Below, in pieces: positions 1 through 64,000 of a DNA stretch of 64,000 bases (positions are counted from its first letter, which is position 1; each line of letters begins with the position of its first letter). The notes under the pieces were generated by a model, which was given only the letters and a program-made list of their open reading frames with translations, was not told the origin of the DNA and ran no database searches. The stretch lies in assembly GCA_944332475.1 (NCBI GenBank), contig CALVKA010000001.1, forward strand, positions 372,001 to 436,000, written 5' to 3'. The DNA comes from an uncultured Bacilli bacterium. Its GTDB lineage: Bacteria > Bacillota_I > Bacilli_A > RF39 > UBA660. The position numbers and the translations under genes are program-made.

Positions 1-545
1 GATAATTTTATTTGTTTTACAAAATAATCTTTTTCTGGTTTCTCACTTCTTGCATAAAATAATATCTCCTCTACCAAGTTGTCCATTTTTTTAATTTCTT
101 GTTTTAGCTCTTGATCGTTTTGGTTATCGCTATATAGCGAAAGGGCTGCTAGAGGGGTTTTGATTTCGTGAACAAAACTTTCGATAAATTCTTCGTAATC
201 TTGATATTTCTGTTCTAGTTCTGATATTTTATCATTCATCGATTTACAGGCTTTTTTTAGAGCATAATAATAGCCTTGGTTTTTTATGTTTTTTGGCTTT
301 TTTATTAATTCCGCTATTACATACTTTTCATCTAAGTTATCTACTAAATCTTCTATTTCTTTTTTCTTTTTTGCCTCCATATGATATCCTACTGCTAAAT
401 AGATTCCTAATAATAAAAGATACATGGTACCTGATAATAAAATTAGTGATGGATTCACATCTAATAGGAATAAAAAAATAGATTGAAATAGTGTGAATAT
501 TATTACGATTAGACATAGCCATATATTTTCTTCTATATATTTCAT
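1..545 (-). CDS. Sensor histidine kinase, BceS-like, C-terminus outside window
   Basis: This partial gene runs off the left edge of the window. Its ATG (545-543) overlaps the TGA of the response regulator in an ATGA, so the two are translationally coupled. The N-terminus has two membrane helices with only a very short loop between them, the layout of intramembrane-sensing kinases that pair with Bce-type ABC transporters. A phospho-acceptor motif FVHEIKTP follows, with the His at about residue 126. The ATP-binding domain is not in the window. The protein should sit in the membrane, read the state of a peptide-antibiotic transporter and phosphorylate the regulator encoded just upstream. The family is clear; the specific ligand cannot be read. 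Confidence 0.9.
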   Translation of the reverse strand, partial: MKYIEENIWLCLIVIIFTLFQSIFLFLLDVNPSLILLSGTMYLLLLGIYLAVGYHMEAKKKKEIEDLVDNLDEKYVIAELIKKPKNIKNQGYYYALKKACKSMNDKISELEQKYQDYEEFIESFVHEIKTPLAALSLYSDNQNDQELKQEIKKMDNLVEEILFYARSEKPEKDYFVKQIKL

Positions 546-1207
546 TCGATTTTATACCCCTGCTTTCTAATGGTTTTAATAAAGTCTGGTTGATTAATTT
601 CTTCTAATTTTTTTCTAAGACGATTAATGTTTACTGTTAAAATATTGTCATCTAAATAGTATTTTTCATTCCATAAATAATCTAGGAGTTCTTCTTTTGT
701 AATAATCTTTTTGGGATGTGTAAAAAAATAGTATAAAAGAAGAAATTCATTTCTCGTCAATTCTACTGACTTATCTTGATATTTTACTATAGATAAGTGC
801 AGATCTAGCGTAACGTCTTTTACTTTAATTTCTTTATATTGAATAGGGTTTTTTTGTTTGATTGTTCTTTTTATTTTTTCTAATAAAATATCTTTATTGT
901 ATGGTTTCGTTATAAAGTCTTCTCCACCAGAGATGATACTTTTTAATTCGTCTTCTTCTTTTCTACTGCTGGTTACAAAAATAATGGGGACACTTTCTTG
1001 TTCTTTTATTTTTTTACAGATATCAAAACCATTTTGATTTGGCAGATTTATATCTAATAAAATTAAGTCTTTGTCTATGTTTTTGATTTGGTCTACTACA
1101 GCTTCTTTAAAGTCTTCTATTATGGTCACTTTATAATTATTATTTTCTAATAATATTTTTAGTTCTTGTCTTAATTTTTTATCATCTTCTATAATTACTA
1201 TTGTCAT
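542..1207 (-). CDS. OmpR/PhoB-family response regulator, BceR-like
   Basis: The protein has 221 residues: a receiver domain (about 1-115) with acidic residues near the N-terminus and phospho-acceptor Asp52 in LLDINLP, then a winged-helix DNA-binding domain (about 125-221). The length is normal for the family. It is coupled by ATGA to the histidine kinase and its start overlaps the end of the XRE-VanZ gene by 26 bp. An AGAGG Shine-Dalgarno lies about 10 nt before the ATG. It probably activates the adjacent ABC operon in response to cell-wall-active peptides. That target is inferred from Bce-module precedent and from the shared dyad at the two ABC promoters. Confidence 0.93.
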   Translation of the reverse strand: MTIVIIEDDKKLRQELKILLENNNYKVTIIEDFKEAVVDQIKNIDKDLILLDINLPNQNGFDICKKIKEQESVPIIFVTSSRKEEDELKSIISGGEDFITKPYNKDILLEKIKRTIKQKNPIQYKEIKVKDVTLDLHLSIVKYQDKSVELTRNEFLLLYYFFTHPKKIITKEELLDYLWNEKYYLDDNILTVNINRLRKKLEEINQPDFIKTIRKQGYKIE

Positions 1208-2042
1208 GATTTTTCGCCTCTTTTTTATTATAGCATATCTTTTTATATGCTATATAGATTATGGTTGCTCCTAAAATATTTAATAGAATGTCGTCGATAT
1301 TAAACATTCCTACATTGAAAAGTAATTGTAATAGTTCTTTTGTCAGTGATATTAGAAAAGTTATTAGAAGTAGTCTTTTTGTTTTCATAGTTGGAAAAAG
1401 ATATGGTAAGAAGAAGCCTAATGGCATGAATAATAGTATATCTAGTAAAAAGTATTGAAAAAGATAAGATAGGCCCTGTGATTTTGTTGTTATTAATGAT
1501 AGAGTTTCTATGATAGAGGAAAAAGGAATCAGGTTGGATTCTATTTTTAAAGAAGGATAGATTTTTCCAGTTGTTATTCTTGTATAAAATATTGTAGTTA
1601 GTATGAAAATACCATACATGATTAATAATAGCCACGTTACATTTCTTTTGTAACTTTTGCGGGGTTCTCTTTTTAAGAATAGGAAGTATGCTATCATGAC
1701 GAATATGGCTCCTATTACTAGGTATTCTGTTCTAAATATGGATAACATAAGGGATAATGATAGTATTGAGATGGGAATTATCAGACAAAGGGTGATTATT
1801 ATTTTATCGTTGGTTTTTAATTCTTTTTTTATCTGTTCTTCTCCTTGTAATACTTCTTGTATACTAATTCCTAATATTTTACTTAAGTCTTGTAATAATG
1901 AAATATCTGGTGCCCCTATTCCTCTTTCCCATTTCGATATGGCTCTATCTGTTACATGAAGTTTTTCTGCTAGGTCTTGTTGAGTCATGTCTTTTTCTAC
2001 TCTCTTTTTTTTGATTAATTGTCCTATTTTTTTATAATCCAT
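1182..2042 (-). CDS. XRE-type regulator fused to a VanZ-like membrane domain
   Basis: The protein has 286 residues. Residues 3-58 form a classic Cro/CI helix-turn-helix (motif TQQDLAEKLHVTDRAISKWE), followed by a linker and about six membrane helices with VanZ-like features, including a first helix pair and the conserved block ending LLFNVGMFNIDDILLN. VanZ proteins protect against glycopeptide or lipoglycopeptide antibiotics. The fusion would tether a DNA-binding head to the membrane, so it may act as a one-component sensor-regulator (inference). It sits between a Bce-type ABC operon and its two-component genes. A perfect 8-bp dyad overlaps its promoter at 2089-2107 and is a candidate operator. 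Domain calls are secure; the function of the fusion is not. Confidence 0.85.
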   Translation of the reverse strand: MDYKKIGQLIKKKRVEKDMTQQDLAEKLHVTDRAISKWERGIGAPDISLLQDLSKILGISIQEVLQGEEQIKKELKTNDKIIITLCLIIPISILSLSLMLSIFRTEYLVIGAIFVMIAYFLFLKREPRKSYKRNVTWLLLIMYGIFILTTIFYTRITTGKIYPSLKIESNLIPFSSIIETLSLITTKSQGLSYLFQYFLLDILLFMPLGFFLPYLFPTMKTKRLLLITFLISLTKELLQLLFNVGMFNIDDILLNILGATIIYIAYKKICYNKKEAKNHDNSNYRR

Positions 2043-2061
2043 ATTCTCACCTCTTATTTTG

Positions 2062-2107
2062 ATTATATCTTATCTTCTCTATTCTTGCACCAAACGGTTC
2101 GTTTGGT
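2062..2107 (-). promoter_or_regulatory. Promoter and palindromic operator for XRE-VanZ operon
   Basis: A TATAAT box occupies 2062-2067 (minus strand), about 20 nt before the XRE-VanZ ATG. Overlapping the -35 area is a perfect dyad, ACCAAACG-AAC-CGTTTGGT, at 2089-2107. No T-run follows it on the minus strand, so it is not an obvious terminator. Its position suits autoregulation by the XRE head encoded downstream. This is inference from position and symmetry only. Confidence 0.5.
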
Positions 2108-2112
2108 ATAAG

Positions 2113-2132
2113 AAAAAACTCCTAATGGAGTT
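2113..2132 (-). terminator. Terminator of the first ABC operon
   Basis: The hairpin AACTCC-ATTA-GGAGTT is followed by TTTT on the minus strand and overlaps the stop codon of the permease gene. It separates the ABC operon from the XRE-VanZ/two-component operon. Confidence 0.8.
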
Positions 2133-4131
2133 AGTCTTCGATATTATTTTTAAATGTAAAATAGGTTGCAATGTAGTAAATTCCATAAATGATTGTGAAT
2201 ATTCCTATTGTTATCATAATAGATGTAAAATAGTTCATAGAGGCGCTTGTCACGGCATAGAATAGTCGATTGATTGAATAAGAAGTAACTATGGAAATGA
2301 TGATAGGATATATGGTTGGAAATAGGAAGTTAGCAGTAATCTGTTTTCTTATTGTTTTATTTATCTCTTTTTCTTCTACTCCAAGTTTTTTCAAAAGCTT
2401 GTACTGATACTTGTTTTTGTTTGAATCGCTTAATGTTTGAATCGATAGAATCGTTCCAACGACAGTAATGAAAATAATACTTACATATAATAGAGAGAAT
2501 GAAAATATAGTCATTGCTGTTTTGTTTGATGACTCATAATATCCTCTTACTGTTACTGGGAAATAAGCAAAATAGGAATCTCCGTCTTTAAATTCATAGT
2601 AACCTAATTCTTCTAACTTGGCATTATCTTTTTCTGTTGTTTCTTCTTTGGTATCAAAGGCATATACTTCCGTTACTACTTGCATATTTTTTGCTAGATT
2701 ATCTGGAATAATGATCAAAAAGCTTGCTCCTGTTCCCCAGCCTAGTCGAAAGTTTTTTATTGTCGTTCCTTTTAATGATAGTGGTTTTCCGTTGATTGTA
2801 ATGGTATCGTTTGCTTGGGAAATTTCTTTTAGATATCCTTGCACTGTTTTATCCCCTGTAACAAAGTATTCATCTTCTTCTAGTTCTATTGGATTTGCTC
2901 CTAACATTTCTAATAATGTATTATAGTCGGATGCTTTTAAATATACATCATAATCATATAATCCGTTATTACCAATATCTTTAACATGTTTTGCGACTTG
3001 GTTATCTTGTGTTGTTAGTAGTTGATATTGTAATTCATTTACAATATTATAATTTTGATGAATGTAATCAATATATTCTTGGGCTTTTTGTCTATTATCT
3101 TGTTTTCCTGTCCAGCTTTCTTCTACATCACTATAGATTCCTTCTACCATCATATCATATGGAGCTTGTTGTTCTATGTTGTTTTCAAAAGCATCTTTCA
3201 TAACGAAAGACATATTCATACATATTAGAGTTAGTGTAATTAACAGTGATAATGTACCTAGAGTAAAACCTATGGTTCTTGATTTTGCTTCGAAGTTTTT
3301 TGCAACAAATAAATTATCTTTCCTATATTTAATTTTTCTTCTTTTATTAATAAATGCTAGAATAAAGTCTCCAAGAGTAAATGTAATTCCATAGATACTA
3401 ATAATCAGTAGTAAAATAGATGTTCCTAAATATCCTAACATACTAGGATTATTCGAAATTACAAAGGCATGATCACATAAGTATAAACCTAATATTCCTA
3501 AGATAACAAAAAATATAAATAAGATATTTCTATTTTTTCTTTTCTTCCATATTTTTTCTTCGTTTTTCTTTTCTAAGTATAGTAAATCGTGAATTTTCAT
3601 TTTTTTCATTCGTCTACTACTTCGAAATAATGTAAATAAATAGATTAATACAAAGTATAAAGTAGATAGTAAAACTGGAGCTAGGTTGATGGATAAGTTA
3701 ATTTTATATGGCATATCAAATAATTGCATCACAATAGCTGAAATGACGTTGCCAAGTAAAATTCCTACGAAGAAAGAGATAATAAACGAAACCAATCCTA
3801 TTATTATGTTTTCTAATAAAAACATTCGGTTAATATATTTTTTTTCTATTCCTAAAAGCATATAAGTTCCAAATTCTTTGCTTCTCTTGGAAAACATAAA
3901 TTTCATTGTGTAATTAATTAGCCAGGCAATTACAAAAACAATAATACAGCTTACGAAAATAATGATATACTTTAAGTTCTCCATCATTTCTGATAGTTCT
4001 AAGATATCTTTTGAGAAGGATACAAAATTAAAAGCAAATATTAAAGAGAAAGCCATCATCACTGTTACCATGTAGATAACATAATCTTTTATACTTCTTC
4101 TTACGTTTCGTAGGGCCAATTTACTTAACAT
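2131..4131 (-). CDS. Bce-type ABC transporter permease (FtsX-like)
   Basis: The protein has 666 residues with about ten membrane helices. An N-terminal pair and FtsX-like core are followed by a large extracellular domain (roughly 315-530) and three C-terminal helices. That domain is the hallmark of the BceB/VraG group, which binds or shields lipid-linked cell-wall targets from peptide antibiotics. The start overlaps the ATPase gene by 11 bp, so the two are translationally coupled. The N-terminal motif LALRNVRRSIKDY closely matches the second permease at 8853-10934. The substrate is unknown; bacitracin, lantibiotics or host defence peptides are the usual possibilities. Confidence 0.9.
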   Translation of the reverse strand: MLSKLALRNVRRSIKDYVIYMVTVMMAFSLIFAFNFVSFSKDILELSEMMENLKYIIIFVSCIIVFVIAWLINYTMKFMFSKRSKEFGTYMLLGIEKKYINRMFLLENIIIGLVSFIISFFVGILLGNVISAIVMQLFDMPYKINLSINLAPVLLSTLYFVLIYLFTLFRSSRRMKKMKIHDLLYLEKKNEEKIWKKRKNRNILFIFFVILGILGLYLCDHAFVISNNPSMLGYLGTSILLLIISIYGITFTLGDFILAFINKRRKIKYRKDNLFVAKNFEAKSRTIGFTLGTLSLLITLTLICMNMSFVMKDAFENNIEQQAPYDMMVEGIYSDVEESWTGKQDNRQKAQEYIDYIHQNYNIVNELQYQLLTTQDNQVAKHVKDIGNNGLYDYDVYLKASDYNTLLEMLGANPIELEEDEYFVTGDKTVQGYLKEISQANDTITINGKPLSLKGTTIKNFRLGWGTGASFLIIIPDNLAKNMQVVTEVYAFDTKEETTEKDNAKLEELGYYEFKDGDSYFAYFPVTVRGYYESSNKTAMTIFSFSLLYVSIIFITVVGTILSIQTLSDSNKNKYQYKLLKKLGVEEKEINKTIRKQITANFLFPTIYPIIISIVTSYSINRLFYAVTSASMNYFTSIMITIGIFTIIYGIYYIATYFTFKNNIED

Positions 4132-4888
4132 TTCCTACATCTCCTCCAAGAAGTGTTAATACATCTAAAATTTCATTAAAGAATTCTTTTCTAGTTTTCT
4201 CTCCTCGCCTTATTTCGTTAAATATTTTTCCATCTTTTAAAAATAATACTCGCTTGCAAAAACTAGCACTAAACGAATCGTGTGTAACCATTAAAATAGT
4301 TGCTGTTAACTTTTGGTTCCTTTCATCCATTGTCTCTAATAACATTCTACTACTTTTAGAATCTAAGGCTCCTGTTGGTTCATCTGCTAATATTAATTTG
4401 GGCTTATTAATTAAAGCTCTTGCACAAGCACATCTTTGTTTTTGACCTCCAGAAACTGCATATGGATATTTGTTTAATATTTCATTAATACCTAGTTTTT
4501 CGGCAATTCCTTTTACTTTATGGTCTACTTTGTTTACATCTTCCTTGTTGATGATGGAAGCAAGGGCGATGTTTTCTGAAATCGTTAAGGTATCCAACAA
4601 GTTGAAGTCTTGGAAAATAAAACCAAGATTTTGTCTTCTAAAACTTGCTAGCTTCTGTTCTTTTAGTTCCGTAATATCTTTGCCATCAATATAAATATGG
4701 CCACTAGTTACTTCATCAATTGTTGATATACAATTTAAAAGTGTTGTTTTACCACTACCACTGGCTCCCATGATAGCAACAAATTCCCCTTCTTCTATTT
4801 CTAATGATAGGTCATTTACTGCTTTGGTTATATTATTTTTTGTTCCATAATATTTTTTTAGATTTTTTATCTCTAGTGTTTTTGGCAT
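4121..4888 (-). CDS. Bce-type ABC transporter ATPase
   Basis: The protein has 255 residues of the LolD/MacB/BceA class. Walker A is GASGSGKT (about 41-48), the signature is VSGGQKQR, Walker B is LILADEP, and the H-loop is MVTHD. A C-terminal extension (GEKTRKEFFNEILDVL) is shared with the second ATPase. It powers the permease encoded immediately downstream. AAAGGACG precedes the ATG with good spacing. Its first 56 bp overlap, in another frame, the end of the small membrane-protein gene at 4833-5030. Confidence 0.95.
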   Translation of the reverse strand: MPKTLEIKNLKKYYGTKNNITKAVNDLSLEIEEGEFVAIMGASGSGKTTLLNCISTIDEVTSGHIYIDGKDITELKEQKLASFRRQNLGFIFQDFNLLDTLTISENIALASIINKEDVNKVDHKVKGIAEKLGINEILNKYPYAVSGGQKQRCACARALINKPKLILADEPTGALDSKSSRMLLETMDERNQKLTATILMVTHDSFSASFCKRVLFLKDGKIFNEIRRGEKTRKEFFNEILDVLTLLGGDVGNVK

Positions 4889-5030
4889 AACGCATTCCGT
4901 CCTTTATTTCACTAATTTTTTCTTTTAGAAAAGAACATAAGGAAATCATACCTCCTATTATAATACATGGTACTAATACTATTAATAATAAGATTGTCAA
5001 TTTTAGACCTAAAACATGAAATGTTGACAT
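4833..5030 (-). CDS. Small single-pass membrane protein, first gene of ABC operon
   Basis: The protein has 65 residues: one hydrophobic helix (about 10-33) and a strongly basic C-terminus. A near-perfect Shine-Dalgarno, AGGAGGAG, lies just before the ATG, and the promoter at 5063-5106 places this as the first gene of the operon. Its last 56 bp overlap the ATPase gene in a different frame, an arrangement favouring coupled translation. I recognise no family. It may be an accessory subunit or regulator of the Bce-type transporter (inference). Strong ribosome-binding-site evidence argues against a chance reading frame. Confidence 0.6.
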   Translation of the reverse strand: MSTFHVLGLKLTILLLIVLVPCIIIGGMISLCSFLKEKISEIKDGMRYAKNTRDKKSKKILWNKK

Positions 5031-5062
5031 TGTACTCCTCCTAATTGTTCTTTCTTGATATC

Positions 5063-5106
5063 AGTATAGCAAAGAACAGTTTCTTTTAATCTTACAGTTT
5101 TGTTAT
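5063..5106 (-). promoter_or_regulatory. Promoter and candidate BceR operator, module 1
   Basis: On the minus strand a 16-bp site ATAACAAAACTGTAAG (5091-5106) lies 22 nt upstream of a TATACT -10 box (5063-5068). It matches 13 of 16 bases with the perfect dyad at 11760-11775 in front of the second ABC operon. No good -35 hexamer is visible, as expected for an activator-dependent promoter. Confidence 0.6.
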
Positions 5107-5189
5107 ATTTCTATTGAAACGGAGTTTTTTCTTTTTTTCTACCAATTTTGAGTTGAATTTCCGCAAATTTTAGTTGCAAAAAAATAAGT

Positions 5190-7532
5190 CTATTTGTGAC
5201 TTATTTTCTGTTTCATTAAAAGGATCATAAAACTAATCAATCCTATTATAGATAATATACTTCCTGCTTTTTTCCATGGAGCTTGATAAGTAATTACAAT
5301 CGTATGATTTCCTTTTTTAATTGGGAAGGTAATCGTATTTTGAATGCTTTCTGTATATGTTGTTTGCTTTCCATCTACTTCTACTGTAAATCCTTTATCG
5401 TATGGTACAGCTAATACGATATTACTACTTGAATCTAGGTTGATTGTTCCTACAATTTTATCACCTTTCGTCTCATCTTTATCTAGATTTACTTCTTTAT
5501 AGTCATCTTTTGCCTCTAAAAATATCTCTTTTGGCACAGTTATAGTATTGATATCAGTCAATTTATATTTACCACTATCCAACCTAATTTCTAGTTTTTC
5601 TGGTGAAATTAAGACATAATGGAAAACTTTATTTCTATTATGGTATTTCCATTCTTTACAAGTTAGTTTATTCTTTATTCCGTTTATCGTCATGGATTGA
5701 TCATTTTTACTATGTCTACAACTTTTGTTATAAGCATTTTTTACCGTTAGAAAGACGACTTTGTCTGATAAATCTTCTGTCGGTGTTAATGTTAAATGGT
5801 TTTTCTTTTTTGCTTTAATCGTATAGACATCATTTTCTTTGGTAATCTCTATGTGCTTTTTATTTTCTACTTCAAAAGATGTCGTGGAAGTTTCTATTTC
5901 TTCTATTTCGTTGGTGTAGGATGCAATGACATTATATGGATAAGATAAGTCTTTGTATTCTTTTTGTTCTACTTTGGTTTCTGTTGCGTAAAAGATTGGT
6001 AATACATATTCATTTTCATATAGTTTTAATTTTCCCTGTTCTTGTATTAGATGGTATCCTGCACCTTGTGTAGATGTCGTAATCTTATATTTTTCTCCCA
6101 TCATACTTTCTGATAAAATGTCTCCAGATAATGTTAACATCATGCTGTTTCTATAAAATTGATTGTTCTTTTGTTCTTTTTTTATCCAGCCTTGATATTC
6201 TTTGTTTTGTGTAGAAGAATATACAGAGGATTTATATTCGTTCATATTGTATACTCTATTTAATGCTGCTGAAGTATTGGTAGAGTTGTTGATTCGATAG
6301 AAGCTTGAATCTTTTTTTGTAATTTGTTCTATTAAGCTTCTATACTCTTGATCTGTACTATTTTTTATTTTCTCTTTGGGAATTAGAGGATCTGTAAAGT
6401 TTGCCGTAATGGTAATGATGCATGTCGTAACTAAAAGAATTGCCTCTATTTTCTTCTTATGCCTTGTTAGTGATTCTAGGCTTATTGTTACTAAGAGTAA
6501 GGCTAATGGTAAAAATGGAATTAATGATTTGGCATTGATGTATAGTGTTCCATTTAATATATAATTAAATATCGGGATAAGAAAGATGATAATAATAGAA
6601 AGTGCTAGGATTCTAGTTCTTTTTTTGTTATCTTTATCGATCATTAGGATACCGATTAAAATAAATTCTAGTAATGTAATTCCTGGAGAAAAGGCAGTAT
6701 ATAAGGATTTAAAACTTGGTATTAATAGTTCCCAAAATTTTAATTCTTTAATTCCTTCTCCCCTTCCTGTTAAAAGTGTGTATGCTGTTGGTAACCAAAG
6801 AATTGCGGTTGTTAAGACAGCTATCAAAAATGGAACGGAAAATGCACATAGAAATTTTAGATATTCTTTTTTTGTGTGCTTTTCTTTTGCATATTGATAA
6901 ATGCCATAGATAATTAAGACAAAAATTCCTGATACACTATAGTAAAAACTAGTTAAAATCATTAAAATAATGGAGGTTGTTAATAGTCCTATTTTTTTCT
7001 TTTGTAACCATCTATCTACTCCAAATAGTCCTAATATTATAAATGGAAAATAGTTGATAAACATGATGTGACGCTTAGCATGAAACATTATTGGAGTGGC
7101 AAACAAAAATAATAAAGCCCCTACTAAACTTGTTTTCTTGTTGATGTTATGTGATAGTAAGAATTTATAAAATAGGAATGCTGATGCTACTACTACAATA
7201 AAACTTATTCCTATCAAATAGTAAAACATTGGAACCATTGGTAATAGATAAGAAAGCAAAATATAAGGATTTAATAATCCGTAATATGCAAAGTTATATA
7301 TATTTTGACCTCCACCAATATTCAAGGCAAAATCTGGAAGTAGGTCTTTGGTCTCATAGAAAAGATTTCTAAAATATTCAGGAAAAACATAGTGTTGCAT
7401 TGGGAAGTCTGTTACTGCTGCAAAAACATATTTACCATGTGTTAAAATAAGAGCAATTCCTATGTATATTACACTAAATAATAATATGATTAATATATCA
7501 TTTTTATATTTTTTTAACTTCTTCATATTCAT
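5190..7532 (-). CDS. YfhO-family polytopic membrane protein
   Basis: The protein has 780 residues. It has about a dozen membrane helices over the first 375 residues, a large extracytoplasmic beta-rich domain (about 385-755), and one last helix with a basic tail. This is the layout of YfhO proteins, which are GT-C-like proteins linked to glycosylation of lipoteichoic acid or other envelope polymers. The family motif region TDFPMQHYVFPEYFRN is present near residue 42. It is a single gene flanked by envelope-stress modules, with a poor match to operon spacing on either side. Family is fairly secure; the sugar donor and acceptor are unknown. Confidence 0.8.
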   Translation of the reverse strand: MNMKKLKKYKNDILIILLFSVIYIGIALILTHGKYVFAAVTDFPMQHYVFPEYFRNLFYETKDLLPDFALNIGGGQNIYNFAYYGLLNPYILLSYLLPMVPMFYYLIGISFIVVVASAFLFYKFLLSHNINKKTSLVGALLFLFATPIMFHAKRHIMFINYFPFIILGLFGVDRWLQKKKIGLLTTSIILMILTSFYYSVSGIFVLIIYGIYQYAKEKHTKKEYLKFLCAFSVPFLIAVLTTAILWLPTAYTLLTGRGEGIKELKFWELLIPSFKSLYTAFSPGITLLEFILIGILMIDKDNKKRTRILALSIIIIFLIPIFNYILNGTLYINAKSLIPFLPLALLLVTISLESLTRHKKKIEAILLVTTCIITITANFTDPLIPKEKIKNSTDQEYRSLIEQITKKDSSFYRINNSTNTSAALNRVYNMNEYKSSVYSSTQNKEYQGWIKKEQKNNQFYRNSMMLTLSGDILSESMMGEKYKITTSTQGAGYHLIQEQGKLKLYENEYVLPIFYATETKVEQKEYKDLSYPYNVIASYTNEIEEIETSTTSFEVENKKHIEITKENDVYTIKAKKKNHLTLTPTEDLSDKVVFLTVKNAYNKSCRHSKNDQSMTINGIKNKLTCKEWKYHNRNKVFHYVLISPEKLEIRLDSGKYKLTDINTITVPKEIFLEAKDDYKEVNLDKDETKGDKIVGTINLDSSSNIVLAVPYDKGFTVEVDGKQTTYTESIQNTITFPIKKGNHTIVITYQAPWKKAGSILSIIGLISFMILLMKQKISHK

Positions 7533-7629
7533 ACTGCTTTCTTGGTTATATTTTGGCTGTTTAACCGATATTAGTATACCTTGTTTTCTTGTTTTTATCT
7601 ACCTAATTTGAGTTGATTTTTGTCAAGTT

Positions 7630-8715
7630 CTAGTTGCGTCTTCTTGTTTCGTTGATTGTGCTTTCATATTTTGTTGCAAAAAGCTTGTCATAAAACCTTG
7701 TTTTCTTTCGAAATGTCTTCCAAAGATTTATTATATAGAATACAAATGTTCCTATCATAATAAGTATTTCATATATAATGATAACATTTGTGTTTTTTAT
7801 ATTTTTTATGAATATTGTTGTAATTTTCATTATAAAATATGGAGTAAAAATATAGTAAGCATATAAGAAGTATGGTCGTAGATAATAAAGTGGTGTCTTT
7901 TTTATTTTGGTTAATCTGATGTTTAAGAAAGCACTACCTAGTGTTTTTTGGTGATAACAGATTGGGATGATTGTAAAATATATAATAAACAGGATATATG
8001 GGTGTTCTCCTTTTGTAAAGGAAAGTAAGGTAAGATATAAGAAAAAGTCTAAGAAAAATAAAGTGATCCTTTTTAGTGGAGAAATGGATGTTCCTTTTTG
8101 ATATGATTTTTCTTCTAGTTCTTTTTTGCTTGGTACTTTATTTTCTATTTTTTTCATTAGATTGTTGCCTATTACTCCTCCTAGAGTATTTAATATTAAA
8201 TCATCTATATCACATAACCGATATGGTTTGGGATAAATACCGTATAGTCTTGTTAGTTGTGTGAATTCAAAAAATAAACTTAATAGAAAACTATATTTTA
8301 TTACTTTTTTTAGAGAGTATCCTTTATAGTACGTTAAGAACATTCCAAAGGGAATCAATAAGATAATATTAAAGATAACTATATAAAATGATGGATGTAT
8401 TATTGCTTTTATATAAGTGGATGGGGCTGTTATTTGAAATGGGGTTTCCTTAATCAAGTCTATGATAAAGTGAAAAGGAATTGGTTGAATCATCCAATCA
8501 GGGTTACTTTGTATTGTATCCATTGGAGGAAGTGGTAAAATTACTAAAAAGTAAGCACATAAGAGGTAGAAAATAAAGCTATATAGAATGATTGTTTTTA
8601 AGGGATTGATGGAGGCAAATTTATGGTATTGTTGTAATATAAAGGGGCCAGTTATGAGAAATGCTAAAATAGGAAATAGTATTACTGCAGTTTTTATGGC
8701 AATAATATAATTCAT
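7630..8715 (-). CDS. VanZ-domain / RDD-domain membrane protein
   Basis: The protein has 361 residues. The N-terminal half is VanZ-like (about 40-195), with the conserved block LLPFGMFLTYY and the region CDIDDLILNTLGGVIGN. The C-terminal half is an RDD-type membrane domain (about 212-340, starting SPLKRITLFFLDFFLY). VanZ-RDD proteins are known in Bacillota and have been linked to glycopeptide tolerance, though the mechanism is not settled. It follows a terminator at 8721-8742, so it has its own promoter or read-through transcription. This is the second VanZ domain in 8 kb, next to the second Bce-type module. Confidence 0.82.
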   Translation of the reverse strand: MNYIIAIKTAVILFPILAFLITGPFILQQYHKFASINPLKTIILYSFIFYLLCAYFLVILPLPPMDTIQSNPDWMIQPIPFHFIIDLIKETPFQITAPSTYIKAIIHPSFYIVIFNIILLIPFGMFLTYYKGYSLKKVIKYSFLLSLFFEFTQLTRLYGIYPKPYRLCDIDDLILNTLGGVIGNNLMKKIENKVPSKKELEEKSYQKGTSISPLKRITLFFLDFFLYLTLLSFTKGEHPYILFIIYFTIIPICYHQKTLGSAFLNIRLTKIKKTPLYYLRPYFLYAYYIFTPYFIMKITTIFIKNIKNTNVIIIYEILIMIGTFVFYIINLWKTFRKKTRFYDKLFATKYESTINETRRRN

Positions 8716-8720
8716 AAGAA

Positions 8721-8742
8721 AAGGATTAGTTCCCTAATCCTT
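8721..8742 (-). terminator. Terminator of second ABC operon
   Basis: A perfect 9-bp inverted repeat AAGGATTAG / CTAATCCTT is followed by TTTTCTT on the minus strand. It overlaps the last codons of the 40-residue gene at 8734-8856. Confidence 0.8.
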
Positions 8743-8856
8743 CTTTCTCCCCTTTACTATGGCAAGTATTATAAATAAAAGGGCTAATCCAATGAGTGGA
8801 GAAATCATTACGATAGGATTACTCATAAATTCTTGCCAATTTATTTCTAATATCAT
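8734..8856 (-). CDS. 40-residue membrane protein coupled to ABC permease
   Basis: The reading frame begins with an ATG that shares an ATGA with the permease stop codon and ends inside the operon terminator. It encodes MILEINWQEFMSNPIVM, then a hydrophobic stretch ISPLIGLALLFIILAIV and a basic tail KGRKKD. It resembles a single-pass small membrane protein. ATGA coupling, a proper membrane segment followed by a positive-inside tail, and termination exactly at the end of the transcript support a real gene. No family recognised. An accessory role for the Bce-type transporter is inferred from context. Confidence 0.6.
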   Translation of the reverse strand: MILEINWQEFMSNPIVMISPLIGLALLFIILAIVKGRKKD

Positions 8857-10934
8857 ATTCTTTTTTCCTTTATAATTTGTTTACTACAGTAATATGTTAT
8901 TAAGAAATAACCTCCATAAATAATGATTAGAAAAATCATTGTCATAAAGACACTTGCTAGCATTTGCTCTCTTCCAAATGTTTCTAATATAAACATACAG
9001 AACTTAATTCCAAATATAGAATGAATAATAGCTAATAGTAATGGAAATAGGAAAAATATTGCTATTTGTCTAAATAATGCTCTATTCAATTGTTTCTCTG
9101 TTGCTCCAATTCTTCTTAACATATTAAATCTAATTTTATTATCTACACTTTCTGATAATTCTTTCAAAGCAAGAATTGCTGCACTGGAAAGTAAGAAGAT
9201 AATTCCTATATATAGTCCAATGAATGTAATCATTGCACCTAATCCGACACTAGCATCATAGATAGCAATTTTTGTTGTTCCATCTAATGTAACATCTGGA
9301 TATAAGTCGTTTAACTCTGGATTGATAAAGACTTCTTCTATTTCTTCTTTTGTTTTACTATCGTTTGCTTTATAGTTTGCAACCATATATTCTTCTTCCA
9401 TTTGAGGAGAATCGTCGGATACCGTTACGACGTCATCAGGGACTATGATAACTCCGTCTGTAATGTGATTGCTAGACATTTCAATAAAGCCATCTTTTAC
9501 TTCTTTATATTTGGGGGTTAATGTTGTACCAAAAATCGTTAACGGTGTATTTAACGTTAACGCTTCATTCCTTAGCTCTGTCATACTATCATAATCACCA
9601 ATTATCATATATTCATCATCTTCTAGGGTATATGTTTCATTATGGAACATCTTAGCGATAGCGTTATATTCACTTAGTTTGACAATGAGTTCTGGTGATG
9701 TATAGTCTAGGTATGGATAGCGTTCTTTCATTGAATGGATATTGTCTCCCATTGTTGTCTCATAGGTGACGGCTCTATCTGTATAAATATGAAGTGTGGC
9801 TTGATCTTTTAAGTATTTTTCTTCATCGATTCCTAACTCTTTTAGGGTTTCAGAGATTGTTTTATAACTAGATTCTAGTTGTCCATCTGTGTACCCATAA
9901 TCTTCCTGTAATTCCTTAGGAATATTTCTTTTTTTCATTAATTCAATATCTGCTGGTGCTAATTCTGTCAAGTTTGCTGTCATTGAGTTTTTTATAGATA
10001 ACGAACTTGATAATAAACAGATTGTAATAAATAGCATCAAGCAGATGATAGTCATAGAAAAGACTGTTGTATTAATTTTGCTACTAATTTGTCTTAGGGT
10101 AAAGCTATTTAACCCTTTGTAATATATTTTATGAATTGACTGGACTATTTTTAGCATTAATCCAGATAATGACCAAAAGATTAAGAAAGTAGAGATTGTA
10201 CCTAAAATAAATATTAAGCCAAACTCTCCCATATCGTTTATTGTATCTACACCGGCTGTTACTTTATAGTAGCTATATCCTAACATAATAATTGCTAAGA
10301 TAAATGCTAGAACAGAGATTATTGGTTTTTTAATTTTTACTTTCTCAGACTTCTTTGAAGAATTGATTAAATCAATTAATTTACAACGACTTACTTGAAT
10401 GGTATTAAAAATCATGACCAAAAGATACATAATACCAAAATAGATAATTGTTTTGATTAAGGCAGCTTTTGAAAACGTAAAAGCAAAGTTCGTCATATCT
10501 GCTTCAAACATATTGGCAACAAGTAAGCTCATTAATTGGGAAAGTAATACACCAACACCTAGCCCTACTCCTAGAGAAAGAAGTCCAATTGCTATGGTCT
10601 CTATAAACAGGATGGTTGATATTTTTCGTTTGCCCATTCCTAGTGTCATGTAAATAGCAAACTCTTTATTTCTTCTTTTAATTAAAAAACGAGAGGCATA
10701 TATTATCAAAAATCCTAAAATGAAAGAAACAAATACACTGACTGCTGATAATGTTTGAGTCATCAGATCGATGATTTCGTAGGTTGACTGTTTTGTTTGT
10801 AGTAGTACTGTCTGGCTGTCTATGGCATTAAACACATAGAAAATCGCAACTCCTAAGATAAGCGTAAAAAAATATATGGTATAGTCTTTGAAACTTTTTT
10901 TGATGTTTTTTAGGGATAATTTACAAAGCATCAT
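8853..10934 (-). CDS. Bce-type ABC transporter permease (FtsX-like), second module
   Basis: The protein has 693 residues with ten predicted helices and a large extracellular domain (about 315-560) between the seventh and eighth. It is clearly homologous to the permease at 2131-4131, sharing LSLKNIKKSFKDYTIY at the N-terminus and a similar ending. The start overlaps the ATPase gene by 14 bp. It should work with the ATPase at 10921-11688 in resisting a cell-wall-active peptide. The extracellular domains of the two permeases differ markedly, which suggests different ligands (inference). Confidence 0.9.
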   Translation of the reverse strand: MMLCKLSLKNIKKSFKDYTIYFFTLILGVAIFYVFNAIDSQTVLLQTKQSTYEIIDLMTQTLSAVSVFVSFILGFLIIYASRFLIKRRNKEFAIYMTLGMGKRKISTILFIETIAIGLLSLGVGLGVGVLLSQLMSLLVANMFEADMTNFAFTFSKAALIKTIIYFGIMYLLVMIFNTIQVSRCKLIDLINSSKKSEKVKIKKPIISVLAFILAIIMLGYSYYKVTAGVDTINDMGEFGLIFILGTISTFLIFWSLSGLMLKIVQSIHKIYYKGLNSFTLRQISSKINTTVFSMTIICLMLFITICLLSSSLSIKNSMTANLTELAPADIELMKKRNIPKELQEDYGYTDGQLESSYKTISETLKELGIDEEKYLKDQATLHIYTDRAVTYETTMGDNIHSMKERYPYLDYTSPELIVKLSEYNAIAKMFHNETYTLEDDEYMIIGDYDSMTELRNEALTLNTPLTIFGTTLTPKYKEVKDGFIEMSSNHITDGVIIVPDDVVTVSDDSPQMEEEYMVANYKANDSKTKEEIEEVFINPELNDLYPDVTLDGTTKIAIYDASVGLGAMITFIGLYIGIIFLLSSAAILALKELSESVDNKIRFNMLRRIGATEKQLNRALFRQIAIFFLFPLLLAIIHSIFGIKFCMFILETFGREQMLASVFMTMIFLIIIYGGYFLITYYCSKQIIKEKRI

Positions 10935-11688
10935 TTAGATCCCCTCCAAGTAGTGTTACCACATCAATAATTTTGTCGAAGAATTCTTTTCTTGATTGCT
11001 CTCCTTTTCTTAATTCGTTAAATATCTTACCATCCTTAATGAAGATTACTCGTGATGCATAACTTGCAGTAAAGGCATCATGGGTTACCATTAAAATGGT
11101 CGTTTTAAATTCTTGGTTTAACTGATTAAAACTTTCTAGTAACATTTTTGAAGATTTAGAGTCTAGGGCTCCTGTTGGCTCATCTGCTAAAACGAGTTTA
11201 GGATTAGTAATAATGGCACGTGCGGATGCCACTCTTTGTTTTTGTCCTCCACTCATTTGATAAGGATACTTCTGTAAGACATCCTGAATATCCAGTTTCC
11301 TTGCAATTTCATTTACTCTTTTTCCAATATCTGCTACCTTCGTATTTTGAATGGATAATGCTAAAGCAATATTTTCATAAGCTGTTAATGTGTCTAGAAG
11401 GTTAAAGTCTTGGAAGATAAATCCAAGTTCATGACTCCTATATGTATTTAGTTTATTTCCTTTTAGTTTTGTAATATCCACTCCATCTACATAAATATGG
11501 CCTGATGTTACTCTATCGATTGTTGAAATACAATTTAGAAGTGTTGTTTTTCCAGATCCACTGGCTCCCATGATAGCAACAAACTCTTTCTCATCTACTT
11601 CTAGAGAAATGCCATCAATGGCTTTGGTTAAGTTTGATCTGTTTCCATAATATTTTTCAATATTATCAATTTTTAAAATCTGAGACAT
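10921..11688 (-). CDS. Bce-type ABC transporter ATPase, second module
   Basis: The protein has 255 residues, the same length as the ATPase at 4121-4888, with identical Walker A (GASGSGKT), signature MSGGQKQR, Walker B LVLADEP and MVTHD switch. Both end in the same KEFFD/N-type helix and LLGGD motif. It is the first gene of a three-gene operon with the permease and the 40-residue protein. Its promoter lies only about 25-30 bp upstream, with a TATAAT at 11712-11717 and a dyad at 11760-11775. Confidence 0.95.
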   Translation of the reverse strand: MSQILKIDNIEKYYGNRSNLTKAIDGISLEVDEKEFVAIMGASGSGKTTLLNCISTIDRVTSGHIYVDGVDITKLKGNKLNTYRSHELGFIFQDFNLLDTLTAYENIALALSIQNTKVADIGKRVNEIARKLDIQDVLQKYPYQMSGGQKQRVASARAIITNPKLVLADEPTGALDSKSSKMLLESFNQLNQEFKTTILMVTHDAFTASYASRVIFIKDGKIFNELRKGEQSRKEFFDKIIDVVTLLGGDLNDAL

Positions 11689-11711
11689 ACTCTCTCTCCT
11701 TTCTTGACTTC

Positions 11712-11775
11712 ATTATAGAGTAACTTATGTTTATTGTCGTTTTTTTAATCTTACAGTATCTTACAATTTTGTAAG
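11712..11775 (-). promoter_or_regulatory. Promoter and candidate BceR operator, module 2
   Basis: On the minus strand CTTACAA-AA-TTGTAAG (11760-11775) is a perfect dyad. A further half-site CTGTAAG occupies 11750-11756, ten bases on. The -10 box TATAAT is at 11712-11717, 42 nt from the dyad. Module 1 has a related site 22 nt from its -10, so the difference is about two helical turns and both sites face the same side of the DNA. Confidence 0.65.
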
Positions 11776-11902
11776 GTCTCTTTTATCATACCAGTAATAT
11801 ATTTTCTTTTCAAATTTTCTATTTTTAAATTTCACCTATTTCCCATATTTCATTCACTATTATTTCACAATTGATTTGATACATGGTAAGATTGCAACAT
11901 AA

Positions 11903-11935
11903 AGGAGACTAGAAATTATGTAGTCTCCTTTTTTG
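11903..11935. terminator. Terminator at the end of the second kinase gene
   Basis: AAGGAGACTA and TAGTCTCCTT form a perfect 10-bp stem around a 9-nt loop. The stem overlaps the kinase stop codon. T-runs flank both sides (six Ts on the plus strand), so it could act in either direction. Confidence 0.7.
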
Positions 11936-12944
11936 CCACTTCATAATAATCGTTTTTTAAGAAGGATATTCTTACGCATGTAAACTCCTGTTCTTGTGAT
12001 TTAATACTTACTTTATGTCCTAGTTTTTCACAAAGCTGTTTTACAATATAAAGCCCCATTCCTGTTGATTTCTTTCCAGTTCTACCATTTGTACCTGTAT
12101 ATGTTTTTTCAAATACTCTCGGTTGCTCCTCTTTTTTTATTCCTATTCCATTATCATAGATGGCTAAGTCTACCCTATCTTTTTCTTCTTTGGCTACGAT
12201 TTTAATATAAGCGTTTTGTTTTTTACTATACTTAATACTGTTGTCAATGATTTGATTTAGAATGAATTCTAACCACTTAGAATCTGTTAACACTTCTAAG
12301 TTTACATCACTTACAATAAAATCAATGCCTTTTTCTAATAATATATCTTTGTTTTTTAAGGCGATATTACTAATCACTTTAGAAAGATTTACTTTTTTAA
12401 TTAAGTAATCTTTTTCTGCGTTTTCACTTCTGACATAATAAAGAATTTGTTCTAGATAATTATCTAGTCGAGATAGTTGCTCTAATAGTTTTTTATTTTC
12501 TTCTCCTTTGTGATTATGAATCATTAGAGTAAGGGAAGATACTGGTAATTTTACTTCATGAATCCATAATTCTACGTATTCTTTAAAGTCTTGTGTTTGA
12601 CTTTTATATGTGTTAATTCTTTCTATCATAGATTTATTAATGTCATATAGTGAATCTATTAAAACTTTTCCTTCTAAAAAAGATGGTTCATTTAACATTT
12701 CTACAATTAAATATTTTTTATCAAGACTATCTAATTTTTCTTTTAGCTCTTGGTAAAATTTTTTCTTTCTCATATACGCCATTACTAAAATAGATATTAT
12801 TCCTATTAGGTATACGAGAGAGATGGCAATGGTTGCTTGATAGTTTACTTTAAATGCTAATAATATTAGTAGAATAATGAAATAGATTACAATAGCAATG
12901 CTAATCGTTAGCCATTTGTCTTTGATATAATTTTTTTTATTCAT
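11916..12944 (-). CDS. Sensor histidine kinase, BceS-like, second module
   Basis: I place the start at ATG 12944, eight bases inside the regulator's end, giving 342 residues. An upstream in-frame ATG at 12989 lies deep inside the regulator. Two membrane helices (about 11-31 and 36-57) flank a minimal loop, typical of intramembrane-sensing kinases. The dimerisation motif LWIHEVKLP has His129. The N box (NQIIDNSIKYS), G1 (DNGIGI) and G2 (GMGLYIVK) follow. It pairs with the regulator at 12937-13602 and should read the transport state of the Bce-type system at 8734-11688. Confidence 0.93.
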   Translation of the reverse strand: MNKKNYIKDKWLTISIAIVIYFIILLILLAFKVNYQATIAISLVYLIGIISILVMAYMRKKKFYQELKEKLDSLDKKYLIVEMLNEPSFLEGKVLIDSLYDINKSMIERINTYKSQTQDFKEYVELWIHEVKLPVSSLTLMIHNHKGEENKKLLEQLSRLDNYLEQILYYVRSENAEKDYLIKKVNLSKVISNIALKNKDILLEKGIDFIVSDVNLEVLTDSKWLEFILNQIIDNSIKYSKKQNAYIKIVAKEEKDRVDLAIYDNGIGIKKEEQPRVFEKTYTGTNGRTGKKSTGMGLYIVKQLCEKLGHKVSIKSQEQEFTCVRISFLKNDYYEVAKKETT

Positions 12945-13602
12945 GTAAAATATACCCCTGATTCTTTCTTGTTTCAATTGCCTCTTCATAACCTATTTCT
13001 TTTAATTTTGCTCGTAATCTAGAAATATTTACTGTCAATGCGTTGTCATTGATATATTCATCATTATTCCATAAGTCCGTCATTAATTCATCTCTTGTAA
13101 CAATCTTTTCTTGATTTTGTAATAAGTACAAAAAAATAATCATCTCGTTTTTTGTTAAAACAACTTCTTCGTCATTTGTTTTTAAAATACCCTTTTGTGG
13201 AATTACTTCTAGACTACGGTAGAAAAACTTATCTATTGGTCGTTCACTTCTTTTTAAAACAGCTCCTATTCTTAATAATAAGATAGTTGGATTATATGGT
13301 TTTGTAATATAGTCATCAGCGCCATATGACATAGATAGTACTTCATCTACTTCATTATTTTTACTAGTTACCATAATAATAGGTACGTTATTTTCTTTTC
13401 TAATTTGTTGCAGAAGTACTTCTCCATTCATTTTTGGTAAATTAATATCTAGTAGGATTAAGTCTGGTTGTTCTTGTTTTATCTGTTCTATGATTGTATT
13501 AAAGTCCGTTGTTACTATAGTATCATAGCCGGCATTTTCTAATGTTTGTTTTAATTCTTCTGCGATGGATAAATCGTCTTCTACAATTTTTATTTTTGGC
13601 AT
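12937..13602 (-). CDS. OmpR/PhoB-family response regulator, second module
   Basis: The protein has 221 residues, equal in length to the first regulator, with phospho-acceptor Asp52 in LLDINLP and a winged-helix DNA-binding domain. The kinase start lies in its last codons. An AAGGTG Shine-Dalgarno precedes the ATG. The two regulators share recognition-helix surroundings (LTVNISRLRAKL here, LTVNINRLRKKL in the first), which would fit the similar dyads found at both ABC promoters. Confidence 0.94.
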   Translation of the reverse strand: MPKIKIVEDDLSIAEELKQTLENAGYDTIVTTDFNTIIEQIKQEQPDLILLDINLPKMNGEVLLQQIRKENNVPIIMVTSKNNEVDEVLSMSYGADDYITKPYNPTILLLRIGAVLKRSERPIDKFFYRSLEVIPQKGILKTNDEEVVLTKNEMIIFLYLLQNQEKIVTRDELMTDLWNNDEYINDNALTVNISRLRAKLKEIGYEEAIETRKNQGYILHE

Positions 13603-13637
13603 TTTATCACCTTCTTTACTATTATTTTAACATAAAA

Positions 13638-13665
13638 GGAAGAAAACTTAATATGGTTTTCCTCC
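13638..13665 (-). promoter_or_regulatory. Possible leader hairpin before second two-component operon
   Basis: Nine of ten bases pair between 13638-13647 and 13656-13665, followed on the minus strand by TTTTATG and then the regulator gene. No minus-strand gene lies upstream, so it may be an attenuator-like leader or a plain structural repeat. The role is unproven. Confidence 0.25.
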
Positions 13666-13856
13666 TTTTGCTAATTCTTTTGTATAAGGTGTATCTTTTT
13701 TTGTATTCTACCATAGATTCATAATGATATTGTTAATTATTTCTGTAAGTATGCTAACTGTCTGAGTCAATCATATTGATGCTTTATTTTTTATTTTATC
13801 AGTATATTGATGGTATTTTTCTTCTTTCTTTTGTATACTTATTATTAGGTGATACT

Positions 13857-14561
13857 ATGAAATTAGATGGTCTCATGATTGCGCATAGAGGAATTTTTGA
13901 TAATAAACAAATCCCCGAAAATAGTTTGTTGTCCTTTTCTAAAGCTATTCAATTGAACTATCCTATCGAGTTGGATGTTCAACTTACTAAGGATAAGCAG
14001 TTGGTTGTTTTTCATGATCTTTCATTGGAGAGAATGTGTGGGACCGAAAAATTTATTTCAGATTTAACTTTGCAAGAATTACGGAATTATTCTTTACTTT
14101 CTACGGATGAAAAAATTCCTAGTTTACAAGAAGTACTAGATTTAGTTTGTGGTAGAGTATTATTAGATATTGAGGTCAAACATAGTTCTTCTATTGATGT
14201 TGTTGCCTCTATTTTGTTAGAGGTTTTAAAAGATTATTCTGGAGATGTTTTACTGAAATCTTTTCAACCAAATATGGTTCGTTATTTAAAGAAGCATTGT
14301 TCTTATCCCATTGGTCTTTTAATGACTTATTTTCCTACCTCTAAATTATATAGTTATTTTATGAGTAGTGAGTTGTTAGTTCAATATACAAAGGCGGATT
14401 TTATTGCGGTTAATAAAAAGATTATTGAAAAAAAGAGAATTCAAAAATTTAGAAAAAAGAGGCCTGTTTTTGTTTGGACTTTGAAGGAAAAAAAGGAATT
14501 TTTAATATATAAAAACTGGGCTGATTCTTTTTTGTTTGATTCATCAAAAAGACGATTCTAA
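13857..14561 (+). CDS. Glycerophosphodiester phosphodiesterase family protein
   Basis: The start is set at ATG 13857 (MKLDGLMIAHRG) because AGGTGA lies just upstream; an earlier in-frame ATG at 13776 would add an unlikely hydrophobic leader. The protein has 234 residues of GDPD TIM-barrel type: catalytic AHRG and PENS near the N-terminus, ELDVQLTKD supplying metal-binding acids, and VVFHD with the second catalytic His. It hydrolyses glycerophosphodiesters from lipid turnover to glycerol-3-phosphate and an alcohol. No signal peptide is seen, so it is probably cytosolic. A terminator overlaps its stop codon. Confidence 0.88.
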   Translation: MKLDGLMIAHRGIFDNKQIPENSLLSFSKAIQLNYPIELDVQLTKDKQLVVFHDLSLERMCGTEKFISDLTLQELRNYSLLSTDEKIPSLQEVLDLVCGRVLLDIEVKHSSSIDVVASILLEVLKDYSGDVLLKSFQPNMVRYLKKHCSYPIGLLMTYFPTSKLYSYFMSSELLVQYTKADFIAVNKKIIEKKRIQKFRKKRPVFVWTLKEKKEFLIYKNWADSFLFDSSKRRF

Positions 14562-14577
14562 TGAGAATCGTTATTTC
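14552..14577 (+). terminator. Terminator after glycerophosphodiesterase gene
   Basis: ACGATTCT-AATG-AGAATCGT forms a perfect 8-bp stem over the stop codon, followed by a T-rich tract. Confidence 0.75.
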
Positions 14578-14681
14578 TTTTTTTGATATAATTTGCCTGT
14601 TTCTTGCTTGAGCCCATAATTTGTTTTTTATTGAATTGCAATTTCTTCTTGAACTGTCGCTTTTATGTATATTGTTAAAAC

Positions 14682-15194
14682 TTAGCTATGGTTTTTTATA
14701 TTAAATTTATATAACGCAATGATAGCGCCGACCATTTCGATGATTGTTGCGATTAAACCTGTGTAGGCTCTTACTTCGATATTATAAAGGATATATAGTG
14801 TGCAAGAAATTACTTCTACAATTCTAATCATGGTTAAATTCCCAATCCATACAGCAACACTATATAATATCACTGCCAACATAGGTAATAGGCTAATAAA
14901 CCCGTTAAAGGAAAGAGCTGAAAATGTTATCATAAGTATTAAAACAAGTATTAGGTAGTATATTGGTGGACGTTTGGTATTGTATTTTTCAAAAATATAA
15001 TTTCTAGCCATACAGGAAAGATTCATTAGGCATCCAGTTAAGGCTCCTAGAAAAATATATTGTATTGCATATAGTAAACTAGAATAGGTTTGATATTTCA
15101 ATAATTTATTCTTGTTGTTTTGTTGAAAACTAATGATTAGAACGGCTAGAGCAGTAAGACCAAACATTTGAGCAATTATAAAATTTATACTCAT
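14682..15194 (-). CDS. YgjV-like inner membrane protein
   Basis: The protein has 170 residues and about six membrane helices. The N-terminal pattern (AQMFGLTALAVLIISFQQNN followed by QTYSSLLYAIQYIFLGA) matches the YgjV family of small membrane proteins of unknown function. The start overlaps the cupin stop codon by four bases, so it is the last gene of the MerR-controlled operon. Why a YgjV-like protein belongs with redox enzymes is unknown. Confidence 0.75.
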   Translation of the reverse strand: MSINFIIAQMFGLTALAVLIISFQQNNKNKLLKYQTYSSLLYAIQYIFLGALTGCLMNLSCMARNYIFEKYNTKRPPIYYLILVLILMITFSALSFNGFISLLPMLAVILYSVAVWIGNLTMIRIVEVISCTLYILYNIEVRAYTGLIATIIEMVGAIIALYKFNIKNHS

Positions 15195-15622
15195 GATAGA
15201 TTGTTATATTCCTCGTCTGTTACTGGTTCACACCATTCATTAGAAGTTTCTTCTCCCGGTACTTCGATTGCAATGTGAGAAAACCAACTGCCTTTTTTAG
15301 CTCCATGCCAATGTTTTACGTTTGCGGGAATTGTAATTACTGTTCCAGGCTCTAGAGAAACAGCCTCTTTTCCTTCTTCTTGATACCAACCACTTCCAGC
15401 TGTACAGATTAGAAGTTGCCCTCCTCCACTCTTGGCATGATGAATATGCCAGTTATTTCTGCAACCTGGTTCAAATGTAACATTTGCTAGAAATAGATTA
15501 CATTCTTTAGGGTCTGTTAATGGATTTAAATAACTTTGCCCTATAAAGTATTTAGCAAAAGCATCATTTGGATTTCCTAACCCGAATACATTTATTTTAT
15601 CAAATTCATTTTTATCTTTCAT
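15191..15622 (-). CDS. Cupin-domain protein
   Basis: The protein has 143 residues with a single cupin barrel. The first motif includes WHIHHAKSGGGQLL, the second PGTVITIPANVKHWHG, supplying three or more His ligands for a metal. Such cupins are commonly encoded beside carboxymuconolactone-decarboxylase-like proteins and flavodoxins in MerR-regulated stress operons. A detoxification or quinone/aldehyde-related role is inferred from that pattern; the substrate is not visible. Confidence 0.85.
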   Translation of the reverse strand: MKDKNEFDKINVFGLGNPNDAFAKYFIGQSYLNPLTDPKECNLFLANVTFEPGCRNNWHIHHAKSGGGQLLICTAGSGWYQEEGKEAVSLEPGTVITIPANVKHWHGAKKGSWFSHIAIEVPGEETSNEWCEPVTDEEYNNLS

Positions 15623-15637
15623 TCTTATCTCTCCTTT

Positions 15638-16123
15638 TTATAATTTTTCAATCCATCGATCAATTTCTTCTTGTAAAGTTATTATTTGATCTCTTTTTCC
15701 ATCTTCCGCTGAGAATACTAAATCTAATTCTCCTTTGATATTTGCATTTGGTAATAATGTCTTATAATCTCTAAAACAATGTCCTATCCATCCTGCATTG
15801 GAACTTGCAACAAGAACATCTTTTCCAGATAAATCATATTCTTTTAAGAATTTTTTCATAACTGGACTAATGCCATACCACCATGTACATGTAATTAATA
15901 CAACCTTTTTGTATTGGGATAAATCTTTATCAATACTTTTAATTTCTACATCTTTTTTCATGTCGTTGTTTTGCCACTCTGCTACTACTTCATCATAGTC
16001 TGTAGAAAAAGGAATTTTTGGTTCTAGTTCTAGAATATCGGCATTTAGTTTTTCTTTTACATAATTAGCTACTTTTTTGCTGTTGCCTGTAAAACTATAA
16101 TAAACTACTAAGGTATTTGTCAT
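15638..16123 (-). CDS. Flavodoxin-like protein
   Basis: The protein has 161 residues. The FMN phosphate-binding loop is YYSFTGNSKKVA near residue 9, and the later region ITCTWWYGISPVMKKFL fits a flavin-contacting loop. It resembles the flavodoxin_4-like group rather than a classical electron-transfer flavodoxin. It sits between the carboxymuconolactone-decarboxylase-like gene and the cupin gene, with gaps of about 12-15 bp, and is controlled by the MerR-type promoter at 16490-16520. Confidence 0.88.
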   Translation of the reverse strand: MTNTLVVYYSFTGNSKKVANYVKEKLNADILELEPKIPFSTDYDEVVAEWQNNDMKKDVEIKSIDKDLSQYKKVVLITCTWWYGISPVMKKFLKEYDLSGKDVLVASSNAGWIGHCFRDYKTLLPNANIKGELDLVFSAEDGKRDQIITLQEEIDRWIEKL

Positions 16124-16134
16124 ACTTTCTACTT

Positions 16135-16461
16135 TTATTCTTCTGTTTCATATACTTCTTTTGCCATACGGAAAACTGCCCAAGCATTTGGCCATCCTGC
16201 ATAAAAAGCAGCGTGCGTAATAATTTCTGCCATTTCATCTTTTGTAATTCCGTTTCTTTTAGCGTTTATTAAGTGGCTTTTTAAACTGGAATCTAAAATT
16301 CCTTTGCTCATAAGAGCGACAACTGTAATCAAAGAACGATCTCGTAAAGATAATTTGTCTTCTCTTGACCAAACCTCTCCAAATAATACATCATCATTTA
16401 ATTCTGCAAATTTAGGAGCGAAATCTCCTAATTGATCTCTTCCTGCAGTTTGTTTTACCAT
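16135..16461 (-). CDS. Carboxymuconolactone decarboxylase-like (AhpD-fold) protein
   Basis: The start is set at ATG 16461 (MVKQTAGRDQLG), giving 108 residues. The ATG at 16485 lies at or before the expected transcription start of the promoter at 16490-16520, and AAAGG is well spaced for 16461. The fold includes WSREDKLSLRDRSLITVVAL and the EIITHAAFYAGWPNA helix characteristic of the family. The usual CxxC of peroxidatic AhpD members is absent, so it is more like the small gamma-CMD group. It is the first gene of the redox operon. Confidence 0.85.
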   Translation of the reverse strand: MVKQTAGRDQLGDFAPKFAELNDDVLFGEVWSREDKLSLRDRSLITVVALMSKGILDSSLKSHLINAKRNGITKDEMAEIITHAAFYAGWPNAWAVFRMAKEVYETEE

Positions 16462-16489
16462 ATTCATCATCCTTTCTTTTTTCATTTAT

Positions 16490-16520
16490 ATTATACTTCT
16501 TAAAGTTGGGTTTAAGTCAA
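16490..16520 (-). promoter_or_regulatory. MerR-type promoter of redox operon
   Basis: On the minus strand TTGACT (16515-16520) and TATAAT (16490-16495) are separated by exactly 19 bp. The spacer contains the dyad CTTAAA-N6-TTTAAG. A 19-bp spacer with an internal dyad is the hallmark of MerR-family activation by DNA unwinding. The same geometry recurs at 17791-17821. Confidence 0.85.
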
Positions 16521-16618
16521 TAGACATTTTTCTTTTGAAAAAAATTCTTTCTTTTTTCTAGTTATTAGCTCATTACCTTTTTTTGCTTCTTCATATGATA
16601 TACTGAAAGGAGGGAAAA

Positions 16619-17377
16619 ATGAATCAAGATAATTTAGAAGACATCACAAGAGATTACTGCAAAGACAAAAAAGATGATTGTTTATGTAGAGTCTTAGACT
16701 GTGTCTGTAAAAAATGGGTAACTGGACCTACTGGCCCTACTGGACCACAAGGTGCTACAGGTGCAAGCGGTGCGATCGGATTACAAGGCCCAACAGGTCC
16801 TACAGGAGTAACTGGTCCAACGGGTGCGACTGGATTACAAGGTCCTACTGGCCCTACTGGTGCAACTGGTCCTCAAGGCATTACTGGTCCTACTGGAGCA
16901 ACAGGTGCGACTGGTCCTGCTGGAGATCCTGCTACTAACTTAGATAGTTATGCTATGGTACATGATGAGACAAACTCTACTATTTCTCACAATCAACCAG
17001 TTTTACTCCAAACTACTAATATTTCTAATAAAATCACTTACAATCCTGCTACTGGTGACTTTACTATTCCTGAGGAAGGAATTTATATCATTCACTGGTG
17101 GATTAATGTAAGACATAGTGATAGTGAACATTCTACTTGCGAACCTACGACTTTAGGAATTGAATTTCACCAATTCTGGCCAAGTGATATTTTAATTGCC
17201 CACTCTTCTACTCATAATAAATTGACTTGCTGTGACACCGGAACCATTAGTGGTAACGCTATCTTTGCTGCACAAGCTGGTGCTAGTTATCGTCTTATTA
17301 ACACTTCTGGAATCGATATTAGTTTAGTTCCAAATGACTTATATTCAGCAGCAGTATCTATTACTAGAATAGTGTAA
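16619..17377 (+). CDS. Collagen-like repeat protein with C1q/BclA-like C-terminal domain
   Basis: The protein has 252 residues. The N-terminus has a charged and Cys-rich segment ([15 protein letters not shown]). Residues 36-103 are about 22 Gly-X-Y triplets rich in GPTGPTG and GATG. The C-terminal 130 residues form a beta-rich globular head resembling the C1q/TNF-like trimerisation domains of exosporium filament proteins. There is no signal peptide, as for spore-coat proteins made in the mother cell. AGGAGG precedes the ATG. It probably forms a trimer on the spore surface, an inference supported by sporulation genes elsewhere in the window. A phage-tail origin is a less likely alternative. 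Confidence 0.82.
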
Positions 17378-17383
17378 TCTTTT

Positions 17384-17412
17384 AAAGGAGCCCTTCTAGA
17401 GCTCCTTTTTGT
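17384..17412 (+). terminator. Terminator after collagen-like gene
   Basis: AAAGGAGC and GCTCCTTT pair over a 9-nt loop, followed by a T-run. The element lies at the convergent junction with the MerR gene and overlaps its stop codon. Confidence 0.8.
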
Positions 17413-17767
17413 TTTGCTTTTCTACTTTTTCCGTATATAAATCAATTTTATAATTTAAAAAATTAAGCGTTTCTTCTTTTTCTTTCATTTCTTGTAATAA
17501 AATATCTTTTTGTTTTAATAATATTTCTAGTCTACGTTTTTCTCCTTGTTTTTTATCTTTTGCTAAATTGACAAATTGTACAATAGAATCTAATGAAAAA
17601 CCTGCTTTTTTCATACAAATAATAAAATTTATTTTTTCAATGTCTTGTTGTTGATAATTTCTAATTCCGTGTTCCTTTTTTATGTTATCTAATAGACCAA
17701 TTTGTTCATAATATCGAAGCGTGGCACTAGGAATATTTACTAATTTGCTTACTTCACTTATTTTCAT
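17396..17767 (-). CDS. MerR-family transcriptional regulator
   Basis: The protein has 123 residues. The winged HTH is near the N-terminus (KISEVSKLVNIPSATLRYYE), followed by the typical coiled-coil dimerisation helix. Only few Cys residues are present and no metal-binding loop is visible, so it is closer to the AdhR/YraB aldehyde- or redox-sensing subgroup than to a metal sensor. The gene's own promoter has a 19-bp spacer. The same promoter form precedes the CMD-flavodoxin-cupin operon, which makes that operon the probable target. GGAGG is seven bases before the ATG. Confidence 0.93.
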   Translation of the reverse strand: MKISEVSKLVNIPSATLRYYEQIGLLDNIKKEHGIRNYQQQDIEKINFIICMKKAGFSLDSIVQFVNLAKDKKQGEKRRLEILLKQKDILLQEMKEKEETLNFLNYKIDLYTEKVEKQNKKEL

Positions 17768-17790
17768 AGTAATCCTCCTTGTATATTTGT

Positions 17791-17821
17791 ATTGTACTCT
17801 CTCAAGTCAGCTTTAAGTCAA
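17791..17821 (-). promoter_or_regulatory. MerR-type promoter of the merR-family gene
   Basis: TTGACT (17816-17821) and TACAAT (17791-17796) on the minus strand are separated by 19 bp. The spacer contains CTTAA-N6-CTTGAG, a dyad like that at 16490-16520. The gene therefore appears to be autoregulated. Confidence 0.8.
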
Positions 17822-17823
17822 GA

Positions 17824-18297
17824 CTATTTTTCTTCTTTATTGTTACTCTCATAAATGATTGCTTCATATAAAAGATCTACTAGATGATTACTTGGCTCAA
17901 GATTATATTTTTTCATGATTTGATTAAATACATCATAGGAATGTTCCATATTTAAGTATGGATAGATTAATTCTTTTTTGTTATCTAATTCTTTTAAATA
18001 GTCTAGGGTATAAGAATCTTCTATGATTAATAGTGGTAGGTCTTTTGCCCAGGTTTTAAATTTTTCTAATATAAAGTATGGATTATCTACATAGGTAAAA
18101 CTTTGTTTGTCATATTGTATCATGTCACGTAAGTCTTTATTTTCAACTAATTCATCATTTAGTCGGTAGTCAAATCTATCTAGTAATTTTAAGCCTTCTA
18201 ACTTTAATGCAGATATTTGAGCGATTGTTCCTTTTTCTGCTTTTGAATGTGTGGGGATAATCTCTACAATGATGTAGCCTTCTTTTTCTAAGTTCAT
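17824..18297 (-). CDS. Degenerate DnaQ-like (RNase H fold) protein
   Basis: The protein has 157 residues with no certain family. Its order of features resembles DEDD 3'-5' exonucleases: a first strand (YIIVEIIPT), then IAQISALKL, a mid-region FDYRLND, then a conserved-looking Asn/Asp-rich segment and LLIIEDSYTLDYL. The first catalytic DxE of active enzymes appears as VEI, so the leading Asp is absent. It is probably an inactive or highly divergent relative. It is separated from the MerR gene and divergent from the next gene. The resemblance is from pattern reading only. Confidence 0.45.
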   Translation of the reverse strand: MNLEKEGYIIVEIIPTHSKAEKGTIAQISALKLEGLKLLDRFDYRLNDELVENKDLRDMIQYDKQSFTYVDNPYFILEKFKTWAKDLPLLIIEDSYTLDYLKELDNKKELIYPYLNMEHSYDVFNQIMKKYNLEPSNHLVDLLYEAIIYESNNKEEK

Positions 18298-18415
18298 GTT
18301 TTCACCTCGATTGTTATTATATCATATTTTTACTGGACCTATTCATTTGGAGAATAATTTCTTTTTTCAAATCAACGATTATGATATACTTATAGTAGTA
18401 AAGGAAGATGATATT

Positions 18416-18904
18416 ATGAATTTAGATCAAGTACTTGGTATTGTATTAACTCCAGAGGGAGAGTTGTATCCTTTTGGGAAACAAAACTCGGATGAGGCTG
18501 GGAAAACTTCTGTGAAAGATAGTCACGGGGGATCTTTTATGAGAGATGTTGTTCCTACGGCTTGGTTTCAATCTTTAAATTATAAATTTACACCAATGGA
18601 TGCTTTTTCTCATTTTAATCGATTAACAGATATGGGTTATGGATTCTTTATAAATGGGTCTGTCATTTCTTATCCTAATATTTGCTATCATGCCTATACG
18701 GTACAAATGCCATATTCCATGACGGATGCTCAAAAAGAAGTTTTGAGTCAACAGTATGATTATCTTTCTCAATTAGTGGAAGAAGAACAAGCGGATTTTT
18801 ATGGTCAGGTCTTTGATTCGCCTACTTATGTTCCTGTTACTCGGGAGGTAGACGATTTCTATCAGACTCTTGGCATATTACCAAAAGAAAAGAGTGCTCG
18901 ATAG
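18416..18904 (+). CDS. Hypothetical protein
   Basis: The start is placed at ATG 18416 (MNLDQVLGIVLTPEGELYPF), with AAGGAAG upstream and a TATACT-like -10 box before it; the longer frame from 18296 would begin inside the divergent gene's upstream region. It has 162 residues, no membrane segment and no signal peptide. Two glycine/serine stretches (SHGGSFMRD and FFINGSVISYPN) may form loops. I do not recognise a family. It ends just before the convergent gene at 18911. Confidence 0.7.
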   Translation: MNLDQVLGIVLTPEGELYPFGKQNSDEAGKTSVKDSHGGSFMRDVVPTAWFQSLNYKFTPMDAFSHFNRLTDMGYGFFINGSVISYPNICYHAYTVQMPYSMTDAQKEVLSQQYDYLSQLVEEEQADFYGQVFDSPTYVPVTREVDDFYQTLGILPKEKSAR

Positions 18905-18910
18905 TGGTCT

Positions 18911-19498
18911 TTATTTTTTTCTTTTTTGTATAAATTCTTCTGTTTTCGCAATAGCGTCTTCTACTGGAGTTGTTATGCTTGCTACAATAGCAAGATTTTT
19001 TTCAAAGCGAGATTTTGCGATTTTTTGCTCAGTTTCTAGTCTTTCTGTATAACCTTCTATGTCTGCTAATGTTGTTTTGGCATAAGCACATTTAAAAGCA
19101 TCATCTACTTGCCATAGTTCATCTTGCACAATTACTAGTGGGGTATCTTTTAAGTCGTCTAATTTTTTTTCGTATTGAGATTTAAAAAGGTCATTATAAT
19201 TTACTGTTCCTTTTGTTACATATGGAGATAGTGTTTTCTCAGGAGGTACAAAAGAAAGTTTGGTACCTGTTAATAAGTCAACAAAGAAACCATCTTCTGT
19301 TAGTTCAATTAACATAGGATATTTCTTTGAATGTTCATCATAATCTCTTACTATCGCAAAATGATAGTAAAAATAGTTTTGTGAATCATTCGGAGTTATT
19401 TTGACTCTTGGTTCTAATACTCCTAATTGGTCTGTATAATATCCAAAAAGTTCTCCTTCTTTTAATTTACTATATGCGTGTAGTTTTGCTTTTTGCAT
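18911..19498 (-). CDS. Hypothetical protein with C-terminal helix
   Basis: The protein has 195 residues: an N-terminal beta-rich part (FGYYTDQLGVLEPRVKI, LIELTEDGFFVDLLTG) and a C-terminal long helix (about 150-195) rich in Glu and Lys. AGGAG precedes the ATG. There is no signal peptide. The start sits about 15 bp downstream of a 47-codon frame at 19515-19658, so the two may be co-transcribed. I recognise no family. Confidence 0.65.
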   Translation of the reverse strand: MQKAKLHAYSKLKEGELFGYYTDQLGVLEPRVKITPNDSQNYFYYHFAIVRDYDEHSKKYPMLIELTEDGFFVDLLTGTKLSFVPPEKTLSPYVTKGTVNYNDLFKSQYEKKLDDLKDTPLVIVQDELWQVDDAFKCAYAKTTLADIEGYTERLETEQKIAKSRFEKNLAIVASITTPVEDAIAKTEEFIQKRKK

Positions 19499-19514
19499 GT
19501 TTGTTTCTCCTTTT

Positions 19515-19658
19515 CTATTTTTTTAGATATTCTGCAAATGCTAGGTATCCACTGTTATCCCAGAATTTCCATTTTTCCTCGTCCGAAAATTCTGCAAATG
19601 TTTTTGTTTGACCTTCTGGAATAAAAATAAAATCCCAACTCCATTCTTTTGAATGCAT
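19515..19658 (-). pseudogene. Fragment resembling the C-terminus of an RdgB/HAM1 pyrophosphatase
   Basis: This 47-codon frame reads MHSKEWSWDFIFIPEGQTKT and continues FAEFSDEEKWKFWDNSGYL. The block FIFIPEGQTKTFAEFSDEEK strongly recalls the conserved C-terminal motif of non-canonical purine NTP pyrophosphatases, which normally continues into a SHR motif that is missing here. An in-frame TAA lies four codons upstream of the ATG, and no Shine-Dalgarno is visible. A TATAAT box overlaps the ATG. It is probably a decayed remnant in the leader of the 18911-19498 gene, although a leaderless small protein is possible. Confidence 0.4.
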
Positions 19659-19741
19659 TATAGCATAATTTTATGTGAAAGTATATTTAGTAATAGAAAT
19701 GGATAAATAAAAAACTGATTTAAAATCAGTTAAAATCTTAA

Positions 19742-19818
19742 TGGTGTCCCCGGGCAGAGTCGAACTGCCGACCTATCGCTTAGGAGGCGATTGCTCTATC
19801 CTGCTGAGCTACGGAGAC
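19742..19818 (-). tRNA. tRNA-Arg(CCU)
   Basis: A full cloverleaf with acceptor stem GTCTCCG/CGGGGAC, one G-U pair, anticodon loop CTCCTAA (anticodon CCU) and the T-arm GTTCGAC. The 3' CCA is encoded. It reads AGG, a rare codon in AT-rich genomes. Confidence 0.95.
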
Positions 19819-19849
19819 AGGAAAGCTTTAACCTAAGTTAAAACTTATA

Positions 19850-20317
19850 TTATGCTTCTTTTTTGCAATTGCAACCATTTTGACGATACATATCTTGTAA
19901 GTCGTCAATATTTACTTTTCCATCTTTTATTAATTTAGCGTTTCCACTGTCAATTTCTATTAATTTGTCTGTATCTACTTTACTATAGTCAATGGTTGTT
20001 GTGCTTGTTAATGTGTTATCTTCAATTGTTGTCTTATTTTCATAATGGTCTAATCCTTGGTAACCATTATATAATTCGTCAATTCTATCTTTGTAAGTTT
20101 CTAGATTATCTTCGTCTTCGGCAATTACTTGTTCTACTGTTTCTAATTCCGTTACAATATTATTTTTATATTGTGCTGTATAAGTAGAACGAAGAGTAAT
20201 TCCTTCTGTTGGGTAGGAACTCATTGTACAAGTCATGGTTCCGGTTTCTGGATTACATCCTGTACATCCCAATACTATTATTGATAAAACTAGAGATAGT
20301 ATTATTTTCTTTTTCAT
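19850..20317 (-). CDS. Small lipoprotein
   Basis: The protein has 155 residues with a lipoprotein signal peptide (MKKKIILSLVLSIIVLGCTG), lipobox around LGCTGC. The mature part is hydrophilic and acidic with repeated Thr-rich strands, and it ends in NGCNCKKEA. It may belong to a small DUF1307-like lipoprotein group, but the match is weak. It sits immediately after the RNase J homologue, with a 1-bp gap. Confidence 0.75.
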   Translation of the reverse strand: MKKKIILSLVLSIIVLGCTGCNPETGTMTCTMSSYPTEGITLRSTYTAQYKNNIVTELETVEQVIAEDEDNLETYKDRIDELYNGYQGLDHYENKTTIEDNTLTSTTTIDYSKVDTDKLIEIDSGNAKLIKDGKVNIDDLQDMYRQNGCNCKKEA

Positions 20318-20318
20318 A

Positions 20319-21971
20319 TTACACTTCCTGAATGACTGTGATAATCATTGGTTTTGATTCTGTTTCTTGATAGAAAAATTTTCCAAGACGTTCTCTTACT
20401 TCGTTTTTTATCTTCGCATAGTCTACTCTCTTGGTATTCGTTTCAATATTTGCTTCAATTGCATCTTTTGCAAGAGCTTTCGTATGCTCTAATAAGTCTT
20501 GGCTTTCCTTTACATAGACAAATCCTCTTGTTAGGATTTCTGGACCACCTAAAATTTCTTTTGTTTGTTTATCTAATGTACAACTGATAATTACAATTCC
20601 GTTTTCACCTAACATTTCTCTATCTTTTAATACTAAGTCACCAATGTCATTTTGGCTTTTTCCATCAATTAAAATTTGATCTACTTCTACATGTTCTTTA
20701 CTATCTGTTAATTTTCCTTTGATGAATTCTGCAACATCACCATTTTCTTTTAAGATGATATTTTCCTTTGAAATTCCTAATTGCTCTGCTACTTCTGCAT
20801 TCGCATATTGATTTCTATATTCTCCTTTTACTGGAAAATAGTACTTTGGATTCATCAGGTTAATCATTAGCATTAAATCTTCACGAGAAGCGTGATGTAA
20901 TAGGTGTTTCTTGCTAGAAAGATTTACGGCATTTGCACCCAGCATAGCAATCTCGTCCATAATTAAAGCCGAACGTTTTTCAATTCCTGGATAAGCTGGC
21001 TCCGTAATAAAAATTGTGTCTGTTTCTTTTATCTTAATGTATTTATCATAGCCTTTAATAATTCTTTCCAAATTATTAAATGGTTTTTCTTTTTCATCTG
21101 AAATTAAGATAACCGTGTCTTTGTTCTCTAAATCTGATAAAGAACCGATTTTATTTTTATCAACTGTTAAATACCCTTCATTAATAGCTTTATTAATCAT
21201 ATCTTGCAAACCTTTGCCCATAATGACCATTTTTCTATGTGTTTTTGAAACTTCATTAAAGATTTCTTGTATACGATAAAAATGAGCTGGGAAAATGGTT
21301 GCGATAATACGATTAGGGTTTTTGGCTAGCACTTCTCTTACAAAGCTTGCCACTCTATTGTTTGGTGATGTATGACCTTCTTTTTCTGCATAAAAAGATT
21401 CTGCCATTAAGCATAGCACGCCTTGTTTTCCGACATATGCTAATTTACCAATGTCTGTTTTATATGCTCCTTGCATAGTAGCGTCAAAAACAAAATCTCC
21501 TGTATAAACAATTGCACCATCTGGTGTATATAGCACATAACATACTGCTTCTGGTATCGAATGGGTTACACTAATTGGAAATACAGAGTTTTTTCCAAAA
21601 TTTAATTTAGTATGAGGAGTAATTTCTTTTAAATTTGCTTTTTTTAATTGCCCTGGCTCTAAATCGTTTTTTACCATTTCTAACGTTAATTTGGTTCCAT
21701 AGACTGGAACATTTGGTATTTGTTCTAGAATATCTGGAACTGCTCCCATATTACTTTCGTGTCCATGGGTTAAAAATATACCTTTAATATTTTTCTTGTT
21801 TTTTATTAGATAGTCAAAATTTGGAATAATATAATCTATTCCTAAGTTAATATCATTATCATATTTTAATCCGGCATCAAAAACAAAAATATCTTTGTCG
21901 ACATTGACAATGTACATGTTTTTGCCGTTTTCGTTTAGTCCACCTAAACTAAAAATTTTAATTTTACTCAT
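20319..21971 (-). CDS. RNase J-family protein with altered metal-binding motif
   Basis: The start is set at ATG 21971 because GGGAG is nine bases upstream; the frame extends further to 22001 without such a site. It gives 550 residues, the normal length of RNase J: beta-lactamase domain, beta-CASP domain, and a C-terminal domain. The motif HxHxDH is HGHESN (residues 69-74), so the Asp and last His are changed to Ser and Asn. The later block GEYR retains its form, but the preceding His is Lys. RNase J2 of Bacillus is also partly degenerate, and a true partner J1 probably lies outside the window. It likely acts in 5'-3' mRNA decay as a structural partner. Confidence 0.88.
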   Translation of the reverse strand: MSKIKIFSLGGLNENGKNMYIVNVDKDIFVFDAGLKYDNDINLGIDYIIPNFDYLIKNKKNIKGIFLTHGHESNMGAVPDILEQIPNVPVYGTKLTLEMVKNDLEPGQLKKANLKEITPHTKLNFGKNSVFPISVTHSIPEAVCYVLYTPDGAIVYTGDFVFDATMQGAYKTDIGKLAYVGKQGVLCLMAESFYAEKEGHTSPNNRVASFVREVLAKNPNRIIATIFPAHFYRIQEIFNEVSKTHRKMVIMGKGLQDMINKAINEGYLTVDKNKIGSLSDLENKDTVILISDEKEKPFNNLERIIKGYDKYIKIKETDTIFITEPAYPGIEKRSALIMDEIAMLGANAVNLSSKKHLLHHASREDLMLMINLMNPKYYFPVKGEYRNQYANAEVAEQLGISKENIILKENGDVAEFIKGKLTDSKEHVEVDQILIDGKSQNDIGDLVLKDREMLGENGIVIISCTLDKQTKEILGGPEILTRGFVYVKESQDLLEHTKALAKDAIEANIETNTKRVDYAKIKNEVRERLGKFFYQETESKPMIITVIQEV

Positions 21972-22109
21972 ACATTTCTCCCTTCTGTTTTTTATTTTCA
22001 CGTTCTTTAAAAAATATTTGGTAATTTGTTATAAGATTTAAAAGGTTTTTTACTCCCCTTTTCGATAGCATAGCTATTATATCATAATATTTGATTTTTT
22101 CCAAATGTT

Positions 22110-22775
22110 TTAAATTGCTAATTTCCCTAATGCGACTTTTGCAGCTTCTTGTTCTGCTTCTTTTTTAGATCCTGATACTCCGGTTCCATAGACAATATCA
22201 TCAATAATAACTTGTACTGTAAAACTACGGTTATGAGCAGGTCCTTCTTCTTTGATTAATTCATAATGTAGACTCTTTTGGGTCGTCTGGACATATTCTT
22301 GTAAAGCACTTTTATAATCACTGAAGAAAGTAATATTAGGATCTTCAATGTAGGGTACAATAATACTTAGTACAGTTTTTCTAGCAGTTGCATATCCTAA
22401 ATCTACATAGATTGCTCCTACTAAGGCTTCAAAAATATCTGCAACGATGGCTTTTTTGAATTTCCCGCCTTCTTTTTCTTCTCCATGGCCTACTTTAATA
22501 TAATTATTTAACCCTAAAGACATCGAATATTCATATAATGCATTTTCACATACATAACTTGCTCTTACCTTGGTCATTTCCCCTTCGTTTTCTTTTTTAT
22601 TTGAATATAGATAGTCTGCTACTACTAAATCCACAACAGCATCTCCTAAAAACTCTAAGCGTTCGTAGTCTTGTTTTGCTTTATGTTCATTCGCATAAGA
22701 ACTATGTGAAAAAGCAGTTTTATATAATCCTATATTCTTAGGTTTAATCTTAAGTCTTTCAAATAATTCGTCCAT
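22110..22775 (-). CDS. rnc: Ribonuclease III
   Basis: The protein has 221 residues: an N-terminal RNase III domain with signature YERLEFLGDAVVDLVV (about 41-56) and a C-terminal double-stranded RNA-binding domain (about 152-219), which ends with GSKKEAEQEAAKVAL. It cleaves double-stranded RNA during rRNA and mRNA processing. It is upstream of the RNase J gene, with a 130-bp gap that contains a TATAAT promoter. The catalytic Glu/Asp residues of the family are in place (ERLEFLGDAVV and the later EALVGAIYVD). Confidence 0.96.
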   Translation of the reverse strand: MDELFERLKIKPKNIGLYKTAFSHSSYANEHKAKQDYERLEFLGDAVVDLVVADYLYSNKKENEGEMTKVRASYVCENALYEYSMSLGLNNYIKVGHGEEKEGGKFKKAIVADIFEALVGAIYVDLGYATARKTVLSIIVPYIEDPNITFFSDYKSALQEYVQTTQKSLHYELIKEEGPAHNRSFTVQVIIDDIVYGTGVSGSKKEAEQEAAKVALGKLAI

Positions 22776-22886
22776 ATAATCACCACACCCATTATAACAA
22801 AAATCCGGAAATTAGTATACTTATAATTGCTATTTTGTGTGGTTTATAGTAAAATGAAATATGTAATATCAGGACTGGGGGCCATC

Positions 22887-23981
22887 ATGAAGAAGTTAAT
22901 TATTGGGCTTATTCATTTATACCAAAAAATACCAGGAAGAATCCATCAAAGTTGTCGATTTATTCCAACTTGTTCTAATTATATGATAGAGGCTATTGAA
23001 ATTCACGGTGTCTGTTATGGTATGTATTTAGGCTTTCGAAGAATCCTTCGGTGTCATCCTTTTGGTAAGTATGGTTATGATCCGGTTCCTAAAGTGAGGA
23101 GAAAAAGAATGAAAAGAAAAAAATTAGTATTGTTATTCCTATTATTTATCACAGCTATTTTTACGACGACAGGATGCAAACAAGATGATATGGATGATAT
23201 TAGAGTATTAGTTACAAACTACCCTAATGAATATATTACGGAAGAGTTATATGGTGATCATTCTAGTATTACTTCTGTTTATCCTGATGGTGTCGATATT
23301 GATAAATATGAATTTAATAATAAACAAAAACAAGATTTTAGTAAATATGATTTATTTATCTATAATGGATTGATTGAAAAAGAAAGCAATTTGGCGTTTG
23401 ATTTATTAGATTTAAATCCTGATATGAGAATCATTGATACCGCTTATGTTTTAGAAACGGATTACTCTCCTGAAGAGTTATGGTTGAATCCTTCTTCTTT
23501 ATTGATGATGGCTCAAAATATTCGATTAGGACTTGATGAGTACATTACTAGTAATTATATTAAACGTGATGTAGACAATCATTATGAGGATTTAAAAGTA
23601 GAACTTTCTGAGTTAGATGCTGATTATCGATTGGCTGTTGAAAATACAGATGATAAAACTATTGTAGTTGCTAACTCTACTTTGAATTATTTAGAAAAAT
23701 TTGGATTAACTGTTATTTGTATTGATAATGATGCTGATGCTAAAACTATTAATCAGGCGGAAGAGTTAATTCAGTCAGGGGAAATCAGTTACCTTTATGC
23801 TTTTGCTGGGGATGAATTAAATGATACAGCTCAAGAGTTATTAGATAACTATTCTGATTTAAAGCGGCAGGATTTACATAAGTTGGATAATTTATCTGAT
23901 GATGATCGAGCAAATAAACTTACTTATATTAATATTATGAATAATAATTTGGATTGGATTAGACAGGAATTATATCAATAA
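22887..23981 (+). CDS. YidD domain fused in frame to a ZnuA-like lipoprotein
   Basis: The start is set at ATG 22887 (MKKLIIGLIHLYQK). Residues 1-68 are a full YidD membrane protein insertion efficiency factor (SCRFIPTCSNYMIEAI, ending YGYDPVP). After six basic residues a lipoprotein signal peptide begins at Met75 (MKRKKLVLLFLLFITAIF, lipobox TTGC). The rest (about 300 residues) resembles a zinc/manganese substrate-binding protein of the ZnuA class. No stop codon separates the parts. However, a strong AGGAG lies seven bases before Met75 at 23109, so the lipoprotein is probably also translated on its own. YidD aids insertion of membrane proteins; the SBP may bind a ligand at the membrane surface. 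The metal-binding His residues of ZnuA are lost (see findings). Confidence 0.8.
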   Translation: MKKLIIGLIHLYQKIPGRIHQSCRFIPTCSNYMIEAIEIHGVCYGMYLGFRRILRCHPFGKYGYDPVPKVRRKRMKRKKLVLLFLLFITAIFTTTGCKQDDMDDIRVLVTNYPNEYITEELYGDHSSITSVYPDGVDIDKYEFNNKQKQDFSKYDLFIYNGLIEKESNLAFDLLDLNPDMRIIDTAYVLETDYSPEELWLNPSSLLMMAQNIRLGLDEYITSNYIKRDVDNHYEDLKVELSELDADYRLAVENTDDKTIVVANSTLNYLEKFGLTVICIDNDADAKTINQAEELIQSGEISYLYAFAGDELNDTAQELLDNYSDLKRQDLHKLDNLSDDDRANKLTYINIMNNNLDWIRQELYQ

Positions 23982-24016
23982 ATTATCTTTCTATTTGATA
24001 TTTTGAAATTATTCAT

Positions 24017-24049
24017 GAGCTACCTTATTATCAGGGTAGCTCTTTTTTT
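24017..24049 (+). terminator. Terminator after YidD-lipoprotein gene
   Basis: GAGCTACC and GGTAGCTC pair around a loop, followed by TTTTTTT on the plus strand. It is directly downstream of the fusion gene. Confidence 0.85.
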
Positions 24050-24058
24050 GTATAAGAA

Positions 24059-24080
24059 AACCACACCAAGTGGTGCGGTT
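24059..24080 (-). terminator. Hairpin terminator sharing a 17-base core with another site
   Basis: AACCGCACC-ACTT-GGTGTGGTT on the minus strand is followed by TTTCTT. Its 17-base core AACCGCACCACTTGGTG recurs at 57963-57979, 34 kb away. It ends the coiled-coil operon that begins near 27007. Confidence 0.7.
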
Positions 24081-24096
24081 CAAATTTTAATTTGGT

Positions 24097-24384
24097 TTAT
24101 ACATTGTTTAAAACATTGATATCTTCGTTTATTAACTGTACCAACACTTCAATATTATAGCTTTCGAAGCGTTCTTTTATTCTTTCTACTGGTAGTAAAA
24201 ATAATTCTAGACGATTTACTAATAAGGTGTCTATTACTTCTACTTTGATAGATTTTAAATAATTTATTACTTCTTTTACATTCTCTTTTAATGTTAGGAA
24301 ATAAAAGACGGTACTCGGTTCATTATTTTCTTTTATTTTCTGAATGGTATTTTTATCTACTCCATAATCTAATAAAAAGTTCAT
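24097..24384 (-). CDS. Small hypothetical protein
   Basis: The protein has 95 residues, with helical parts (YFLTLKENVKEVINYLKS, LINEDINVLNNV) and no membrane segment. AGAGGTG precedes the ATG. The gene is one base from the stop codon of the large coiled-coil protein and is probably co-transcribed with it. I recognise no family; the helices and short length fit a partner or regulator of the coiled-coil proteins (inference). Confidence 0.6.
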   Translation of the reverse strand: MNFLLDYGVDKNTIQKIKENNEPSTVFYFLTLKENVKEVINYLKSIKVEVIDTLLVNRLELFLLPVERIKERFESYNIEVLVQLINEDINVLNNV

Positions 24385-24385
24385 A

Positions 24386-26146
24386 TTACACCTCTTTCAT
24401 TCCTGTTACTTTTTGAATTGTAATTTTTAAATTTTGATATTCTTCTTTCGTTATAATTTTGTTGTAGCAGATGGCATATAATAATGCTTCTGTTGTATTT
24501 CCTAAGTTGTTTTGACATAGAGCATCATAAATTCTAAGAACTTTTAATTTGGATATTTTTAGGCCATTGATATCATATAGTAATGTGTCTTTTGATGAGC
24601 TAAAGCGGTTTAGACTTGCTATTTCTGGCTTTTCAAAGATATTATCATGAATACTATTATTCGTAGAATCTTTAGCAATTTTTTCTAGTGATGGTTCTTT
24701 CATAAAAAATGGTGCACGGTAGTCTGTTGTAGTAATTGCAGATTCTATGTTATATATGCCATGATATTCCAAATTGTCCTTGGTCATCTCTTTTCTTAAA
24801 CTAAGTTTTTTTACTCCATTTGATAATGTCATACGAAAAGCATCGTTTAAATGGTCTTTCTCTGCTTTATATAGTTTAAAAAATAATAAAGAATTTTTTG
24901 TAATATAGGAAGATAGAGCACTTAAATTATTTTTAATATATAATAATCCTAAGGAATGATTTTCTATCCATAGATCGATGATTTCTGGTATGTTTTGAGA
25001 TTTTAAGGCAGATAAGAAATCATCTAATAAAGCTTCTTCTTGCATACTACTATATAGTCCATATCGTTCTAGCCACTCTAAATTATTTTGTAATTTGCTA
25101 CTTGATAAAACCAATAGTTCTTTTTCTTTCTCTGCTACTAGAGGAATACTAATTCCGTGCTCTCCTAATAACGTTAAATTCTTTTTAAAGTCCTCTTTTC
25201 TACTGATGTCATATCCATCATATAAGTATTTTTTAGGAATAAATGCACTAACTAATTGAGAAAGAGTCGTAATATTAATTCCTCTATTTTGGCCTATCGA
25301 CACGACTTCTTCTAAAGATTGTTTGGTTGTTGCTAGAAGATAAGTTGCGAGTAATAATCCTTGACGTTGTTCGTCTATTTTTGGAAATTGCAACTTTTGC
25401 ATCGTGGATAATACTTCTTCCACTTGTTTTCTATTAGCTTGTTTTTGTAATTGTTCTTGTAGTGGTGGATCTAATCGTTGAAAGTTGTAGCCATATCGTT
25501 CTAATATTGAACTTATTTCCTTTTTGGTAAGCTTTCTAGAAGATATTTTCTTTTCTTTTTCTTGAGCTTTTACTACTTCTTGATTATATTTGATGATTGC
25601 TAATAAGATAGCTTGTTTGTCTTCTTCTGATAGTTTATTTTCTTGAAATAGTTGCGTTATCGTATCTATGTCTGTTATCAGTTCTTTACTATTAGGGTTT
25701 TTTATTTTTGAAAGTAAATTTTTATAATGTTTTGTAATTGTTATAATATGGTTGTATTCTGGATCTAAAACTTGTTTTTCTTGGTTTGCTTCTTCGATAT
25801 ATGATTCTAAGTTATCTAGAAAAACAGTAATAGCGGCTAACTGACTTGGCATTAGTGTATAGGTTGTCTTTTCTGTTTGGTTTAATGTTAGCAATGCTTT
25901 TACGGTATCTAGTTCTCGTTTTAAACTTATCTTTTCTTCTTCTGGTATTTTGAAGGATGCAATAATGTCATTTATTTGACTCATATCTGCCTTACTAATT
26001 TCGTTGACGTCGTTTTTAAGATTATCTAATAACTCTATTTTTTGTGCTAGATTTTGATCCAAATGTTTACTGTATTCTTTTACATCTTGTTTTTTTTGAT
26101 TAATTGTTTTTTTAAGTAACGTAATTAACGCTTTATCTTCTGCCAT
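24386..26146 (-). CDS. Large coiled-coil protein, paralogue of the next gene
   Basis: The start is at ATG 26146 (MAEDKALITLLKKTINQ); the frame can run to a GTG at 26155, but the ATG follows a better-spaced GGGTG. It encodes 586 residues, largely helical. The N-terminal 150 residues are Lys/Glu/Gln-rich coiled coil, followed by a helical middle (about 210-350) and a C-terminal region with many Leu repeats. The motif SEEDKQAILLAI matches SESEKTAILLSV in the next upstream gene, so these are diverged paralogues. No membrane helix, no enzyme motif and no family are visible. Confidence 0.65.
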   Translation of the reverse strand: MAEDKALITLLKKTINQKKQDVKEYSKHLDQNLAQKIELLDNLKNDVNEISKADMSQINDIIASFKIPEEEKISLKRELDTVKALLTLNQTEKTTYTLMPSQLAAITVFLDNLESYIEEANQEKQVLDPEYNHIITITKHYKNLLSKIKNPNSKELITDIDTITQLFQENKLSEEDKQAILLAIIKYNQEVVKAQEKEKKISSRKLTKKEISSILERYGYNFQRLDPPLQEQLQKQANRKQVEEVLSTMQKLQFPKIDEQRQGLLLATYLLATTKQSLEEVVSIGQNRGINITTLSQLVSAFIPKKYLYDGYDISRKEDFKKNLTLLGEHGISIPLVAEKEKELLVLSSSKLQNNLEWLERYGLYSSMQEEALLDDFLSALKSQNIPEIIDLWIENHSLGLLYIKNNLSALSSYITKNSLLFFKLYKAEKDHLNDAFRMTLSNGVKKLSLRKEMTKDNLEYHGIYNIESAITTTDYRAPFFMKEPSLEKIAKDSTNNSIHDNIFEKPEIASLNRFSSSKDTLLYDINGLKISKLKVLRIYDALCQNNLGNTTEALLYAICYNKIITKEEYQNLKITIQKVTGMKEV

Positions 26147-26161
26147 AGTTATCACCCACTT

Positions 26162-27007
26162 CTAATTTTCTCCTGTTATTATAAATCGGTCCACTTTTAG
26201 ACTAGATTGAATGGCTGTTTTTGCTTCTGTTGCTTTTCTTTCCAACTCTTCTTCTAGTGATGTTTTTGGATATGTAATTCTTATTGGAAACTTATATTCT
26301 AAATTTTTAGCTACATTTTGAACTTTTGTAATGTTGTCTTGTTTTATTCTACCAATTTTTCTTTCTATTATCTTTTCACTTTCTATTTTGATTAGTGATT
26401 CTAATTTTTCTTGTTGGATTTTAAGATTTTTTTCAAATACCGAAAGAAGAATAGCAGTTTTTTCGCTTTCTGATAGATGAGCGTATTGTAGACCTTCATA
26501 AAAACTGTCTATATTTTCAATTTCTTCTTGTGGTTCTTCTAGGTGATCTTTTACATTGTCTAGTTTCTTTAGAATATTTTCTTTTTTAGCGGTTGCGTTT
26601 TTAAGGGTTTCGTTTGTAATTAATTCTTTATAAGATTCTTCTATTGTCTTACGATATTCAGCTATTTTTTTCTTGATTTCTTGATATTGTTCTGCTTGTT
26701 GATAGCCTATTTTTTCTAAATAATATAAGTTTTTTATTTCTGCTTTGAAGGATGCTATAATGTTGTCTTCTTTTAATGTGTATTTTAACATTAGATTAAA
26801 GTTATCTCTTGCTTCTTCATCTTCGCTAGCATCATCTTCCTCATAATATGGAAAATTACTCACATCGTTTTTGGTAATATCTAGCATACCCTTGATATAG
26901 TTTAGTAGGTTGTCTTCTTTTCTTATTTTTTGTAATTCCTTTTGATAGGAACGTTCTTTCTCTTCAATATCTAATTTTAGTTTTTCCACAATTTGATTTT
27001 CTTGCAT
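26162..27007 (-). CDS. Coiled-coil protein, paralogue of the 586-residue gene
   Basis: The start is set at ATG 27007 (MQENQIVEKLKLDIEEKE). A promoter-like TATTATA block sits just upstream at about 27030, so the longer frame from 27103 would begin before the promoter. It encodes 281 residues, strongly helical and Lys/Glu-rich, with several heptad-like segments. It shares the motif SESEKTAILLSV with the downstream gene. It is the first gene of an operon of three unknown proteins. The two coiled-coil proteins may assemble together (inference). Confidence 0.6.
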   Translation of the reverse strand: MQENQIVEKLKLDIEEKERSYQKELQKIRKEDNLLNYIKGMLDITKNDVSNFPYYEEDDASEDEEARDNFNLMLKYTLKEDNIIASFKAEIKNLYYLEKIGYQQAEQYQEIKKKIAEYRKTIEESYKELITNETLKNATAKKENILKKLDNVKDHLEEPQEEIENIDSFYEGLQYAHLSESEKTAILLSVFEKNLKIQQEKLESLIKIESEKIIERKIGRIKQDNITKVQNVAKNLEYKFPIRITYPKTSLEEELERKATEAKTAIQSSLKVDRFIITGEN

Positions 27008-27114
27008 CGCTAGCACCCCTATTCTACATTCTATAATAGAGTATAACATATTTTCTTTTTGTTGAAAATAGGTTTTAAAAAAATAGTCATTTGTTTTTTT
27101 CATAAAAAAATAGC

Positions 27115-28590
27115 CTAAGCTACTGTATTGGCAAAGGCTAATTCATTTTCTATTTGAGAATAAAGATTGTTTATATTGGCATTTTGGTTTTTTTCATAAG
27201 TAACGGCTAAAACATATAGTTTTCCGCTATCAATGGTCACATAACTTCTGACGTTTATTTGGCGATCAAAGCAGTCTAATATTTCCCAATTATATCCATT
27301 GATTGGATTTGTAGAGACATTTCCGCAAGAATAAGAACTAGCTAGAGATTCTCTATAAATATTAGCATAATCGTTAGCAGTAACACTATAACCAATGTCA
27401 TAGGTTATTAGACCAATTATAATATCTTGGGCTGATGAAGTATATGCTTCGTCGTAGCCACTGGCATCAATTTTATTATAATCATCTGGGATATAGATTT
27501 CTAAACCTGAAACATTTACTGTTTCTCCCTTGGTATAGTCGTGATGATTGTCATAATCATAATCATAATCATAGTCATAGTCATAATCATAGTCATAGTC
27601 ATAATAATCATCGTTAGTGATTGAGTCCCATCCTTCTGTAATAATTTGTGTTCCTCCGATTGCTAATGCGCCTAAAAAGATCATTATTGTAATCACTAAG
27701 ATAAAGACGATATAACCACCAATTGTCAAACCGATAATTAATCCATTGCTTATTCCTTGTTGTGCTCCTGTATATTCTTTTTCTTTCGTTATATATAGAT
27801 AGAAATTAGAGATTGCTACATTTAGATATGGAGCTATCCATATAAGTAATAGGCCTATTGTGAAAATGCTTAAAATAAACCATCCTATATAACTAAAAAC
27901 TAATCCATAATACTCTACTCTATGTCCCTTGGTAAGATTTAATGCTTTCGTGATAGCATCTTTTACTGTTATATTTTCATCTTCTATTACAATATATGTT
28001 AACATTGCTAATGGTGGAGTAAAATAAACAATTAATATCAAATATGCTATTGCTCCAAGAAATGGAATACGAGATATTGCTGTCAATATTATATATGCTA
28101 TTATGTTGATACCTAATATTTTTAAAAATGTTTTTATATTTTTGATTGGATAGCTGAAAATATTTCCAACTGTTGTTTGCTCATCTCTACTGATATCTAG
28201 GCTTGATTTTGCCATACCTGTAGATAGGAATGTCGTAACCAATAGTAGAATAACTCCTGATATGATAGATACAGGCAATGATGCCGTTGTTAAATCTAGG
28301 TTGTAGCTATATGATGTGGCTCCTGTTTGGGTTTTGGTACCTAGGGTAAATGCCAGTATCATTAGAACAATAAATACCAAAACAAAGGATAGAATATAAC
28401 CTGCATATAATGGTCCTTTGTTTTTTGACATGGCATCTTTTTTTATGCTTTTTCTCACGATAGAATTATGAAGAGGCTCTCCAGTTTCTTTTGGCTTCTC
28501 TTCTTTTTGAGTTGGTAGTAATTCTTTTCCGCAAGAAGAACAGAATTTGCTTCCTTCTTCGTTTTTACTACCACAATAACTACAATACAT
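27115..28590 (-). CDS. Zinc-ribbon membrane protein with (Asp-Tyr)n repeat
   Basis: The protein has 491 residues. It starts with a zinc ribbon (CSYCGSKNEEGSKFCSSCG), then a polar linker and five to six membrane helices (about 60-310), typical of the GPDPase-like or DUF975-like membrane domain of small Bacillota proteins. A stretch of about ten Tyr-Asp repeats follows (about residues 327-347), encoded by a run of 6-bp units. The C-terminal 130 residues form a soluble domain with one disulfide-like Cys pair (YSCGN and ILDCFD). The zinc ribbon and membrane core are typical; the repeat is unusual. Confidence 0.7.
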   Translation of the reverse strand: MYCSYCGSKNEEGSKFCSSCGKELLPTQKEEKPKETGEPLHNSIVRKSIKKDAMSKNKGPLYAGYILSFVLVFIVLMILAFTLGTKTQTGATSYSYNLDLTTASLPVSIISGVILLLVTTFLSTGMAKSSLDISRDEQTTVGNIFSYPIKNIKTFLKILGINIIAYIILTAISRIPFLGAIAYLILIVYFTPPLAMLTYIVIEDENITVKDAITKALNLTKGHRVEYYGLVFSYIGWFILSIFTIGLLLIWIAPYLNVAISNFYLYITKEKEYTGAQQGISNGLIIGLTIGGYIVFILVITIMIFLGALAIGGTQIITEGWDSITNDDYYDYDYDYDYDYDYDYDYDNHHDYTKGETVNVSGLEIYIPDDYNKIDASGYDEAYTSSAQDIIIGLITYDIGYSVTANDYANIYRESLASSYSCGNVSTNPINGYNWEILDCFDRQINVRSYVTIDSGKLYVLAVTYEKNQNANINNLYSQIENELAFANTVA

Positions 28591-28660
28591 ATATACAACT
28601 CCTACTCTTTTAACTTTGATTTTATTATAACATACTTTCTTTTATAAAAGAAGAATATTT

Positions 28661-28984
28661 TTATGGGTTGCTGATGGCTTTTGACAATTCATTAAATAGG
28701 CCATTCATTGCCTTATTAAATCCCTTTTCTATCCAAGAAGATACTTTTAATCCTAGAGAAGAAATGGCGTTGTTGTAGTCTGTTTGTTCTTGTAAATAAT
28801 TGGTTGTATCTATTTCTTTTCCTTCTGCAATATCTTGTTCAAAACGCTCGATTGCATCCTCTGTCAAAGTTGTTTTCTTGCTTTCCGTATATTCATAGTA
28901 TCCAGTCATTTGACTAATATATAATCCCAAAAATAATATCACTAATAGAATAAAACTAAACTCTGCCATTTTTTTATAGTTCAT
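28661..28984 (-). CDS. Small membrane protein of the spoIIP-gpr operon
   Basis: The protein has 107 residues with one N-terminal membrane helix (about 9-28) and a helical acidic region after it, suggesting a single-pass protein with its bulk outside. It overlaps the end of spoIIP by 11 bp. Genes in this position are often uncharacterised sporulation factors, so a role in engulfment is conceivable (inference). No family recognised. Confidence 0.65.
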   Translation of the reverse strand: MNYKKMAEFSFILLVILFLGLYISQMTGYYEYTESKKTTLTEDAIERFEQDIAEGKEIDTTNYLQEQTDYNNAISSLGLKVSSWIEKGFNKAMNGLFNELSKAISNP

Positions 28985-29903
28985 TTTCCGAAATCACCTC
29001 CAAAAAACATTCTGCAAAGGCTAGTGACGTATTTAATACTTCATCTATCGTGTTATCTGGTCCGCCCATTTCTACTAAGATGGTATATGGAGAAAAATCT
29101 TGATTATATACTCCATTTACACCCTCTCCTTCTTTTTTGTAAATTCCTTTAGAAAGAGATGGATATTTTTCATTTAATTTTTCATTAATCTTTTCCGTAA
29201 ATGATAAGTTTTCTTGGTAGGATGGATTTTCTAGTCCAATTAAAAATAGAATGGATGCATAGTTTTTATTGTCAATCGTTACCGTGGTTCTTTCTTTTGG
29301 TAGACTATCACGATGTACATCAATAAAGTATTTTAATGATGGGTAATTGTTCTTTGCTTGCTCTAATAACAATCTACTTGCATCATAACTTCCAGCATAA
29401 TTCCATCCGTGTTCATTTAATATTTGCTTGATACTTTGTTCTTCTACCATTGTTTGATAGTTTTTTTCTTCGAATTTTTCTTCTAATATATAATTATTCA
29501 TTTGAACGGTTGGCATGACGCTATATTCTACAAAACTGCTTGGCGTATATTCTTCTGTTTGATGGGAGTTATAAATATAAATTAATGGAGAGGATTCTTT
29601 GTTGAGTCTAACTGTGGGATTCGTTTTTTCTTGATTTATTACTAAGCCTCGATAATTTGCCTTTATTAATGTTTTTACGGCTTCTTTCTTAGTGGGGAAT
29701 AGGATATTCGCGACTTCTTTTAGGATGGATGTTTCTTCATTAGGAGATAATAATATTTCTACTAACTCTTTTTGATCTATTTTGATTTTACTTTGTTCTA
29801 GATATTGAAATGTGATATAGATACTCAAAACAAAAAGAAGGAACAAAAATACACATTTTCCTTTTTTCTTTTTCTTGGTATGAAAATAAAATTTCTTTCT
29901 CAT
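28974..29903 (-). CDS. spoIIP: Stage II sporulation protein P
   Basis: The protein has 309 residues, a membrane anchor near residues 15-35, and the SpoIIP amidase/endopeptidase domain (about 95-305). Motifs: YNSHQTEEY (His114), FIDVHRDS (His197), and VEMGG near residue 275. SpoIIP degrades septal peptidoglycan during engulfment with SpoIID and SpoIIM. The gene follows gpr in the same direction with a 36-bp gap, as in Bacillus. The predicted zinc ligands are retained, so it is probably active. Confidence 0.95.
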   Translation of the reverse strand: MRKKFYFHTKKKKKGKCVFLFLLFVLSIYITFQYLEQSKIKIDQKELVEILLSPNEETSILKEVANILFPTKKEAVKTLIKANYRGLVINQEKTNPTVRLNKESSPLIYIYNSHQTEEYTPSSFVEYSVMPTVQMNNYILEEKFEEKNYQTMVEEQSIKQILNEHGWNYAGSYDASRLLLEQAKNNYPSLKYFIDVHRDSLPKERTTVTIDNKNYASILFLIGLENPSYQENLSFTEKINEKLNEKYPSLSKGIYKKEGEGVNGVYNQDFSPYTILVEMGGPDNTIDEVLNTSLAFAECFLEVISENEL

Positions 29904-29939
29904 TCTATCACCAAGACTAATATAGTCTTTTTTTAGATC

Positions 29940-30977
29940 TTAATTTGTCGGATTAAAGTTTTTATGCAAACTTTTATTAATCATATTACCTAATAATAAA
30001 CTAAGCTTATCGATTAAAAAGTCAATTTCTTTGGGGGTAACCATCATGTTGTAGTCTACTGGTAATAATACTTCTAATATTAATTGCTTTAATTCTTGTT
30101 CATCTAATAGGCCTACCATTCCTAAAATATCTTCTTTTTGTTCGTTACTTAAGTCTGATGGATGATCTTTATAATTTTGGTTTTGTATTGGTACTAGTTT
30201 TAACTTGTCATTTTGTTGATTATCTAATTGATAACTTATTTGCTTTAAAAGTAGTTGCAGAGTATTTTGTACAATCGTGGTAGCATCTACTACTGTTGGT
30301 ATTCCTATTGCGATAACAGGGATTTTTAATGTATCTTTGCTGATTTCTATGCGGTTATTTCCAATTCCACTACCTGGAGAGATACCGGCTGTTGTAATTT
30401 GGATGGTCTTGTTTAATCTTTCGATAGAGGAAGATGCTAAAGCATCAATTACGATTAATAAATCTGGTTTTGTTTTCTCTACAATTCCTTCAATTAAGTC
30501 TTTCGTTTCTATCCCTGTTGATCCAGTTACGCTTGGTTTAAAGCTTGCTACATTTCTGTATCCATCCTCTACTTCTCCTAATAAGAATAAATGCCTTGTT
30601 ACTAATACTTGATCAATTGTCTTTGGGCCTAGGGCATCTGGTGTTGAGAAGGCATTACCAAGACCTACTACTAATACTTTGTCTTCTTCTTTTATGTTTA
30701 ATTCTTTTAATACTCTTTTTAGTCCTTCGATACTTACCTTCTCTACTTGTTTAAAATTATTTTTGTCTGTAATGTCAGTAAAGGAGATCGTTTCATAAAC
30801 ACCTTCTTTTTTGTGCCAAATACTTGCTGTATTTTTATCTATTTTACTTTCTTCTAATGTGACATTCTTTTCTTGTATTATTATTTCGGATATAATTTTT
30901 TCTTCTTTTTGACTGTTAATCTCATCAATAATTAAGTCTGTTCGTAGGCCTTTATTTTTTAAATCTATTGTATGCAT
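29940..30977 (-). CDS. gpr: GPR endopeptidase (germination protease)
   Basis: The protein has 345 residues, a typical length. Family motifs include VVGLGNAFSTPDALGP near residue 105, IDALASSSIERLNKTIQI and the GIGNNR segment, and a C-terminal helix region. GPR degrades the small acid-soluble DNA-binding proteins when spores germinate and is made as a self-processing zymogen. The gene is divergent from rpsT and followed by spoIIP, the Bacillus order, which strongly suggests a spore-forming ancestor. Confidence 0.96.
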   Translation of the reverse strand: MHTIDLKNKGLRTDLIIDEINSQKEEKIISEIIIQEKNVTLEESKIDKNTASIWHKKEGVYETISFTDITDKNNFKQVEKVSIEGLKRVLKELNIKEEDKVLVVGLGNAFSTPDALGPKTIDQVLVTRHLFLLGEVEDGYRNVASFKPSVTGSTGIETKDLIEGIVEKTKPDLLIVIDALASSSIERLNKTIQITTAGISPGSGIGNNRIEISKDTLKIPVIAIGIPTVVDATTIVQNTLQLLLKQISYQLDNQQNDKLKLVPIQNQNYKDHPSDLSNEQKEDILGMVGLLDEQELKQLILEVLLPVDYNMMVTPKEIDFLIDKLSLLLGNMINKSLHKNFNPTN

Positions 30978-31078
30978 TTTATCACCCTATTCTTAATCTT
31001 TACAAAAGAAGAAAAAATATTTGCTTTTTCTTTTTTTTTTTGGTAAAATTAATGTGTTTATAAAAGTGAGGTGAAAAA

Positions 31079-31339
31079 ATGCCAAATATAGCAAGTGCTA
31101 AGAAAAGAGTACGTTCTAATGAAAAAAAAGCAACTGTAAATACTTTAGTAGTTTCTAGTATGAGAACTGCCGTTAAAAAATTCGAAAAAGAAGTTAACGC
31201 AGGTAACAAAGAAGCAGCTAGCACTAACTACAATATTGCTATTCAAAGAGTTGATAAAGCAATGTCAAGTGGTAAGATTCATAAAAATAAAGCTGCACGT
31301 TTAAAATCAAGATTAACTAAAATGAAAAATGCTATGTAA
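31079..31339 (+). CDS. rpsT: 30S ribosomal protein S20
   Basis: The protein has 86 residues, basic and helical. N-terminal PNIASAKKRVRSNEKK matches the family, and it has the usual alternating Lys/Arg helices. GAGGTG lies just before the ATG. It binds 16S rRNA in the body of the small subunit. It is divergent from gpr and ends in a perfect terminator. Confidence 0.98.
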   Translation: MPNIASAKKRVRSNEKKATVNTLVVSSMRTAVKKFEKEVNAGNKEAASTNYNIAIQRVDKAMSSGKIHKNKAARLKSRLTKMKNAM

Positions 31340-31368
31340 ATCAATCAATTCGTTGATTGGTTTTTTAT
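31339..31368 (+). terminator. Terminator of rpsT
   Basis: AATCAATCAA-TTCG-TTGATTGGTT (one G-U pair) followed by TTTT, overlapping the rpsT stop codon. Confidence 0.85.
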
Positions 31369-31430
31369 TTACTTTTTCTTATACTTACGATAAAATGAAA
31401 ATAACATAGTATGATGATGCTGGAGGGATT

Positions 31431-32348
31431 ATGAAACAAGCTTTAATTATATTGGGAATCACTCTTATTTTTGTTGGAGTTCTTTATTTTTATCAAGATG
31501 AATTACAAGATGCTTATTATTCTTTTTTAAGAGATATGACAGAAGAAGATGTTCAACTCGAAAAAAATGAATATTACCGAGATTATGATTTTGATTTTGT
31601 ACAGAATACGGATGATTTTGAACCTGATAATACACAAGATATTTTAAATATTTTTTATACCGTTATTAATTCTGGAATGGAGAATTTTACTTTTTATTGT
31701 CCAGATAGTTATAGTGAGTGTTTGAACGAAGTGCAAAGTTTGGCAAACAATCAAGATTTACTTTCTCATATTAATAATTTTGTTCATCCATTTAACGGAT
31801 TCAATCATATTGAAACCAAATATGATTCCTTAGGAAAAGTAGATATTCATATTCAAAAAAGCTATACAGAAGAAGAAATTGATGAAATTACAAATGAAGT
31901 AGATTCTTTATCTAATATGTTGATTAATTCTAGTGATAGTGATGAGAATAATATTCGAAGAGTTCATGATTATATCATTAACAATACCGTTTATGATTCT
32001 GGTAGAAGTGACTATAATATCACTACTTATGCTTCTGATATTGCTTATGGCCCTCTTTTTGAAGGTTATGGTATTTGTGGTGGTTATACGGATGCGATGG
32101 AGTTGTTTTTAGAGAAAATGGGAATTGAAAGTTATAAAATTTCCAGTGATCAACATGTTTGGAATGCTGTTTATTTGAATCATCGTTGGTATCATTTGGA
32201 TCTTACTTGGGATGATCCTGTTACGGATACTGGTGAAAATGTATTAGAGCATAAATTCTTCTTAGTGGATACCCCTACTCTTTTATCGTTAGAACAGACA
32301 GAACACAGATTTGATCAGAATATTTATTCAGAATTAAAAGAGGCTTAG
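31431..32348 (+). CDS. Membrane-anchored transglutaminase-like protein
   Basis: The protein has 305 residues. A single N-terminal helix (about 4-20) anchors it outside the membrane. The C-terminal part (about 170-290) has a transglutaminase/papain-like triad: Cys216 in GYGICGGYTDAME, His242 in DQHVWNAVYL, Asp257 in YHLDLTWDDP. This spacing matches the family. Such proteins act as cell-surface peptidases or protein cross-linkers. The gene stands between rpsT and miaA, facing miaA, with a terminator between them. Confidence 0.85.
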   Translation: MKQALIILGITLIFVGVLYFYQDELQDAYYSFLRDMTEEDVQLEKNEYYRDYDFDFVQNTDDFEPDNTQDILNIFYTVINSGMENFTFYCPDSYSECLNEVQSLANNQDLLSHINNFVHPFNGFNHIETKYDSLGKVDIHIQKSYTEEEIDEITNEVDSLSNMLINSSDSDENNIRRVHDYIINNTVYDSGRSDYNITTYASDIAYGPLFEGYGICGGYTDAMELFLEKMGIESYKISSDQHVWNAVYLNHRWYHLDLTWDDPVTDTGENVLEHKFFLVDTPTLLSLEQTEHRFDQNIYSELKEA

Positions 32349-32363
32349 TAGGCCTCTTTTTTT
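32336..32363. terminator. Bidirectional terminator between transglutaminase-like gene and miaA
   Basis: AAAAGAGGC and GCCTCTTTT pair around a 7-nt loop, with a T-run on the plus strand. It lies on the convergent junction. Confidence 0.8.
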
Positions 32364-33226
32364 ATGTTTTGATAAATTGTATTTATGGTTTCTTGAAAAT
32401 TGGAAAAATTTACTTCATACCAATTTGTTTGAAATTGATGATTGAAAAAGGTATATTGTCTTTTTGCATAATGTCTAGAATGTAATTTGATTTCTTCTAT
32501 TACTTTTTCTAGTTGTTTGTCATTAAATAAATAGTCATAGAATTCTTTATAACCAATAGCGCTATTTAAAACTTTTGAGTGTTGATACTCCTCTTTTAAG
32601 GAGTTAATCTCTTCTAATAGACCTTCTTTTATCATTTTGTCTACACGTTTATTAATTCTATCATATACGATTTCTCTGGATGCTGTTAATCCTATTATAT
32701 AAATTGGGTAGAGACAATGATCTTTTTCTTTGGTCATTGGTTCTTGATTTTCTAATTTGTTGAGTGTTCGCACTAATCTTTTTCTGTTGTTTGGATGAAT
32801 GGTAATTGTATTATCATATTGTTTAATTTTTTCTAGCAGTTCTTCATTGGTAAGGTTTTCATATGTGTTCTGTGTTGTGCCTTGGGTAAAAATATAATTA
32901 TAAAGAGCGGCTTTGATATAAAGGCCGGTTCCTCCTACGATAATGACTCGTTTTCCTCTTTTCGTTATCTCTTCTATTTTTTTTCGTGCGTCTTGTTGAT
33001 ACTGGTAAACGCTGTAATCTTCTGTTGGTTCTTTGATATCAATCAAATGGTGAGGGACTTCTTTTCTTTCTTCTCTCGTTGGCTTGGCACTGCCAATATC
33101 TAACTTTTTATAGATAGATACGGAGTCTCCGTTTATTATTTCTGCATCTAATTTTTTTGAAAGTTCAATACTTAATTTGGTCTTCCCTACCCCCGTTGGT
33201 CCTATGATGACGATGATGGGTTTCAT
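32345..33226 (-). CDS. miaA: tRNA dimethylallyltransferase
   Basis: The start is taken at ATG 33226 (MKPIIVIIGPTGVGKTKL). The protein has 293 residues. P-loop GPTGVGKT at 9-16, the family region NGDSVSIYKKLDIGSAKPT, and IIVGGTGLYIKA are present. The enzyme transfers a dimethylallyl group to A37 of UNN-reading tRNAs. The downstream position after mutL is the usual Bacillota layout, with a 12-bp gap. Confidence 0.96.
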   Translation of the reverse strand: MKPIIVIIGPTGVGKTKLSIELSKKLDAEIINGDSVSIYKKLDIGSAKPTREERKEVPHHLIDIKEPTEDYSVYQYQQDARKKIEEITKRGKRVIIVGGTGLYIKAALYNYIFTQGTTQNTYENLTNEELLEKIKQYDNTITIHPNNRKRLVRTLNKLENQEPMTKEKDHCLYPIYIIGLTASREIVYDRINKRVDKMIKEGLLEEINSLKEEYQHSKVLNSAIGYKEFYDYLFNDKQLEKVIEEIKLHSRHYAKRQYTFFNHQFQTNWYEVNFSNFQETINTIYQNIKKEAY

Positions 33227-33237
33227 ATTTCTCACCT

Positions 33238-35022
33238 CTAGTCTTGTGCACGTTTGAATAATTTTTCTAGTTCATATCTAGTATAAGTAATAATAGTGGG
33301 TCTTCCGTGAGGACAAGTAAATGGGTTATCACAATATCTTAGATTATCTAGCAACCACACTTGATCTTCATAAGAAAGATAATCGTTTGCTTTTATTGAC
33401 ATTCTGCAGGCAATGGTTGCGGCCATTCTCCATACAAACTGATCAAAGTCAAAGTTTTCTTTGCTTACTACAATATCAATAACCTTTCGAATGCATTCTT
33501 CTGCAATGTTTTCTGGTATCCAATTTGGATGACTTCTAACAATAATTGTATTATCCCCAAACCCTTCTATTACAAAAGCACATTCTTTTAACATATCTAA
33601 ATGATTTCTGATAATTAAAAATTCATTGCTTGTTAATTCTATTTTGATGGGGATTAATAAGTCTACTGGTTGTTCTTTTTCTTTTAATGATTTTAATACT
33701 TTTTCGTAGTTTATTCTCTCGGCTGCAGCATGTTGATCTATGATATACATTCCATCTTCATTTTCAGCAATAATATAAGTTAAGTAAACAACTCCTCTTG
33801 GAATCATTGGCTTGATTCTTGCTTTTCTTGGTTCTTCTTCTGTTTTAGTTTCTATTTTTTCTTCTATAGAATCTTGTTGAGGTATATCTTCTTCTGGCAG
33901 AGTATCTGCAACCGAAAAATCTAAGACGGTCTCTTCATATTTTGGTTCTTCCTTTGTATCATTATGAAAAGCTTGATATAAGGGAATCGTTGTTTCTCTT
34001 ACGGCCTCTTCTGTTCTAGTACTAATATTGGGTATTAAGGTTAGTTTTTCTAATTGTCTTGTTATCTCATCATAGACTAACTCTTTTAATGTATCCATTT
34101 TAGAAAATTTAATATCCATCTTTGTTGGATGAATGTTAATATCTATTAATATAGGATCTACGTCAATGTTTAATACAATAATTGGAAATTTATCCTTTGG
34201 AATATATGTATGATAGGCATCGGTGATAATTTTGTTTAATTCATTGTTCTTAATTACTCTACCGTTTACTAACGTTGTAATGGCATTTCTATTACTTTTT
34301 TGCATCTCAGGATAAGAAATATATCCATGAATATAATAGTCATCGTTTTCTCCAGATATTTCTATCATTTTTTTGGTGACATCTGCTCCGTATATCTGGT
34401 AAATTACTTTTCGTAAATCGCCTTTTCCATCGGTATCTAATAGTATCTTCCCATTGTTGATTAAAGTAAATTTAATATTTGGATATGATAGAGCCATTTT
34501 ATTGACATAGTCTGTAATATTAGCTAATTCTACATATAGATTTTTTAAATATTTTAATCTTACCGGTGTGTTATAGAATAAGTCTTTTACGGTAATCGTT
34601 GTTCCTTTTTGTAGATCACTATCTTCTATGTGCATGTCTTTTCCACCAGAAAGTGTTAAGTAGGTTCCCCGTTCTCCGTTTGATGTTTTTAGTTCGATGT
34701 TTGAAACGGAAGCAATCGAAGGAAGTGCTTCTCCTCTAAAACCAAGGGACTCAATATTAAAGAGATCATCTAGATTTTTTAATTTGGAAGTTGCATGTCT
34801 AGAAAAGGCAAGCTTTGCATCTTCTTGGTCCATTCCAATTCCGTTATCTGTTACTTTTACTTCTTTTACTCCAGAATCAATTAATTCAATTTTTATTTCA
34901 TCACTTTGTGCATCAATTGCATTTTCTACTAATTCTTTTACGACGTTCATCGTTTTTTCTACGACTTCTCCTGCCGCAATCTTATTGGCTAGGATTTCGT
35001 CCATTATTTGGATTTTGCTCAT
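33238..35022 (-). CDS. mutL: DNA mismatch repair protein MutL
   Basis: The protein has 594 residues. The GHKL ATPase domain (about 1-330) has ELVENAIDA, DNGIGM, and GFRGEALPSI. The linker is acidic and the C-terminal domain carries the endonuclease motif DQHAAAERINYE (429-440) and CPHGRPT. These features define a MutL with its own nicking activity, as in Bacillus, rather than the MutH-dependent type. It lies upstream of miaA and downstream of a single pilin gene. Confidence 0.97.
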   Translation of the reverse strand: MSKIQIMDEILANKIAAGEVVEKTMNVVKELVENAIDAQSDEIKIELIDSGVKEVKVTDNGIGMDQEDAKLAFSRHATSKLKNLDDLFNIESLGFRGEALPSIASVSNIELKTSNGERGTYLTLSGGKDMHIEDSDLQKGTTITVKDLFYNTPVRLKYLKNLYVELANITDYVNKMALSYPNIKFTLINNGKILLDTDGKGDLRKVIYQIYGADVTKKMIEISGENDDYYIHGYISYPEMQKSNRNAITTLVNGRVIKNNELNKIITDAYHTYIPKDKFPIIVLNIDVDPILIDINIHPTKMDIKFSKMDTLKELVYDEITRQLEKLTLIPNISTRTEEAVRETTIPLYQAFHNDTKEEPKYEETVLDFSVADTLPEEDIPQQDSIEEKIETKTEEEPRKARIKPMIPRGVVYLTYIIAENEDGMYIIDQHAAAERINYEKVLKSLKEKEQPVDLLIPIKIELTSNEFLIIRNHLDMLKECAFVIEGFGDNTIIVRSHPNWIPENIAEECIRKVIDIVVSKENFDFDQFVWRMAATIACRMSIKANDYLSYEDQVWLLDNLRYCDNPFTCPHGRPTIITYTRYELEKLFKRAQD

Positions 35023-35032
35023 GTTTCACTTC

Positions 35033-35458
35033 CTAATCTTCTGGGTATTTGTGAGTGACCCCTTTTGCTCCTGAACATGTTACTGTTACTTCAAATTGAT
35101 AGTCATCCAAACCGATGGTTGAACTATTTGTTTTATTTGTAACTTTTACCGTTCCATCACACGTTTTACTATTATCATAGGGGTCTGTTGGTCTATCTAT
35201 CAATCCTTCTGCTTCATATAAAGTATCAAGAATTTCTATCTCGACTGATTCCCCTTGATTTAAAACAATATTATTTTCCATCATGTAATTAACCGCTCCG
35301 TCATATGATGTTGATGCTATGGTGTCCATGGCTTGTTCTCTTGATTTTCCTATGTAGACTGTAACAGCAGCTGTACCTACTGTCATAAGAATACCTAAAA
35401 TTGCAATTACAGCTAATAATTCAACCAATGTAAATCCCCTATTACTTAACTTTTTCAT
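35033..35458 (-). CDS. Lone type IV prepilin-like / competence pseudopilin protein
   Basis: The protein has 141 residues. The N-terminus has a prepilin cleavage motif (NRGFTLVELLAVIAILGILM), with the conserved Glu5 after the cleavage site, and a long hydrophobic helix. The globular part has a Cys pair (KTCDGTV and VTVTCSGA). No pilin peptidase, ATPase or secretion gene lies nearby, so it is likely an isolated minor pilin. It shares its operon direction with uvrC and mutL. Confidence 0.82.
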   Translation of the reverse strand: MKKLSNRGFTLVELLAVIAILGILMTVGTAAVTVYIGKSREQAMDTIASTSYDGAVNYMMENNIVLNQGESVEIEILDTLYEAEGLIDRPTDPYDNSKTCDGTVKVTNKTNSSTIGLDDYQFEVTVTCSGAKGVTHKYPED

Positions 35459-35484
35459 TTTATCACCCTTTCTTCTTCATTATA

Positions 35485-37248
35485 CTACAACTCTTTTAAG
35501 TATGCAGCTAAAGTTTCTGCTACATCTTTGGATACTACTTTTGCTAATTCCTCCGTGCTTGCTTCTTTTAGTTTTTTTAATGATCCAAAGTGTTTTAATA
35601 ATTCTTTTTTTCTTACCTCTCCAATTCCTGGAACAGCATCTAAAACGGAAGATAGCATTCCTTTTGCTTTCATGTTTCTATGGTACGTAATTGCGTATCG
35701 ATGTACTTCGTCTTGAATTCTTGTAAAAAATAAGAATAGATTCGAATCTTTTGGCACATCTAATATTTGATATTGATCATTCATAATATAACTCGTTCTA
35801 TGGTTTTCATCTTTTACAAGTCCAATAATTGGTATATGTAGTCCTAACGAGTCAATGATTTCTTTTGCAACGCTGATTTGTAATTTTCCTCCGTCCATGA
35901 CAATTAAATCTGGTTTTTGTAAGTTTTCCATTAAGACTTTAAAATATCTTCTGTATAACACTTCTTTCATAGCACTTAAATCATCTTTTACTTCTGTTGA
36001 TATTTTATATTTTCGATATTCATTTTTTAATGGCAGAAAGTCTTCAAAAACAACCATTCCTCCTACGTAGAAAGTACCAAACAAATGAGAGTTATCGAAT
36101 GATTCCATTCTAGATACTTTATCTAAATGTAGCAATTCTTTTAATTCTTCGATTGCTTCTTGTCTTAGTGTATCATCTTTTTTCAAGGTTTCTTCTTGTA
36201 AGTCTAGCTGCTCTTTGGCATTTTCTTTGGCTAAATCTAGGAGTTTTTTTAGTTTTCCTTTTTGTGGAGTGTATGTTTTTAAATGAAAGTATTCACTTAT
36301 GAGCTCGCTATTCAATTCTTTTGGTAAATATAACTCTTTTGGTAACATTCCTTGTTTATCATAAAACTTAATCAAATATTCTAATACTTCTTCTTCTGGT
36401 TCGATTATTGTTTGAATGATTTCGTTATGCCTTCCAAATAGTAGGCCGTCTCGGATAAAAAAGATTTCTATTGATAAATAATTTTCATCTTTATAGTAAT
36501 TGACTAAATCAAACTGATATCCTTTGTTTAAATCTATCTTTTGCTTTCTTAATGTGATATCGATATCTTCTAACATTGTTTTTAGTTCTAATGCTTTTTC
36601 ATAATTCATTGCATCACTTGCTTGTTGCATTTCTTCTTTTATTTTTTCAACGATTTCTTTCGAGTCTCCTTTTAAAAAGGAAATAACTTCTTTTTTCATT
36701 TGATTCATTTTGTCTTCTGGTATTTCTTTTACGCAGTAGCCAAGGCATTCATGAATATGATAGTATAAGCATAGCTCTTTTTTTAATTTATCACATTTTC
36801 TTAATGGGTAAATGCGATTAATCATCTCTACTGTTTTTCTTGCTGCACTGACATTTGGGTATGGACCATATAGATGGTCTTTGGTCTTTTTTCTTTTGGT
36901 ATTTCTAACAATTTTTAATCTAGGATATTTTTCATTGGTAAGTTCAATATAGGGATATGTTTTGTCATCTTTTAATAAAATATTATACTTAGGATCATAT
37001 TTTTTAATTAAGGTAATTTCTAATATTAAACTTTCTAATTCACTAGAAGTTACTATATATTCAAAATCATCTATATCTTTTACTAGTGCTCTCGTTTTTC
37101 CTGTTACTGTACCAGTAAAATAGCTTTTTAATCTATTTTTTAGATTTTTTGCTTTTCCAACATAAATAATAACACCATCTTTATTCTTCATTTGATAACT
37201 ACCTGGCTTCGTTGGAACTAACGCTAATTTTTCTTTAAAGTTTTTCAT
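35485..37248 (-). CDS. uvrC: UvrABC system protein C
   Basis: The protein has 587 residues. The GIY-YIG nuclease domain (about 10-90; GVIIYVGKAKNLKNRL) is followed by the UVR motif (about 195-230), the RNase H-like second nuclease domain (SFDNSHLFGTFYVGGMVVF) and C-terminal helix-hairpin-helix repeats (AVPGIGEVRKKELL). It makes the incisions on both sides of DNA damage in excision repair. It sits upstream of the pilin, mutL and miaA genes. Confidence 0.97.
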   Translation of the reverse strand: MKNFKEKLALVPTKPGSYQMKNKDGVIIYVGKAKNLKNRLKSYFTGTVTGKTRALVKDIDDFEYIVTSSELESLILEITLIKKYDPKYNILLKDDKTYPYIELTNEKYPRLKIVRNTKRKKTKDHLYGPYPNVSAARKTVEMINRIYPLRKCDKLKKELCLYYHIHECLGYCVKEIPEDKMNQMKKEVISFLKGDSKEIVEKIKEEMQQASDAMNYEKALELKTMLEDIDITLRKQKIDLNKGYQFDLVNYYKDENYLSIEIFFIRDGLLFGRHNEIIQTIIEPEEEVLEYLIKFYDKQGMLPKELYLPKELNSELISEYFHLKTYTPQKGKLKKLLDLAKENAKEQLDLQEETLKKDDTLRQEAIEELKELLHLDKVSRMESFDNSHLFGTFYVGGMVVFEDFLPLKNEYRKYKISTEVKDDLSAMKEVLYRRYFKVLMENLQKPDLIVMDGGKLQISVAKEIIDSLGLHIPIIGLVKDENHRTSYIMNDQYQILDVPKDSNLFLFFTRIQDEVHRYAITYHRNMKAKGMLSSVLDAVPGIGEVRKKELLKHFGSLKKLKEASTEELAKVVSKDVAETLAAYLKEL

Positions 37249-37316
37249 GTTATCACCAACAATTCTAATTTATTATATCGTATTTTTAGAAAAATAAAAA
37301 GAAGATTTCTCTTCTT

Positions 37317-37526
37317 CTATTGATATTTTTGCATGGCTTTCATCATCTGATTAATTTGTTTTTGATTTGGTTTTCTACCCATTTGCATCATTAAGCCTTT
37401 TAACATTTCCTCTGTAATAGGAGGATTTTCTTTTAAGTATTTTTTCATTAATTTTCTAGCAACAACGACTCCAATAATTAAGCCGATAATTAGTCCTATT
37501 AATATCATTAATATATCATGCCACAT
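37317..37526 (-). CDS. yneF: YneF-family (UPF0154) membrane protein
   Basis: The protein has 69 residues, with one N-terminal helix (about 5-23) and a basic helical C-terminus ([20 protein letters not shown]). The match to UPF0154 is strong. It lies next to sirA and tkt, exactly as in Bacillus (tkt-sirA-yneF), though the function of YneF is unknown. Confidence 0.92.
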
Positions 37527-37579
37527 AATTTCATCTCCTTACTACTTTTATTTTACTAGATATTTTATTATTCTACAAG

Positions 37580-38011
37580 TTATATTGATTCTTTTTCTTC
37601 AAATTCTTGTAAAAAGAAGTAATCTTGATATTTAAATTCACAAACAAATAATCTTGGATTTAATAAATTTAAATAATGGAAGAATGAGGACGATAATTGT
37701 TCTGCCTCTATTTTAATATATGATTTTTTGACTATTAATCTGCTAATTTCATCTCGGTAGAGATTATTATAGTAATGAGTATTTCCTCGTTTTGAATATG
37801 GAATATCTTGATGTAGTTTTAAAAATAAATATCGATCTATTTTATTTTTATTAATTGGATTGATTAATTGTTGAAATAGATGATAACCATATTCCACTTC
37901 TTCTTTGTCTAGATAATATATTTGTTTTAATATATTAAATAAAATACGTTCGTTTCCTTTGTATAGATTGATAAATTCTTCTTTAATATCAAAAATAAAA
38001 TAGACTCTCAT
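37580..38011 (-). CDS. sirA: SirA-like sporulation inhibitor of replication
   Basis: The protein has 143 residues, the length of Bacillus SirA. From memory of the family, the N-terminal pattern IKEEFINLYKGNERILFNIL aligns with IKEEFANHYFGRESVMFELF. The C-terminal pattern SRLIVKKSYIKIEAEQL and VCEFKYQDYFFLQEF also follow. SirA is made in early sporulation and blocks DnaA to stop over-replication. Its position between tkt and yneF is the same as in Bacillus, which supports the call; a divergent sequence keeps it below certain. Confidence 0.82.
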   Translation of the reverse strand: MRVYFIFDIKEEFINLYKGNERILFNILKQIYYLDKEEVEYGYHLFQQLINPINKNKIDRYLFLKLHQDIPYSKRGNTHYYNNLYRDEISRLIVKKSYIKIEAEQLSSSFFHYLNLLNPRLFVCEFKYQDYFFLQEFEEKESI

Positions 38012-38060
38012 TTTATCACCTAATATTACTATAAGATAATGGGGAGTCTATTTTTGTCGA

Positions 38061-40061
38061 TTATTTTAGTAAGTTTTCTACTTTTTCTTCTAAACTGTCT
38101 ATGTCAAATCCATATTTTTTGTAAACGTCTTCTTTTCCACCACTCGTACCATATTCGTCTAATGTAATTAAGTATTTTTTGTTAAAGACAATGCTGTTCC
38201 ATGACATAGAAGATGCTGCTTCTATGACGATTTTTCTTACTTCTACTGGTAGGACGCTATCTATATACTCTTGATCTTGTTCTTCAAAGCGTTTAATACA
38301 TGGCATAGATACTACTCGAATGTCCATTCCTTTTGTCATCAATCTTTTGGCTACTTCTATGGCTAAATGAACTTCTTCGCCGGTGGCGATTAGGATGCCG
38401 GATAATTTTCGTTCGGAATCAAAAACTACATATCCACCTTTAGCAACATCGTTAATTTTCGTCGTTTCTAATATTGGTAATGTATTTCTTGATAAAGCAA
38501 TAACAGATGGGCCGCTTTCTTTTTCGAAAATTGTTCGGTAGACACCGATTACTTCATTAGCATCCGCTGGTCTAAATACTTCTAGATTTGGTGTTGCACG
38601 AAGAGATGCTAATTGTTCTACTGGCTGGTGTGTTGCACCATCGGGACCTACGCTGATAGAGTCATGAGTGAAGATATAAGTTACTGGTAAATCCATCATA
38701 GCTGACATTCTGATACTTGGTTTTAGATAATCACTAAAGCTTAAGAATGTAGAACCATACGGATGATATCCACATAAGGCAAAACCGTTTAGAATTGCTC
38801 CTAAGGCATGTTCTCTTACTCCAAAGAATATATTTTTTCCTTCTGGCGTTTCAGAAGTGAAGTTTCCTACTTCTTCTATATATGTTTTTGTTGGCTTAAA
38901 TAAGTCTGCACTGCCACCAATTATCGTTGGGTAGCTTGGGACAATGGAAGATAAGATTTTTCCTGATGTTACTCTAGGAGATTCTTCTTTTTCTTCTGGA
39001 GGTTCATAAATAACATCTTTGATATCAAACGATTTGTTACTGTTCATAAAGTCGGATAATACTTGTTTGTCATCTTCTTCTAATCCCTCTACTACTTTAT
39101 TAAATTTATCACTGATATTTTTGCAGCGATTATGAATTAGTGTTTGAAAATCATCCATTGTAATTTGGGAAATAGTAAATGGTATGTCTCTAATTTGCAT
39201 TTTTTCTTTGATAGCTGTTACATCTTCTTTACCTAATGCTCCTCCATGGACTGCGTTTGTTCCTTCTAGTTTAGAATATTTTCCGATTGTCGTCTTTATT
39301 TCAATTAAAGTAGGTTTATCTATTGATGCTTTCGCATCTTCTACGGCTTTGGTAATAGATGCAATATCTTCTCCATCCGATACTGTAATTACGTTCCAAT
39401 TCTGAGCAATAAAACGCATAGCCACATTTTCTGTGAAGCACTGAGAAGTTGGTCCGTCTAAACAAATATTATTTGAATCATATAAGACGATTAATTTATT
39501 TAGCTTTAATGTTCCTGCAAGAGAAGCTGCCTCATAAGTAATTCCTTCCATTAAATCTCCATCTCCACATAGGACGTAAGTATGAAAGTTAATTACTTCT
39601 TTTTTTCCTTTATTAAATCTAGCACTTAAATTTTTTTCTGCCATGGCGATGCCGACTGCAGTTGCAAAACCTTGGCCTAATGGACCTGTTGTTGTCTCTA
39701 CTCCTGGGGTGGTTTTATACTCAGGATGTCCCGGGGTTTTAGAGTCAATTTTTCTGAAATCTTTTAAATCTTCTAATGTTAAAGGATAGCCTGCCATATA
39801 AAGAGTTGCATATAGCAAAGCTGAGCCATGTCCGGATGACATAATAAATCGATCTCGATTAAAGAAGTCTGGGTTTTCTGGATCGATTTTCATATGATGA
39901 GCAAACAAACTATACATTATTGGTGCTGCTCCTAATACAATTCCTGGATGACCACTTCCGGCTTCTTCTATCATGTCGATTCCTAATGAACGAATCTGGT
40001 CAACAATCTTTTCTTCATTTATTTCACTCTCATCTCTTTTGGGGTTTACCACACAAATCAC
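38061..40061 (-). CDS. tkt: Transketolase
   Basis: The protein has 666 residues. The start may lie a few codons inside the open frame. Thiamine diphosphate motif GDGDLMEGITYEAASLAG is near residue 170, and the transketolase signature near DSISVGPDGATHQPVEQ lies in the pyrimidine domain. The enzyme moves two-carbon units between sugar phosphates in the pentose phosphate pathway. It is the first of tkt-sirA-yneF, with an AAGGAGTGAT-type Shine-Dalgarno. Confidence 0.97.
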   Translation of the reverse strand: MICVVNPKRDESEINEEKIVDQIRSLGIDMIEEAGSGHPGIVLGAAPIMYSLFAHHMKIDPENPDFFNRDRFIMSSGHGSALLYATLYMAGYPLTLEDLKDFRKIDSKTPGHPEYKTTPGVETTTGPLGQGFATAVGIAMAEKNLSARFNKGKKEVINFHTYVLCGDGDLMEGITYEAASLAGTLKLNKLIVLYDSNNICLDGPTSQCFTENVAMRFIAQNWNVITVSDGEDIASITKAVEDAKASIDKPTLIEIKTTIGKYSKLEGTNAVHGGALGKEDVTAIKEKMQIRDIPFTISQITMDDFQTLIHNRCKNISDKFNKVVEGLEEDDKQVLSDFMNSNKSFDIKDVIYEPPEEKEESPRVTSGKILSSIVPSYPTIIGGSADLFKPTKTYIEEVGNFTSETPEGKNIFFGVREHALGAILNGFALCGYHPYGSTFLSFSDYLKPSIRMSAMMDLPVTYIFTHDSISVGPDGATHQPVEQLASLRATPNLEVFRPADANEVIGVYRTIFEKESGPSVIALSRNTLPILETTKINDVAKGGYVVFDSERKLSGILIATGEEVHLAIEVAKRLMTKGMDIRVVSMPCIKRFEEQDQEYIDSVLPVEVRKIVIEAASSMSWNSIVFNKKYLITLDEYGTSGGKEDVYKKYGFDIDSLEEKVENLLK

Positions 40062-40133
40062 TCCTTATGTGTTCATTATAACAAAGATTGTCTCTTTTGT
40101 AAAAAAGAACCACTTTTTTATGATAAAGAAAAA

Positions 40134-40151
40134 GCTCTTGCTACCAAGAGC
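40134..40151 (-). terminator. Terminator of first DUF2207 gene
   Basis: The hairpin GCTCTTG-GTAG-CAAGAGC, followed by TTTTT on the minus strand, overlaps the last codons of the DUF2207 gene. Confidence 0.8.
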
Positions 40152-42078
40152 CTCCTCCTCCACCGCCAGAGCCTCCACCAGCACTACCACCACCTGATCC
40201 TCCACTAGAACCACTGGACATAAAACTAGATGAAGCTGATGTCATAGTTCTTGTAGCAGAGAACATAAAATGATCAAAGTCTGAAATATGAAAGTCTGTA
40301 CTTCCCTCATACCAATTTGGTGGTTGATAGGACATAGATTCAAACTTTTTCATCCAAGTATTCGATACTCCTAAGACATAAGCATAAGGTAAGATATCAT
40401 AATAATATGTTGGATTATCTTGAACTAATGTTTCTAGTTTATCTTCTTCTGCGGTCTCTATAAATTCTTTAAAGCCTTTAATTTTTCCTAATATTTCTAT
40501 TCCATATGGTGTTCTTTTGGGAATAATCCGGTAGAATATCGTCATTATTATAATACAGATTAATCCAATTAGATATCCTGTCAATGTAATGGAATCAAAA
40601 GCAAGTAAAACATTCGGAAAAGCAAAGAATGAAATACATAAAACAATGATAATTACTAAAGTCATAAGTAAAATTGATGGTAGTTTTTTGGTTTTTTCTT
40701 CTAAGGCTTTTGCTGTGTAATATGTATAGATAGAAATAGCAAGGGCTGCAATAAACAAAGGAAAAAAGGTTCCTATAAAATCATAGGTTGTAAGAAATGG
40801 TGGAATGATAATCATTAAGAATGTGATAACTATAGCTGCCATAATACTTCCTTTTTTACGGACTGATTTAGAATCAAAAATTTTATCTTGATTTTCTTTG
40901 CTTTTTTTATCATTTAAAATATGCCTTATCGTAATATAAAAATTATCTTTTAAATCCTCCTCTGTTACTTTATTGGATGGAATAGTTTGGATACCTATTA
41001 AATATGGGGATTGATCCTTACGTCTTTTTCTAAATAATCCTTCTAAAAATGTTTTTTCACACCAGTCATTACCATCATATTCTTTTAGTTTCGTTATGGT
41101 AAAACTTTCTCTTGTTCCAAATAATTTTGGTACTTGTGTTTTACTTATTTTTAAATATCCTTTGTTTGCAAAATAAAGTAGTAATGAGATTACGTCTTTG
41201 TCGGTTGCGATACCTTTATAGTAAAAGCCTACATCTAGACTATTCATACCTTCTGGAGGATTAAATTCTATTGTTTTTACTACTTTATCGTCTTTTCCAT
41301 ATTTCTTCCATAGGTTATAACAAAGAATGGGAAAGAGAATGGGAAAGATATAAATTAGGCTTTCTTTCCAGTCAACTTGTAATTTGGCATTTTTAAAATA
41401 CCCTTCTTCTAACTCTAAACGTATGGTTAGTCCTTCTCCTGGTTCTAACGTTTTTAGGGTATATCCAGATATAGTATTGCCATTTACTTGATAGTAAACA
41501 TCATTGCTTGAGGTAGACCCAAATTTACCGGTAGAAAAACCTAAGTTATCAGAATCAAATTCTTTTGGCAAATTAATCGTAAAGTTGACTTTATTGATAT
41601 TGGTATCCCATTCATTTCCAATTAAGTTAAAGTATAATTCATCATAATCTTTGGATGTGTCTTTTCCTAGGTTATAGTCATAGTGAATGGAATAAGTTTT
41701 TGGTCCTGTGATGGTTCTATCAGGATCTCCTATCTGTAGATTTAATTTCCCATTTTGAATGGATTTTGTATAGGGTTCATTTACTTTAATATTCGTTATT
41801 TGTACTTTGTTTTTTGATGTCGTTCCATCTAATCTAGTAATAGTATTAAAGAGTGGAATTGTTCTATAAATTCCATGTCTTGATTCGTTAAAATTGACAT
41901 TTATGTTTTCGGTTATATCTAAAACATTATTTTCTTTTACTTTTATGATAATATCATAGTTATTTATGGTGTAGCCATCATCTCTTGTGATTGCATCTAC
42001 TCTGTTTGGTAGAAGGCAAATACTTAGTAGAAAAGAAAAAACAAGAGTTCCTATATATTTTATTTTTTTTGACATCAT
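40141..42078 (-). CDS. DUF2207 membrane protein with Gly/Ser tail (first copy)
   Basis: The protein has 645 residues: signal peptide or first helix (about 8-27), an extracellular DUF2207 domain (about 35-235), two to four helices, a cytosolic helical section (IKGFKEFIETAEEDKLETLV) and a Gly/Ser-rich C-terminus ending GGGGGSW. The layout is typical of DUF2207 proteins, commonly paired with LemA. Their function is unknown. It closely resembles its tandem neighbour, pointing to an old gene duplication. Confidence 0.9.
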   Translation of the reverse strand: MMSKKIKYIGTLVFSFLLSICLLPNRVDAITRDDGYTINNYDIIIKVKENNVLDITENINVNFNESRHGIYRTIPLFNTITRLDGTTSKNKVQITNIKVNEPYTKSIQNGKLNLQIGDPDRTITGPKTYSIHYDYNLGKDTSKDYDELYFNLIGNEWDTNINKVNFTINLPKEFDSDNLGFSTGKFGSTSSNDVYYQVNGNTISGYTLKTLEPGEGLTIRLELEEGYFKNAKLQVDWKESLIYIFPILFPILCYNLWKKYGKDDKVVKTIEFNPPEGMNSLDVGFYYKGIATDKDVISLLLYFANKGYLKISKTQVPKLFGTRESFTITKLKEYDGNDWCEKTFLEGLFRKRRKDQSPYLIGIQTIPSNKVTEEDLKDNFYITIRHILNDKKSKENQDKIFDSKSVRKKGSIMAAIVITFLMIIIPPFLTTYDFIGTFFPLFIAALAISIYTYYTAKALEEKTKKLPSILLMTLVIIIVLCISFFAFPNVLLAFDSITLTGYLIGLICIIIMTIFYRIIPKRTPYGIEILGKIKGFKEFIETAEEDKLETLVQDNPTYYYDILPYAYVLGVSNTWMKKFESMSYQPPNWYEGSTDFHISDFDHFMFSATRTMTSASSSFMSSGSSGGSGGGSAGGGSGGGGGGSW

Positions 42079-42137
42079 TACTCTCCCCTTTACCTATTCT
42101 ATAGTTATTATAACATAGTTACTTTCAAAGAAAAAGA

Positions 42138-42153
42138 TTCTTGTTACCAAGAA
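42138..42153 (-). terminator. Terminator of second DUF2207 gene
   Basis: TTCTTG-GTAA-CAAGAA followed by TCTTTTTC on the minus strand. It is nearly identical to the terminator at 40134-40151, so the duplication carried its terminator with it. Confidence 0.75.
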
Positions 42154-44138
42154 CCTCCTCCACCACCGCCAGAGCCTCCACCAGCACTACCACCACCTGA
42201 TCCTCCACTACTAGGACTAGATGACATAGATTGTGTTGCTGATGTCATGGTGGAATTCATAAAAGTGTGGAATGTTACTACATTAAAGGCTGTACTTCCC
42301 GCATACCAATCGGGTGCTTCTAACGCAATGCTTTCAAATTTACTCATCCATGTATCTGATACATCTAATACATAAGCGTATGGTAAAATATCATAAAAAT
42401 ATGTTGGATTTTCGTGTACTAATGCTTCTAGTTTATCTTTTTCTGCTGTTTCTAGGAATGTTTTAAAGCCTTTTATTTTTCCTAACATTTCATTTCCATA
42501 TGGTGTTCTTTTCGTCAGTATTCTTGAGAAAAACATCATAGCTGCGATACAGATAATACCAATGATATAGACAATTAAATATATTGGTTCTATTAACAAA
42601 GATGGTAATACCATCGTTGCCCAGGGAATTCCAGCAAACATAATGCCCCATATTAGAATAAAAATAGTACTTGCTATTCTAGTGGATTTGTGTTGTGTTG
42701 TTGAACCAAATAGGACAGAAAACATAACGGCGACTCCTATTCCTGGGAATAATAATCCAGCTAGAATGGTTTCTGCCTCGTTACCATAAGTATACATTGG
42801 TGGTATTGTAATGAGACAAAAAGAAATAATAACCATTACTACAATCATCCATTTTTTGTTGGATGCATTTTTTTCTAAAATTTTATTAATTCGTTCTTTT
42901 GTATTTATATTTTGTAAAATTTTATTAATAGTACGATAAAAATTATCATATAAATCGTCCGGGGTCACTTCTGTTGTTTCTTCGTTTTTATTGTCTTGTT
43001 CTTCGTTTAAAACGTCTTGTAATCTTGTTTTTTTCTGAAATAACCCTGTCAAGAATAATCTTTCATTTTTATCTTTTCCATCATAGTCCTTTACTTTTGT
43101 AATCTTAAAACTAGATTTTGTAGAAAATATGGATTTTTCTTCTGTTTCTGTAATTTTTATATATCCTTTATTAGCTAAATATATTAATAATGAAATAACA
43201 TCTGAATTTGTTGCTTTCCCTGAATAGATAAACCCTACTTCTAAACTATTCATTCCTTCTGGTGGATTAAATTCTACGGTTTCTATTACTGGATCATCAC
43301 GACCATATTTATACCATAAGAAAGCTGCTAAGGCTGTAAAAATAATGGGTAGCAATACGGCTATAATATATGAGAATATATTGCTTTCGATACCTGCATT
43401 TACAAAATAACCTTCTTCTAGTTCTAACCTTACGGTTAATGCCTCTTTAGGCCCTAGGGTACCAATATATCTTCCTCGAATGGTATTTCCCTCTATTTCA
43501 TAATCTATATTACTATAATCGGTAGAGCCCTCATTTCCAGCTGAGAATCCTAGTTTATCTTTATCAAAATCTTTTGGCATTGTAATTGTAAATGTAATAT
43601 TATCAATTACTGTTTCCCAGTCTGTACCAATTATATTGTAATATAATTCATCATACTCTTTTATTCGGTCTTTTCCTAGATTATAGGTATAACTGATTAC
43701 ATAATCTTTATCCCCTATAATTGTTTTATCTGGATCTCCTATTTGAATTCTATAGTTTCCTGATTGTCTTGAGGTTGTATAAGTATCACTTACTTTTAAA
43801 TTAGATACTTGTGTTCTGTTTCTTGTGGTCGTTCCGTCTACTCTTCTAACAGTATTGGTTAGTGGAATCGTTCGGTATAGACCATGTCTTGATTCATTAA
43901 AATATGTATGAATATTTTCTGTAATATCTAATGTGTTGTTTTCATTTACATCAATACGAATGTCATATCCTGTGATGATATAGTCATAATTTTGATATGT
44001 ACTATAGTTTGTTGTTGGTCTTGTCGTTACGGTAGAACCTGTCAGCTCTTCAGCTATTGTGTTGATTGGAATAACAAAGATAATTCCAATGATAAAGAAT
44101 AGACTTAAGCTGAATAGACAATATTTTATTTTATGCAT
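42144..44138 (-). CDS. DUF2207 membrane protein with Gly/Ser tail (second copy)
   Basis: The protein has 664 residues and the same layout as the first copy: signal peptide, extracellular DUF2207 domain, several helices, a cytosolic domain with IKGFKTFLETAEKDKLEALV, and a tail GGSGGGSAGGGSGGGGGGSW. The extra length lies mainly in the middle (a charged loop around residues 375-395) and in the N-terminal linker. It follows the LemA gene by one base, so it is co-transcribed. It may be the active partner of LemA. Confidence 0.9.
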   Translation of the reverse strand: MHKIKYCLFSLSLFFIIGIIFVIPINTIAEELTGSTVTTRPTTNYSTYQNYDYIITGYDIRIDVNENNTLDITENIHTYFNESRHGLYRTIPLTNTVRRVDGTTTRNRTQVSNLKVSDTYTTSRQSGNYRIQIGDPDKTIIGDKDYVISYTYNLGKDRIKEYDELYYNIIGTDWETVIDNITFTITMPKDFDKDKLGFSAGNEGSTDYSNIDYEIEGNTIRGRYIGTLGPKEALTVRLELEEGYFVNAGIESNIFSYIIAVLLPIIFTALAAFLWYKYGRDDPVIETVEFNPPEGMNSLEVGFIYSGKATNSDVISLLIYLANKGYIKITETEEKSIFSTKSSFKITKVKDYDGKDKNERLFLTGLFQKKTRLQDVLNEEQDNKNEETTEVTPDDLYDNFYRTINKILQNINTKERINKILEKNASNKKWMIVVMVIISFCLITIPPMYTYGNEAETILAGLLFPGIGVAVMFSVLFGSTTQHKSTRIASTIFILIWGIMFAGIPWATMVLPSLLIEPIYLIVYIIGIICIAAMMFFSRILTKRTPYGNEMLGKIKGFKTFLETAEKDKLEALVHENPTYFYDILPYAYVLDVSDTWMSKFESIALEAPDWYAGSTAFNVVTFHTFMNSTMTSATQSMSSSPSSGGSGGGSAGGGSGGGGGGSW

Positions 44139-44139
44139 A

Positions 44140-44703
44140 TTAAAACTTAACTTGTACGTTTTCTCTTTCTTTTTCGTCTACTTCAAACATTTCTTTTGTT
44201 GTATATCCAAACTTTTTAGCAATTATATTGGATGGAAACATCTCTACCGTATCATTATATGTTCTTACTGTACCATTATAATATTTTCTTGCATTAGCAA
44301 TATCTTCTTCTACTTTTGTTAGATTACTACTTAGTTGTTGGAAGTTGGTGTTTGCTTTTAAATCTGGATAGTTTTCAGCAACTGCCATCAATTTTTCTAA
44401 TCCTGTTGACATTTTTTCGTTCGTTTGAATCTTTTCTTCGTTTGATAACTTATCATATCCTTTTTTTCTTAAATCTGTAAGTTCTGTTAACACTTCTTTT
44501 TCGTGTTTCATATAACCTTTGGTTGTTTCTAATAAATTAGGAATTAAATCCCATCTTTTCTTTAGATAAACATCCATTGTAGAAAAAGCTTCCTCAATTT
44601 TGTTTGTTAATCTTACTAGTTTGTTGTATAGACTTAAAATATAAAGCCCAATTATTACGATAATTACAACTACAACGATTATAATTATTGTTCCTGTACT
44701 CAT
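44140..44703 (-). CDS. LemA-family protein
   Basis: The protein has 187 residues: one N-terminal helix (about 5-24), then a helical domain with the LemA pattern VRLTNKIEEAFSTMDVYLKKR and LIPNLLETTKGYMKHEKEVL. LemA proteins are membrane-anchored helical proteins, often found with DUF2207 proteins. Their biochemical role is unknown. The next gene starts one base later, indicating a LemA-DUF2207-DUF2207 operon. Confidence 0.95.
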   Translation of the reverse strand: MSTGTIIIIVVVVIIVIIGLYILSLYNKLVRLTNKIEEAFSTMDVYLKKRWDLIPNLLETTKGYMKHEKEVLTELTDLRKKGYDKLSNEEKIQTNEKMSTGLEKLMAVAENYPDLKANTNFQQLSSNLTKVEEDIANARKYYNGTVRTYNDTVEMFPSNIIAKKFGYTTKEMFEVDEKERENVQVKF

Positions 44704-44873
44704 AATACACTCTCCTTCTTTCTTATGTTTTCATTATATCATAGTTTCTTTTAAAAAATATTTTTTGCTAGTAGTTTTGTGTTAATTGACAACAACAATA
44801 TTTTTAGGTTCCTTTTTACACCTTGTTTTTTTGTTATAGCATTTATCTACTTTTTTGATTGTTTTTTCATAAA

Positions 44874-44904
44874 AAATGTAGATACATTTTATGTATCTAC
44901 ATTT
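44874..44904 (-). terminator. Terminator of the unknown-gene cluster
   Basis: A 14-bp perfect hairpin (AAATGTAGATACAT / ATGTATCTACATTT) with a three-base loop, followed by TTT on the minus strand. It terminates the cluster that begins near 51366. Confidence 0.8.
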
Positions 44905-44919
44905 GTCTTGTTACCTTTT

Positions 44920-45933
44920 TTAGATTCTTCTCAATTTCTTTGCGTAAGCTTTCTTTTCTTCTTGTAGTGTTTCAGGAGTAATGGTTGTATCTTCTCTCAT
45001 GATTCTTCCTTCATAGCGACTTGTTGCTGTTTGTAAATCTAAAATACTTTCCTGTATTGCTGATAGTGCATTGTTCATGGAAATTCTTTCTCCTCTTGTA
45101 GGAGATGATTCCATATTACTATTTACTAATTCTATTAGGGTTTGTGTAGAGGCTAAAAGTTCATCTGCTCCTACATTCAAACCGATAGCTGTCGTCACTT
45201 GTTGACAGGCCTTTTCTTTCGCATCTTTTTTAGATAGTATTTCTTTGTGCATCTGACATTCATCTATATTTGGTGGTAATGTAGTTGGATTAAATAACAG
45301 GCTCTTTACTGTGATGGTAGTATCTTGCAGTGGGAGAATACCTAAGTTGAAATCTCTTGAAACAATCTTATAATCCGAATTAGGACTATGGTATTTTATG
45401 ATTTCTGGATTGTAATTTGGTGTTATTTCTATATTGGCTAAATAGGTAATACTTTTATTCGAACTTAAAGAGCGATTTAGAGTGTATTGCTCTTCTTCAA
45501 ACTGGGCCGCTGAATCCATTACAATAAAGTCAATGCCTAGTCTTTCTATCTCACTTATTAGTTCCTTAATTCTATCCATTTTATCTTTGCGCATGTTCAT
45601 ATACATTGCATATTTTTTTATAGGAGAAAAACGTCTTATTGTGCCATCATTTTCAAAATGAGTTGATAAAAAGGGAGTAATTCCTCCATGACCATTCATG
45701 ATATCTAATTCTTTTTTATATTTGTTGTAAAAGCTAGTTACATCCGTTGGGACAAAGACTGGTTGTTGTCCATGAGATAGTCTATCTAATAAGCCTATTA
45801 TGTCTCTTTTTGGATGGTTTCTGTAAAGAATTGTTAATGAAGATGAAAAATCCGGAAGTACTTCATATAGCTCACCTAATATGACTAAGTCTTTTACTTT
45901 CGTTGGTCCAATGTATTAACTTGTATGATTCAT
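44920..45933 (-). pseudogene. Paralogue with in-frame TAA at codon 6
   Basis: The ATG at 45933 has a very good AGGAGAGG Shine-Dalgarno, yet the sixth codon (45918-45916) is TAA. After it the frame is open to 44920, and the sequence reads on as YIGPTKVKDLVILGELYEVL. The full 337-residue product is the same length as the paralogues at 45937-46938 and 48337-49332, and shares the same helical pattern. So this is probably a gene broken by one nonsense change (CAA to TAA is one base), or the stop is read through. The remaining frame could restart at ATG 45699. No family recognised. Confidence 0.7.
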
Positions 45934-45936
45934 ATA

Positions 45937-46938
45937 CTATCCTCTCCTATTTGGTCTATATTCTTTTTTACGAACTAGGCGTTTTATTTCATCTTTTCCT
46001 TTTTCAACTTCATCTCTTGATATTCCTGGATACGTATCTTCCAAATCTTCTATGCATGCTGAACGAGTTTGTTTTAAAACAATAGCTTTACTTCTCATTT
46101 CTGATAATGTATTTAAGAAGCGTCTTCTATCCGGGATGTTTTCTGAAACTTCAGCTAATTTTATTAAATTAGAAACCGCAGTTGAGACTTCTGTTATGTT
46201 TTTATATAATGCCAACGCAATACTTAATTCTTCTTGTTCATGTTCTTTTTGTTTTTTTTGAATCTCAGCAAACGCATTTGTTACAGAAATAGTTTCTGGC
46301 AATTGATTTTTAGGAAATGTTAGACTTGTTACTATTAATCTAGGAGGTTGTTCGAAATCTTTACCAGGTTTGGGATATAGTATAGCAACATATGGTGAGT
46401 CGATTTGATAGCATATACTATTTTCTTCTGTTGGTCGAAGTGCTTCTATATTTCTAGCATAGGCAATAAATTTATTTCCATATAGGTTCGGAGAGACGCT
46501 ATATTCTTGTAATAAACTTTGCTCTAGGTCCATTTCGATGGTTGGGAAACCCAACTCTTTGATTTTCTCTAGTGTATCTGTAATTTGAGCTTGTTGGTTT
46601 TGATGCCTTTTTAAATATTGAAAGAATGTAGTACCCTCTGAGGCTTCTTTGTGTTTTCCTGTCTCGTCATAATAGGCATCTAAGAAACTTTCTATATCTG
46701 TTGTTTGTAGAATAGTATTTATGGTTTTTTTATTTCTATTGTAGAAATTACCAATTGCATTACCTATTGGTCTATATGGTGTATCACCACTTGTTAATTC
46801 CTTTAATTCTTTTGGTACATTTCTGCCTGGTAGAGATTCTATAAGTCGTTGATAGTCTTGATCAAAGTAGTCTGTTTTATCGATTACTCTAGCCATAGCA
46901 AGCACATTATTCGTATCTAATTTTTGAATATTCTGCAT
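45937..46938 (-). CDS. Hypothetical protein, paralogue A
   Basis: The start is set at ATG 46938 (MQNIQKLDTNNVLAMARV), with AAGGA five bases before it. It has 333 residues, no signal peptide and no membrane helix. It shares with the other two paralogues a region around FYNRNKKTINTIL, a motif IKELGFPTIEMD, and a helical C-terminus. The last gene of the paralogue group overlaps its stop codon region. No family recognised. The protein is probably cytosolic; an enzyme motif is not visible. Confidence 0.7.
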   Translation of the reverse strand: MQNIQKLDTNNVLAMARVIDKTDYFDQDYQRLIESLPGRNVPKELKELTSGDTPYRPIGNAIGNFYNRNKKTINTILQTTDIESFLDAYYDETGKHKEASEGTTFFQYLKRHQNQQAQITDTLEKIKELGFPTIEMDLEQSLLQEYSVSPNLYGNKFIAYARNIEALRPTEENSICYQIDSPYVAILYPKPGKDFEQPPRLIVTSLTFPKNQLPETISVTNAFAEIQKKQKEHEQEELSIALALYKNITEVSTAVSNLIKLAEVSENIPDRRRFLNTLSEMRSKAIVLKQTRSACIEDLEDTYPGISRDEVEKGKDEIKRLVRKKEYRPNRRG

Positions 46939-47034
46939 TTTTTCCTTCTTTCTAACGTGGGAGTACATATCCCTTGTGCTTTTTATTATAGCATACTCTG
47001 ATATAAAAGCAAAAAAACTTAGAAATCTAAGTTT

Positions 47035-47700
47035 TTATTTTCTACGCGAAGTTTGTCTTAATACTTTGATAGCGGGATTGTCCATGGGGTTAAATCCAAC
47101 AGATTCTAAATAGTCTGCCCATTCTCTTTTTAAGTTATCATCGGATATATTTTTTAGGGAAGAATTGATTCCTGCTACTAAAATATGTAGTTCCAATTGT
47201 TTGATTGGGGTGGTTTCAATATCTCTTTTTGTAGTTGTTGTCATTTGTTGGTATAATGTGGTGTTTTGGGGAGATTGTGCAATATAGTCATCTTTCGTAT
47301 ATCGTCTGATATTATTTGCACCATGAATTTTATAATATAATTCTCTGGTAAATTCATAGCCTAATGTTGGATCATATACTCTATTATTCATCTCGACCCA
47401 GCCGTGACCTCCACTACTTCCGTTATTAGCATACGAGATTGATTTTAAATCTCCTCTAACAAGGAAGGAATCGGGAAAACATAAGAACATATATAGACTT
47501 TCAGCATAGCATTTCCCTACTACATTGGTCGCTAGAGCAATTTTTAATAGTAGGGATATGGGAACTCCTCCCAGATAGACATTATTCATTTGGTTGTATA
47601 TAGCTTCTGAAAATGGTTTTATTTCTCCTTTATCTATACCTTTTTTATATAATAGTTCACTTCTTAAAAAAAATAATCTTTGTGTTATTTGTGATGCCAT
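47035..47700 (-). CDS. Transglutaminase-like cysteine protein
   Basis: The protein has 221 residues. A possible catalytic triad is Cys64 (VVGKCYAESLYMF), His99 (SSGGHGWVEMNN) and Asp110 (RVYDPTLGY). This order and spacing match transglutaminase-like or papain-like folds. There is no signal peptide, so it is cytosolic, or secreted by a route I cannot see. It lies inside a run of unknown genes. Whether it is a peptidase, deamidase or cross-linking enzyme is unknown. Confidence 0.65.
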   Translation of the reverse strand: MASQITQRLFFLRSELLYKKGIDKGEIKPFSEAIYNQMNNVYLGGVPISLLLKIALATNVVGKCYAESLYMFLCFPDSFLVRGDLKSISYANNGSSGGHGWVEMNNRVYDPTLGYEFTRELYYKIHGANNIRRYTKDDYIAQSPQNTTLYQQMTTTTKRDIETTPIKQLELHILVAGINSSLKNISDDNLKREWADYLESVGFNPMDNPAIKVLRQTSRRK

Positions 47701-47764
47701 AATTAGCCTCCTTTTCTCTTGTCATTTTATTAAAAAAATCCCCGTAGGGATTTCTATGTTGTGA

Positions 47765-48226
47765 TTATCTTTTTTTTACTACTGGTTCTGATGATTCTAT
47801 CGTTACTTTTCCATTTACTATGTCTTTTAATGGAATTCTTAGTCCGTTTTCATCATTTGCGTTTAAAACTCTAGCACCTTTAACTGTGTTTTTTCTTGTT
47901 GTATATACTAAATATACTGGCCTATCAACTCTTGCTCCATTCATATCTCCTAATTCTGTATATCCATCATGAAAGTAAGCTACTGTGGTTGCATATTTTA
48001 AATTTTCAATATTTGCCTCAGCAGAAAAAAATCGGTTTTGTAATGGTGATAATAAACCTATTTGAATTTCATCACTATTTGGTAGTTGGTATAACGCTAC
48101 TATATGCTCTACCCCATATGGAGTGGATTCTGCATGGTCTTTTTCTTCTTGACTAATTGGTGTTAAAACCATAAAATCGTTTCTTATGGCAGCTGCTTCT
48201 GTATCCCAAAAATCTAGTTTTGACAT
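47765..48226 (-). CDS. Hypothetical protein
   Basis: The protein has 153 residues, predominantly beta strands, including VEHIVALYQLPNSDEIQIGL and RPVYLVYTTRKNTVKGARVL. There is no signal peptide or helix. It ends in a basic tail VVKKR. The gene stands in the middle of the cluster, 64 bp before the transglutaminase-like gene. I recognise no family. Confidence 0.6.
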   Translation of the reverse strand: MSKLDFWDTEAAAIRNDFMVLTPISQEEKDHAESTPYGVEHIVALYQLPNSDEIQIGLLSPLQNRFFSAEANIENLKYATTVAYFHDGYTELGDMNGARVDRPVYLVYTTRKNTVKGARVLNANDENGLRIPLKDIVNGKVTIESSEPVVKKR

Positions 48227-48336
48227 ATTCTATCCCCTTTCCGGTGAAGCCTATTATACTACATTTTCGAGTTGGTGTCAAAATCATTTGTTTCTTCTAT
48301 ATCTATATTTTATTTTTAACTTTTTATGCAAAAAGT

Positions 48337-49332
48337 CTAGGTGTCTAGGCTTCTAGAATTTTGCTGGTATGTTTTCATATAAACGTGTTTTTCTTCTTTT
48401 AATTTATCCGATGTAGAAGGAAATAACTCTAATACTTGTTGTTCATAAATTTCTCCATTTTGTTGTAATACGGTAATGCCACTTTTTATTTGCTGTATCG
48501 CTTGTATTAATTGAGGGGTGGTAGTTTCTTGATTTAAATTCTCTATCAAACCTTCTATAGTACTTAGATTCGTCTTTAGCCCATAGATGCTTTTATTCCA
48601 GTCAACAGCAATTCTTAAAGCATTTTCTGATTCTAAATTGGTGTTGCTTTTTCTTTTTATTAAATCGTCAAATGTATCTTCTTTACTCGTACCGTTAGGG
48701 AGAATAGATGGTGAAAATAATAAAGTGTTTACTAAAATTCTCTTTGTTTTATACGTTCCATTTTCATCTGGTATGACAATAATAATATACGGAGACGATG
48801 ATATTTCATAGTTTATTTGTTCATCACTATAGCTAGGTAGAAATTCTACTACTTTGCTATATACTATAAATAAGTTTTTAGAAAATTCCGTATCCATTTG
48901 ATATGTTCCTGAAAAGTCCCATCCTTCTTGCATCTCTATTGTGGTGAAACCTAAATCTTTTATTTTAGATGCAGTGGATAATAATTGTTCTTGATTTTCT
49001 CTATGACTTTTTATGTAATGATAAAAATATGGTAAGTTACTACGTGAGCCCATCTTACCTTCTGTATCATAATAGGTTCTTAAAAAACGGTCAATTCTGG
49101 TGTGTTCGTTTATTGAATTAATGGTGTCTCTATGTTTATCAAAAAATTCGCTTACTACTGTGTGTATGCATTTTGGATTTTTCTTACTTAATTCTCTTAA
49201 TTCTCGTAGAACTTCTTTTTTTGAAAGCTTTTCTATTAGGACTTCTAAATCTTGATTAAACGCTTCTAAATCATCTGCAATATGGCACAATAAAATTAAG
49301 TCTTTTATATGTAAAACATAAGGTTGCTTCAT
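48337..49332 (-). CDS. Hypothetical protein, paralogue B
   Basis: The start is set at ATG 49332 (MKQPYVLHIKDLILL), with AGGAG upstream. It has 331 residues and no signal peptide. The region FFDKHRDTINSI and the motif IKDLGFTTIEM match the other two paralogues, as does SPYIIIVIP. The C-terminus is helical. It is one of three copies in 4.4 kb, with little sequence identity, so the duplications are old. No family recognised. Confidence 0.7.
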   Translation of the reverse strand: MKQPYVLHIKDLILLCHIADDLEAFNQDLEVLIEKLSKKEVLRELRELSKKNPKCIHTVVSEFFDKHRDTINSINEHTRIDRFLRTYYDTEGKMGSRSNLPYFYHYIKSHRENQEQLLSTASKIKDLGFTTIEMQEGWDFSGTYQMDTEFSKNLFIVYSKVVEFLPSYSDEQINYEISSSPYIIIVIPDENGTYKTKRILVNTLLFSPSILPNGTSKEDTFDDLIKRKSNTNLESENALRIAVDWNKSIYGLKTNLSTIEGLIENLNQETTTPQLIQAIQQIKSGITVLQQNGEIYEQQVLELFPSTSDKLKEEKHVYMKTYQQNSRSLDT

Positions 49333-49574
49333 AGATGGTTCTCCTCTCATAATAAAGTCAAGTAATTCTTATACAAAACTTTATAAAATTTTTGGTTTTT
49401 TGTTTTTTCAGTGTTTTATATTTTTATTATTATATTTAAGCATAATGAAAATTGTTAACATAGGCATTTTTTTATTTTGTTAGCTTAATTATTAAATATA
49501 TAATTAAGTGGACTGTTAGCCAATGCGTTTTTCATATATGCTTATCCTTTCTAAGTTTTTATAGTTATTATTTT

Positions 49575-50600
49575 TTATTTATTCATTCCTGATTGAAAAC
49601 TTTCTTGTTCTCTTAATATTATTTCTGCTCCATTTATGAGATTTTGTTTTAGTTTTGGTGTTGTTAAGCAGTTTTCTACTAAATGATATTTCTTTTCGAT
49701 ATAGTCATTATCATTAAAGCTTATAAAAGCAGCTGATAGGTTTTGTTCTGCTTTGGTAATTAACTCATCTTGTTTTGATAGACTACCATAAAAGCGTTGA
49801 CCATTTGTTCCTTGCATGGATACAGGACGTTCCGCTAATAATTTTGCATGGCCTGCTAATATTGCTTTATCTATATCATATACCATTTCTAAATCGTCCA
49901 TTAGTTCATCAAAAGACGGATAAAGAGAGCCTGCTAGCATGTTTTCTGTATCATACTTATTTTCTAGTTTTTCTCTTCCTTTTCTATCAAATCCTAAATC
50001 TAAAATATCTGCTAGACTCATTCCAATAGTCGTTGCGAAAAGCTCTAAAATATTTCCATTTAATTGATATTCTGAAAGAAAACTATAAGTGGTATGACCT
50101 GGTTGTCCTCTTACTGTTCTTTCCGTTTTTGGAGGTAGGGCTGTTCCATTTGAAATGTGATATAAAATCTCTGCTGTATATTGTGCGGATGCTTCTGCAA
50201 AAAACAATCCATTATGACCATTGGAAAAACCGCAATGCTCTATTCCTTTTTCTTCCCAAGTTTGAAGAGCATGCGTTAATTCATGGAAGAAATATAGCTT
50301 GTTAGCGTCTTCTCCTAGCAAATTACTCATTGTTATTTTTTTGCGTTCTGTTACACCGTAAATACCACCAAGGTCTTTCTCACTTATCTCCTCTACTGTT
50401 GCTGGTAATCGTCTCGCTATTTCTAAGGCATCTAAATTGGTGCCACCAACGTCATGTAACATGGCAATAGAATCAATGTAATCTGCCATTAATATATAAT
50501 ATTTTTCAGGTATATTTCCAGTTTTGATTTGAAACAAACTTTTTATCGAGTCTACTAAACCAGATTCTAGTAATTCTTGTTTCCTTTCACTATTATTCAT
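49575..50600 (-). CDS. HELTH-motif zinc metalloprotease
   Basis: The start is set at ATG 50600 (MNNSERKQELLESGLV), giving 341 residues. Zinc motif HELTH at 106-110 with a third ligand probably Glu136 (FFAEASAQYTAE), typical of gluzincins. There is no signal peptide. The flanking regions have no known family. It is near the head of the cluster, after a 113-bp gap. A protease that cleaves a partner protein, perhaps one of the paralogues, is possible (inference). Confidence 0.75.
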   Translation of the reverse strand: MNNSERKQELLESGLVDSIKSLFQIKTGNIPEKYYILMADYIDSIAMLHDVGGTNLDALEIARRLPATVEEISEKDLGGIYGVTERKKITMSNLLGEDANKLYFFHELTHALQTWEEKGIEHCGFSNGHNGLFFAEASAQYTAEILYHISNGTALPPKTERTVRGQPGHTTYSFLSEYQLNGNILELFATTIGMSLADILDLGFDRKGREKLENKYDTENMLAGSLYPSFDELMDDLEMVYDIDKAILAGHAKLLAERPVSMQGTNGQRFYGSLSKQDELITKAEQNLSAAFISFNDNDYIEKKYHLVENCLTTPKLKQNLINGAEIILREQESFQSGMNK

Positions 50601-50712
50601 ATTTTTCCCTCTCACTTTACTATCATAAAAAATAGTTTCTATTTTTTATTCATTGTATCATATTTTTTAGACTATAAAAAGGAACTATGGTTCCTTTCCT
50701 TCATGAACTATT

Positions 50713-51366
50713 TTATGATTTTTTCTTTTGTGGAAGATCTGCTAAATTTTTTTCGATGCGACTATATCCTTTACTTAATTCTAGCTGGCCATTTAATTTT
50801 TTTATTTCTAAATCTCGTCTAATCATGTCTTTGTTGTGCTTATTAAATCCAAGGATAAATTCTTTGTCTTCTTCTCCATCTAATGAAACTATGTCGTTTA
50901 AAGAGACTGTCAACGGATCTTGCATTATTTCATCGATGGTTGTTTTTACATATTCTGAATCTACATTTTCATATAATCTATATACTCTCCAGGATGATTT
51001 TAATGCTTCTCGTGTTCTATTGTTAGACACTAATATCTCTCCTGGAAGTGTTGGATAGTCTCTTCTATCTCCATAGAAATAGTCTTCTGTTGAAATCTGT
51101 ATTCTTGTTGTTCCATTTAGCTGGGTAAAATAATATCCCGATTCATCTACTTGTACTTTTAAAATGACTGGATAAGAATCATCTAAATAAGGTTGATAGT
51201 TAAATGGATCTTTTCTTTTTGGATATAAGGTTTCATAAGAATAATGATTATCAATTCCTCCAATTATTAATGATCCGATTCTATTGGAATTTACAACGAA
51301 AAGGGTTTTGTTTTGACACATGATGTCTCTAGCGTTTTCATCTTCTCTACCTGACCATGCTGGCAT
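50713..51366 (-). CDS. Hypothetical protein, first gene of the cluster
   Basis: The protein has 217 residues, mostly beta strands in the first 150 and helical in the last 50 (DKEFILGFNKHNKDMIRRDL). It has no signal peptide. AAGGAGG precedes the ATG. It starts the run of minus-strand unknown genes next to the tRNA pair. I recognise no family. Confidence 0.6.
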   Translation of the reverse strand: MPAWSGREDENARDIMCQNKTLFVVNSNRIGSLIIGGIDNHYSYETLYPKRKDPFNYQPYLDDSYPVILKVQVDESGYYFTQLNGTTRIQISTEDYFYGDRRDYPTLPGEILVSNNRTREALKSSWRVYRLYENVDSEYVKTTIDEIMQDPLTVSLNDIVSLDGEEDKEFILGFNKHNKDMIRRDLEIKKLNGQLELSKGYSRIEKNLADLPQKKKS

Positions 51367-51577
51367 TGGTATCCCTCCTTTTTGCCTTATATTGTAGCAC
51401 TTATAATGAGGCTTTGCAAATTAGATTATATGGGTTGGGATAGTGTTTTGGGAGAAAACTATTGTATTAGGCTTAATACTATATTGAGTTTTCATTGAAT
51501 ATGAACCGTAAATTTTAGAAATTTCTTTTAGTTAGTATACATTTGCGTTCTTTTTTACTTATTTTTTTCTTTTTAGC

Positions 51578-51606
51578 TTGCATGACCGCCCGTTTTGTGT
51601 TATGAT
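51578..51606 (+). promoter_or_regulatory. Promoter of the tRNA pair
   Basis: TTGCAT (51578-51583), 17-bp spacer, TATGAT (51601-51606), with the tRNA starting about 12 nt later. Confidence 0.8.
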
Positions 51607-51617
51607 TAAAAGGCAAT

Positions 51618-51694
51618 GGACCCTTAGCTCAGTTGGTTAGAGCATCCGGCTCATAACCGGGCGGTCACTGGTTCGAGTCCAGTAGGGTCCACCA
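51618..51694 (+). tRNA. tRNA with CAU anticodon, probably tRNA-Ile2
   Basis: A full cloverleaf with CAT anticodon (GGCTCATAACC) and encoded CCA. The acceptor GGACCC and the D-arm TAGCTCAGTTGGTTAGAGCA resemble the Bacillus tRNA-Ile2, which reads AUA after TilS lysidine modification, rather than elongator tRNA-Met. The assignment relies on my recollection of those sequences. Confidence 0.9.
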
Positions 51695-51704
51695 TTATCA
51701 ATAT

Positions 51705-51788
51705 GCGGGTATGGCGGAATTGGCAGACGCGCTAGACTTAGGATCTAGTGTCTTAGACGTGCAGGTTCAACTCCTGTTACCCGCACCA
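51705..51788 (+). tRNA. tRNA-Leu(UAG)
   Basis: A class II tRNA with a long variable arm, anticodon loop CTTAGGA (anticodon TAG) and encoded CCA. It follows the CAU tRNA by ten bases in the same transcript. A decayed mobile element lies just behind it. Confidence 0.95.
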
Positions 51789-51799
51789 AAGAATAATTT

Positions 51800-51818
51800 G
51801 TTCGAAAACTATTCGAAC
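51800..51818. repeat. Inverted repeat just after tRNA-Leu
   Basis: GTTCGAA-AACTA-TTCGAAC is a perfect 7-bp inverted repeat, twelve bases after the tRNA. It may be part of a former integration site or a structural element; no matching copy is apparent in the window. Confidence 0.35.
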
Positions 51819-51827
51819 TTTTAGATA

Positions 51828-51856
51828 AAAATCAATCAGAGATGATTGATTTTTTC
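51828..51856 (+). terminator. Terminator of tRNA operon
   Basis: AAATCAATCA-GAGA-TGATTGATTT followed by TTT. It ends the two-tRNA transcript. Confidence 0.85.
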
Positions 51857-51933
51857 TTTTTATCAGAAAACTATAGGAAATAAAGAAAAAAACAAGCAAA
51901 CTTCATACTCAAACAAAAAATTTTAATACTAAG

Positions 51934-52118
51934 TCAAAAGAAATAAAAGCTATTATTAATAAATTAACCAACCTTTATCAAACAAGAACTTACTTTTATC
52001 TATTTTAAAAACTAAAATAAAAGGTTTAAAAGACACATTAGATTATTGGAAAGATAAATATTTAAAAATGTTGATTTTCTACTACAATTATATGATGAAA
52101 CTTAAAATTTCTGTATAA
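51934..52118 (+). pseudogene. Decayed fragment resembling the C-terminus of a Mob/Pre relaxase
   Basis: Two short frames in adjacent reading frames follow one another: 51934-52008 (SKEIKAIINKLTNL) and 52011-52118 (KIKGLKDTLDYWKDKYLKM). The second strongly recalls the C-terminal coiled-coil of plasmid recombination (Mob/Pre) proteins, which often end in a YWKDK-type motif. The frame shift and lack of a start codon show it is a relic. It fills most of the 368-bp gap between tRNA-Leu and the adhesin gene. Confidence 0.45.
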
Positions 52119-52119
52119 C

Positions 52120-52150
52120 AAAAAAAAGCTCATTCAAATAATGAATGAGC
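52120..52150 (-). terminator. Terminator of the adhesin gene
   Basis: GCTCATTCA / TGAATGAGC with a 5-nt loop and a run of Ts on the minus strand, directly after the stop codon. Confidence 0.85.
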
Positions 52151-52156
52151 ATTATA

Positions 52157-55100
52157 TTAGGCGTTTCTTAATCTTTTTCTTATAATAAGATAACCAAACA
52201 TCATTGTATTTAATATTCCTGTTAGTAAAATTATGCTAATGTCGTCAGAAGTTTCTGGATTTTCAAATACTTCGTCTGTTGGTGGTACCTCTACTTTAGT
52301 AATTACCTCGTTAGAAGGTACTTCTTCTCCATCATTACCTAAAACTAAAGCTATATTTCCAATAGAAATGTCTTCTGTTACATTTTCACTTACTTTTACC
52401 GTAAGAATAAATGTCTTCTTATCTCCAGCAATTAAAGAATTAATATCATAAGTTACTGTATGAGTACTTGGATCATAAACTCCTCCAGCGCTAGAAATAA
52501 ATTCTAAGTTTTCATTTAACTTATCAACTACAACAATATTTTCTGCATCTACATCACCGTCATTAGATACTGTGATTGTATAAGTTAAGATTTCTCCTGG
52601 CCTTACTTGTTTTTTATCTACTGTTTTGGTTACAGATATAATTTCATGATTATTAACGATTGTAAATGTATCACTACTATATGTTGTCTCGTAACCTGCA
52701 ATTTTTGATATTTCTGAAAGCGTATATTTAATTAACTCTCCATTAAAATATTTATCTAATCCGTTAATTTGCTCCCTCCAGTTATTATCATTGCTTAAAT
52801 AGATTGTTCTTATTACTTCTCCATTTGCAAGTAAATTAACCGCAATATAATCAGAACGAAGATTGTCTTTGTTGTTCATATCATTCCATACTTTTTCTGC
52901 TGTTACAGAAGTTTGTTCTGGTGTATGAACATTAGTAACAGTAAAGGTACCATCTTGATCTTCTCCATATATGACACTATATCCAGTTGGTACATCTTTT
53001 TCTCTAACTGTATATGTAATCTTTTCTCCATTTTGATATACTGGAACATTTTCAAAGCTTCCAGACCAATTATCTTTTGTTAATGGAATTTCATCCACTA
53101 CTTCACCATTAGCTAGTAAAAGTATTACTACTTCATTTGGTCTAATACCATCTTGATTATTATAATCATCCCAGATTTTTTCTACTTGAATAGTAGTAGT
53201 TTCTGGAGTATGTGTATTAGTAATTGTAAATGTATCATCACTATAGGTTGTATGGTATCCTGCTACCTCACTAACTTCTTCTACTGTATATCTAGCTAGT
53301 TCTCCATCTTTATATTTTGGTAAGTGAGTAAAGTGGTATGTCCAAGCATTAGAATCAGATAATGTAATCTCACTACCATAAGCTACACCATTTTGATATA
53401 GTTGAACTCTAATATTATTTGGTCTAATACCATCTTGGTTACCATTGTCATCCCATACTTTAGTTACAGTTTTTTCTATTCTTTCAATATTTCTTTCGTT
53501 CGTAATGATAAAGGTATCTCCATCTTTACTATAAGAAACATTATAGGTGTCTGGTACATCTACTTCTTTTACTTCATACTCAACCTTTTGACCATTTTTA
53601 TTTACGGCTACATCATGGAAAGTACCTTTCCAATTATTTCTTGCATCTAAGGTTATAGTATCTACTACTTCTTGTGAACCTTTTTCATGTAATTCTACAG
53701 TAATAGAATTTGGTCTAAATCCCTCTAAATTATTTTCATCTAACCAAACTTTTTGTACTGGAATATCCATAGTATCCGCATAGTGAGTATTAATGATTTT
53801 AAATGAATCATCCTCATACTTTACAGTATATCCATTAGGAACATTTACTTCTTCTACCGTATATTTTATCTCTTCTCCTGCTTGATTTTTATCAAGATTT
53901 TCAAAAGTATATGTCCATTGATTACTTTCACTTAACTGTACTGGAGAACCTGTTTTCGTACCATTTGCATAAAGCTGTACTTCAATATATTCAGGTCTAA
54001 TACCATCTTGATTGTTACTATCATTCCATTCTTTAACAACTGTTTTAGAAGTTAATTCTGGAGTGTAAGAGTTTGTTAATGTAATGGTATTATCACTTGT
54101 AACATTAGAAGAAAGTGTATAACCTTCAATTGGATTTTCAGTAACTGTATACTCTATTTCTTTTCCAGAATCATATTTTGGAAGATTTGTAAATGAAGTT
54201 TTCCAGTTGTCTTCTGCCGTAATCACTCTTGTGCTCTCGGATTCACCATTTGCATATAACGTAATAGTAATTTGATCTGGACGAACTCCATCTTGGTTAT
54301 TTTTATCATCCCATTTTTTCTCTACATTTATTTCTGTAGTCTCTGGAGTATGGGTATTTACAATTGTCATCAAATCTGTTCCATCTTCTCCATAAGAAGA
54401 AGTATAACCTGGAACATCAGTTGTTTCAACGATTGAATAATCAATTGCTTCTCCATTCTCGTTTCTTTCTAGATCTGAGAAGGTATGTCTCCAGTTATTT
54501 TCAGCATTTAGCGTTGCTTTCTTACCTGTTGCTTTACCATTGGCATATAATTCAACTTCAATGCTAGTTGGACGAATTCCATCTTGATTATTATTATCAT
54601 CCCACTCTTTAACTGCTGTCTTAGCAATCTTTTCTGTTGTGTGAGTATTTATAATTCTGAAGTTTCCTGACGAAGTAGTAGTAACTTCACTAGTATATCC
54701 TTCAATATTACTTACTTCTTCTACCGTATAATCAATTGGTTTTCCATTAGCATTTTTATCAAGATTTTCAAAAGTATATCTCCAATTATTACTTTCACTT
54801 AAAGTAACTGGTGTTCCTTCTGGAGTCCCATTAGCGTATAATTGAACGCTTACAGATGTAGGACGAATTCCATCTTGATCATTGTTATCATGCCATATTT
54901 TTTCTACAGTTTTATTAATAGTTTCTACTTCATGTGTATTGATAATAGTAAGTTGATCCTCACTATATGTTGTTTCATAACCATCTATTTGAGTTAATTC
55001 TCTTACTGTATAAGAAATTTCTTGATTGTTTGTATACTTTTGTAAATTTTCAAAAGTATATTGCCAACCATTTTCTTCTGTTAACGTTGCCTTCTTACCA

Positions 55101-57013
55101 GTTGCAGTTCCATTTGAGTATAATTCAACCTCAACAGGAGTTCTCAAACCATCTTGGTTATCGCCATCTTGCCAATCTTTATAAACTGTTTTTTCTGTAG
55201 TTTCTTGTGGGTCAATTAATACCATTTTTCCATTATTTCCAAGTTTTGTTGTTACAACACCAGTTTCATGATTGAAATTAGTACTGTAATAAGTATTACT
55301 TGTTCCCGTTAAGTTTTCACTTTTTTCTAGTGATTTATTATCATATTTTGGAGTTGAACTTGCTACTGTTCCATCCTCATTATAAACAATATTCTCATAA
55401 TAATATGGATTATCTCTTACAGGGGAGAACGTAACACGTGCTTCATCCGTTAAATCATTTGTATAGAATACATCACCCGTTCTAGCAGCTTTTACTGCTT
55501 CATCACTTAATCCCACTCTAGTGATTAAACGAATTGGATTAACACTAGTCTCTGGATTATTCTTATCCCTATTTAAGAATGGGAATAATGTTTTAGGTAT
55601 TTGGAATTGAATAGTTTGTTTTCCATTATAGTTATGTACTCTTACACGTAAATCACTTAAATTAGCAGCCTCATTACTACTGTTTGTTACTGCATAATTA
55701 TAAACATATTCTGTATAATTTGCAGTTTTGTTTGTAGATGTTGGAACATATTCATGTCCATCAAACAATACTTTAGGTTCATCTTTTACTTCTACCCCTT
55801 CTCCAAGAGTATCAGTAAATAACATTGTTCTACTATCGACATTTCCTGAACCTTCTAATGGAGATGAGGTACCTGAAATAATATCAGAAGTAATTTCTTC
55901 TAAAATAGAATTTAATCTATCTCCCGAGATGTTATCAGCATAACCTCTATCTACATAATTATAATCATATGGAGAAAACATTAAATTGTCTTTTAAATCG
56001 CCTTCTTTTCCGTTATTACCTAATTGATTAATATTTTCTCTAGTTGGATTTAACACAACTTTTCCAAAAATATCAGTTACATCCATACCGATAGTATAAT
56101 ACTTACTTTCAGTATTATAATGTGCTTCAATTTTTTCTTTACTATCCATACCAGTTAAAATTGTATAATAACCAGTATCTCCAGTATAAGAATCTGTATA
56201 CCCATTTCCTAAATTATACTCTGAATTACCTACATTATCATATTTAGAAGTTCCATAAGTTGGTATTCCGTCTGATAAAAGAATCACAACAGGAACTCTA
56301 TCTTCTGTATCACTTGTTGCTTCAAGCATATCTTTAGCTGTATCCATACCTTTTTGTGTATAGGTACCACCTGACACATCCACACTACCATTTTCTCGCT
56401 GATTATTACTATCTCTGATAACACTTGTTGCGGAAATGTATGGTGTTGGCCATAAAAATCCATCTAAGCCATACTCTAGATATCTTGTACTATTATCAGT
56501 CGTATGATAAGAATCTAATGGTAATAACGTAGAGCTATTATCACTAAAAGTTACAATCCCTATTCTATTCTCTGAGTTAGCTTTCATGATTGTACCAATC
56601 GCTTGATTAACTGCACTAGTCATACTGATATAACGACCGTTATCTTCCATACTTCCAGAAACGTCTAAAATGAAAACTACATCTACTTTTTTAGCATTGC
56701 TAACAACAGATTTTGTTTCAAAAGACTGTCCAACTGCAGATAAAGTTATGTCAAATAAGTCTTCATCAATATGAGTTACCGTTTTATCAGTCCATATTTT
56801 ACCATCATCCTGAGGATCACCAGTATAATCATTTTCGATGTGTTGCGTATCAGGGTCTGCTACACTACTAATATCATAATGAACATCTGATGACAAAGCA
56901 CTAATAAAAAGAGGTAAATTAAACTGAGTAAAAAACGTAACCGTAGCTAATACCAGATAACTTGCTTTTTTGGTAAAACCTTTAAGCCTTCTTTTTAGCT
57001 TACCTACTTTCAT
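52157..57013 (-). CDS. Sortase-anchored adhesin: VWA domain and nine Cna_B repeats
   Basis: The protein has 1618 residues. After a signal peptide (about 15-40) comes a von Willebrand A domain (about 108-385) with MIDAS motif DVSGSM (Asp117). Then nine Cna_B repeats of 75-95 residues, each starting with a pattern like KVWDDNNNQDGIRP and containing YTVEE, then an extra DUF11-like domain and the tail NPETSDD followed by a hydrophobic helix and RKRLRNA. NPETS fits the class B sortase recognition motif NPxT. It should attach to host proteins, possibly collagen or fibrinogen. The neighbouring divergent gene encodes a class B sortase, a probable partner. Confidence 0.93.
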   Translation of the reverse strand: MKVGKLKRRLKGFTKKASYLVLATVTFFTQFNLPLFISALSSDVHYDISSVADPDTQHIENDYTGDPQDDGKIWTDKTVTHIDEDLFDITLSAVGQSFETKSVVSNAKKVDVVFILDVSGSMEDNGRYISMTSAVNQAIGTIMKANSENRIGIVTFSDNSSTLLPLDSYHTTDNSTRYLEYGLDGFLWPTPYISATSVIRDSNNQRENGSVDVSGGTYTQKGMDTAKDMLEATSDTEDRVPVVILLSDGIPTYGTSKYDNVGNSEYNLGNGYTDSYTGDTGYYTILTGMDSKEKIEAHYNTESKYYTIGMDVTDIFGKVVLNPTRENINQLGNNGKEGDLKDNLMFSPYDYNYVDRGYADNISGDRLNSILEEITSDIISGTSSPLEGSGNVDSRTMLFTDTLGEGVEVKDEPKVLFDGHEYVPTSTNKTANYTEYVYNYAVTNSSNEAANLSDLRVRVHNYNGKQTIQFQIPKTLFPFLNRDKNNPETSVNPIRLITRVGLSDEAVKAARTGDVFYTNDLTDEARVTFSPVRDNPYYYENIVYNEDGTVASSTPKYDNKSLEKSENLTGTSNTYYSTNFNHETGVVTTKLGNNGKMVLIDPQETTEKTVYKDWQDGDNQDGLRTPVEVELYSNGTATGKKATLTEENGWQYTFENLQKYTNNQEISYTVRELTQIDGYETTYSEDQLTIINTHEVETINKTVEKIWHDNNDQDGIRPTSVSVQLYANGTPEGTPVTLSESNNWRYTFENLDKNANGKPIDYTVEEVSNIEGYTSEVTTTSSGNFRIINTHTTEKIAKTAVKEWDDNNNQDGIRPTSIEVELYANGKATGKKATLNAENNWRHTFSDLERNENGEAIDYSIVETTDVPGYTSSYGEDGTDLMTIVNTHTPETTEINVEKKWDDKNNQDGVRPDQITITLYANGESESTRVITAEDNWKTSFTNLPKYDSGKEIEYTVTENPIEGYTLSSNVTSDNTITLTNSYTPELTSKTVVKEWNDSNNQDGIRPEYIEVQLYANGTKTGSPVQLSESNQWTYTFENLDKNQAGEEIKYTVEEVNVPNGYTVKYEDDSFKIINTHYADTMDIPVQKVWLDENNLEGFRPNSITVELHEKGSQEVVDTITLDARNNWKGTFHDVAVNKNGQKVEYEVKEVDVPDTYNVSYSKDGDTFIITNERNIERIEKTVTKVWDDNGNQDGIRPNNIRVQLYQNGVAYGSEITLSDSNAWTYHFTHLPKYKDGELARYTVEEVSEVAGYHTTYSDDTFTITNTHTPETTTIQVEKIWDDYNNQDGIRPNEVVILLLANGEVVDEIPLTKDNWSGSFENVPVYQNGEKITYTVREKDVPTGYSVIYGEDQDGTFTVTNVHTPEQTSVTAEKVWNDMNNKDNLRSDYIAVNLLANGEVIRTIYLSNDNNWREQINGLDKYFNGELIKYTLSEISKIAGYETTYSSDTFTIVNNHEIISVTKTVDKKQVRPGEILTYTITVSNDGDVDAENIVVVDKLNENLEFISSAGGVYDPSTHTVTYDINSLIAGDKKTFILTVKVSENVTEDISIGNIALVLGNDGEEVPSNEVITKVEVPPTDEVFENPETSDDISIILLTGILNTMMFGYLIIRKRLRNA

Positions 57014-57178
57014 AAACTCTTCCTTTCCTTAAGAATACTTAATATCCTAGTGGATATGCTATAAAAAGTCAATAAAATTTTAAGTTTCTGTTATTTTTTC
57101 ATCTAACTTTAATCAAATTGGAGGTTTTCTCTTGTCAAAATTGATTTTTTCAATATAATAAATGTGGGAGTTTATATT

Positions 57179-57934
57179 ATGAAAAGGAAAAAGATGAAAC
57201 ATAAATTTTTTTATATTATTATCATTTTAATCATAGGACTCAATATTTATACACTATTTTTTTTAAGATCCCGTTATAATAATGAAAAACATAATAAAGA
57301 ACTAATGCATGACATAGAACAATATATTAAGCCTAATGATATTTATGATGATAAGTATCAATTTATGAATATTGAATTTTCAAAGTTAAAACAGAAAAAT
57401 GAAGATACCGTTTCTTATCTTGTTGTTGATGGTAGTGAAATCTCTTATCCAGTTGTTCAAACAAAAGATAATAAATACTATTTAAACCATTCTTTTGACA
57501 AAAAAGAAAATAATGCTGGATGGGTATTTATGGATTATCGAAATAATGCTAACTCTCTTGATAAAAATACAATTATTTATGGACATAATCGATTAACTGG
57601 AACTATGTTTGGTACTTTAAAAGAATTATTAGAAGACAGTTATTATCAGAAAGATACTCACTACATCTATTTATATACAGAAAACAACAACTATGTTTTT
57701 GAAGTATTTAGTGTTTATACCATTCAAAAAGAAACTTACTATTTAAAAACAGGTTTTACAAGCGACAAAGAATACGAAAAATTCCTTACTATTTTACAAA
57801 ATCGAAGTACATATTCTTTCCCTACTACTGTTACGAATCAAGATAAAATAATCACTTTATCCACTTGTTCAGGAAACAATGATAGGACAGTTGTTCATGC
57901 AAAACTTATTTATGAAGAAAAAAGAACTGAGTAA
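57179..57934 (+). CDS. srtB: Class B sortase
   Basis: The start is ATG 57179 (MKRKKMKHKFFYIII); GGGAG lies eight bases before it, and the frame can be extended only to a GTG at 57164. It has 251 residues: one N-terminal anchor helix (about 9-29) and a sortase domain with His136 (YGHNRL), Cys230 (LSTCSG) and Arg236 (NDRTVV). The alpha-helical N-terminus and TLSTC motif are typical of class B. It is expected to cleave an NPxT motif and attach the protein to peptidoglycan. It lies divergent from the adhesin, whose tail has NPETS. Confidence 0.93.
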   Translation: MKRKKMKHKFFYIIIILIIGLNIYTLFFLRSRYNNEKHNKELMHDIEQYIKPNDIYDDKYQFMNIEFSKLKQKNEDTVSYLVVDGSEISYPVVQTKDNKYYLNHSFDKKENNAGWVFMDYRNNANSLDKNTIIYGHNRLTGTMFGTLKELLEDSYYQKDTHYIYLYTENNNYVFEVFSVYTIQKETYYLKTGFTSDKEYEKFLTILQNRSTYSFPTTVTNQDKIITLSTCSGNNDRTVVHAKLIYEEKRTE

Positions 57935-57947
57935 ACAGTTCTTTTTC
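57921..57947 (+). terminator. Terminator of the sortase gene
   Basis: AAGAACTG-AGTAAA-CAGTTCTT followed by TTTT, overlapping the stop codon. Confidence 0.85.
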
Positions 57948-57962
57948 TTAAATTGAAGTTTC

Positions 57963-57987
57963 AACCGCACCACTTGGTGCAGCTTTT
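57963..57987 (+). terminator. Second hairpin, shared core with the site at 24064
   Basis: GCACCA-CT-TGGTGC is followed by AGCTTTTTT. The 17-base core AACCGCACCACTTGGTG (57963-57979) is identical to that at 24064-24080 on the other strand, which suggests a dispersed terminator element. Confidence 0.55.
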
Positions 57988-58003
57988 TTGATACAACAAA
58001 GAG

Positions 58004-58029
58004 AAGTGAACTGTATGTTCACTTTTTCT
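58004..58029 (+). terminator. Third hairpin before the VirD4-like gene
   Basis: AAGTGAAC-TGTAT-GTTCACTT followed by TTTCTT. It is the third hairpin in a row, perhaps insulating the sortase and VirD4 genes. Confidence 0.65.
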
Positions 58030-58073
58030 TGCGTTAATTTATCTACTTTCCTAATTTTGTTTTTGTTATCCCT

Positions 58074-59384
58074 CTATATTCTTGATGGTATTTCTTTTGT
58101 TTCCTCTTGTTTTCTTTCTAATTTATAGAATGGTATTAATTTTGTCCTTGCTGGATACATTCTTGGAAGAATAATAATAGCTTCGAATTGGTTCATCATT
58201 TTCAATTCTTCTATGGTAATTAAAGGAATATCTTTTGATACTTCTCCACACGTCTTAGATATTTCTTCTAGAGTATAAATATCATTAGAATATAAGTAAA
58301 GAATATTGGAAAAACATAGTTTTAATATTTCTGTATCTTCTTTACCATAAACATTTACTAATTGCATAAAATTTTGGACTGCTGCGGTTATTTGAATATT
58401 TATACTTCTTGCTTGACCAATTACTGTTGCAAAGTTCTTTAATTTTGCCATTAAACCAAATTCATCTAACACCATATTAAATTGCTTTTTCTCTACGTCA
58501 TACAATTCTTTACTTTTTATAAGTTGGCCAATATACATAGGTATTAATTTTGTTGCTAGTTCATTAGACCCGGTTATCATAAATATTGCTGAATTTTCAT
58601 GTACTATCTCTTTAAAAGTTCTATCACTTTTTGATAATAAACTCGATAGGTTTTCTTTTGAAATATATGGAAATATCTTTTGTTGAAATACACTTAAGAT
58701 GCTCCCTCTTGTTTCTGGTGGAGCAAGTAGTGTTGTTGATAGTGCTAGATAAATTGGTGAATATGGATCTAATTTATTTAAAAGTTCATCTGATTGTCCC
58801 TTTCTATTTAAACTAGTGGATAAATCTACTATATCTTTTATATTTATCTCTTCTTTTTTATGTTCAAATAAATATAATACCAAGCCTGTAAAATAACTTA
58901 TTGTTGTATTAGACCAAAATGGATCTATATTGGCTGATGGCTTGTCAGAAAATAAATAATATCCTACTTCTTCTATCATTTCTTGGGCTTTGTCTTTTTG
59001 GCCATCTTTATATACTTGATATGGTAAAGATAATGGATTCCAATTATTGCCAAGAGTGGAATCATCAAAATCAATAATTGTTGTTTGATATCCTTGTTGT
59101 TCTAATTTGGTTCCTAAGAGTTTGTATAATTCTCCCTTCGGATCAATTGTTAAGAAAGATTCTTTTGCTCGAATCGATAAATCAAGCATTGGAAGAATTG
59201 TAGATTGTGTTTTCCCGGATCCTGTTGAGCCGATTAATAATGTATGGTTTCTATTTTTATCTATGTATACGGTATTTTCTTCATACATTAACGGTATACC
59301 AACTTGATTTGGCCTCTCTCCTTTCTTTATTGGTATTAAGTTTTCTTTTAGTTCTTCTTTGGTTGTCCATCTTGCATACTGCAT
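58074..59384 (-). CDS. VirD4/TraG-like conjugative coupling ATPase, orphan
   Basis: The protein has 436 residues. Walker A is GSTGSGKT (52-59) and Walker B VLDEFG (305-310), with a typical coupling-protein motif DPKGELYKLLG. The usual N-terminal membrane helices of VirD4 are missing, so it starts directly before the P-loop and is about 150 residues shorter than full-length coupling proteins. No other conjugation gene is nearby. It may be a relic of an integrated conjugative element, or a soluble ATPase with a new role. Confidence 0.85.
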   Translation of the reverse strand: MQYARWTTKEELKENLIPIKKGERPNQVGIPLMYEENTVYIDKNRNHTLLIGSTGSGKTQSTILPMLDLSIRAKESFLTIDPKGELYKLLGTKLEQQGYQTTIIDFDDSTLGNNWNPLSLPYQVYKDGQKDKAQEMIEEVGYYLFSDKPSANIDPFWSNTTISYFTGLVLYLFEHKKEEINIKDIVDLSTSLNRKGQSDELLNKLDPYSPIYLALSTTLLAPPETRGSILSVFQQKIFPYISKENLSSLLSKSDRTFKEIVHENSAIFMITGSNELATKLIPMYIGQLIKSKELYDVEKKQFNMVLDEFGLMAKLKNFATVIGQARSINIQITAAVQNFMQLVNVYGKEDTEILKLCFSNILYLYSNDIYTLEEISKTCGEVSKDIPLITIEELKMMNQFEAIIILPRMYPARTKLIPFYKLERKQEETKEIPSRI

Positions 59385-59481
59385 ATATTTTCTCTCCTTT
59401 CACCAATAGTAAAACATAATTTTATCTTTTTCGTTTAAACAATAACGACTTTATGTTATAATTAGAGCCAAGGAGTTTTTT

Positions 59482-59946
59482 ATGTTTTCTAATGATTTGG
59501 TATGTGAAATAATACAGTTTTTAAATTTAAACATTAATCGTAAGGTCACTATGCAGGAATTGTCTAATACTTTTTTCTTTCATAAGGATTATCTTATGCG
59601 ATTATTTAAAAGGGAACTTCATTGCACCATTATTATGTATATGAATAAAGTTCGTATTTACGAATCTTTAAAGGATTTGCAATTTAGTGACGAATCTCTA
59701 TTAAGAATTGGCCTTCATCACGGTTTTTATTCTTTAGAATATTATTCGGAAACGTTTCACAGTATTATGGGAGTTAGCCCTACTATTTATCGAGTCTTTT
59801 CTAGACGTTTACGGCATGTTAGTGATAAAGATATGTTAATTATTCAACAAAATTTGGCAAAACTATCTAGTTTTTTTGAATTTGTTACTTTTTATCTTGG
59901 AAATCGTAAGAAAATATTATCTAAAAATTTATCTATTTTTAAATAA
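59482..59946 (+). CDS. AraC-type DNA-binding protein
   Basis: The protein has 154 residues. Two helix-turn-helix motifs lie in residues 10-105 (VTMQELSNTFFFHKDYLMRL and IGLHHGFYSLEYYSETFHSI), followed by the family's GVSPTIYR. No ligand-binding domain is attached, so it resembles a short AraC-type regulator, perhaps an adhesin or sortase regulator (inference). A possible promoter with TTATGTTATAATT lies just upstream. Confidence 0.85.
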   Translation: MFSNDLVCEIIQFLNLNINRKVTMQELSNTFFFHKDYLMRLFKRELHCTIIMYMNKVRIYESLKDLQFSDESLLRIGLHHGFYSLEYYSETFHSIMGVSPTIYRVFSRRLRHVSDKDMLIIQQNLAKLSSFFEFVTFYLGNRKKILSKNLSIFK

Positions 59947-60051
59947 AAGCTTTTTCTTCTCTTTGTTTTAGAAAATGGTGCCATATAAACCAGCTCTACT
60001 ATTGCAAAATCATATTTTATATTCAAAAAAAGAAGTATAAATTTATACTTC

Positions 60052-61710
60052 TTAACGTCTTCTATAATTCTCATATAAATTAATTCTCTCATTAATTCTA
60101 TTTTTTCCTAGAATTTTCATAATGGAGAATAGGTCTGGGGATTTTGTTCTTCCTGTAATCATAACACGTAATGCTTCACAGATATCACCGACATGTCCCT
60201 TATATTGATCAGGATTTTTCTTATAGTCTTTTGGACTAGCAGCATAACCATGTGCACTTGCGAATTCTCTTGTATGATTAAACCATTCTTCATTAGTAAC
60301 TTCTAAGTCTACTGATTCTACATATTCTTTCATTAACTCTACATCATATGTTTTATCGCCTTCATATTTAGAGTAATTTTCTTGTTTAAATACAGAGTCG
60401 ATTGCATAGGAGAATTCTTCTTTTACATCAGAATATTTAGCAATATCTTTTCTAGGCCTTGGACCATCTTTTTCTATATCAAAAAATTTGATCATATCTT
60501 CTCTATTATTTTCTAATAGTTTAGCATATTCCTCATCATGCTTTAAAGACCATTGATATGTTTCGTTGTATACTTCTTCTCCACGTTTACGTGAAAAATA
60601 AGTTTTACATAAATTCATTAACTTAGCTTCATCAAAAGATGTTCCGCCGATTGCTTGTTTATCAAATGAAAATTCAAATTCAGAAATATCCTTATCTGTA
60701 TTATCTAAATACCATTCTTCAAAATTAGTATTTGTTATTGTTGCTAGATAAAGATGTAATGCTTCGATTGGAATTCCATTTTCTTCATAGTACTTAGCAC
60801 CGAACCAAGGATCTTTTCTTTTACTAATTTTTCTGATATTACCAGTTTCTTGGTCTTTGATAGTAATTGGTGCGATATGAGCATATTTTACTGGCTCGAA
60901 TCCTAAAATTTCAAATAATTGAATATGTAATGGTATACTAGATACCCATTCATCGCCACGAATAACATGTGTTGTATGCATTAGATGATCATCAATTGCA
61001 TGAGCAAAATGATAAGTAGGAGTACCATCTTTCTTTAATAAAACTGTATCCATATCATGTTCTGGGAATTTCATTTTTCCTTTGATACAATCTATTACTT
61101 CTATTTGATTATTGGCATTTCCTGGAGATTTTAATCTGATAACATATTCTTCATTATTTGCTAATTTTTCTTTTACTTCTTCTAGAGATAAATCTCTATC
61201 TACTGCATACATTCCATAGATACCAATTTTAGTTTTATTAATAGCTTGTTCTTCCTTAATATTATTTTGTTCTTCTTCTGTCATGAAGCATGGATAAGCA
61301 AGACCTTTTACAATTAAATCTTTTATATAAGTTTGATAGATTTCTGTTCTTTCACTTTGAATATAAGGTCCATAATTACCACCAAAAGAATATCCCTCAG
61401 TAGGTAAAATATCAAAATCGTGTAAAATACTAGTGATATTTTCAATTCCGCCATCAATTTTTCTTTTTTGATCTGTATCTTCAATTCTTAAAAAGAAACT
61501 TCCTTTTGTTTGTTTCGCATATACCATATCTGCAAAAGCACTAAGTAAATTACCTAAATGCACACTACCTGTTGGACTTGGCCCATATCTTGTCACCATT
61601 GCTCCCTCTGGTAGATCTCTTTCTGGATACATTTCTTCGTAATATTCTCTTGTCTTTGTTATATTTGGAAAAAGTAATTCTGCCAATTCATTACGTTCTT
61701 CTTGTGTCAT
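60052..61710 (-). CDS. gltX: Glutamate-tRNA ligase
   Basis: The protein has 552 residues. The HIGH motif is in PSPTGSVHLGNLL (about 45-57) and the KMSKS motif is KISKRKDP. It charges tRNA-Glu and perhaps tRNA-Gln (no GlnRS is visible here). Non-discriminating GluRS plus GatCAB is common in this phylum. GAGGTGAG precedes the ATG. It lies behind the tRNA-Gln gene on the same strand. Confidence 0.95.
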   Translation of the reverse strand: MTQEERNELAELLFPNITKTREYYEEMYPERDLPEGAMVTRYGPSPTGSVHLGNLLSAFADMVYAKQTKGSFFLRIEDTDQKRKIDGGIENITSILHDFDILPTEGYSFGGNYGPYIQSERTEIYQTYIKDLIVKGLAYPCFMTEEEQNNIKEEQAINKTKIGIYGMYAVDRDLSLEEVKEKLANNEEYVIRLKSPGNANNQIEVIDCIKGKMKFPEHDMDTVLLKKDGTPTYHFAHAIDDHLMHTTHVIRGDEWVSSIPLHIQLFEILGFEPVKYAHIAPITIKDQETGNIRKISKRKDPWFGAKYYEENGIPIEALHLYLATITNTNFEEWYLDNTDKDISEFEFSFDKQAIGGTSFDEAKLMNLCKTYFSRKRGEEVYNETYQWSLKHDEEYAKLLENNREDMIKFFDIEKDGPRPRKDIAKYSDVKEEFSYAIDSVFKQENYSKYEGDKTYDVELMKEYVESVDLEVTNEEWFNHTREFASAHGYAASPKDYKKNPDQYKGHVGDICEALRVMITGRTKSPDLFSIMKILGKNRINERINLYENYRRR

Positions 61711-61811
61711 TTTCTCACCTCATTTGTTTTCTATTTAATGATAAACTAAAAAAGGCAAAAAAGCAAGGAAAAGCCTATACTGATTATTGTTCTTTTACTT
61801 TTAAAAAACAA

Positions 61812-61833
61812 AACTCTTGCTGCTGCAAGAGTT
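61812..61833 (-). terminator. Terminator of tRNA-Gln
   Basis: AACTCTTGC-AGCA-GCAAGAGTT followed by TTGTTTTTT on the minus strand. It separates the tRNA from gltX. Confidence 0.8.
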
Positions 61834-61842
61834 GTTTTTATT

Positions 61843-61917
61843 TGGTTGCCCTGGTTAGATTCGAACTAACGCATCGTGCGGTCAGAGCGCACTGCCTTAC
61901 CACTTGGCTACAGGGCA
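61843..61917 (-). tRNA. tRNA-Gln(CUG)
   Basis: A full cloverleaf with acceptor TGCCCTG/CAGGGCA, anticodon loop CTCTGAC (anticodon CTG) and encoded CCA. It reads CAG. It sits upstream of gltX in the same direction. Confidence 0.95.
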
Positions 61918-61958
61918 ATATTTATTTGACAATATATATTTTACAACACAATTAAAAA

Positions 61959-61980
61959 AAAAGGAAGAGTTATCTTCCCT
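61959..61980 (-). terminator. Terminator of Fic operon
   Basis: GGAAGA-TAAC-TCTTCC on the minus strand, followed by eight or more Ts, overlapping the Fic stop codon. Confidence 0.85.
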
Positions 61981-62653
61981 TTTTCGTAGAATTTGTTTTT
62001 GTGTCTTGTTTTTCTAGTAGGCAACCATCAAAAAACTCTTTTAGTTCATTACTATCTCCTGTTATTGCACTAACGATAGAGGCATGCATAAATTGTTGGC
62101 TTGTTCGTTCTGTTACATTGGAAAAATCTAAGTCATAGTTAAAGCCTAAATATTCGTTCATACATTCTACGCATTCTCTCAAGTATTCTCTAGCAATTCT
62201 TCCGTTTCCTTCTCTGAATGGGTGTATAATATTTAACTCTCCATATAAATCCGCCAACCAAGTTGTAATATCCTCTTTTGTAGTAATGCTTGGAAATTTT
62301 TTCTTAAACATATTTAGAGTATCCGTCAAATAACTATAAATATATTCTGGTCTACAGAATGGTGTATTTCCTTTTGAAATATTTTCATTTCTAGTTTTCC
62401 CTGCAAAACTATAAATTCTACCAAATACTTCTTTATGTAAATCAAAATAATACTGGGCAGTAAAAAGTTTTTGTGGTTTGGGATTTTTTCGCAATTGTAT
62501 TGTAGCTAAAGCAAAGGTTGTAATTCTTCTTTCTGCAATATCTAGTTCTTCTTGAGTCCTAATATCTAATTTGTTTATTAAAACATTTGTTTCTGGATAA
62601 CAATATTTAGATTGTCTATCTAGTGCTTCGTCCAAGCGCCCTTTGATCTCCAT
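61970..62653 (-). CDS. Fic/Doc-family protein (AMP-transferase toxin)
   Basis: The protein has 227 residues. The active-site motif is HPFREGNGR (His144 to Arg152), fully conserved for AMP transfer from ATP. A possible flap with PFCRPEYIYSYL is near residue 98. The antitoxin gene upstream overlaps it by 38 bp. It likely modifies a cell target, possibly gyrase or another enzyme, and is held in check by the small upstream protein. Toxin status is inferred from the gene pair. Confidence 0.92.
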   Translation of the reverse strand: MEIKGRLDEALDRQSKYCYPETNVLINKLDIRTQEELDIAERRITTFALATIQLRKNPKPQKLFTAQYYFDLHKEVFGRIYSFAGKTRNENISKGNTPFCRPEYIYSYLTDTLNMFKKKFPSITTKEDITTWLADLYGELNIIHPFREGNGRIAREYLRECVECMNEYLGFNYDLDFSNVTERTSQQFMHASIVSAITGDSNELKEFFDGCLLEKQDTKTNSTKKGR

Positions 62654-62858
62654 TTTCTATTTCTCCTTCGTCTTTATTGGGTTCTTGCGTTATAACGTCC
62701 TCTAATAATTCATCGATTGCTTCTTCAGTTGGTCTTCCGTGATACTGTTCTATGATTCTTGATATTAAATCTTTTTCGTATAATGTAATTGCGTGGCCTT
62801 CTATCTCGGTATTTCCAGCTGCTTTTTCTACTTCTTGACGTATCAATTCTTCCGACAT
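62616..62858 (-). CDS. VbhA-like antitoxin for Fic
   Basis: The protein has 80 residues, helical. The segment NTEIEGHAIT resembles the inhibitory (S/T)xxxE(G/N) helix of class I Fic antitoxins, except that the first position is Asn where Ser or Thr is expected. Its C-terminus is acidic. GGAAGGTGATAG precedes the ATG. It overlaps the Fic gene and probably blocks its ATP site. Confidence 0.8.
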   Translation of the reverse strand: MSEELIRQEVEKAAGNTEIEGHAITLYEKDLISRIIEQYHGRPTEEAIDELLEDVITQEPNKDEGEIENGDQRALGRSTR

Positions 62859-62871
62859 TCTATCACCTTCC

Positions 62872-63762
62872 TTAACTCTTTCTTAGTTTAATTATATCAT
62901 CTTTTTCTATATTTCCTATTAGTAAAGAGGAATTTTTATCATGCTGTTGTTGATGGAATTTTACTTTTTTTTCATCATAATTTGCATAACAATATTTACA
63001 GAAGTGGCTGCAAGTGTTATAAGCTCCAATATCCACCATTTCAACACAGTTACATTTTCCTCCCAATCTTGCTTTCCATTTTTTAAACTTGTCTTTTCCT
63101 GTTAATTGTTTGGCTAACTCTTTACTAAGGCAGTCGGCTTTTACGAAGCCATATTCTACCAGATTTTCGTCTTCAAAGCAAGTTTGTACTGTCATATGAT
63201 GTTTTTTTGCGATGGTTGAGAAGTTTTCTCCAATCGTTTTGTAGTCGTCTTTTGTTAGGGATTTGGGTTTTATTTCTTTTATATGATCTCTTACATTTTT
63301 ATAGTTATCTAAAAAGGAGATGATGATGTGTTCTATATATCCGTCTAGTTGATTACATAATCTTTCAAACATTTTTATATGGTATTGTAGACTATATTTG
63401 TTATTTATAAAAATTGGGTCATAACGTACATAAGTATATTCTTTTCCTATCATTTTTGATATTTTTTTGATACCTTCTAATATTTCTTTCTTGGGTGGTA
63501 AATTGGGTTCTATTTCTTTTAGATATGGTGTTAGGGTTATATGAAATATCTTGGGCTTATCTATTTTTTCTAAATATGGAAGAATTGGTAATGGATTCTT
63601 AGTACAAAACATAATAGCGTCTACATTTTGAAAATGAATTCTACTGACTAATTTTGGATTAAAAGGATTCCTGACATCTACATATCCTTCCTCATATCGT
63701 TTTACAAACCACGGAGTATAAAACGCTATAATATCTGTTCTGCCACTGACCATGAGAATCAT
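62872..63762 (-). CDS. DUF1848-family radical-SAM-like protein
   Basis: The protein has 296 residues. The N-terminal region VSGRTDIIAFYTPWFVKRYE and the segment MFCTKNPLPI fit DUF1848. A C-terminal CxxxCxxC motif is CSHFCKYCY (Cys251, Cys255, Cys258), which suggests an iron-sulfur cluster and radical SAM chemistry. The protein lies upstream of the Fic pair with a 13-bp gap to the antitoxin gene. The substrate is unknown. Confidence 0.85.
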   Translation of the reverse strand: MILMVSGRTDIIAFYTPWFVKRYEEGYVDVRNPFNPKLVSRIHFQNVDAIMFCTKNPLPILPYLEKIDKPKIFHITLTPYLKEIEPNLPPKKEILEGIKKISKMIGKEYTYVRYDPIFINNKYSLQYHIKMFERLCNQLDGYIEHIIISFLDNYKNVRDHIKEIKPKSLTKDDYKTIGENFSTIAKKHHMTVQTCFEDENLVEYGFVKADCLSKELAKQLTGKDKFKKWKARLGGKCNCVEMVDIGAYNTCSHFCKYCYANYDEKKVKFHQQQHDKNSSLLIGNIEKDDIIKLRKS

Positions 63763-63791
63763 ATTACCACCTCTTCTTTTATTGTATCATG

Positions 63792-64000
63792 TTATATTCT
63801 TTCTAGAGCATCTTTTTTATACCATCCCATTGGGACAGTCGTGGATACTAAATATGGATATTTTGCTTCTGGTATGATTCTTGTAATGGTTCCTTCGATA
63901 CCGCTTCTTGCTGTGTTACTGTTGCCATCTGATGAGCCATTCCCTTTTTTTATTGTTCTTACTTTTGTGCCGATAGTAAATTTATCTCCTGTTGCAGATA
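63792..64000 (-). CDS. C-terminal part of probable cell-wall hydrolase (SH3-like)
   Basis: The frame enters from the right edge and ends at a TAA at 63792. The 68 visible residues include IGTKVRTIKKGNG, NTARSGIEGTITRIIP and MGWYKKDALERI, a pattern like the bacterial SH3-type wall-binding tail of lysins or amidases. The catalytic part lies outside the window, so the enzyme type is not known. Confidence 0.6.
   Translation of the reverse strand, partial: SATGDKFTIGTKVRTIKKGNGSSDGNSNTARSGIEGTITRIIPEAKYPYLVSTTVPMGWYKKDALERI

Follow-up and report, generated by a model that had tools for sequence, protein, structure and literature searches.

A candidate intracellular conflict island in a variable chromosomal slot of uncultured Bacilli

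In the window (the whole stretch of 64,000 nucleotides of uncultured Bacilli DNA that was analysed) we observed an island of seven genes occupying a chromosomal slot whose content changes from genome to genome of the genus. Tentatively, we regard it as a horizontally exchanged intracellular conflict island, with phages or other invading DNA as its most probable targets, in a hypervariable slot. This function is a possible one; location in the slot, turnover of its content, exchange between species, selection on the genes and two enzyme-like motifs were shown, as described below.

Results

Island layout and predicted transcription signals

The ORF list and direct reading of the sequence gave seven ORFs at 44920-51366, all on the minus strand (Table 1); thus the initial annotation was right about seven genes facing one way, and also about the pair of tRNA genes next to the first of them, which is located on the opposite strand. 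The cluster had been described as ending at one strong terminator. The strong hairpin 3′ of gene C does exist; however, it does not look like the sole end of the cluster, since hairpins followed by T-tracts are predicted 3′ of the 217-, 153- and 221-residue genes as well. Most of the island genes are preceded by predicted promoter-like sites; across the whole region such sites showed no excess over shuffled sequence. Taken as predictions, these internal signals divide the cluster into about five transcription units and do not fit an operon with one promoter and one terminator. As the genes look like separate units, the island may be a set of modules that could be gained or lost singly. The short ORF between MP and A is possibly a remnant. 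Base composition, considered as a clue to foreign origin, was uninformative (island G+C 31.4% versus 30.3%, sd 1.0).

Table 1. Features of the island and of the boundaries of the slot
Feature	Position	Strand	Description
tRNA-Met and tRNA-Leu pair	51618..51788	+	One slot boundary; ARAGORN, here and in relatives
Promoter-like site 5′ of P7	51391..51419	-	Extended -10
P7	50713..51366	-	217-residue protein; first gene, signature gene of the island
Terminator-like hairpin 3′ of P7	50677..50698	-	-8.9 kcal/mol, T-tract
MP	49575..50615	-	346-residue HExxH protein; HELTH at residues 111-115, third-ligand candidate Glu141
Mini-ORF	49485..49535	-	16 codons, ribosome-binding site, between MP and A; read from sequence
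A	48337..49350	-	337-residue member of paralogue family; profile search, tree and AlphaFold2 model
Promoter 5′ of S, sigma-A consensus	48253..48281	-	TTGACA-17-TATAAT, 12/12 matches
S	47765..48226	-	153-residue protein
Terminator-like hairpin 3′ of S	47735..47754	-	-8.1 kcal/mol, T-tract
TG	47035..47700	-	221-residue transglutaminase-like protein, Cys64-His99-Asp110
Terminator-like hairpin 3′ of TG	47015..47034	-	-5.8 kcal/mol, T-tract
Promoter-like site 5′ of B	46985..47012	-	Extended -10
B	45937..46968	-	343-residue paralogue of A
C	44920..45933	-	Third paralogue; frame from ATG45933 broken by TAA at codon 6 (45916-45918)
Terminator 3′ of C	44874..44904	-	14 bp stem, -14.4 kcal/mol, T-tract
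uvrC, sirA, tkt	35485..40061	-	Other slot boundary; Pfam on tkt and sirA of G015, order in relatives

Chromosomal slot and its other occupants

The slot is limited by the tRNA-Met/tRNA-Leu pair on one side and by tkt-sirA-uvrC on the other. All 16 genomes of the genus have sirA; in G000, G004, G007, G009 and G012 the tRNA gene(s) share a contig with tkt, and elsewhere the order of the flanks is kept where contigs allow. Seven genomes (G004, G006, G007, G009, G011, G012 and G013) hold different genes in the slot; four others, G000, whose island is that of the window, G002, G014 and G015, hold the island. Both the core-gene flanks and the variable content are those of a core defence hotspot (PMC10250203).

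Among defence genes, a particular type of MvaI/BcnI-like restriction enzyme is confined to the slot (six genomes), and one genome has a weak match to IetA inside it (E 4e-9). Just across the tRNAs, sister species carry a fused AriAB (E 2.5e-73), a Tmn-like gene (3.9e-34) and XRE-ImmA similar to PD-Lambda-2_B (1e-19). Ten further slot genes had no match in PADLOC. Enrichment of the slot in defence genes is statistically unproven, because the slot proteins giving the AriAB, Tmn-like, XRE-ImmA and IetA-like matches were chosen by eye and such matches were not rare in the control, where 47 ordinary proteins of the window matched ten PADLOC models at E<=1e-8.

Occurrence in relatives, exchange and decay

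The cluster is conserved in relatives: P7 and the two main paralogues occur together at the same chromosomal site in three more genomes of the genus (4/16 in all), two of which also have TG. Each of the four islands has a P7 gene (39-46% identity), and no other genome searched does. Gene B falls into one clade with island copies of G015, G014 and G002 (tree support 100/98); C groups with island copies of the same genomes (95/91, long branch). Content and order of genes vary among the islands. In G002, G014 and G015 a sigma-70-like gene, encoding 385-389 residues, separates P7 from the paralogues; the G000 island does not have it, and a 31% identical copy is located elsewhere in G000. Some islands include a peptide deformylase or NUDIX gene. 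Relatives of S were found in two other genomes only, both outside the island. Genes A, MP and TG are also seen as solitary genes in other genera, some beside core genes; most of the 15 MP loci found in public MAG contigs are solitary, TG is present in 13 of 118 genomes, and 24 of the 288 genomes sampled across the order carry the A family. The proposed single effector-regulator operon was thus not upheld: several transcription units are predicted, content depends on the genome and three of the families exist on their own elsewhere.

The islands of G014 and G002 are 97.25% identical over 6.76 kb, even though in the flanking genes tkt, sirA and uvrC dS reaches 0.9-1.1; this indicates a recent exchange between two species. 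Mis-binning is an unlikely source of the near-identical islands, since identity drops sharply just left of the tRNAs (from >90% to 58%) and since a second G002 contig joins the end of the island to lemA, a DUF2207-like gene and tkt. Between these two islands dN/dS is 0.09-0.34; the island genes evolve under purifying selection. Between the G000 and G015 islands protein identity is as low as 26-50%, compared with 84% for tkt. Gene loss is also under way: TG of G002 has been reduced by deletion to a remnant, and the window's C carries a nonsense codon.

One could suggest that there is no joint function at all, the slot gathering unrelated, independently transcribed genes that happened to be inserted side by side. 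Separate predicted terminators and promoters, variation of content and order among the four islands (S being in no other island), solitary copies of A, MP and TG, and ongoing decay would all agree with such an origin. However, P7, the B clade and the C clade co-occur in four species, three of which also have TG, despite strong divergence of the proteins, which is unexpected for chance neighbours; we consider this explanation doubtful.

Alternatively, the genes could make up a lineage-specific regulatory or physiological set, for stress or envelope response, governed by the sigma-70-like factor. The position of this factor between P7 and the paralogues in three islands and the copy kept elsewhere in G000 speak for it, as do solitary A genes of other genera adjoining core genes such as recD2-type helicase, tkt and uvrC. 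On the other hand, the G000 island has no sigma gene and shows ordinary sigma-A-like promoter sites (as predicted), presence of the A family in the order is sporadic, and recent exchange between species together with very fast divergence is unusual for core physiology. Such a set is, in our opinion, unlikely.

Database searches

The statement of the initial annotation that no known system matches was supported for all seven proteins: none of them (0/7) matched PADLOC 2.0.0 models at E<=1, none had a match above cut-off in Pfam or NCBIfam, and none had a convincing one in PHROGs. Profiles of A, MP, TG and P7 gave nothing significant in a PDB sequence search. Profiles of MP, A and P7 found no relatives in IMG/VR; MP and A had none in phage or plasmid records and TG none in phage records, so cargo of a prophage, plasmid or conjugative element was rejected within the viral contigs and records searched. 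No description of the cluster came up in the literature searched.

Enzyme-like proteins MP and TG

The HELTH motif proposed for MP holds: H111, E112, H115, E141, Q145 and E149 are invariant in 11 sequences. As judged from these residues, MP has the conserved HExxH and the candidate third zinc ligand (H111, E112, H115, E141) expected of a zincin. Like HExxH metallopeptidases, it has an invariant HExxH with a conserved Glu 26 residues downstream; unlike them, it can be assigned to no named peptidase family, its weak matches (DUF6782, DUF6055, Peptidase_M78) all staying below curated cut-offs.

The Cys-His-Asp motif of TG likewise stood up in comparison with relatives, C64, H99, E103, Y109, D110 and Y123 being invariant in nine sequences; the putative triad (C64, H99, D110) has the order characteristic of transglutaminase-like proteins. 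TG resembles transglutaminase-like and papain-like thiol enzymes in the order of Cys, His and Asp and in a low-confidence model (pLDDT 50.5) that puts Cys at the start of a helix and His and Asp at strands. It differs from them in giving no significant profile or fold match; several papain-like thiol enzymes were among the insignificant fold matches, and one TG-family member had a weak YunG-like Pfam match (PF24591, E 0.034).

The A/B/C family and its C-terminal tails

Three paralogues of ∼335 residues had been reported. Homology of all three was confirmed; the third copy, however, is not intact. Its start, ATG45933, directly follows the stop codon of B and has a good ribosome-binding site, but the TAA comes at codon 6, and what remains of the frame is a 259-residue ORF from ATG45699. 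The ∼335-residue A family is new, is represented by no database model and is so far known only from one bacterial family, to which all the genomes carrying it belong. The AlphaFold2 model of A (pLDDT 86.9) consists of a helical domain (residues 15-132), a beta domain (137-207) and long helices (223-333). With the whole model as query, Foldseek found nothing significant in PDB or BFVD, and VIA-align gave common helical-bundle matches alone (Z below 8, most of them over residues 238-337); the N-terminal and beta domains may yet have a known fold. The family has no catalytic-looking conserved residues.

None of the proteins had initially been considered secreted, and hydropathy indeed revealed neither signal peptide nor membrane span (maximum 19-residue mean 0.65-1.73 versus 3.5 for LemA). 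Export onto other cells could still proceed independently of a signal peptide, for example by way of a secretion apparatus of conjugative type reading basic C-terminal tails. The mean net charge of the last 15 residues is +3.4 in island proteins of G000, G014 and G015 compared with +0.6 in others, and a T4SS coupling-protein gene is located at 58074-59384. Yet non-island paralogues mostly have acidic -IDID tails, the island has no gene for a secretion apparatus, and the coupling protein could be part of a conjugative remnant that has nothing to do with the island; export appears very improbable.

The strict pattern RR-x4-IDID-stop had four matches genome-wide in 291 genomes, all of them A-family genes, and the tail was rejected as a general signal. 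An unrelated slot protein (L206, 14853-15848) and its orthologue end in similar RRYFNDSIDKKR, which is within chance. The contrast between the fast-changing body of the A family and the conserved C-terminal tail of non-island members gives a concrete lead to a binding partner.

Discussion

The resemblance to defence operons suggested initially was borne out in part: location in the slot, exchange and fast divergence are defence-like, but no component matches a defence model. With fast-evolving genes in a slot where relatives keep other genes, some of them for defence, a defence island is plausible but unproven. Solitary A, MP and TG genes elsewhere, some beside core genes, count against it, and the sigma-70-like, peptide deformylase and NUDIX genes inside islands fit regulation or physiology equally well.

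If the island does serve in conflict, it would move between species of the genus by recombination at the slot between tRNA-Met/tRNA-Leu and tkt-sirA-uvrC. Upon invasion, MP (zinc-hydrolase-like) and TG (thiol hydrolase or acyltransferase-like) might cleave or modify cytoplasmic proteins, and the A/B/C family, with its helical domain, beta domain and long helical bundle, could provide recognition or scaffold parts diversifying by duplication. The more specific claim, that a new fast-evolving family and zinc-hydrolase-like and transglutaminase-like proteins form one multi-gene anti-phage or intracellular conflict system unlike catalogued ones and travelling between species via one slot, is rather doubtful.

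With PARIS (AriAB), Tmn and PD-Lambda-2 the island has no component in common; in sister species, relatives of these systems share its chromosomal site, on the far side of the tRNA pair. Pseudomonas aeruginosa has core defence hotspots of similar build, flanked by conserved genes (PMC10250203), and in E. coli tRNA loci have been described as sites of defence hotspots (PMC10121019). The slot differs from cDHS1/cDHS2 of the former and from the hotspots of the latter in holding few known immune systems (the one restriction enzyme type and the weak IetA-like gene), in its unproven enrichment and in its host, an uncultured Bacilli lineage. It is similar to them in variable cargo between core genes or tRNAs, in cargo mostly annotated without function, and in genes of restriction or abortive-infection type in or beside it; a variable slot in such a lineage makes functionless-annotated genes testable as defence candidates without known systems as bait.

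Gene content and transcription

The island is a set of seven minus-strand genes in a genome of 1.43 Mb (the window being C1:372001-436000), limited by a tRNA-Met/tRNA-Leu pair on one side and by a lemA-like gene on the other. As the initial annotation had stated, no known system matches: none of the seven proteins had a convincing hit in Pfam, PADLOC, PHROGs or NCBIfam. Enzyme motifs had been proposed for two of them, and these proposals stood; residues H111, E112, H115 and E141 of the HExxH protein, MP, are invariant in 11 of 11 aligned sequences, and C64, H99 and D110 of the transglutaminase-like protein, TG, in nine of nine. This invariance among relatives shows that both motifs are real. 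The structural model of TG is weak (pLDDT 50.5).

Paralogues A, B and C form one family, whose alignment contains no invariant polar residues of catalytic appearance. The AlphaFold2 model of A is confident (pLDDT 86.9, pTM 0.68), with a predicted helical domain (residues 15-132), a beta domain (137-207) and long helices (223-333); comparison with PDB and viral models gave no significant structural match. Three paralogues of ∼335 residues had been reported; three homologous genes are present, but C is stopped by a TAA at codon 6, downstream of which its frame is open over 331 residues with clear homology to the family. Two of the five A-family genes in this genome, C and L062 (TAG at codon 27), carry one early stop each in an otherwise open frame; the stops may reflect recent decay or something regulated.

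The genes had also been described as ending at one strong terminator. This picture of a single operon does not fit the predictions from sequence: a hairpin followed by a T-tract lies 3′ of P7, S and TG as well as of C, and promoter-like sites lie upstream of P7, MP, A, S and B, with a perfect consensus at S only. The total of promoter-like sites across the region equals that in shuffles; therefore, the sites take weight only from their placement in gaps and from the perfect S site. The most economical reading would be separate transcription units: P7, MP, A, S (with TG) and B-C. MP and A are separated by a long gap that holds a short ORF with a ribosome-binding site, perhaps a leader peptide or a remnant.

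Features of the island, its surroundings and related loci (window coordinates unless an L locus is named)
Feature	Coordinates	Strand	Description
P7		minus	217 residues; signature gene
MP		minus	346 residues, HELTH
A		minus	337 residues
S		minus	153 residues
TG		minus	221 residues, Cys-His-Asp
B		minus	343 residues
C	ATG45933; TAA 45916-45918	minus	directly after B, good ribosome-binding site
Short ORF	49485-49535		16 codons
Surface protein gene	52157-57013		1618 residues; VWA, nine Cna_B repeats, DUF11
Coupling-protein gene	58074-59384		TraG/VirD4; PF02534, E 7e-36
L062 early stop	near 9450		A family
RR..S-IDID tails (examples)	L064 8370-9368; L164 5837-6871; L211 508-1533		solitary A family
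Sigma-70-like genes	L058 2877-4046; L059 7657-8814; L161 8902-10134
Cys..His(..Asp) families	L206 14853-15848; L234 89-1078; L235 3151-3852; L088 7873-8577		two families
LLGYxxxxxDSN..W family	L203 8630-15533; L196 7907-8893		tandem, ∼280-330 residues
G002 contig overlap	L060 8026-8334; L204 10487-10795		97.4% identity

Distribution and exchange

In the genomes searched, P7 is restricted to four of the genus. The islands of G015, G014 and G002 have in common P7 and a C-type and a B-type paralogue; TG is also found in G015 and G014, and MP in G015. The TG of G002 is deleted down to its last codons, as seen on two contigs. In the tree, B joins the B-type island copies (support 100/98), with A as sister to that clade, and C, on a long branch, joins the C-type copies (95/91). 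One main rival explanation is that the slot collected genes with no relation to each other; pure chance is made less likely by the recurrence of the set in four species despite very low identity.

In the three relatives' islands, P7 is separated from the paralogues by a sigma-70-like gene (385-389 residues); a gene for a peptide deformylase or a NUDIX protein may also occur. The other main rival is a lineage-specific regulatory set tied to this sigma-like factor. The window's island is without the gene, a 31% identical copy of which lies alone elsewhere in the genome. The protein is divergent, with ∼140 unexplained N-terminal residues.

Of 288 sampled genomes of the order, 24 carry the A family, all of them in the window's own family; the genes are mostly solitary and in varied places, and some positions are shared by several genera (next to mtaB/recD2-type helicase genes, tkt or uvrC). 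Many solitary members end in RR..S-IDID, the remainder of the protein being just ∼25% identical; in the island copies B and C the tail is basic. Public MAG contigs contain MP at 15 loci, the majority from Bacilli and solitary, several decayed; TG was found in 13 of 118 genomes and S in three. Viral contigs yielded no relatives of MP, A or P7, and phage and plasmid records none of MP or A.

The G014 and G002 islands are 97.25% identical across 6.76 kb, whereas tkt, sirA and uvrC of the same genomes differ at dS 0.9-1.1; identity drops from >90% to 58% immediately left of the tRNA pair. Shared island genes have dN/dS of 0.09-0.34, and thus are working genes. Between the window's genome and G015, island proteins are 26-50% identical, tkt 84%. 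The island is thus old, fast-diverging and exchanged. Two G002 contigs overlap at just 97.4% identity, a sign that this MAG mixes strains.

The slot and possible function

The island, which is modular, fast-evolving and exchanged, occupies a variable slot in the chromosome, bounded by the tRNA pair and by tkt-sirA-uvrC (16 of 16 genomes of the genus have sirA); wherever contigs permit reading, slot content in other genomes differs. One MvaI/BcnI-type restriction enzyme subtype is confined to the slot (G002, G004, G006, G011, G013, G014), on one contig with the tRNA pair in all but G013; a second subtype is located outside it in eleven genomes. Left of the tRNAs, G002 has a fused AriAB gene (PADLOC 2.5e-73), whose AAA_21 and DUF4435 matches exceed the Pfam cut-offs. 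On the same side, G009 has a Tmn-like gene (PADLOC 3.9e-34) and five genomes have an XRE-ImmA gene resembling PD-Lambda-2_B. AriAB, a tested anti-phage system, is also known in a form fused into one gene (PMC9122126). PADLOC gave no match for ten other proteins of the slot. That the slot has a defence character is suggested but unproven, since the proteins that gave these PADLOC scores were chosen by eye and 47 ordinary window proteins, scanned as a control, had hits at E<=1e-8 to ten models.

In sister species (G004, G006, G011) the slot contains another two families whose Cys..His(..Asp) motifs are transglutaminase-like, so genes of thiol-enzyme type seem to recur there. In G007 and G012 the slot is filled by another tandem family. 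Directly past the tRNA pair of the window lies a surface protein gene, and near the island a T4SS coupling-protein gene, a possible conjugative remnant.

Site, neighbours, exchange and enzyme types together lead us to propose, tentatively, an intracellular conflict function for the island, most likely against phages; we keep this somewhat short of an even chance because none of the components is a defence protein by its matches, the transcription units are separate and the control scan also gave hits. The island's setting can be compared with P. aeruginosa core defence hotspots (PMC10250203), where the majority of cargo is likewise of unknown function, and with E. coli defence hotspots (PMC10121019).
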